Virus record (IMG/VR): IMGVR_UViG_3300035698_015044
Span: 1 to 23,625 of that record
Length of the DNA stretch: 23,625 bases
Origin: a virus
Reading direction: 5' to 3' (one strand)
The position numbers were made by a program, and so were the translations under genes. The notes beneath the pieces are model-generated. The model did not search any database, was not told the origin of the DNA, and saw only the letters and a program-made list of their open reading frames with translations. Positions 1 to 23,625 of the stretch are shown piece after piece. Each line of letters begins with the position of its first letter. Positions within the stretch are counted from its first letter, which is position 1.

Positions 1-978
1 ATAAAAGATACAAGAAAAATATCAAAGAAAGAATTATTGACTACATACAAATATGTTAAAGATTTAATAATAAAAACTCTTCATATATCTCCTGAAGACA
101 TTAAACCTGTAGGTTCTTTTCTTAAGAAGAAAGAAGATGAGTTGTATGGAGATATTGATTTAGTGATAAATTTTAAAGCGTTTAATTTGACAAATGAAAA
201 AGAAATAGATTATGTCTTCGATAAATTTACAGCGTTAGGATTTGATTGTATCAGAATGAGAGGATTTAATCAAGTTTCTATGGGTGTTCCTGTGAACGGA
301 AATGAAAAAGATGGGATTGTTCAAGTAGATTTAATGTTATCAGAAAACTTAACGTGGTCTGAATTCGCATACGCTTCTCCAGATTTTTCGAAAAATGAAT
401 CAAAATATAAAGGTCTGTACGCAGTTAAATTAATTATGGCGATAATTTCCGAGTCTTTCAAGAAAACAGAGAAACTGGACGAAAATGGAAATGTTGAAGA
501 ATATTCTCTTATAGTATATAGAATGAATGAAGGATTATGTAATGTTTTGAAATCTCACAAAGGAATAAAAGGAAGAGTCAAAACAGCGAAGATATTAACA
601 GAAAGTTTAATGACAAATTCTCCAAGAGAAGTCACTGATATCGCGTTCGGAAGAACATTCAGTACAGACAAAGTTCGAAATTTCGAGAAAATGTGGTTTG
701 AAATTCATTTACCAAATTTCATTCATAAAGATAAATTAGAGTTGATAATTGACAAATTCCGTTTTACGCACATGCGACATATTGAAGAAGTTCTTTTTGA
801 AGGTGAAGAAGGTCTTCAGTTTATAAAGTACATCTTAAGAAATCTTTCAGATAAACTAAATAAACAACCTTCGAATATTAATTTATCAGTTAAAATAGAT
901 GGCGCACCTACAATGATGTTGTGGTCAAAATTTCCAGGATTGAAAGATTACGGTGTCGGAACAAAGACTAGTGTTTAA
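1..978 (+). CDS. Nucleotidyltransferase / ligase-like protein, 5' part (start outside window, frameshift at 3' end)
   Basis: The frame is open from base 1, so the TTG at 37 is unlikely to be the true start and the gene probably begins upstream. The N-terminal part shows a DNA-polymerase-beta-type nucleotidyltransferase signature: a Gly-Ser pair (112-117), then DID (151-159), then a third carboxylate in VQVDLML (about 320-336). A ligase-like motif KIDGAP (892-909) follows; KxDG is motif I of covalent nucleotidyltransferases such as DNA and RNA ligases. The frame ends at TAA 976-978, but the next frame continues the same protein. Adding one T to the TTT at 974-976 restores TSVLIKEP and joins the two parts. 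From memory this resembles a hypothetical-protein family of large T4-like phages (DUF6267-like); that is a recollection, not a search. Function is inferred to be nucleic-acid end modification or repair. Confidence 0.65.
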   Translation: MKDTRKISKKELLTTYKYVKDLIIKTLHISPEDIKPVGSFLKKKEDELYGDIDLVINFKAFNLTNEKEIDYVFDKFTALGFDCIRMRGFNQVSMGVPVNGNEKDGIVQVDLMLSENLTWSEFAYASPDFSKNESKYKGLYAVKLIMAIISESFKKTEKLDENGNVEEYSLIVYRMNEGLCNVLKSHKGIKGRVKTAKILTESLMTNSPREVTDIAFGRTFSTDKVRNFEKMWFEIHLPNFIHKDKLELIIDKFRFTHMRHIEEVLFEGEEGLQFIKYILRNLSDKLNKQPSNINLSVKIDGAPTMMLWSKFPGLKDYGVGTKTSV

Positions 979-1901
979 TAAAAGAACCGATCACGTCACA
1001 TTCTCCAGAAGAAGTAGATGAAAATTTTGGCGATAGACCAGATTTAGCGGACGCTTTAAAACTACTTCTTAAATATGCGAAAGAAATTCAGGTTCCTGAT
1101 GGAGAAATTTGGCAGGGAGATTTCTTGTTTACAAATGAGACATTAGAAGAATACACTAACAATAAGATTACGTTCAAACCAAACACTCTTCGTTATTCGA
1201 CTGATAAAAATTCAGGTATTGGACAAGAAATTTTAAATTCAGAGATAGGAATAATATGGCATACAAGATACACAGGAACAGACACAACAACTGTACAACC
1301 TAACTTCAATATTAACATGAATAAAATTTCTCATCCTAAAGGAATTTATATGTCTGAACCGTATCTTCATGAAGTAGACATAAATAAGATAAAAGATTTT
1401 CATTTTAAAGAAGTTGAAGAAATGATAGAATCTATTTCAGAGAAACTTGACAAATTAAATACAAAAGAATGTGCTGAAATGTTGGAATATAAGACATTTA
1501 TCTTATTATTCATAAAATATCAAAATAAGTTAATTAAAACTCAGTCTGAATTAAATTTTAAATCTTTTCCAAAATCGTTTGTTAATTTTGTTGCGATAAA
1601 TAAAAATGAAAATATCGCTCAAAAAATGAAAGATTATATTCATGTTCATAAAAATTCTATTGTGTTAATCATCGATTTAACAAACCAATTATTTCGAGTT
1701 AAAAATCTTTTCTTGATAAGTCTAAATCAAACAGAAAACTTTAAAGCGTCAGTAGATTTACACACTGGAGAGTCTAAAAGTTTAAACCAGGAAGGATTTG
1801 CCGTTTCCTCGCCATGCGGAAATGTAGTTAAAATAGTGGACAGAAATGAATTCAGTTACGCTAATTTTTCTCCTGATGTTATTAAGGGTTGGCAGCACTA
1901 A
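979..1901 (+). CDS. Nucleotidyltransferase / ligase-like protein, 3' part after the frameshift
   Basis: This continues the gene above in another frame. Coding sequence runs from about 978 (IKEPITSHSPEE...) and not from the first plausible start at 1125, because 979-1124 also translates to ordinary protein in the same frame. Segments that fit the ligase/nucleotidyltransferase fold are EIWQGDFLF (motif III-like, about 1108-1134) and ITFKPNTLRYS followed by GIIWHTRYTG (about 1168-1275, where motifs IIIa/IV/V would lie). The assignments are by eye and the catalytic lysines after motif I are not firmly placed. It ends with a GWQH tail at 1901. The split is either a true inactivating mutation or a homopolymer sequencing error; I see no slippery heptamer that would make it programmed. 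Confidence 0.6.
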
Positions 1902-1912
1902 AATGTCCTCAA

Positions 1913-1930
1913 GTGTATACGGAGATACAC
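1913..1930 (+). other. Small hairpin in the leader upstream of gene 32
   Basis: GTGTAT (1913-1918) and ATACAC (1925-1930) can form a 6-bp stem with a 6-base loop. There is no T-run after it, so it is not a standard terminator. It could be an RNA-processing or stability element in the long leader, or chance. Confidence 0.25.
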
Positions 1931-2042
1931 ATCAATCATTAAGAACTTTAACAATTTATTAACACTCGAGGTAAAACTTTTCATCTTTTCGTTAATATAT
2001 ATTCTAAGTAACAACATTCTAAAAAGCGCTTAAGACTGAATT

Positions 2043-2075
2043 ACTAAGAAACTAAGAAACTAAATTAACTAAAAG
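2043..2075 (+). promoter_or_regulatory. Tandem ACTAA repeat leader of gene 32, candidate autoregulatory operator
   Basis: Immediately before the gp32 start codon lie four degenerate 8-9 base repeats: ACTAAGAA (2043), ACTAAGAA (2051), ACTAAATTA (2059) and ACTAAAAG (2068). They are A-rich and unlikely to fold. T4 gp32 represses its own translation by binding cooperatively to an unstructured AU-rich repeat next to a folded element in its mRNA leader. This array sits where such an operator should be and covers the ribosome-binding region, so autoregulation is a reasonable inference. No Shine-Dalgarno sequence is present. Confidence 0.45.
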
Positions 2076-2078
2076 AAA

Positions 2079-3131
2079 ATGGCAGACAATTACAACATGG
2101 ATGCATTATTCCATCCAAAAGTAGATTTGGGCAACGCTCAAACAAAAAACACAACCGAGTACTCTCCTTCATCAGATAAAGGACAAAACGGAGTTTATAA
2201 ATCCATCGTTAGATTCGTAACATGGTGGCAAGATCCAGAACATTCTATTGCAGACAAATGGGTATGTTGGTTGGTTGATCCAGTAACAAATAGAGGACGT
2301 TATGTAGATTGTCCTTCTTCAATTGGGCAACCTTCACTTTTACAAGATATGTTTTTCAAACTTCGTAAAAGCGAATCAATTCAAGAACAAAAGAAATCAG
2401 AAATTTTTAGCAGACGTCATTCTTTTACGGCAGTTGTTCAGGTTATAAAAGATGACCAAAATAAAGATGCTGAAGGAAAACTTATGATCTGGAAATTTGG
2501 AAAGAAAATCTGGGAAAAAATAGAAGCTGAAAAGAAACCTCTCATAGGAGAACCTCATGAAGCATTTGATTTACTTGATGGCAAAGCATTTGCAGTTGTC
2601 ATAACAAAAGTATCAGGCTATAATAATTATGATCAATCAAAATTCCTCGATAGTAAAATCCCTCTCTTACTTCCATTAGATACAGATGGAAAAATTAATC
2701 TAGAAGGAAAATTGACTCCAATTAATGAAAAAACACCAAGAGAAACTGTATTTAATTTCTTAAAAGAATATAGTCCTGACCTTGGTAAATATGCATTTAA
2801 AGAATGGGATCAAGAAATTCACGACTATGTGAATCAAGTTATAGTAGCAGTAACTGGGCAAGTTCCATCAACTGCTTATGCAGATGTAAGAAATAAATCT
2901 ACGTCTTCAGCTTCTCCTGCTCCCACAGCATCTTCAGGTGCAGTAACAGTTGGACAACCTATCCAAGAAGCTAAAAGTGGTATAACAGCAACAGATCTAA
3001 CATTAGAAGACCTTAATATAGGAAGTGGATTAGATTCTGTTCCTAGTTTAGATCTTCCAGATTTGAACACAACCAAAGAAAATGATTTTGGAATTGGCGG
3101 TGATTTAGGAGCTGCACTAGAAAAACTTTAA
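2079..3131 (+). CDS. 32: Single-stranded DNA-binding protein, T4 gp32 family
   Basis: A 350-residue protein that should coat single-stranded DNA at phage replication forks and in recombination. It shares with T4 gp32 the core FGKKIWEKI (residues about 140-148) and VSGYNNYDQSKF (178-189), which match T4 FGKKIWDKI and VSGFSNYDESKF. The C-terminus has the family layout: a low-complexity Ser/Ala/Thr linker (about 272-292) and then an acidic tail rich in Asp/Leu, the segment that contacts replication partners in T4. The T4 zinc-binding cluster is not evident: only Cys63 and Cys78 occur in that region and the CxxC pair is missing. The ATG at 2079 follows the ACTAA repeat leader. The primase gene starts 1 base after the stop codon, which suggests translational coupling of two fork proteins. 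Confidence 0.9.
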   Translation: MADNYNMDALFHPKVDLGNAQTKNTTEYSPSSDKGQNGVYKSIVRFVTWWQDPEHSIADKWVCWLVDPVTNRGRYVDCPSSIGQPSLLQDMFFKLRKSESIQEQKKSEIFSRRHSFTAVVQVIKDDQNKDAEGKLMIWKFGKKIWEKIEAEKKPLIGEPHEAFDLLDGKAFAVVITKVSGYNNYDQSKFLDSKIPLLLPLDTDGKINLEGKLTPINEKTPRETVFNFLKEYSPDLGKYAFKEWDQEIHDYVNQVIVAVTGQVPSTAYADVRNKSTSSASPAPTASSGAVTVGQPIQEAKSGITATDLTLEDLNIGSGLDSVPSLDLPDLNTTKENDFGIGGDLGAALEKL

Positions 3132-3132
3132 T

Positions 3133-4236
3133 ATGCAATCAAATGTTGATATATTGAAAGGGATGAGTTTTGACTCTTCCCTTTCTTCTATTGATGCAGT
3201 TGTAAGCGATGAAGAATATAAAGAAACTCTGATATCTTTATTACAGCCAATACTAGAAGAAAGATTTCCAAACAACCCTCCAAAACAAAAGATACGTCCA
3301 TATAGAGACCGTATCTCATTTGCATGTCCATATTGTGGCGATAGTATGAAAAGCGACTACAAAAAACGAGGTAACTTTATCTTAACAGGAAAATATAAAG
3401 GTTATTTCAAATGTCATAATTGTGGTGAAGCACATAGAATTGATCGCTTTTTCTCGGACTATAAAGTAAACTTAAATTTAAATCTAGTAAATTATATAGC
3501 AAAAAGTATAGAAGACTTTGCTTTCCAGGCTAATGTTAAGTATGATATGTCTCTTTTCTTAGATACAGACTCTATTGATAAGTATGCTATAGGCAGACAA
3601 GAGTTCTTAGAATTCTTTAATTTAATTGAAGTAAAAGAATCACCTGTTTGGCCTTGGTTGAAACATAGAATGCAATATGACGCAAGTAAGTTCATGTATA
3701 ATGTGAAAGAAAATCATTTACTTATTCTTAATCTTACACCAGATGGGAAAATATTAGGAGCACAAAAAAGATTATTTAAAGGCTTTAATAAATATCTTAC
3801 GTTTAAATTAGGCAAGATTTATGAACTAATGAAAAACTCTAATATAGTTCCAGATGAAATAGATGCAATATCTCAGATTTTTAATATATGTCTTCTTAAT
3901 TATTCAAAACCAATTACACTTTTTGAAGGAGCATTTGATGCATTTTTATTTAAGAATTCGGTAGCAAACGCTGGTGCAAACAAAGGATTTATTCTTGATT
4001 TATCAGTTCGATATTTTTATGATGATGACAAAACAGGAAAAGACAAAAGCATTCAAAAACTAACAGAAGGAAATGAAGTATTTTTGTGGGGAAAACTTAA
4101 ACATAATTTGGAACTCCCTTTTAGAAATAAGTGGGACTTGAATGATTTACTAATTTATCTTCGAGATAAGAACTTAAATGTTCCAAGATTACAAGATTAT
4201 TTTTCAAGTGATGCTCTTGATATAATTGATATATAA
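3133..4236 (+). CDS. 61: DNA primase, T4 gp61 family
   Basis: A 367-residue primase that should make RNA primers for lagging-strand synthesis with a gp41-type helicase (not in this window). The N-terminal zinc-binding domain has Cys65-x2-Cys68 and Cys94-x2-Cys97, in the CPYCGDS...CHNC arrangement that parallels T4 CPVCGDS...CYNC. The C-terminal TOPRIM-like part has the acidic residue in LFEGAFDAF (Glu265), the YDDDKTGKD segment (Asp297-299) and a WDLNDLL motif comparable to T4 SKDVNDM. T4 gp61 is 342 residues, so this is full length. The start is one base after gene 32, and the 4240 micro-gene follows by 3 bases, so this reads as one operon. Confidence 0.88.
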   Translation: MQSNVDILKGMSFDSSLSSIDAVVSDEEYKETLISLLQPILEERFPNNPPKQKIRPYRDRISFACPYCGDSMKSDYKKRGNFILTGKYKGYFKCHNCGEAHRIDRFFSDYKVNLNLNLVNYIAKSIEDFAFQANVKYDMSLFLDTDSIDKYAIGRQEFLEFFNLIEVKESPVWPWLKHRMQYDASKFMYNVKENHLLILNLTPDGKILGAQKRLFKGFNKYLTFKLGKIYELMKNSNIVPDEIDAISQIFNICLLNYSKPITLFEGAFDAFLFKNSVANAGANKGFILDLSVRYFYDDDKTGKDKSIQKLTEGNEVFLWGKLKHNLELPFRNKWDLNDLLIYLRDKNLNVPRLQDYFSSDALDIIDI

Positions 4237-4239
4237 AAT

Positions 4240-4410
4240 ATGAAAAAACAAAAACTTGAAACAAAGTTAGAATTTGAATTTGAAGAACAGGAAGATCTGT
4301 TTGAATTTGATGTTGATATGGAAATTAAAACTCGAAGGAAAACGAGCAATATAATAACTGTAGAACGTAAAAAGAAAAAACCGGCAGATTCTTCAACAAA
4401 ATTATTTTAA
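4240..4410 (+). CDS. Small charged protein, unknown function
   Basis: A 56-residue frame starting with ATG 3 bases after the primase stop and ending 1 base before the next start. The first half is acidic with alternating Glu/Phe (EFEFEEQEDLFEFD, about residues 11-24); the second half is strongly basic (KTRRK, RKKKK). It ends in SSTKLF. No family recognised. Tight packing in the operon and normal phage codon use support it as a real gene. A small adaptor that binds a fork component would fit the position, but this is speculation. Confidence 0.6.
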   Translation: MKKQKLETKLEFEFEEQEDLFEFDVDMEIKTRRKTSNIITVERKKKKPADSSTKLF

Positions 4411-4411
4411 A

Positions 4412-4612
4412 ATGAAAAGAAAAGTAGTAAATGTAGGAGTGTATGAAAGAGGATTATTTATGATAGATTCAGAACCTATGAAATGTGATTTTTGCGATGA
4501 AAAGAAAATTTGTGCATCAATTAATAATATAACTATTGATGTGGTGTGTGTATGCCAAGATTGTTTAAAAGAATTTGCAAATGCGTTTAATGATGTGGAG
4601 TATATTACTTAA
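4412..4612 (+). CDS. Small cysteine-rich (putative zinc-finger) protein
   Basis: A 66-residue protein with Cys25-x2-Cys28, Cys34, and a second cluster VCVCQDC (Cys46, Cys48, Cys51). The CxxC...CxxC pairing with about 20 residues between suggests a zinc ribbon, as seen in many small phage regulatory or nucleic-acid-binding proteins. No specific family recognised. It lies one base after the preceding stop in the replication operon. Confidence 0.65.
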   Translation: MKRKVVNVGVYERGLFMIDSEPMKCDFCDEKKICASINNITIDVVCVCQDCLKEFANAFNDVEYIT

Positions 4613-4623
4613 GATATTTAACA

Positions 4624-4937
4624 ATGCGTCTACTAAAATTTATAAAGAAATATAAAGGAATTTCTATTATTCAGATCCTTATCAAGAAAAAAATACATTG
4701 CTTTTAGGAAGAAAAGGAAAAAAAGTAGATCCAGGATTAGTATATGTCCCTAATGATATATGGGAAGAAGGATTAAAGACAATGCAACCAGCAGTATTTG
4801 AAAAAGATGAAGTAGAAGCTCAACTTAAAGAATCAATTAAACGCACAAAATTTTCTGATTATGATTGGATTGTTTGTAATAATGATACTAACATAGAAAA
4901 ATTGGAAAAGTTTATTGATAAAAAATTACAAGAATAA
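4624..4937 (+). CDS. Small unknown protein, probably one gene with a 1-base frameshift near 4654-4656
   Basis: From 4698 (TTG) to 4937 the frame encodes 79 residues ending in SDYDWIVCNNDTNIEKLEKF... The coding signal extends upstream: the frame reads NFYYSDPYQEKNTLLLG back to about 4659, while an ATG at 4624 gives MRLLKFIKKYKG in another frame. Adding one A to the AAA at 4654-4656 joins them into one 104-residue protein with a normal ATG start. The C-terminal DYDWIVCNND...LEKFI pattern resembles the tail of P-loop nucleotide kinases (dNMP/guanylate kinase type), but there is no P-loop, so this is only a resemblance. The stop overlaps the next ATG by one base (TAATG), typical of translational coupling. 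Confidence 0.5.
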
Positions 4938-5413
4938 TGGATAAAAATAGACCCGATTTTTTTCATATTAATCCTGATGTTAAAAAAGAACCTACATTAG
5001 AAGAAAAGTTTGCTGCTGAACGTTTAGAATGGTCTGGAAAGATTGCGTCTATGTCAGCTCAAATGAAAAAAATTCTAGAGATTCCTGAGTTAATGACTGA
5101 GCTTTACACAGAACGACAAAGAGCAGTTGAGTATTATCATTATCTTATATCACTTTTAATAAATGTCAACAGAACATATCGTAAATCTTATAATGATAAA
5201 TGGGAATATTACACACACAAAACACAGGTAAGATATCCTAACGAATCGTCAAAAGAGAATAGAATTAAAGTAGACCTTGCAGAGCAATTAGAACAAAGAG
5301 AAACTTTAGAGAATCACTCGAAATTTATGTTGAACACAATTTCTACGTTAGACAATATTGTGTATGCAGTTCCTAGAAGAGTAGAAATAGAACAAATATC
5401 AAGAGGAAAATAA
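4937..5413 (+). CDS. uvsY: UvsY-like recombination mediator
   Basis: A 158-residue, mostly helical, charged protein. The call rests on similar length (T4 UvsY is 137 residues), the spacing of Lys/Glu-rich helices, the RLEWSGKI and ENRIKVDLAEQ segments that align by eye with T4 (YSKWLNKH and VLSADKDVLKV), a C-terminal region that ends in Gly-Lys as T4 does, and position close to uvsW, which are neighbours in T4. In T4, UvsY helps UvsX recombinase replace gp32 on single-stranded DNA. No catalytic motif exists to confirm it, so the call is moderate; an unrelated coiled-coil protein is the alternative. Stop and next start are 1 base apart. Confidence 0.55.
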   Translation: MDKNRPDFFHINPDVKKEPTLEEKFAAERLEWSGKIASMSAQMKKILEIPELMTELYTERQRAVEYYHYLISLLINVNRTYRKSYNDKWEYYTHKTQVRYPNESSKENRIKVDLAEQLEQRETLENHSKFMLNTISTLDNIVYAVPRRVEIEQISRGK

Positions 5414-5414
5414 A

Positions 5415-5819
5415 ATGATAAACATTGGAATAGTAGGTTCAAGAAAATGGACTGATAAAAACAAAGTTGGAGAGATTGTTGATTTATGTATTGAAAAATA
5501 TGGCAAGGAAAATATAAGAATTGTTAGTGGCGGAGCTAAAGGTGCAGATTCTCATGGACGAGAAGTAGCTTTAGAAAAAGGACTTCAATATAGAGAATAC
5601 AATCCTGCGCATACCTTATGGAATCAGTATAGCGGAAAACCAAAAGAATTCTACGGAAAAGATTATCATATAGGTCATTTCTTTGAACGTAACACTTTTA
5701 TTGCTGAAGATAGTCAATTGTTATTAGCATTTATTCCAGTTGGGTGGGTATCAAATGGAACAAACGATACGATAAAAAAGACAGAAAAATTAAATAAACC
5801 CGTAATCATAATAAATTAA
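5415..5819 (+). CDS. SLOG / DprA-like Rossmann-fold nucleotide-binding protein
   Basis: A 134-residue protein with a beta-alpha-beta start GIVGSRKW (residues 4-11) and a glycine-rich turn VSGGAKGADS (about 37-46), the signature of the SLOG superfamily (DprA, YspA, lysine-decarboxylase-like proteins). HFFERNTFIAEDSQLLLAF (about 88-106) is the usual third strand with the R-N pair. Family members bind nucleotides, nucleotide-derived signals or single-stranded DNA. Many phages carry a stand-alone copy of unknown role. In this operon a link to single-stranded DNA handling or nucleotide sensing is possible but unproven. Confidence 0.7.
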   Translation: MINIGIVGSRKWTDKNKVGEIVDLCIEKYGKENIRIVSGGAKGADSHGREVALEKGLQYREYNPAHTLWNQYSGKPKEFYGKDYHIGHFFERNTFIAEDSQLLLAFIPVGWVSNGTNDTIKKTEKLNKPVIIIN

Positions 5820-5830
5820 AATTTAAAAAA

Positions 5831-5989
5831 ATGCAACAACATCATATATTGTTATCAGCAAATGATATATTAGAAATAAAAAATTTATATAAAGTTGTGA
5901 CGTATGGAAAAATTTCTGAAATGTATAATATTCCATATAATACAGTTAGACATATTTTAAGAGGAGGGTATGATTGGTTATGCGTTTAA
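5831..5989 (+). CDS. Micro-protein with helix-turn-helix look
   Basis: A 52-residue frame with ATG at 5831 and TAA at 5987-5989. The segment YGKISEMYNIPYNTVRHILR followed by GGYDW matches the pattern of small HTH modules found at the end of homing endonucleases (G-x-I-x-x-hydrophobic-x-IP-x-x-TV-x-x-I-x-x-G-x-x-W). It overlaps the uvsW start by 10 bases. It could be a remnant DNA-recognition module of a lost homing endonuclease or a tiny repressor. Real expression is not certain. Confidence 0.45.
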   Translation: MQQHHILLSANDILEIKNLYKVVTYGKISEMYNIPYNTVRHILRGGYDWLCV

Positions 5990-6990
5990 AAGTAAGCGAC
6001 GATAAAAAATTTTTAGTGATAATTTCTTCTACACAATTAGAAATTGAGCAACTTGAGCATTCTTTTACAAAAAAATCAATTAATTGGGGAGCTGTGCGTA
6101 AAAAGGTGTTAGGTGCTTTCAAAGGATATGAAACTCACTTTGTAGATCGTTATAATAGAATTCCTATAGGACTTTGGGCCGAAGTTCAAAAACTAGCAAA
6201 AAAATATTACTTTCCTTTAGAGATTGAAGGAATAGAACATCTTTATGATAAAGAGTATGATCCTTCTAAATTCGTTGAATGGGTAAATACATTTTTTGAA
6301 GAATCACAAAAACCTCCTCGCGATTATCAAATTGAAGGAATATCAAGAGTTTTGAAATACAAATATTGCACTGAAGAAATTTCAATGTCAGGAGGTAAAA
6401 CACTAATGGCGTTTATGTTATTTCGTTATCTTAATGAAATAGGACTTGTAAAGAGAATGTTATATGTAGTTCCAAGTATTGGACTCGTAACACAAACTGA
6501 AGAAGAATTTTATGAGCATGAAGATAATTGTGGAAATAAGCCTAAATGGAAGTTACAATGTGTATTTGGGGGTGCTAAGAAAGAAGATGATGAGACGAGT
6601 AATATAGTTATTGGTACATTCCAATCTTTGTCTAAGAAGGATTTAGAATACTTTGCAACTTTTGATGCAGTATTCATTGATGAGTGTTTACACCCAGATA
6701 CGTTAATAACTATGGAGGACTATTCTAAAAAGAAAATAAAAGATATTAAGAAAGGAGAAAAAGTCTGGACTATTAATGAACAAACAAAGAAATTAGAAAT
6801 TAAAGAAGTAGATTTTGTTTATAAAAATTTATCTAAAATTCAGCAAGTTTATGAAATTGAAATGGAAAATGGAAATATTATAAAAATAACAGGAAATCAT
6901 AAAGTTTTAACATCAACTAATAGATGGAAAAGAATAGATGAATTAACAGAAAATGATGACATTATTAGCTTTGATATGATGAATATATAA
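5980..6990 (+). CDS. uvsW: UvsW helicase N-terminal part fused to N-intein
   Basis: The first 235 residues (ATG 5980; a TTG two codons upstream is a less likely start) are the N-extein of a T4 UvsW-type superfamily 2 helicase, which drives branch migration and removes R-loops. Visible parts: the N-terminal substrate-binding region, RDYQ (114-117), Walker A SMSGGKT (135-141), motif Ia VVPSIGL (163-169), motif Ib IGTFQSL (211-217) and the start of motif II, FIDE (232-235). Residue Cys236 begins an intein: CLHPDTLITMED is a block-A start, and ITGNHKVLT supplies the block-B T-x-x-H. The N-intein is 101 residues and stops at 6988-6990. The AGAGGAGGG at about 5959-5967 is one of few Shine-Dalgarno-like runs in the window. 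The product must trans-splice with the 7824-8774 product to make active helicase. Confidence 0.9.
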   Translation: MRLKVSDDKKFLVIISSTQLEIEQLEHSFTKKSINWGAVRKKVLGAFKGYETHFVDRYNRIPIGLWAEVQKLAKKYYFPLEIEGIEHLYDKEYDPSKFVEWVNTFFEESQKPPRDYQIEGISRVLKYKYCTEEISMSGGKTLMAFMLFRYLNEIGLVKRMLYVVPSIGLVTQTEEEFYEHEDNCGNKPKWKLQCVFGGAKKEDDETSNIVIGTFQSLSKKDLEYFATFDAVFIDECLHPDTLITMEDYSKKKIKDIKKGEKVWTINEQTKKLEIKEVDFVYKNLSKIQQVYEIEMENGNIIKITGNHKVLTSTNRWKRIDELTENDDIISFDMMNI

Positions 6991-7940
6991 ATCAAAACTC
7001 ACCATGACAAAGCTAGAAATATATGATTATATACAAAAAAATAGATTTAAAATAGGATGTTTAAATAAAGGTGGAGGTTTAAATAATATCAAACTATTAC
7101 CAATATTTAAAGAAATAAATTACGATTTTGAAAATGAAGAAGATTTATATCTACATTTAAAAACACCTAATGCAAACGAACTAAAATGCAGATTAGATAG
7201 TTGTAATAATAAAAAAAGATTCATATCTTTTAGCCAAGGGTATAGAGATTTTTGTTCTAATAAATGTAGAAATAAATGGTTATCTATATCTAGAACTGGC
7301 GCAGGAAATCCTATTCATAGGATTAACGATGAAAATAGAAAAAAATGGAAGGCTACTTTGTCGAAACAAGTTAAAGCAAGAATAAATGCCGGAACATGGA
7401 CTCCTGTAGCTACAAATTCATGGTGTCATTCACGCTATAATTTAACATTTACGCGCAATAACAAAATCATAAAACAAAAAGTACGCTCTTCTTGGGAAGC
7501 ATTTTTTCAAATACTTCATCCTAATTTAAAATATGAAAAATTAAGAGTACCATATTTTAATGACAATGGATGGCATTCATATATAGTAGATTTTATTGAT
7601 AACGAAAACAAATATGTATATGAATTAAAACCTAAGGCTTTAACAAAAACTAATGTTAATATAATTAAAGAAGAAGCACTATTAGCTTGGTGCAAAATTA
7701 ATAATTATAAATATATTCTAATAACAGAAGAATATTTTAAAAATATCATATATGACGAAAATTTATTTAAAAATAAAGTTTTAGAATATGATAAATTGAA
7801 AAGATTTAAACTTTATTTTAAAGATGAAAATTAAAAAAATATCAAAAATAAAATATACTGGAGATGTATATAACTTAAGAATAAAAAATGAAGAGGAAAC
7901 AAATCATAATTATTTCGCAAATGGTTTATGTGTATCAAAT
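6685..7940 (+). mobile_element. Split intein with nested free-standing homing endonuclease gene
   Basis: The element runs from Cys1 of the N-intein (TGT 6685-6687) to the last Asn of the C-intein (AAT 7938-7940). N-intein: 101 residues, block A CLHPDT, block B TGNH. C-intein: 39 residues starting with its own ATG at 7824, block F GDVYNLRI and NHNYFANGL, ending VSN, followed by Cys+1. The three reading frames differ (N-intein, endonuclease, C-intein), so this is not one intein broken by a single indel. The arrangement matches the fractured-gene type described in environmental phage sequence: N-extein/IntN, endonuclease gene, IntC/C-extein. The penultimate residue is Ser, not the usual His. The insertion is at the phase-0 boundary DE^CHH, so the native Cys serves as the +1 nucleophile. 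Confidence 0.9.
7004..7834 (+). CDS. Free-standing homing endonuclease, Vsr / PD-(D/E)xK-like with zinc knuckle
   Basis: A 276-residue protein lying between the two intein halves, where inteins usually carry an endonuclease domain. The N-terminal half has a treble-clef-like cluster Cys62-x4-Cys67...Cys84-x3-Cys88 (CRLDSC...FCSNKC). The C-terminal half has a nuclease core: SSWEAFF (Glu165), HSYIVDFI (His191, Asp196) and YVYELKPK (Glu207, Lys209), a hydrophobic-D-hydrophobic / E-x-K pattern of the PD-(D/E)xK and Vsr-like (EDxHD, I-Bth0305I-type) folds. No LAGLIDADG, HNH or GIY-YIG motif is seen. Its expected role is cutting intein-less uvsW alleles to spread the element. The start is 13 bases after the N-intein stop, and its end overlaps the C-intein start by 11 bases. 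Confidence 0.8.
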   Translation: MTKLEIYDYIQKNRFKIGCLNKGGGLNNIKLLPIFKEINYDFENEEDLYLHLKTPNANELKCRLDSCNNKKRFISFSQGYRDFCSNKCRNKWLSISRTGAGNPIHRINDENRKKWKATLSKQVKARINAGTWTPVATNSWCHSRYNLTFTRNNKIIKQKVRSSWEAFFQILHPNLKYEKLRVPYFNDNGWHSYIVDFIDNENKYVYELKPKALTKTNVNIIKEEALLAWCKINNYKYILITEEYFKNIIYDENLFKNKVLEYDKLKRFKLYFKDEN

Positions 7941-8774
7941 TGTCATCATGCTAAGACAAAGAGTATAAAGGATGTAATTACAAAATCATATAACTCAAAA
8001 TATAATGTAGGGATGACAGGAACACTTCCCCCTAAAGGTTCTATTGATTCATTTACAGTTCAATCATATTTAGGACCTTGTGTGTATATAGTTAAATCTG
8101 CAGAGTTAATCGCTTCTAATTACGCAACACCTGTTAATGTAATTGGGATTGAAATGGATTATTTAGAAAAAGAATATAAAAAGAAACTTTACAATCTAAG
8201 AAATGTAAGTGCAGATGAAAAAGATGGCGTGAAACTTCTTAATCTTGAAAAAGATATTATTCGAGGAGACAGAAAGAGATTAGTCTATATATGTGAAACA
8301 GTAGCGAAATCTACAAAAAACTCACTTGTATTATTCTCGGATATTAAAAATGATTATGGGAGAACTATTTTTAATTGGTTAAAAGAGAACACAGAAAAGA
8401 CTGTTTATTATATTGACGGAGGAACGAAAGGTGAGAATCGTGATTACTTTAAGAAACAAATGGAAGATAATGAAAATATAATCATTGTTGCATCAATTGG
8501 CACATTTTCAGAAGGCATAAATATTCATAATGTCCATAATATCTTTATAGTAGAATCAAACAAATCAGAATATATTGTAAGACAAATACTTGGTAGAGGA
8601 ATGAGATTACTTGAAGGAAAAGATATTATGACTGTAATAGATTTTTGTGATAATTTTGAGTATGGATCTCATAAATATCAAAAGAAGAATTACTTGTTAA
8701 GACATGCCGATGAAAGAGCTCGAATTTATAAAGATAGAGGCTTCCCATATAAACGATTCAAAGTGAAGATTTAA
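7824..8774 (+). CDS. uvsW: C-intein fused to UvsW helicase C-terminal part
   Basis: Residues 1-39 are the C-intein (starts MKIKKISKIKYTGDVYNLR, ends GLCVSN). The C-extein begins with CHHAKTKS, completing motif II as DECHH when spliced, which parallels T4 DECHLATGKS. Later helicase motifs: VGMTGTLPP (motif III), IIIVASIGTFSEGIN (motif V) and IVRQILGRGMRL (motif VI, arginine fingers). The C-terminus (YLLRHADERARIYKDRGFPY) matches the T4 UvsW end (YLLKHGIDRIQRYADEKFNY). N- and C-exteins sum to about 512 residues, close to T4 UvsW (503). The ATG at 7824 overlaps the endonuclease stop, so translation is probably coupled. A hairpin terminator overlaps its stop codon. Confidence 0.9.
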   Translation: MKIKKISKIKYTGDVYNLRIKNEEETNHNYFANGLCVSNCHHAKTKSIKDVITKSYNSKYNVGMTGTLPPKGSIDSFTVQSYLGPCVYIVKSAELIASNYATPVNVIGIEMDYLEKEYKKKLYNLRNVSADEKDGVKLLNLEKDIIRGDRKRLVYICETVAKSTKNSLVLFSDIKNDYGRTIFNWLKENTEKTVYYIDGGTKGENRDYFKKQMEDNENIIIVASIGTFSEGINIHNVHNIFIVESNKSEYIVRQILGRGMRLLEGKDIMTVIDFCDNFEYGSHKYQKKNYLLRHADERARIYKDRGFPYKRFKVKI

Positions 8775-8789
8775 GTATCTTCACTTTTT
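8761..8789 (+). terminator. Rho-independent terminator after uvsW
   Basis: A 10-bp perfect stem AAGTGAAGAT (8761-8770) / ATCTTCACTT (8777-8786), with a 6-base loop containing most of the uvsW stop codon, followed by T's. A late-promoter-like motif begins 7 bases later. Confidence 0.8.
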
Positions 8790-8795
8790 ATGCTT

Positions 8796-8811
8796 GAATA
8801 TATAAAATAAA
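8796..8811 (+). promoter_or_regulatory. Late-promoter-like motif GAATATATAAAATAAA
   Basis: One of four near-identical copies on the + strand (8796, 11852, 12861, 22192). It contains a TATAAAA core like the T4 late promoter TATAAATA and lies 10 bases upstream of the 8822 gene, directly after a terminator. Being so close to the ATG, the transcript would have a very short leader. Confidence 0.6.
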
Positions 8812-8821
8812 TTATCATACT

Positions 8822-10639
8822 ATGGGTAAAATTAAAGAAAAAATTCATGAACTTGCCGATTTAGTTCAAGATATGATAAATGATGGTGTACATGATAATG
8901 AAATAGATTCTTATATTGAAGCACAAGTATCTCCTGAAGAATTTAAATTTTATCATGGTCATAAAGATTTAATATTTTATATATTAAGAAATATGCCTGA
9001 ATCAAAAAATAATAAGAAAAATATGAAAAAAATAAATGAAAAGTTAGCTGGAAAAAGAGAAAAACAAGAGCGTGATGCGAATGATGATGCGAAAGATATG
9101 GACGAATCTGTAAATGAAGGAAGATATTCGCAATCTGAAGTAGAACCCAGGGATGATTTAAAAGCAAATTTTAGAAGTTATGAAGAATCTGAAAATACAA
9201 TAGAAGATGCAGAACAATTATTTGATATACTTACGAATAGACATCCAAATGAAGATAGTAATTATCTTCAAAACTTAGCATATGATTGGTGTGGTGTAGA
9301 AATTCAGGGTGATTTTGATTATGATACTCGAGATAAAGAAGGGATTGACGATGAAGAATGGACTGATCCAGCAGGCGGATCACATCATGGAGATGAAGAT
9401 GATCCAGCTAGACAATACGAATCACAAAAATCTAAATATGTTAAAACTTCTATAAACGAAGAATTTCCAGAAGATGGAGATGACTTTGGATTGGGAGATC
9501 TTGAATATGGCGTAAGTCAAGATAAAGATGAAGAAACAGATGACAGTGAAGAAGATGATGGAGATGAATTAGCAGATTTTGAATGGGAAGTTGGAAGTTA
9601 TATCAGTAAAATTGTTAAAGATTATGATGCTGATAATTTAGGAGATGCTTTAGGTGATAATATGGCGCTAATACAACGATGTATGCAATCAGGCGTAAGC
9701 CCAGAAGAATGTGCCAAACAACTATTAACTAATGAAGAATTTTTAGAAGACATAGGAGCATTAAATGAAGCATATAGCGATAAATTAAAGTCTCATACTA
9801 AAATTCTTTCAGAACATAAAACAAAAAAAATAAACGAAATGAGAGAAGATGATGCACCAACAGCAGAAGAGGTTTTGAATAATAAACCTGAATTAAAAGC
9901 AGAATATGAAGATTGGTTATATAGAGCGATAGTTAAAATTGCTATAGATGTTAAACGTGGCGATGATGTTAATGATGCTATTTTTAATTATGCTGATGTA
10001 AAGGGTTGGTTTGAAAGAAAAACTCCAAAAGAAACAAAAATATATCAACAACGCTTTGTAAATCTTATAGGTGTTATGGAAGAACTTGGATTTGAATTAA
10101 ATGATGATATGTGGAGTGTTATACACAATGAAGACAATCTCGTTAATGAATCAGAATATATTATGCCTCTTCTTGGCGAAAAAAATCTAAATGAAGCGAA
10201 GAAAAATTGGTACTATAAACCAGCTCCTTGGGCTATAGGTGCTGCAAATTCTGAAAAGAGAAAGTTCCTTAAAATTCATCCTGATGCAAAAGTGACTATT
10301 TCAGGAAAAGATGGGTTTGTAAGAGTTAATGGAAGAATAGCTTATGATATTTCGGCATCCATGGGAAATAGAGGAGATAGAAATCCACAAAGTAAATTAG
10401 AAGATGCATATCAAGTATCGCTTTCTGAATCACAAAAATCTGACTTTATAATGAAATCATTAGAAGAATCTTTATCATCAGGGGATTATAGAGCTATGGA
10501 AGGCGCTATTGAATTAGAATTTTCAGAGGATGACGGAAATATAAAAGCTACACGTGAACAACAATATAACTTTTTAATGAGTCAAGGATTCAAAAAAGAA
10601 AAAATAGAGGAATTTTTAGCAGAATGGTTTGAAGAATAA
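8822..10639 (+). CDS. Acidic late protein with multiple LNE-type triplets, putative processed head protein
   Basis: 605 residues, no family recognised. A Lys/Glu-rich N-terminus (KIKEKIHELADLVQ), long acidic stretches (for example DEETDDSEEDDGDELAD, about 236-252), and separable segments such as EYEDWLYRAIVKIAIDVKRG (about 360-380) and KNWYYKPAPWAIGAANSEKR (about 460-480). Six [V/I/L]-N-E triplets end at residues 99, 213, 316, 339, 443 and 458, several followed by small residues (NE|G, NE|A, NE|S, NE|A), which resembles T4 gp21 prohead-protease sites. They would cut the protein into about seven pieces. Its position behind the first late promoter supports a virion role. This is inference; no enzyme motif is visible. 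Confidence 0.7.
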   Translation: MGKIKEKIHELADLVQDMINDGVHDNEIDSYIEAQVSPEEFKFYHGHKDLIFYILRNMPESKNNKKNMKKINEKLAGKREKQERDANDDAKDMDESVNEGRYSQSEVEPRDDLKANFRSYEESENTIEDAEQLFDILTNRHPNEDSNYLQNLAYDWCGVEIQGDFDYDTRDKEGIDDEEWTDPAGGSHHGDEDDPARQYESQKSKYVKTSINEEFPEDGDDFGLGDLEYGVSQDKDEETDDSEEDDGDELADFEWEVGSYISKIVKDYDADNLGDALGDNMALIQRCMQSGVSPEECAKQLLTNEEFLEDIGALNEAYSDKLKSHTKILSEHKTKKINEMREDDAPTAEEVLNNKPELKAEYEDWLYRAIVKIAIDVKRGDDVNDAIFNYADVKGWFERKTPKETKIYQQRFVNLIGVMEELGFELNDDMWSVIHNEDNLVNESEYIMPLLGEKNLNEAKKNWYYKPAPWAIGAANSEKRKFLKIHPDAKVTISGKDGFVRVNGRIAYDISASMGNRGDRNPQSKLEDAYQVSLSESQKSDFIMKSLEESLSSGDYRAMEGAIELEFSEDDGNIKATREQQYNFLMSQGFKKEKIEEFLAEWFEE

Positions 10640-10660
10640 AAATAACAGATAAAAAGATAA

Positions 10661-10687
10661 AAAAGGGAGTCAAATTGACTCCCTTTT
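10661..10687. terminator. Bidirectional terminator between convergent genes
   Basis: A perfect 13-bp inverted repeat: AAAAGGGAGTCAA (10661-10673) and TTGACTCCCTTTT (10675-10687). A-run and T-run on both sides let it act in both directions, for the 8822 gene (+) and the exported-protein gene (-). Confidence 0.85.
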
Positions 10688-10692
10688 GATTG

Positions 10693-11637
10693 TTATCTTC
10701 TTCGACTTGATGAACTTCCTGAAGATGATGAACTTCCTGAACTTCTGCTTACTCCCCTAGATCCACTAGAAAATGAGCTTCTATTTTGTGCAGGTGCTGA
10801 GTAACTTCTGCTTTGTGTAGGTGCTATATTTCTTCTTGGTGCTATAACTCTCGTTTTTGTTTGTGTTTGTATATTTGTTCTTGTCTGAATATTTCTTGTT
10901 TGCGTTTGTACTTTTGCATTATTGTATAAAGGTTTTGTAGGTGTCCTTGGTTGATTATAAGAAGGGACATATGATCTGCTATTTAAATTCGTTGATTTAT
11001 TTTGAGGCATAACTCTTCTAGTATCTTGAGGTCTACTTACAGCTTGTGTTGCAGGTTGAACTCTTCGATTATACGTACTCGATAATATTGAAGTTCTTTC
11101 TCTTCGTCCATATTGTACGTTATTTCTATCATACGATGTGTAATTGTTTGAAACATAATAATTATTACTCCAATGATTCCAGTTATAGTGATAATTATAT
11201 CTACAAGAACTCCAGTAATTGTAACCAAAATAAAAATTATTATAATACCAAGGACTATAAAAACTCATATAAGGATTATACCCAAAATAAAAACTATTAT
11301 AATAAAATGGATCGTTATAATACCAATAGTTGAAACCAAAGTGATGAAATCTATTTATTCTTCCTGAATAAAAAAATGGGTCATCTTCATAATAATTTAC
11401 AATAATTTGAATTGACTTGACTTCTTCAGTTCGTTTAATTGTATCTTGTTTTTGATTATCTATAGAAGGTATAAAATATAAATCATCATATTCTGGTTTA
11501 ATTGTTTCTATAGGTCCTCTTCCTGCTTCAAGTTCTTTAAGTTCCCAATACTTTTCGTAATTGGATTTTTCTTCTTTTTGCCCAAATGTCGATAAAGACA
11601 AGAACAACATAATTAATAAAATAAGTAGTTTTTTCAT
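10693..11637 (-). CDS. Exported Tyr/Asn-rich and Ser/Arg-rich protein (moron-like)
   Basis: The only minus-strand gene in the window: 314 residues. Residues 1-19 form a clear signal peptide (MKKLLILLIMLFLSLSTFG, cut likely before Gln20), in the style of Bacteroidota exported proteins. No lipobox Cys, so not a lipoprotein. After a charged stretch (about 21-75) comes a Tyr/Asn/Phe/Trp-rich block (about 90-170), then an Arg/Gln/Thr-rich linker with repeated QTRTNIQTQTKTR units, and a terminal Ser/Gly tract (SRGVSRSSGSSSSSGSSSSRRR-like, about 293-314). No fold recognised. It has its own late-type promoter and terminator, which suggests an acquired moron acting in the host envelope: surface change, exclusion or lysis-related are possibilities. 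The signal peptide is the firm part; the role is open. Confidence 0.75.
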   Translation of the reverse strand: MKKLLILLIMLFLSLSTFGQKEEKSNYEKYWELKELEAGRGPIETIKPEYDDLYFIPSIDNQKQDTIKRTEEVKSIQIIVNYYEDDPFFYSGRINRFHHFGFNYWYYNDPFYYNSFYFGYNPYMSFYSPWYYNNFYFGYNYWSSCRYNYHYNWNHWSNNYYVSNNYTSYDRNNVQYGRRERTSILSSTYNRRVQPATQAVSRPQDTRRVMPQNKSTNLNSRSYVPSYNQPRTPTKPLYNNAKVQTQTRNIQTRTNIQTQTKTRVIAPRRNIAPTQSRSYSAPAQNRSSFSSGSRGVSRSSGSSSSSGSSSSRRR

Positions 11638-11652
11638 AGTTCATTGTTTTAG

Positions 11653-11668
11653 TTTAGTTTATATATAG
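11653..11668 (-). promoter_or_regulatory. Late-promoter-like motif on minus strand
   Basis: On the minus strand this reads CTATATATAAACTAAA, matching the + strand motif GAATATATAAAATAAA at most positions. It lies about 15 bases upstream of the exported-protein ATG (11637), the only minus-strand gene, so the motif follows gene direction. Confidence 0.5.
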
Positions 11669-11702
11669 TCTATACTTATAATACTATCTAAAACTGTGCA
11701 AC

Positions 11703-11758
11703 TTTTTGTTAATTTTTGTTAATAATGTTAAGAATTTGTTATTTAACAATTTTTTAAC
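11703..11758. promoter_or_regulatory. Cluster of phased GTTAA/TTAAC sites in the divergent intergenic region
   Basis: Between the divergent genes (11638-11876) GTTAA occurs at 11708, 11718 and 11727, GTTAT at 11738, and the complement TTAAC at 11743 and 11754, with steps of about 10-11 bases (one helical turn) over much of the cluster. The 18-base part at 11742-11759 differs by one base from 1947-1964 upstream of gene 32. This looks like a binding array for a regulator, though AT-richness makes chance matches likely. Confidence 0.35.
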
Positions 11759-11782
11759 AATAAAAACAGTCTTGAAAGACAA

Positions 11783-11798
11783 GAATATATAAATAAAG
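11783..11798 (+). promoter_or_regulatory. Second, weaker late-promoter-like motif
   Basis: GAATATATAAATAAAG, one A shorter in the core than the consensus. It lies 54 bases upstream of the better copy at 11852, so the 11877 gene may have two starts of transcription. Confidence 0.35.
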
Positions 11799-11851
11799 CA
11801 TAAGATTTTTGTATATTTTAATAAAATTTGCATAATGGTCTTATCTAACAT

Positions 11852-11867
11852 GAATATATAAAATAAA
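11852..11867 (+). promoter_or_regulatory. Late-promoter-like motif GAATATATAAAATAAA
   Basis: Identical to the copy at 8796 over all 16 bases and 9 bases upstream of the ATG at 11877. Confidence 0.6.
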
Positions 11868-11876
11868 ATCATAAAT

Positions 11877-12425
11877 ATGAGAAAATTTGGAGACTTATAC
11901 AAAGAAAAATTAAATGAATCTGAAGACCGTCAAGAAACAAAAGTTTTATCAGACTTCAGACAAATTTATAATGTGATGCTAGAACACTACGGACTTTCAT
12001 CTGTTCATGATTTGGATGATCCTTCACAGGTGTCATTCTTAACAGAACTTAATCATTATTGGAGTGAAGAAAAAGGATTAAGTGAAAAAGGAGAAAAATT
12101 TGTTGTTAAACGCTCAATGACTCTTAATGAAAACTCAACAACTGTTCAAAAGAAAAACTATCTTAAACTTAAAGCAACTTCTGTACTTAAAGAAACATTA
12201 AGACAATCTGATCTTAAATTCAAATTTTATAATATTATCGATGAAATATATAAACAAGTTAATGCGTCAAATCTTAATGAGACCTTATCACCTCAATCAA
12301 TCACTTTAATACTTGAAAGTGCTTTTAAAGAAGCTGGAGAAGAGTTTATAGCCAATGTGAACTACGAACTCAAAGAAAGTGTAAAACCTAAGAAGAAATT
12401 TGTAGTAAAAGTAAAAGCAAAATAA
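11877..12425 (+). CDS. Putative capsid-targeted internal protein
   Basis: 182 residues, function not recognised. The N-terminus MRKFGDLYKEKLNE|SEDR has the shape of a T4 capsid-targeting sequence: a short amphipathic basic helix ending in a L-x-E prohead-protease site (Glu14) followed by Ser. Two more LNE triplets end at residues 85 and 135. The remainder is helical and Lys/Glu-rich and ends in a basic tail (KPKKKFVVKVKAK), which could bind DNA in the head. It is first in a late unit with the 12437 gene, which starts 11 bases after its stop. Confidence 0.65.
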   Translation: MRKFGDLYKEKLNESEDRQETKVLSDFRQIYNVMLEHYGLSSVHDLDDPSQVSFLTELNHYWSEEKGLSEKGEKFVVKRSMTLNENSTTVQKKNYLKLKATSVLKETLRQSDLKFKFYNIIDEIYKQVNASNLNETLSPQSITLILESAFKEAGEEFIANVNYELKESVKPKKKFVVKVKAK

Positions 12426-12436
12426 AAACAAAAAAT

Positions 12437-12790
12437 ATGAAAGCAAAATTATTAAGAGAATCTTTAAATGAAGGATTCACCACAGAAGAAGGAAGAAACA
12501 TCGATAAAATTGCAAGTATGTTAGGTTATGATGATTTTCATGAATTTCTTGGTGATAATCCTGGATGTTATGAAGCTATAACAAAATGGATAGATGAATA
12601 TTTTTCAGATCAACTTGCAACAGAACAGTATGAACCAGAAGAACTTGAAAGACTAAATTTATATACAGCAGCTGAAAAGATTAGAGAAGATGAAGACGAT
12701 GAAGACGATGAAGACGATGATGAGGATAATAAACCACCTGCTAATATAAAACCACCCCCTAAATCACCTCCTAATATAAAATTAAATTAA
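12437..12790 (+). CDS. Putative capsid-targeted small protein with acidic repeat and proline tail
   Basis: 117 residues. MKAKLLRESLNE|GF is a leader/cleavage motif of the same kind as in 14160 and 14476. The mature part holds a compact domain (MLGYDDFHEFLGDNPGCYEA, about 31-50, then KWIDEYFSDQL), an Asp/Glu run from a 9-base DNA repeat, and a proline-rich tail (KPPPKSPPNIKLN). Small domains of this kind recur in late proteins of large phages as far as I recall, but I cannot name the family. It is followed by a terminator at 12832. Confidence 0.65.
   Translation: MKAKLLRESLNEGFTTEEGRNIDKIASMLGYDDFHEFLGDNPGCYEAITKWIDEYFSDQLATEQYEPEELERLNLYTAAEKIREDEDDEDDEDDDEDNKPPANIKPPPKSPPNIKLN
12689..12724 (+). 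repeat. 9-bp in-frame tandem repeat (GATGAAGAC)
   Basis: Three exact GATGAAGAC units (12689, 12698, 12707) and a fourth diverged unit (12716) encode the acidic Asp-Glu-Asp run of the 12437 protein. The number of units could vary by slippage without breaking the frame. Confidence 0.8.
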
Positions 12791-12831
12791 AAGGAGTTAT
12801 GAATACATAATTTTTTAAAGATAACTATTAT

Positions 12832-12860
12832 AAAAAAGAGCCAACAATGCTCTTTTTTTT
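12832..12860 (+). terminator. Rho-independent terminator
   Basis: GAGC (12838-12841) / GCTC (12849-12852), extended by the preceding A-run and following T-run to a longer stem, loop CAACAAT, then eight T's. The promoter motif at 12861 starts on the very next base. Confidence 0.8.
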
Positions 12861-12876
12861 GAATATATAAAATAAT
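12861..12876 (+). promoter_or_regulatory. Late-promoter-like motif
   Basis: GAATATATAAAATAAT, differing from the consensus only in the last base, directly abutting the terminator T-run. It serves the propeller gene at 12920 with a leader of about 40 bases, longer than at the other copies. Confidence 0.55.
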
Positions 12877-12919
12877 GTAAATAAATTTTGTTAAATTGAC
12901 AAAATGAATTCAAATATTT

Positions 12920-14134
12920 ATGAGAGAACAAAGTTTTTTTTCTTCACAAGAACATGGTACAGGATTTGCAAAAATTGGATTTGATCATACAAGAATAGCA
13001 GTTAGAACGATTATTGTTGATTCTTCAGATAAATTATTTATTGGCGGAAGTTTTGCAAATTATGGAGATACGTCTGCTGCAAGCATAATAAAACTTAATT
13101 CAGATGGAACTCAAGATAAATCGTTCAATGCAGGATCAGGTTTTAATGCAAACGTTCATGTAATAAAATTTAATCCATTTAATAAGGGAGAAATTTTTGT
13201 CGGAGGTGATTTTTCAACATATAATGATGTATCAGCATACCATTTAATAAAATTAAATTATGATGGAACACGAGACGCTTCTTTTACAGAAGGAATGGGT
13301 TATGGGATAGGTAATAAAAACACAACGGATGATGTAAGAGATATTGCATTTGATGCAAGCGGTAATATTTTCATAGTAGGAAATTTTCATAGTTTTAATA
13401 TTCCAACAGATACTGACACATATCATGAATATGCAATTAGATTATTACCTAATGGAAATTTAGATGAAAGTTTTGTTACGGGCGATGGGTTAGGATATTA
13501 TATACATCCTGGAACTTATAATTGGATTAATACTGTTTATATAGATCCAAGTGATAGTACAAGAAGCGTTTATATAGGAGGAAATTTTACGTGGTGGCAA
13601 GATTCATATAGTAAGAATTTAGCAAAATTAAACAGTGACGGAACATATAACGCAGCATTTGATGTTAGTTGGGGGTGGTTTTATGATGTTTTTCAGATTA
13701 AAAAAGATAAGCTGGGAAGATTAATTATTGGAGGGAGTAGTGATTATTGGGATAGTAGTTTACGCGAAATTGTAAACAGAAAAGGAATATCGGGGCTTGA
13801 TGCTTCAACTTCTTATACAGATTGGTCATTTGATGTAAGCACTGGAATGACTGGAAGTGTATATGGTTTAGTTGAAGATATAGATGGGTTTTTTGTAATA
13901 GGTACTTGTGGTAATTACAAAGGTATTTCGAGTGATTCTTATTTCTTAAACTTAGATTCTTCAGGTATAATAAATCCTAATTTTAAGTTTTTAAAATTAG
14001 CATTTGATGGGAGTTATCCAACGAGTCCAATAACTGCAGCAATTGATTCAAACCGAAATATCTATATAGGTGGGTGGTTTGAGACCTATAAAGGACAAAA
14101 TTGTTGCAAGATAGTAAAGTTAAATGAAAATTGA
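12920..14134 (+). CDS. Delta-60 repeat beta-propeller protein
   Basis: 404 residues made of about seven repeats, each with a GG-x-F-like strand (LFIGGSF, IFVGGDF, IFIVGNF, VYIGGNF, LIIGGSS, FFVIGTC, IYIGGWF) and most with a K/R-L-x-x-D/N-G-x-x-D-x-S/A-F strand (LNSDGTQDKSF, LNYDGTRDASF, LLPNGNLDESF, LNSDGTYNAAF). This is the delta-60 / DUF5122 propeller repeat; seven units would make a closed seven-bladed propeller. No signal peptide and no LNE leader, so it is probably not exported by Sec or head-targeted. A tail, fibre-associated or decoration role is plausible because such propellers mediate binding. The ATG at 12920 is the first in frame after a TGA at 12905; an ATG at 12904 is in another, short frame. 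Confidence 0.8.
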   Translation: MREQSFFSSQEHGTGFAKIGFDHTRIAVRTIIVDSSDKLFIGGSFANYGDTSAASIIKLNSDGTQDKSFNAGSGFNANVHVIKFNPFNKGEIFVGGDFSTYNDVSAYHLIKLNYDGTRDASFTEGMGYGIGNKNTTDDVRDIAFDASGNIFIVGNFHSFNIPTDTDTYHEYAIRLLPNGNLDESFVTGDGLGYYIHPGTYNWINTVYIDPSDSTRSVYIGGNFTWWQDSYSKNLAKLNSDGTYNAAFDVSWGWFYDVFQIKKDKLGRLIIGGSSDYWDSSLREIVNRKGISGLDASTSYTDWSFDVSTGMTGSVYGLVEDIDGFFVIGTCGNYKGISSDSYFLNLDSSGIINPNFKFLKLAFDGSYPTSPITAAIDSNRNIYIGGWFETYKGQNCCKIVKLNEN

Positions 14135-14144
14135 TATATACAAT

Positions 14145-14191
14145 AAATAAAGAATTACTATGAATATAAAACTTGTAAAAGAATCGTTAAA
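14145..14191 (+). repeat. 47-bp direct repeat, copy 1 (leader plus capsid-targeting start)
   Basis: Identical over 47 bases to 14461-14507. It covers the A-rich leader AATAAAGAATTACT, the start codon and the first ten to eleven codons (MNIKLVKESLN). The sequences then diverge completely. Confidence 0.85.
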
Positions 14192-14453
14192 CGAATCAGT
14201 ATTAAGATATTGTGCTACCTACTTAGCTAGTGATAACAAATGGTATTTAGAATTAGCTGATAGAGAACACGGAGAACGAGATGAAGCAAATACTTATGGT
14301 CCATTTAATTCTGAAGAAAAGGCTGAGGATTACTTAAACAATTTCTCTAATCCTGGAGGAGGAGATTTTGATGATTCGGGAGAGCAACCACCCCCAACTG
14401 AAAGTCCAAACGGAAGACCGGTTCAAAGACCAAGAATGGGAAGAAGATGGTAA
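14160..14453 (+). CDS. Putative capsid-targeted small protein 1 of the duplicated-leader pair
   Basis: 97 residues. MNIKLVKESLNE|S is a predicted capsid-targeting leader with a cut after Glu12. The mature part has a small mixed domain (ASDNKWYLELAD...YGPFNSEEKAEDYL, about 23-60) followed by a Gly/Pro-rich tail ending in RPRMGRRW. The WYLELA/YGPF/AEDYL pattern looks like a recurring small phage domain, but I cannot name it. It has a weak promoter-like stretch (GATATATACAATAAATAAAG) just before it. Confidence 0.65.
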   Translation: MNIKLVKESLNESVLRYCATYLASDNKWYLELADREHGERDEANTYGPFNSEEKAEDYLNNFSNPGGGDFDDSGEQPPPTESPNGRPVQRPRMGRRW

Positions 14454-14460
14454 AAATATA

Positions 14461-14507
14461 AAATAAAGAATTACTATGAATATAAAACTTGTAAAAGAAT
14501 CGTTAAA
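14461..14507 (+). repeat. 47-bp direct repeat, copy 2
   Basis: Second copy of the leader/start cassette, offset 316 bases from the first. AAAATATAAAATAAA at 14453 onward just upstream resembles the late promoter core. Confidence 0.85.
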
Positions 14508-14697
14508 TGAATTTTGGGATCCTGAAAGTGATGAGCTTTCAAAAGCTAAAATGGAAGCTAGAAAAATTAGTAAAGAAGAAGGATGCGTACAACATGTAAA
14601 TGAAATACGTCCTGGAGTATACAAAATAGAAGACTGGTACGATTCTGTACAAACAGTCGCAAGTTACGAAAATGGTGAAGGCTTTGGATCATTTTAA
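14476..14697 (+). CDS. Putative capsid-targeted small protein 2 of the duplicated-leader pair
   Basis: 73 residues. The same first 12 residues as the 14160 protein (MNIKLVKESLNE) but an unrelated body: EARKISKEEGCVQHVNEIRP (about 26-45) and YKIEDWYDSVQTVASYENGE (about 48-68). The body looks like a compact alpha/beta domain. Shared leader and different cargo is what a cassette-like targeting signal would give. The next gene starts 16 bases downstream. Confidence 0.65.
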   Translation: MNIKLVKESLNEFWDPESDELSKAKMEARKISKEEGCVQHVNEIRPGVYKIEDWYDSVQTVASYENGEGFGSF

Positions 14698-14713
14698 AAT
14701 TAAATACTAAAAT

Positions 14714-16609
14714 ATGTTAAACACGTTAGCTCAAGTCCAAGAAAAAAAAGGACCTAAGTATGTAAACGATCTTTTAAATGAAGAAGTAGTTATTACTGAA
14801 AAAATCGACACGTTTCGTTTAATCTTTGAAAAGAAAGACGGAGAAATAAAGTTTTATAAAAAAGACAACACGCTTATTACATTAATAGATCGTACATTAT
14901 CTGATATATATGAAGAAGCGATATGCGAGATTCCTATTATCACTCAAGATGCAGATATTCCTGAAGGTTTATTTTTTGGAATATATTACACTCCTGTTGA
15001 AAGACCTTTAAGAATTCCTTATTCGAAACTCCCAAAATATATTTTAACAGATGTCACAAAAAGAAAAGGTAATAAAATTACTGAATGCTTTGATTATAAT
15101 GTAGTTAAAGATTGGTCAGCAGTTCTTTGTATGGGAAGGCCTCCTGTTTTATTTGAAGGAAAATTAACATCAGAACAAAAGAAATTACTTATTGCATATG
15201 ATACAAAAGAATATGAAGGAGAAGAAATGACATTCTCTAAAATGATTGAAAATTCTTTTAAAGCATCATATTCACAAGAAGATATAATTGAAGGAATAGT
15301 CATTAAATCAGGCAGCAAATTAACACAAATTATTTCATATGAATTTGACTTACTTAACGAAGCATATGAAAATAAAAATGAGTCTCGAGATTTATATGAT
15401 ATTTTAATTTCTGATTTAACTCAATTTTTAACTCGTTATAATGTTCCATTATTAGAAGCAGCAACAAAAGATGAGCTATACATCAATATAGTTTCAGATA
15501 TATTCAACAGATATTCTCAAAGTAAAGGTGCGGAATTTAAATTAGATTGGCATTACCTATCTCCTCCTAAATTTGGATATGCAGGCAAATTAAATAAAAA
15601 ATTCATTACAAACGAAGTATCAAAAAAATGGATTGAAAAAGCTCCAATTTATGAAGCTTTATTTAAAGTTATTTTATCATCATTGCGAAAACCTAAAAAA
15701 TCTTATGGTCTTTTGACTGAAGCGATAGTAAAGAAATTCAATTCTTTAGTTTATCTTATAAATGCTTTAGTTTCCTTGAACGAAGAAACTGAAGGTGCTT
15801 GTAAATGTTTAACACAAAATTATGTTGATAATGGCAATGGTACTACTACATGTAAAGTCTGTAAAAAAACTTGGAATCACAAAAAATATGCAGAAGAAGG
15901 AAATAATAAAATAATAAATGAGTCTCGTTCGGAGAATATTGTGGTTGATGCATTTAAAAAAAGAAATCCTACAGATGTTGATAACATGAGAGTTATTGCA
16001 TCAATTCAGAAAGCATTTGAACCAAAAGTTAGAGATATTGCAGGAGGTGCTAAGTCTTGTGCTGTATATCTTACAACTTATGAGCCATTTACCCAAACAC
16101 AAATGGATAATGTGCATCGTATAAATGAAATGTGGAATTGCCCAGTGCTTTTAGCTGGTGTGAGTAATGAACATGAAATTGAAGGAGATAATTTCTACCC
16201 GTCAGATGATTTAATTAGAGGACAAATGACAGCATTAATGAATTCAGATAATAGTTTAATCCCATCTTTTATGCTTTTAGATTCATGGAACTTAACTGAG
16301 ATATTTGAATATTGTAGACCTCATTTTGAACCAATTGTTATAATAACAGATAAAGGGAAAAAATCAGAAATGACACTTCAGTTATTTTTTGAAGAAGAAG
16401 TAATGGGTGGAAGACTTGCATGTGATCCTATATTTAACATAGGAGAACTTGATAATGAAGATAGACTTACAGCATTTCGTGCTATAGAAGACAATAATTC
16501 TTCTCTATTTCTTGAAATGACACCTACACCTATACACAATTTATTTGATAAAGTATTTTCTGAATATAGATACTGGAGCGGACAATTGTTAACCAATAAA
16601 CGAAGATAA
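14714..16609 (+). CDS. Ligase-type nucleotidyltransferase / zinc finger / cytidylyltransferase-like multidomain late protein
   Basis: 631 residues. Domain 1 (about 24-216): covalent nucleotidyltransferase, motif I EKIDTFR (Lys30, Asp32, Arg35), LFFGIYY (motif III-like) and EGIVIK (motif IV, Glu193-Lys198). This is the RNA/DNA-ligase fold, expected to form a lysine-AMP. A middle helical region follows (217-357). Then a zinc finger (Cys363, Cys365, Cys380, Cys383). Domain 3 (about 440-631): AVYLTTYEPFTQTQMDNVHR is reminiscent of the nucleotidylyltransferase (NMNAT/CTP-transferase) start, but the HxGH motif is degenerate. LNE/INE triplets end at residues 23, 216, 357 and 403, that is, before domain 1, after it, before the zinc finger and after it. 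This suggests a precursor cut at domain boundaries by the prohead protease. The alternative is an ordinary repair enzyme with chance triplets. Confidence 0.65.
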   Translation: MLNTLAQVQEKKGPKYVNDLLNEEVVITEKIDTFRLIFEKKDGEIKFYKKDNTLITLIDRTLSDIYEEAICEIPIITQDADIPEGLFFGIYYTPVERPLRIPYSKLPKYILTDVTKRKGNKITECFDYNVVKDWSAVLCMGRPPVLFEGKLTSEQKKLLIAYDTKEYEGEEMTFSKMIENSFKASYSQEDIIEGIVIKSGSKLTQIISYEFDLLNEAYENKNESRDLYDILISDLTQFLTRYNVPLLEAATKDELYINIVSDIFNRYSQSKGAEFKLDWHYLSPPKFGYAGKLNKKFITNEVSKKWIEKAPIYEALFKVILSSLRKPKKSYGLLTEAIVKKFNSLVYLINALVSLNEETEGACKCLTQNYVDNGNGTTTCKVCKKTWNHKKYAEEGNNKIINESRSENIVVDAFKKRNPTDVDNMRVIASIQKAFEPKVRDIAGGAKSCAVYLTTYEPFTQTQMDNVHRINEMWNCPVLLAGVSNEHEIEGDNFYPSDDLIRGQMTALMNSDNSLIPSFMLLDSWNLTEIFEYCRPHFEPIVIITDKGKKSEMTLQLFFEEEVMGGRLACDPIFNIGELDNEDRLTAFRAIEDNNSSLFLEMTPTPIHNLFDKVFSEYRYWSGQLLTNKRR

Positions 16610-16630
16610 ATAGAATAAAAATCAATAATT

Positions 16631-17170
16631 ATGATGAAAAGTAAAAATGATAAAATGTTTAAACGATTACTTTCAGCTAGATCAGACGAAGAAAGAATTG
16701 ATGTATTAAAAAAATATTACCCTGATGTAATTTTAAGTGATGATTTTTATGATATAGAAAGTCAATATGTAGATCCAGCAAATGATATAATAATTGAATT
16801 ATTAGAAAAGGGATTTTTAAAATTTAAAGATCCAGATGAACCTTATGAAATAATATATGCAGATCAAAATTTAAAAGAAAATCAAAATGAAAATAAAATG
16901 AAAATTATGACACAATTAGTACCAGAATCATTAGAACAATTGTTCGAAGCAAAAGATGCACAAGCAGCAAAAATTCAAGCAAAAGCTGAAAAAACAAAAC
17001 CTGTAAAAGTTGATCAATCAAAAGCTGAAAAATCAAAACAAGCAATTAAAGCTTTAGAAAAGCAATTGATTGATGCTAAAAAACCAGGAGCATTTAAAAC
17101 AACAAGAGAAAAGAATGCAAAAATCGAAGCTTTGAATAAAAAGATTAAAGCTTGGAAAGCAAAGAAATAA
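16631..17170 (+). CDS. Two-part late protein with Lys/Ala-rich coiled-coil tail
   Basis: 179 residues, function unknown. Residues 1-85 are a small acidic domain (LSARSDEERIDVLKKYYPDV). Residues 90-106 (MKIMTQLVPESLEQLFE) look like an internal copy of the capsid-targeting leader, ending LFE|A (Glu106). The rest is a Lys/Ala/Gln-rich helix, probably a coiled coil or DNA-binding tail (AEKSKQAIKALEKQLIDAKK). An internal start at Met90 (16898) would give a stand-alone leader plus basic tail, as in T4-type core or internal proteins. Both readings are possible. Confidence 0.55.
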   Translation: MMKSKNDKMFKRLLSARSDEERIDVLKKYYPDVILSDDFYDIESQYVDPANDIIIELLEKGFLKFKDPDEPYEIIYADQNLKENQNENKMKIMTQLVPESLEQLFEAKDAQAAKIQAKAEKTKPVKVDQSKAEKSKQAIKALEKQLIDAKKPGAFKTTREKNAKIEALNKKIKAWKAKK

Positions 17171-17185
17171 AATAAATTTCAAAAT

Positions 17186-18859
17186 ATGAAAAAATATCTT
17201 TCAAAGTCTTTGAACGAGGAAGATCAAATTTTTAGTGATGCGCATGCGAAAGAGTTATTACAATTACAAGTGAATTATAATAAATCACTTCAAGACTTAA
17301 ATAACAAATTGGCAAAACAAAAATCTGATTTGTCAGTTAAGTATATGAATCAAGCAAAACAAGCGCCTGCTACTCAGAATACGGCACAACAGCAACAGCA
17401 ACAGCCCGCAAAACAGACTGGTACAGTTAATAATGCTGGTCAGCCTCTTAATGCAGATGGATCTCCTGCGACAGAGTCTTATGTAGATATTTTACATGTA
17501 AAAGAAATTGACTTGAATGAAGCTCCCAATTATGGTAGACTAGATATGCGAAACTGGTATCAAAAACCAGAAAACAGAGCAGGATATATTGAGCCAAGAG
17601 CACCAAGAAAAAAGAGATTGACTCCAAAGCAAAAAACACGTTTGGATGATATTTATTATGAAATTAAAGACCTTGAGCAAGAAATAAAAAGAACAATGGA
17701 GAAATTTAAATCTCCGACATTTCAAGGTGTAAGGGGTGAAATGGAAGATTTTTTTGGTCAAGTAGGACCACAAGGTGTAGATATTCTTAATTCTGGAGGA
17801 TATTCAAACGATAAAGAAAAAATTGCCGCATTAACAGCAGCTGGAATTCCAGATGCTAAAGAAATATTAGGAAATTATTATTATTATTATCCTGAATTTA
17901 ATACAAGTTTAGATGATGATAGAAAAGAAGCTGAAAAATATGCAGAAAAACTCCAAAAAGAAATTAAAGCGTTAGAACTTGAAGAAGCAAAATTACAAGC
18001 GTTAGATGAATCATTAGACGAAGGTTTCTCTGATTTATATGCTTGGATTAATCAAATAAAATTAGAATTACAAAAGATTTTTGACGGAATTGACAACTTT
18101 CATATAAATAAATTGTTCATTAAATATGAAGACGAATTAGAACATCTGTATGAAAAGGGCATAAATCCTCATAAAGCAACTATTTTAATTTTTAAAAATA
18201 ACAATATTAAAGATGAATCGTTCAAAAATCATTTTAAAGAAAAGTTTTTGAACGAAAGTATGTATGATCTTGTAGATGCAGATTCGGGAGAAATTCAAAG
18301 TCTTAAAGACTATATGGATGCTGAAAATATTTCTTATTCAGAAGATGAAGATGGTACTTCTATAACATTTGATGAAAATGAATTAGATGCTGAATGGAAA
18401 TCAGTTTTAGGAGATATTGGTTTAACTAAATCCGAGCCGGAAAATGATGATATTTTAAGTGTTGAAGACGATGATGTGGTTGATACACGAACAAAATCAG
18501 ATGGCGTCGGCGACGAAAACATAGATATTACAACAAAAGATCAACAAATCGATGAAGATAAGGTCTTCTATGTAAAAATATCAGATGAAGCTGAAGAATT
18601 TACAGGAAAGATTTATAAACTTTTTGATGATGGAGATTGGAGAGCAGAGATGATAAAAGGTGATAATGATACTTTTGAAAAGCTTAATTATAACCCGTCA
18701 TACGATGAATTTGATATTATCGCTTTTCTCCGTGAAAATTATGATGATGCCGAAATACTATCTGAAGAAGAGTTTAATGATTTAATTGAAGATAAAAAAG
18801 AAATAAAAGAATCATTTTATAATATACCTACATTAGAAATTTTTTTAAAAACAAATTGA
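17186..18859 (+). CDS. Large putative capsid-targeted internal protein with coiled coils
   Basis: 557 residues. MKKYLSKSLNE|E is a leader of the late-protein type (Glu11). More sites: LNE|A at 112, LDE|G at 279, LNE|S at 357. Between them lie a coiled coil (about 15-50), a Gln-rich linker (about 60-75), a basic segment PRKKRLTPKQKTR (about 140-152), a second coiled coil (about 150-275) and an acidic C-terminal third (about 358-557). Only structural features are recognisable. It ends EIFLKTN just before the HNH gene at 18885, so its original C-terminus may have been altered by that insertion. Confidence 0.65.
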   Translation: MKKYLSKSLNEEDQIFSDAHAKELLQLQVNYNKSLQDLNNKLAKQKSDLSVKYMNQAKQAPATQNTAQQQQQQPAKQTGTVNNAGQPLNADGSPATESYVDILHVKEIDLNEAPNYGRLDMRNWYQKPENRAGYIEPRAPRKKRLTPKQKTRLDDIYYEIKDLEQEIKRTMEKFKSPTFQGVRGEMEDFFGQVGPQGVDILNSGGYSNDKEKIAALTAAGIPDAKEILGNYYYYYPEFNTSLDDDRKEAEKYAEKLQKEIKALELEEAKLQALDESLDEGFSDLYAWINQIKLELQKIFDGIDNFHINKLFIKYEDELEHLYEKGINPHKATILIFKNNNIKDESFKNHFKEKFLNESMYDLVDADSGEIQSLKDYMDAENISYSEDEDGTSITFDENELDAEWKSVLGDIGLTKSEPENDDILSVEDDDVVDTRTKSDGVGDENIDITTKDQQIDEDKVFYVKISDEAEEFTGKIYKLFDDGDWRAEMIKGDNDTFEKLNYNPSYDEFDIIAFLRENYDDAEILSEEEFNDLIEDKKEIKESFYNIPTLEIFLKTN

Positions 18860-18884
18860 TTGTTAATGAATATAATATGTAAAA

Positions 18885-19580
18885 ATGAATCATCAAAAAA
18901 TATATGATAGTATAATTGAAAAGGCTAAATTAGAAAATCGAATTAAGTTAAGAAAAAATAATGTTGATTATATTTATTATGAAAAACACCATATCATTCC
19001 AAGATGTCTTAATGGAACAGATGAAAAAGGAAATTTAGTTTTATTACTTGCGCGAGAACATTTTATATGCCATAAATTGTTAACATACATTTATCCTCAT
19101 AATAAAAAGATAGCATGTGCATATCATTATATGACACTTAGTAAAAGATACGGCTATATAATTTCAGGAAGAGACTATGCATATGCTATAGAATTACATA
19201 GATCTATTCCAATATCAAAAGAAACAAGTGAAAAATTAAGTAAAGCTGCAAAAAGTCAAATACCTCCAATGACAGGAAAACACCACACAGAAGAATCAAA
19301 AGAAAAAAATCGTAAGTCTCATATAGGAAAACACCACACAGAAGAAAGAATAAAATCATACAAAGAAGAAAGAAAAGGAGAAGGAAATGGGATGTTTGGA
19401 AAAGGTTCATTGATATCAGGAGAAAAAAATGGAATGTTTGGAAAATCTGTTTACGATATATGGATAGAAAAATATGGCAAAGAAATTGCTGATATTAAAC
19501 AAAAGAATACATCAGAAAAGCGAAGAAAATCAATGATAGGAAAAAATAAAGGAAAACTGGAGTATACAAAGTTTGGATAG
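18885..19580 (+). CDS. HNH homing endonuclease with NUMOD3 repeats (copy 1, frameshifted)
   Basis: 231 residues before the stop. The HNH nuclease core is YEKHHIIPRCLNG...NLVLLLAREHFICHKLL (about 26-63). NUMOD3-type DNA-binding units follow (GKHHTEESKEKNRKSHIG, then GKHHTEERIKSY, then GEGNGMFGKGSLISGEKNGMF). The frame breaks at about 19556: adding one A to the run in GGAAAACTGG restores TGVYKVWIEKYGIEEANK. Freestanding phage HNH genes of this kind spread by cutting cognate DNA. It shares an N-terminus and layout with the gene at 22224 and is clearly its paralog. Confidence 0.75.
   Translation: MNHQKIYDSIIEKAKLENRIKLRKNNVDYIYYEKHHIIPRCLNGTDEKGNLVLLLAREHFICHKLLTYIYPHNKKIACAYHYMTLSKRYGYIISGRDYAYAIELHRSIPISKETSEKLSKAAKSQIPPMTGKHHTEESKEKNRKSHIGKHHTEERIKSYKEERKGEGNGMFGKGSLISGEKNGMFGKSVYDIWIEKYGKEIADIKQKNTSEKRRKSMIGKNKGKLEYTKFG
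19274..19346 (+). repeat. 22-bp direct repeat within HNH gene
   Basis: AGGAAAACACCACACAGAAGAA-type units at 19274 and 19325 (51 bases, 17 codons apart) encode two GKHHTEE NUMOD3 motifs. The near-perfect DNA identity suggests a recent internal duplication or conversion. Confidence 0.7.
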
Positions 19581-19780
19581 AAAAATATGGAATTGAAGAA
19601 GCTAATAAAAGAGAAAACCGAAAAGAAAAAAGAAGTGGAGTATCATGGAATAAGGGAAAGAAAAATGTTTATTCTAAAAATACAATAGAAAAAAATAAGT
19701 GAATCCGCAAAAAACTTATAGAATGCGAATACTGTCATAAACGATGGCACGGAAATAAATGTAAACAAAAATTATTTTAA
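19562..19780 (+). pseudogene. Broken 3' end of HNH copy 1
   Basis: In a shifted frame the DNA still encodes VYKVWIEKYGIEEANKREN (19562 onward), NKGKKNVYSK and, after a TGA at 19700-19702, a zinc-finger-like end LIECEYCHKRWHGNKC (about 19715-19762). At least one frameshift and an in-frame stop (or two further one-base shifts around the A-runs at 19689-19695 and 19709-19714) separate it from the HNH core. It is a decayed C-terminus or an error-prone stretch of assembly. Confidence 0.6.
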
Positions 19781-19784
19781 TAAA

Positions 19785-20108
19785 ATGAAATTAGTTAAAG
19801 AATATATTAATGAGAAATGTCATATTGAGCATCCAGCTGAAGAACCTGTAGAAGAAGCTCTTAGAGGAAATGGAAACAAAAAACTTAAAAATCAAAAAGA
19901 AATGTTAGAAGATGATGAAGTTGAAGATCTTGATGAAAGTACAAAATTAAATCCTAATCTTGGAGGCAAAATTGATTCTAAAACGCATAAACTTTTAAGA
20001 AAAGATCAAGATAAACCTGATGATGATATATTTGATAGATATGCTAAAGAAGTTACGGAGCACCACATCGAAACACTTGATGAATTTATTAATAAGATCG
20101 TGAAATAG
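19785..20108 (+). CDS. Putative capsid-targeted small acidic protein
   Basis: 107 residues. MKLVKEYINE|K is close to the 10-residue T4 capsid-targeting form (MKTYQEFIAE). The rest is acidic and charged (HPAEEPVEEAL, LEDDEVEDLDES), with no recognised fold and a helical end (TEHHIETLDEFINKIVK). It follows HNH copy 1, whose broken end runs up to its start. Confidence 0.6.
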   Translation: MKLVKEYINEKCHIEHPAEEPVEEALRGNGNKKLKNQKEMLEDDEVEDLDESTKLNPNLGGKIDSKTHKLLRKDQDKPDDDIFDRYAKEVTEHHIETLDEFINKIVK

Positions 20109-20146
20109 ATGTTACAAATAATGCGCAAAGTGGTTACACTGTTAAT

Positions 20147-20170
20147 GAATATATACTTTATAAAATAAAA
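20147..20170 (+). promoter_or_regulatory. Variant late-promoter-like region
   Basis: GAATATATACTTTATAAAATAAAA contains both halves of the late motif (GAATATATA and TATAAAATAAA), separated by an extra 7-8 bases. It sits 15 bases before the 20186 ATG. Confidence 0.4.
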
Positions 20171-20185
20171 ATTAATGTTACAATT

Positions 20186-22138
20186 ATGAAAAACAATTAT
20201 GTTCCGGGGACTCTAACTGAGTTTTTAGGTGAATCAAAATCAATAACTTTGAAACGTAAATACGGAGAAAGACCTACTATAGTGGTAGGTGCTACAGCCC
20301 CATTACGTAATCAAGTATTATCTTTTGTTGCAGAAAATGCAAGAGTATCTAAAATTGATCTTAAACAATATATTATTGGTTTAAAAGAAGGAGGAGCTAC
20401 TGTGGCTTCAGCAAATATGTTTATTAGAAGAAATGCTAAATATTTCATAGCTGAAAATAAAAGTGGCATAACATATTTTAAATTATCTCAAATAGGTCAA
20501 AGATTAGTTAATCAATTCCAGCCAGCTCAAGAAACAGATGTATCAGAATCTTTATCCGCTAGATATCTTAAAAGAAAAGCAGTTAACGAAGCATTCTCGT
20601 CAGTAACGGTTCCATTTAATGGAATTGAAGATGAATTATCAAATCTTGAAAGAGTTGGAATAAAAGCATCGAATGTTAGGATTGGCTCAGGTGGCGGAAA
20701 CACTGAAGTTACATTAACTGGTGATGAAGATGCAATTCGAAACTATTTAGCTGATTTGTGGGAGATGAATCCTAATGATGAAGAAATAGACGAATTGTTT
20801 GAAAGTAAAAAAGTTAACGAAGTATTTGAAGATGAAATAGAAGCAAATGATTTTACAGGTGAAGAAGAATCAGAAGGTCCAGCTGAAGAAGTTGAATTTA
20901 CAGATCAAGAAGATCCTGAATCTAAATCTGATAGTGATGATACTTTTGAATATGAAGAAGATGATGAAAAAATCACTCTTACATATTATAAACATGGCGG
21001 TGTTGAATCTGGTGAAGAAATTGCTGAACCTGAAGAAGACAAAGAAGGATTTGATTTTAAAGACAAAGGACGTCCTGGATTAAATGATGTAGATGAAGCA
21101 TTAGAAGCTCGTAAAGAGAAAATGAAAATGATCATCGAAAATATAAAAGCAAAAAGAACTGCATCATTAAATGAAAATTCTACTTTATCTTATGCGCATG
21201 CTTATCATGTTGCTATGGATCAAAAAGATTATGACGAACTTGGAAAAAATATAAGTAGAAATGAATTTAAAGAGTATTTTAATATTCCTAAAGATGCAGA
21301 TGAAGATCCTGATTATAAAAGAAATCCAAAATTTGATCTTAAAGGATTAAGTAAAATAAATGAAAGTGAAGAAGATGATGAGTTAAAAGATGAAGATCTT
21401 GAAAATCTTGGTGGAGATGATGATACACCCGCCGAAGAAACTGGCGATGAAACTGCAACAACTCTTGATGGCGAAGAAGATAATATGGAAAAAGTTGAAA
21501 TTACAGAGTTTATTATTACAGTAGAAGATGTAGACGCAGCAATTGAAGAACTTCAAGAACTTGGTGTTAGTGCTGAAAGAGTTCCTATTGAAGTTCCGGA
21601 ACCTGAAGTTCCAGCAGCTGAAGATACAGAACAACCTGTAGAAGATCAAGTTCCACCGGATGATACAACTAAAGAAGAAAAGTTAGATTTAACTCCTCAG
21701 GAAGAAGTTAGAGAATCTCTAAAAGCATTTACACTCAATCTTCTTAATGAAGATGTAACAGGAGATGAAGAACTTGATTTAGGTTCAAGTGATGAACTTG
21801 GATTAGGAGATCAAGGTGAAGAGGCAGCTGAATTAGATGCACCACCTGAAGAAGAAGTTCTTGACCCAGTTACAGAATTTGAAGAAAACAAAATTAAAGT
21901 TAAAGCAGAAGATTGGCCAGTTCTTAAGCCTTGGCTAGAAGAAAAGGGTGCAGATGTAGCTGAAATGTTTGGAGGCGAAATTGAAATGGAAGAAGTTTCT
22001 GATGATGAAATAGCTTCTGAAGAGCCAAAAGAACCAATTAAAGATGGCGATATTGATTTTTCTGGAATCTCAGATAAAGAACAGACTAAATTAAAAGATG
22101 ATGACGAAGATGATAAAAACGACAAAGATAAAGAATAA
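20186..22138 (+). CDS. Large acidic late protein, putative prohead core/internal precursor
   Basis: 650 residues, no family recognised with confidence. The N-terminus MKNNYVPGTLTEFLGE|S has a leader-like end (Glu16). Five internal [V/L/I]NE triplets end at residues 135, 212, 330, 393 and 522. Residues 18-130 form a basic winged-helix-like domain (TIVVGATAPLRNQVLSFVAE...SQIGQRLVNQF). Very acidic tracts follow, as does VEDVDAAIEELQELGVSAER (about 453-472) and a repeat-like unit IKVKAEDWPVLKPWLEEKGA (about 570-590). The Asp/Lys tail (KDDDEDDKNDKDKE) closes it. The strong acidity and many protease-type sites resemble a T4-type scaffold/core protein that is digested during maturation. A terminator follows at 22161. 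Confidence 0.65.
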   Translation: MKNNYVPGTLTEFLGESKSITLKRKYGERPTIVVGATAPLRNQVLSFVAENARVSKIDLKQYIIGLKEGGATVASANMFIRRNAKYFIAENKSGITYFKLSQIGQRLVNQFQPAQETDVSESLSARYLKRKAVNEAFSSVTVPFNGIEDELSNLERVGIKASNVRIGSGGGNTEVTLTGDEDAIRNYLADLWEMNPNDEEIDELFESKKVNEVFEDEIEANDFTGEEESEGPAEEVEFTDQEDPESKSDSDDTFEYEEDDEKITLTYYKHGGVESGEEIAEPEEDKEGFDFKDKGRPGLNDVDEALEARKEKMKMIIENIKAKRTASLNENSTLSYAHAYHVAMDQKDYDELGKNISRNEFKEYFNIPKDADEDPDYKRNPKFDLKGLSKINESEEDDELKDEDLENLGGDDDTPAEETGDETATTLDGEEDNMEKVEITEFIITVEDVDAAIEELQELGVSAERVPIEVPEPEVPAAEDTEQPVEDQVPPDDTTKEEKLDLTPQEEVRESLKAFTLNLLNEDVTGDEELDLGSSDELGLGDQGEEAAELDAPPEEEVLDPVTEFEENKIKVKAEDWPVLKPWLEEKGADVAEMFGGEIEMEEVSDDEIASEEPKEPIKDGDIDFSGISDKEQTKLKDDDEDDKNDKDKE

Positions 22139-22160
22139 AATTTGCGTATCATAATAATTT

Positions 22161-22187
22161 AAAAGGGAGCCACAGTGCTCCCTTTTT
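22161..22187 (+). terminator. Rho-independent terminator
   Basis: 10-bp stem AAAAGGGAGC (22161-22170) / GCTCCCTTTT (22177-22186), loop CACAGT, then a T-run. The promoter motif begins at 22192. Confidence 0.85.
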
Positions 22188-22191
22188 TATT

Positions 22192-22207
22192 GAATATATA
22201 AAATAAA
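22192..22207 (+). promoter_or_regulatory. Late-promoter-like motif GAATATATAAAATAAA
   Basis: Identical to the copies at 8796 and 11852. It now drives HNH copy 2, but the ATGAGAGC that follows it (22216) is the start of the HAD gene in duplicate, so it was probably the HAD promoter before the HNH insertion. Confidence 0.6.
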
Positions 22208-22214
22208 GAATAAA

Positions 22215-22223
22215 TATGAGAGC
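22215..22223 (+). repeat. 9-bp direct repeat flanking HNH copy 2 (left)
   Basis: TATGAGAGC, repeated at 22910-22918. The left copy ends where the HNH ATG starts (22224). The right copy holds the HAD start codon. This looks like a target duplication or a homing junction. Confidence 0.5.
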
Positions 22224-22721
22224 ATGAATTATTATAAAATATATAAAAATATAATCGATAAGGCAAAATTAGCAAATCGAATACGTTTAAAGAAAAGTGC
22301 TATAGATTATATTTATTACGAAAATCATCATATTGTACCAAAATGTATGAATGGAAATGAAGATTCGAATAATAAAGTACTTTTAACAGCAAAAGAACAT
22401 TTTCTTTGTCATAAATTGTTAACATATATTCATCCAAATAATAGAAAATTATCCTATGCATTTTTTTACATGACATGCAATAAAAGATACGGAAAACTTA
22501 TTTCTGCAAGAAATTATGCATACGCAAAAGAATTATATGCATCTTTTTCAGTGCCTATAAGTGTAAGGAAAAAGATTAGTAAAGCTCTTAAAGGCATAGA
22601 TCATAAAGGAGAAAAAAATACTATGTTTGGTAAACATCATTCTGATAAATCTAAATTACAATTAAGTAAAACCCGAAAAGAAAAAAAAATGTGGAGTTGG
22701 AGAAAAAAATTCAATGTATAA
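22224..22721 (+). CDS. HNH homing endonuclease with NUMOD3 (copy 2), 5' part before frameshift
   Basis: 165 residues. The HNH core YENHHIVPKCMNG...NKVLLTAKEHFLCHKLL (about 31-70) is followed by a NUMOD3-type unit (KGEKNTMFGKHHSDKSKLQL). It aligns with copy 1 from its first residues (KIYKNIIDKAKLANRIRLKK). A run of nine A's (22681-22689) shifts the frame: with eight A's the protein would continue KEKKCGVGEKNSMYKKGYL into the 22714 frame. Slippage by RNA polymerase on the run could still yield some full protein. Confidence 0.75.
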   Translation: MNYYKIYKNIIDKAKLANRIRLKKSAIDYIYYENHHIVPKCMNGNEDSNNKVLLTAKEHFLCHKLLTYIHPNNRKLSYAFFYMTCNKRYGKLISARNYAYAKELYASFSVPISVRKKISKALKGIDHKGEKNTMFGKHHSDKSKLQLSKTRKEKKMWSWRKKFNV

Positions 22722-22914
22722 AAAAGGATATTTAATATCTGGTGAAAAAAATGGAAGGTTTGATCATACAATATATAAAATTAAAAATATAGAAACAGAA
22801 GAAATACTTGAAGATTATACATATAATTTATTGCAATTGCCTGACATGAAAAGAAATTTACGTAATCTTTTAAAGGGATATTCTAAACAATATAAAAATT
22901 GGATAGTATTATGA
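22690..22914 (+). CDS. HNH homing endonuclease copy 2, 3' part after frameshift
   Basis: In the shifted frame it encodes CGVGEKNSMYKKGYLISGEK then NGRF, a NUMOD3-like unit that matches copy 1 (GEGNGMFGKGSLISGEK). The rest, ending YKNWIVL, has a C-terminal HTH/IENR-like look (NIETEEILEDYTYNLLQLPD). A start at ATG 22714 would give 66 residues, but coding sequence extends upstream to the A-run. The TGA stop at 22912-22914 overlaps the HAD start (22911). Confidence 0.6.
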   Translation, partial: CGVGEKNSMYKKGYLISGEKNGRFDHTIYKIKNIETEEILEDYTYNLLQLPDMKRNLRNLLKGYSKQYKNWIVL

Positions 22915-22918
22915 GAGC
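22910..22918 (+). repeat. 9-bp direct repeat flanking HNH copy 2 (right)
   Basis: TATGAGAGC, the same as 22215-22223. It contains the HAD ATG (22911). Confidence 0.5.
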
Positions 22919-23474
22919 TAAAACAGTTCATAAACGTGCGTATTGTTTTAATCTTGACGACACTTTAATACAAACAGATGCTAGAGTTCATGTTCATAGA
23001 AACGGAGCACATTATAAATCATTAACGCCTAAAGAATATAATTCCTATGTCAGAAAGCCTGTTGATCAATTAGATTTTTCTGAATTTAATGATCCTGAAA
23101 TGATAATTAATGCAAAAAAATATAAGATGTGGCCAGTACTAAAGAATGTTAATAGCGCTATCAAAAGGCGTATGACTACTTCAGACATATTTATCTTAAC
23201 TGCGCGATCAACTCCTCTTAAGCATGCTATATATGAGCTGCTTAAACAGAACGGTATAAATATTGAGATTGATAATGTAATTACAATGGGCGATAACAAA
23301 GGCGATATAAATGTAGCTAGCGAAAAATACAAGATACTTAAAAAATTAGCAGATAAATATGATGAGATCTTATTTTTTGATGATAATCCTGAAACTATTC
23401 AATTGGCAAAAACTATAAAAGGTATTAGAACTCGATTAGTAGAAGGAATAAATAAAATAAAATTCAATAAATGA
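22911..23474 (+). CDS. HAD-superfamily-like protein with Asp-to-Asn at the nucleophile position
   Basis: 187 residues. The HAD-fold motifs are visible: motif I as CFNLDDTL (residues 12-19), motif II ILTARS (95-100, Thr97), a lysine region ASEKYK (about 136-141) and motif IV FFDDNPE (145-151). In motif I the first Asp of D-x-D is replaced by Asn14 (codon AAT), while the second Asp16 is kept. The first Asp is the nucleophile in HAD phosphatases, so phosphatase chemistry should be lost or weak. The family in T4-like phages is usually hypothetical; a role in nucleotide or nucleic-acid 3'-phosphate handling is possible. The start at ATG 22911 is chosen over a TTG at 22899 because of the 9-bp repeat and A-rich spacing. 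Its TGA overlaps the next ATG. Confidence 0.75.
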   Translation: MRAKTVHKRAYCFNLDDTLIQTDARVHVHRNGAHYKSLTPKEYNSYVRKPVDQLDFSEFNDPEMIINAKKYKMWPVLKNVNSAIKRRMTTSDIFILTARSTPLKHAIYELLKQNGINIEIDNVITMGDNKGDINVASEKYKILKKLADKYDEILFFDDNPETIQLAKTIKGIRTRLVEGINKIKFNK

Positions 23475-23625
23475 AAAAACTTGTAAGAGAAGATTTGGGT
23501 GGCGTTAGTGCTCCAATGAGCACTATAGTAAATACACCAGGTATGGGTAATGCTGTTCCTGCTTCAGGAAGTGGAATCGGTTCAGGAGATAATTGGGGAA
23601 ATACTATCAACGGAAAACCTTACAC
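23471..23625 (+). CDS. Partial late protein at window end
   Basis: A frame open to the window end (51 codons visible) starting MKKLVREDLGG, with a Gly/Ser/Pro-rich continuation (STIVNTPGMGNAVPASGSG). The start resembles the KLV(K/R)E leaders of the other late proteins, but the LNE triplet is replaced by DLGG. The GMGNAVPA segment resembles N-termini I recall from T4-like phage structural proteins; this cannot be confirmed here. It overlaps the HAD stop (ATGA). Confidence 0.55.
   Translation, partial: MKKLVREDLGGVSAPMSTIVNTPGMGNAVPASGSGIGSGDNWGNTINGKPY

Follow-up and report, generated by a model that had tools for sequence, protein, structure and literature searches.

What do neighbouring late genes of a phage share when their products have no detectable similarity? 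In the window, by which we mean the whole 23.6-kb IMG/VR contig analysed here, several late proteins begin with a short basic stretch ending in a triplet such as LNE or INE, and an earlier note had read these stretches as T4-like capsid-targeting leaders on a large set of head-packaged proteins. How well this reading holds depends on the statistics of the triplet, on the fate of each site in orthologs, and on the presence of a suitable protease.

The triplet in late and early proteins

The late set comprises 11 proteins with 3602 residues and the early set 2775 residues; expected counts came from composition-preserving shuffles, and permuted tripeptides served as a second control. [VIL]NE occurs 29 times in the late proteins against 4.7 ± 2.1 by shuffling, in keeping with the roughly 25 in about 3200 late residues first counted by eye. 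The 2775 early residues hold only 3, as against 3.1 expected, and the scarcity remarked on for the replication proteins is thereby borne out. The comparison of triplet frequencies that the earlier note had proposed gives unequal rates, with enrichment in the late set and none in the early one. The same three residues in permuted order occur 1-5 times each in the late proteins, and with the first 30 residues left out [VIL]NE is still found 22 times (4.0 expected).

The effect is strongest at the N-termini. Inside the first 18 residues the triplet is present in six of the 11 late proteins, where 0.23 would be expected and where none of 20,000 shuffles reached this number, and in 0 of 12 early proteins. 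Short N-terminal leaders ending in L/I-x-E were found in seven window genes versus 0.23-0.40 by shuffle; six of them end in [IL]NE and the seventh in LGE. Two late genes, 12920 and 16631, lack the leader. Pairwise comparison of the mature parts of the late proteins detected no similarity to one another, which agrees with the description of the leader-bearing proteins as otherwise unrelated.

Leaders and internal sites along the window

All features described below lie on the + strand, and a slash marks a predicted cut. Eight leaders had been claimed, and the seven at 11877, 12437, 14160, 14476, 17186, 19785 and 20186 are all present. The first, MRKFGDLYKEKLNE/ (11877..11918), opens a 182-aa late protein with a predicted cut after Glu14. 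Its orthologs read YKEKVNE/A in two relatives (G001 and L008), YKEKVSE/A in L006 and YKQKINE/A in L201, and the site is gone in G002 (YKEKQTK); a second site at residue 83 is kept between orthologs. A search for further relatives of this protein in viral_contigs confirmed none. The leader MKAKLLRESLNE/ (12437..12472) belongs to a 117-aa late protein. One and the same leader, MNIKLVKESLNE/, precedes both a 97-aa (14160..14195) and a 73-aa late protein (14476..14511), and the DNA upstream of these two is nearly identical as well.

The 557-aa late protein at 17186 starts with MKKYLSKSLNE/ (17186..17218) and has more sites at residues 110 and 355; HLNE and RINE are found in the G001 and G002 orthologs, and the sites at residues 9 and 355 are kept between orthologs. 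A 107-aa late protein begins with MKLVKEYINE/ (19785..19814), which has the same shape as MKLVREHINE/ and MKIVKEYINE/ in G001. The last of the seven, MKNNYVPGTLTEFLGE/ (20186..20233), leads a 650-aa acidic late protein (28% D+E). Its site at residue 14 is kept as EYLGE/S in G001 and AYLNE/S in G002, with P3 Leu and P1 Glu constant and P2 free. The N-terminal domain of this protein is well conserved, and several of its internal sites are lost between orthologs. The module bounded by SLNE (residue 328) and KINE (residue 391), at 21176..21364, has 65% identity to a stand-alone ORF of L001 that carries its own leader, IKLKDILLE/.

The eighth proposed leader did not stand. It lies in a 631-aa ligase-like protein (14714..16609), whose LNE at residues 21-23 closely precedes what is probably ligase motif I; the orthologs preserve this LNE in part only (LLNE, FLKE, FLSD), and it is probably not a leader. 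An INE at residues 401-403 of the same protein falls in a linker of variable length and is kept as LNEARSEN and INEVRSDN. LLNEAYE at residue 214 belongs to a segment that does not vary within a conserved enzyme-like domain, and cutting there is unlikely. The idea that every [VIL]NE is a cut site was rejected, since some of them fall in conserved folds.

Two further proteins deserve mention. A leaderless 605-aa acidic late protein (8822..10639) has seven internal [VIL]NE and is a candidate core protein or polyprotein; its internal sites are not common to the L007 ortholog, and most are not kept between orthologs. At the contig end, a truncated protein (23471..23623) starts with MKKLVRE/DLGGVSAPMSTIVNTPGMGNAVPAS..GSGDNWGN, similar to the N-arm (GGVSVPYATLYNVPGVGTAVPAS..GSGDKW) that is predicted for the mature major capsid protein of G001. 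The abundance of internal sites points towards the processing of polyproteins or core proteins, a possibility absent from the earlier note.

A late-promoter-like motif, TGAATATATAAAATAA, lies before 8822 (8795..8810), and the motif recurs before 11877 (11851..11866) and 12920 (12860..12875) and, in weaker form, before 14160 (14131..14146; 3 mismatches) and 14476 (14451..14466; 2 mismatches). In G001 it stands upstream of several leader genes as well as of the genes for the portal and for a large tail protein. Database searches added little: a megablast search of phage records with the window gave no match, Pfam and PHROGs returned almost nothing for the late proteins besides a DUF5122 propeller, and a PDB search with the 14714 protein gave no match. 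AlphaFold gave models too poor for use, both for 14160 (pLDDT 57) and for 14714 run with three sequences (pLDDT 34).

Protease, capsid protein and amplified leaders in relatives

A search for the prohead protease and its other substrates, as the earlier note had suggested, found no gp21-type (S77) protease or capsid genes on the 23.6-kb contig and was answered by G001, a 405-kb relative that is syntenic with the window and has capsid genes. G001 encodes a gp21-type protease (PF03420, E 2e-17, 61 bits vs a cut-off of 27), and such a protease is present also in Lak-B5 and LR756500. The G001 enzyme is fused to a scaffold-like part, and the fusion holds 10 [VIL]NE against 1.3 expected. The gp23-type major capsid protein of G001 has ALNE/AAMGG where its delta region ends, a place taken in T4 gp23 by FLTE/AEIGG; the aligned position reads KLNE/DAF in Lak-B5, ELYE/NAY in LR756500 and QIHE/NVG in LR756504. 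Protease/scaffold and capsid protein both bear the triplet, whereas no excess is seen in the controls: 0 in the tail sheath (0.6 expected), 1 in the terminase, and 1 and 3 in tail-like proteins of 5501 aa and 4984 aa (2.2 and 2.4 expected).

These data bear on the alternative that survives best, a real contender to which we give somewhat less than even odds. It holds that the acidic multi-site proteins (8822, 20186 and 17186) are core or scaffold components degraded in maturation like T4 gp22, gp67 and gp68 instead of delivered cargo, and that the cargo consists of only some of the small leader-bearing proteins. Their D+E content of 22-28% and their many internal sites fit this well; T4 gp22 holds eight [LI]xE[AGSV] in 269 aa, and several fragments are cut from the T4 core proteins (PMC9026906). 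However, G001 already owns a scaffold, fused to its protease. The module of the 20186 protein has an ORF and a leader to itself in L001, which suits cargo better, and the conserved N-terminal domain of the 20186 protein also speaks against a core role.

The leader family in the relatives far exceeds what the window shows, in line with the large set of leader-bearing proteins that had been envisaged. G001 has 85 copies of a putative cut-site element, [ILV]-x-E/KFxEESDPIxDMGIG, distributed over 62 frames and N-terminal in about 50 cases, and the element precedes about 45 sequence-unrelated domains (75 modules forming 45 clusters). Twenty-seven copies lie inside proteins, spaced 88-143 residues apart, which suggests polyproteins that would be cut inside the head. 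P3 is I, V or L in all 74 anchored copies, with P2 free and P1 Glu; an unconstrained alignment of 52 G001 proteins leaves Glu10 as the sole fully invariant column, and in other contigs P3 is I, L, V or M in 134 of 134 element copies. Other T4-like huge phages have amplified leaders of their own, those of LR756500 (MKYIKEYEEFILE/A) being similar to MKTYQEFIAE/A of T4. The G001 leader was not found among phage isolates or bacterial genomes, and a search of the available papers for amplified leaders in huge phages or for the EHINEKF sequence found none.

It should be noted that the 15 residues past the G001 site are strongly conserved, more so than the residues preceding it; T4 leaders have no such stretch, and cutting alone cannot account for it. 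One might suppose that the leader is an uncut docking or assembly tag whose conserved Glu would serve, together with the residues that follow, as a binding motif, all the more as the element occurs inside proteins too. We consider this improbable, because the capsid protein and the protease/scaffold have the same triplet, because P1 Glu and P3 aliphatic are invariant with P2 free, as for gp21, and because the internal copies preserve the site but lose the basic KLVRE part. The KF element, moreover, is missing in G002, LR756500 and the window, where the cut site is kept. The near-identical leader and upstream DNA at 14160 and 14476 might suggest that the leader is a mobile DNA cassette, or an enhancer of translation start, copied before many genes with no role in the protein, but this is very unlikely and was rejected: synonymous codons of the G001 copies are saturated (0.66 vs 0.636 by chance), so that it is the protein that is conserved and not freshly copied DNA, and 27 copies lie inside proteins. 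That the acidic late proteins are merely rich in N, E and L, and the triplets a product of chance or composition, has a negligible probability, being ruled out by the shuffles and the permuted tripeptides.

Proposed role and known systems

We therefore favour, with a probability of roughly 0.85, the reading that the window leaders represent a greatly expanded set of T4-type capsid-targeting sequences, predicted to be cut by the prohead protease and carried by head-packaged proteins; the late-only enrichment, the gp21-type protease of a relative and the site at the end of the capsid delta region all back it. Under this reading, the leaders would direct late proteins to the core of the prohead. 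There a gp21-type (S77) protease would recognise [I/L/V]-x-E, in this case mainly [I/L/V]-N-E, and cut behind the Glu. Freed of their leaders, the proteins may then remain beside the DNA within the head and would probably be ejected into the host. The multi-site proteins could be core proteins that are fragmented as T4 gp22 is, or else polyproteins from which single-domain cargo is released. Cutting, packaging, ejection and cargo functions are all inferred here. Several internal sites, for example those of 8822, vary between orthologs; this counts against the reading, as do the [VIL]NE in conserved folds, the strong conservation past the G001 site, and the absence of protease and capsid genes from the window contig.

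A wider picture, which we regard as an even bet, is a clade of huge T4-like phages with cut-and-pack cassettes: a lineage-specific leader and cut site before dozens of small domains, in some lineages with a constant 15-residue tag, made singly or as polyproteins split in the head, so that 40-60 different proteins per virion might act on the host at infection. The internal proteins that T4 injects are few, and three of them (Ip) are anti-restriction proteins recognisable by their leader only. If the leader marks at least 50 genes of a huge phage, sequence alone would list candidate injected proteins, most of them without a known relative, and provide a large pool of candidate host-takeover and anti-defence proteins. 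The reading predicts mature N-termini right after the Glu, and the leaders might also be used to steer passenger proteins into large heads.

The closest parallel is T4 itself. Its gp21 protease has the specificity L/I-X-E and cleaves scaffold proteins at several positions, the first 10 residues of IPIII are enough for packaging, and replacing the Glu of IPIII by Asp is reported to abolish the cut (PMC9026906); Ip1-3 have a common leader alone, and each inhibits different type IV restriction enzymes (PMC12373910). IPI, IPII, IPIII and Alt likewise carry a short basic leader with an L/I-x-E end on unrelated late proteins, and T4 likewise has an S77 protease with capsid and scaffold cut at the same motif, which here is seen in relatives. 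The scale differs: T4 has three IPs and Alt, with at least ten IPs reported across its relatives, compared with about 50-60 element-bearing genes in one genome here. Unlike T4, some lineages have a constant stretch after the site, and there are polyprotein-like repeats and a strong preference for Asn at P2.

In phiKZ and SPN3US, inner-body and ejection proteins have propeptides that a gp21-related protease removes by cutting behind a Glu, and there are paralogs with identical N-termini (PMC5694885). The likeness lies in the large number of head proteins processed in this way, a processing that is predicted here. The motif in those phages is S/A-x-E, however, and their propeptides are mostly longer than 100 residues; here P3 is I, L or V, giving [ILV]-x-E, and the leaders are mostly 7-16 residues long, so that neither mark of the phiKZ type was found. 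A last comparison is with the polyvalent proteins known from phages and conjugative elements, which have several domains and are believed to pass into the host together with the DNA (PMC5512222). They share large enzyme and ArdC-type domains, whereas the domains described here are small (about 90-140 residues) and for the most part unknown, and each follows a putative cut site.

Late proteins and their leaders

The window is a viral contig of 23,625 bases in IMG/VR. Its left part holds T4-like replication genes, two of which encode a gp32-like protein (PF08804, E 4e-13) and a helicase of the UvsW type, and from 8822 on there are about 12 genes, mostly unknown, all on the plus strand except 10693-11637. 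The 11 late proteins (3602 aa) contain [VIL]NE 29 times, as compared with 4.7 ± 2.1 in composition-preserving shuffles, and the early proteins (2775 aa) contain it 3 times, with 3.1 expected, which bears out the earlier note's claim that the triplet is commoner in late proteins. Tripeptides with these residues in permuted order number 1-5 in the late proteins, and no enrichment was found for the other [VIL]xE tripeptides tested in the window proteins. The residue following the late triplets is most commonly Ser or Ala (11 of 29). An [IL]NE lies within the first 18 residues of 6 of the 11 proteins (0.23 expected); beyond the first 30 residues the [VIL]NE excess persists, with 22 occurrences against 4.0 expected.

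The leaders, 10-16 residues in length, are basic: MNIKLVKESLNE (found twice), MKAKLLRESLNE, MKLVKEYINE, MKKYLSKSLNE, MRKFGDLYKEKLNE and MKNNYVPGTLTEFLGE. At 20186 the leader site is kept in relatives as EYLGE↓S and AYLNE↓S (the arrow marks the predicted cut after Glu). Genes 14160 and 14476 are near-identical in DNA across the leader and the bases immediately upstream, and this leader DNA is a recent copy. T4-like leaders had been proposed for at least eight unrelated late proteins; with [VIL]GE also allowed, N-terminal sites are present in 7 of the 11, and the proteins behind the leaders are indeed mutually unrelated. Gene 14714 does not fit, as its LNE directly precedes a probable ligase motif (TEKIDTxR, by eye) and its orthologs read LLNE, FLKE or FLSD. 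A DUF5122 beta-propeller protein without a leader (12920-14134) sits among the leader-bearing genes. The first ORF (1-978, DUF6267, start missing) may carry a leader like FKTWLNE↓ or FKQWLNE↓, such as are seen on nucleotidyltransferase-like and DUF6267 proteins in relatives (L007:6235-8417 and L016).

The motif TGAATATATAAAATAA occurs in exact copies before 8822, 11877, 12920 and 22224, and in weaker form before 14160, 14476 and 23471; the late-promoter-like GAATATATAAAATAAA is located at 8795, 11851, 12860 and 22191. The 405-kb relative G001 has 47 near-exact copies of the motif, where a dinucleotide Markov model predicts about none; 44 lie no farther than 150 bases from a start codon, often 0-20 bases before one, and the genes concerned include those for the portal and a large tail protein, homing endonuclease genes and several genes with leaders. 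TGAATATATAAAATAA is thus a putative late promoter.

Other genes of the window deserve mention. The UvsW-like gene (5974-8774) is divided into two ORFs with intein halves, the first matching Intein_splicing and Hint, and a TnsA-like endonuclease ORF (7004-7834) lies between them; the arrangement resembles that of a split intein whose homing endonuclease is free-standing. Two related NUMOD3-type homing endonucleases (18885-19580 and 22224-22721) stand between late genes and have about 12 relatives in G001. The opposite-strand gene amid the late genes, 10693-11637, encodes a secreted-looking protein (MKKLLILLIMLFLSLSTFGQ), whose counterparts in G001 and at loci L006, L007, L008, L016 and L201 of relatives occupy the corresponding position, likewise on the opposite strand, and the style of its signal peptide suggests a Bacteroidota host.

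Protease and capsid protein in relatives

G001 was reached via gp32 and is syntenic with the window, in reverse; it was taken whole as loci and its genes were called with a simple ORF caller, so that start codons are approximate. This relative has a prohead protease and candidate substrates of the sort that the earlier note had proposed to look for. The gp21-type protease (PF03420, E 2e-17) lies in a 781-aa frame that runs on into a scaffold-like part and holds 10 [VIL]NE (1.3 expected); the gp23-type capsid protein holds 3 (0.2 expected). One capsid site, ALNE↓AAMGG, ends the N-terminal delta region, where T4 gp23 has FLTE↓AEIGG, a match resting on position and eight residues, as MAFFT left the sites unaligned (the T4 delta region is longer). 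Among the T4-like huge phage records, Lak-B5 and LR756500 also have a gp21-type protease, the LR756504 match is below the family cut-off, and in all three [LI]xE sits at the corresponding place of a gp23-type protein. No [VIL]NE excess was seen in late non-head proteins (sheath, 0; terminase, 1; tail-like proteins of 5501 aa, 1 against 2.2 expected, and of 4984 aa, 3 against 2.4). Since head proteins are enriched and non-head late proteins are not, the motif follows the head, as expected of a prohead-protease site. The reading best supported by these sequences is an expansion, over tens of genes, of capsid-targeting leaders of the T4 type and of sites for the prohead protease.

Well away from the main capsid gene, G001 also encodes a second, short gp23-like protein of 308 aa (L050:18804-19730, G001 278804-279730; Gp23 family, E 3e-22). 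In the window, the ORF at 23471-23623, cut by the window end, begins much like the N-arm predicted for the mature major capsid protein; its counterpart in relatives is small and basic, contains the stretches GSGDNWGN and KRKKK, and is fused once behind leader modules (L059, G001 145622-146773).

A repeated element and internal sites

Many G001 proteins share an element, [ILV]-x-E-K-F-x-E-E-S-D-P-I-x-D-M-G-I-G, comprising the predicted cut site and a constant 15-residue stretch. In a six-frame scan 85 copies turned up, spread over 62 open frames, and 50 lie no more than 25 residues from the first Met; a profile search of called genes gave 50 N-terminal and 27 internal copies. The 75 modules behind element copies sort into 45 groups, between which no similarity is detectable; the sole common known domain is the ankyrin repeat, found behind leader elements in at least six proteins (L041, L044, L045, L049), which are candidate injected binding proteins. 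In 74 copies, anchored by a pattern that itself demanded E and F, 74/74 have Glu at P1 (the residue before the predicted cut) and Ile, Val or Leu at P3, and P2 is variable (Asn in 49). Glu was also the only invariant column in an unconstrained alignment of 52 proteins, and 134/134 further copies have I, L, V or M at P3. Synonymous codon choice across copies is at chance level (0.66 vs 0.636), and therefore the element is kept by selection on the protein. The 15 residues are strongly conserved and may serve as part of protease recognition, as a DNA-binding or ejection tag, or as a docking motif.

Fifteen G001 frames carry 2-5 elements, spaced 88-143 residues apart, and the internal copies retain the site and have lost the basic N-terminal part. 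This is expected if one leader targets the whole chain and inner sites only release modules. Near the window, too, there are signs of polyproteins. The stretch of the 20186 protein from SLNE to KINE (residues 328-393) is 65% identical to a stand-alone ORF of 86 aa in locus L001, which has its own leader, IKLKDILLE↓. In 14714 orthologs [IL]NE is kept in a linker between two conserved parts, the linker varying by more than 30 residues in length. Against the polyprotein reading, orthologs do not share most of the 8822 sites or several of those in 20186, a pattern that would suit either redundant sites or shredded core proteins.

Other lineages and the T4 system

In the 260-kb relative G002, at least 21 proteins begin with leaders of the forms M[KR]AKF[IV][NY]E↓ and KLV..E↓, after which DILKPKSxEE often comes next, and there is one window-like leader, MKLVKESLNE↓; a weaker N-terminal excess is found in Lak-B5 and in G003, a further contig. 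The wording differs by lineage and the predicted cut site is constant; therefore, the leader element is lineage-specific save for that site. Expansion to tens of genes was not reported in the literature searched, the coverage of which was incomplete; the systems described are those of T4 and phiKZ/SPN3US. The T4 protease gp21 has the specificity L/I-X-E, the first ten residues of IPIII are enough for packaging, and core proteins have several cut sites each; within the leader, targeting depends mainly on residues 4 and 7, and processing on residues 8 and 10 (PMC9026906). The at least 16 leaders of LR756500, such as MKYIKEYEEFILE↓A, are close to the T4 IPII and IPIII leader, MKTYQEFIAE↓A.
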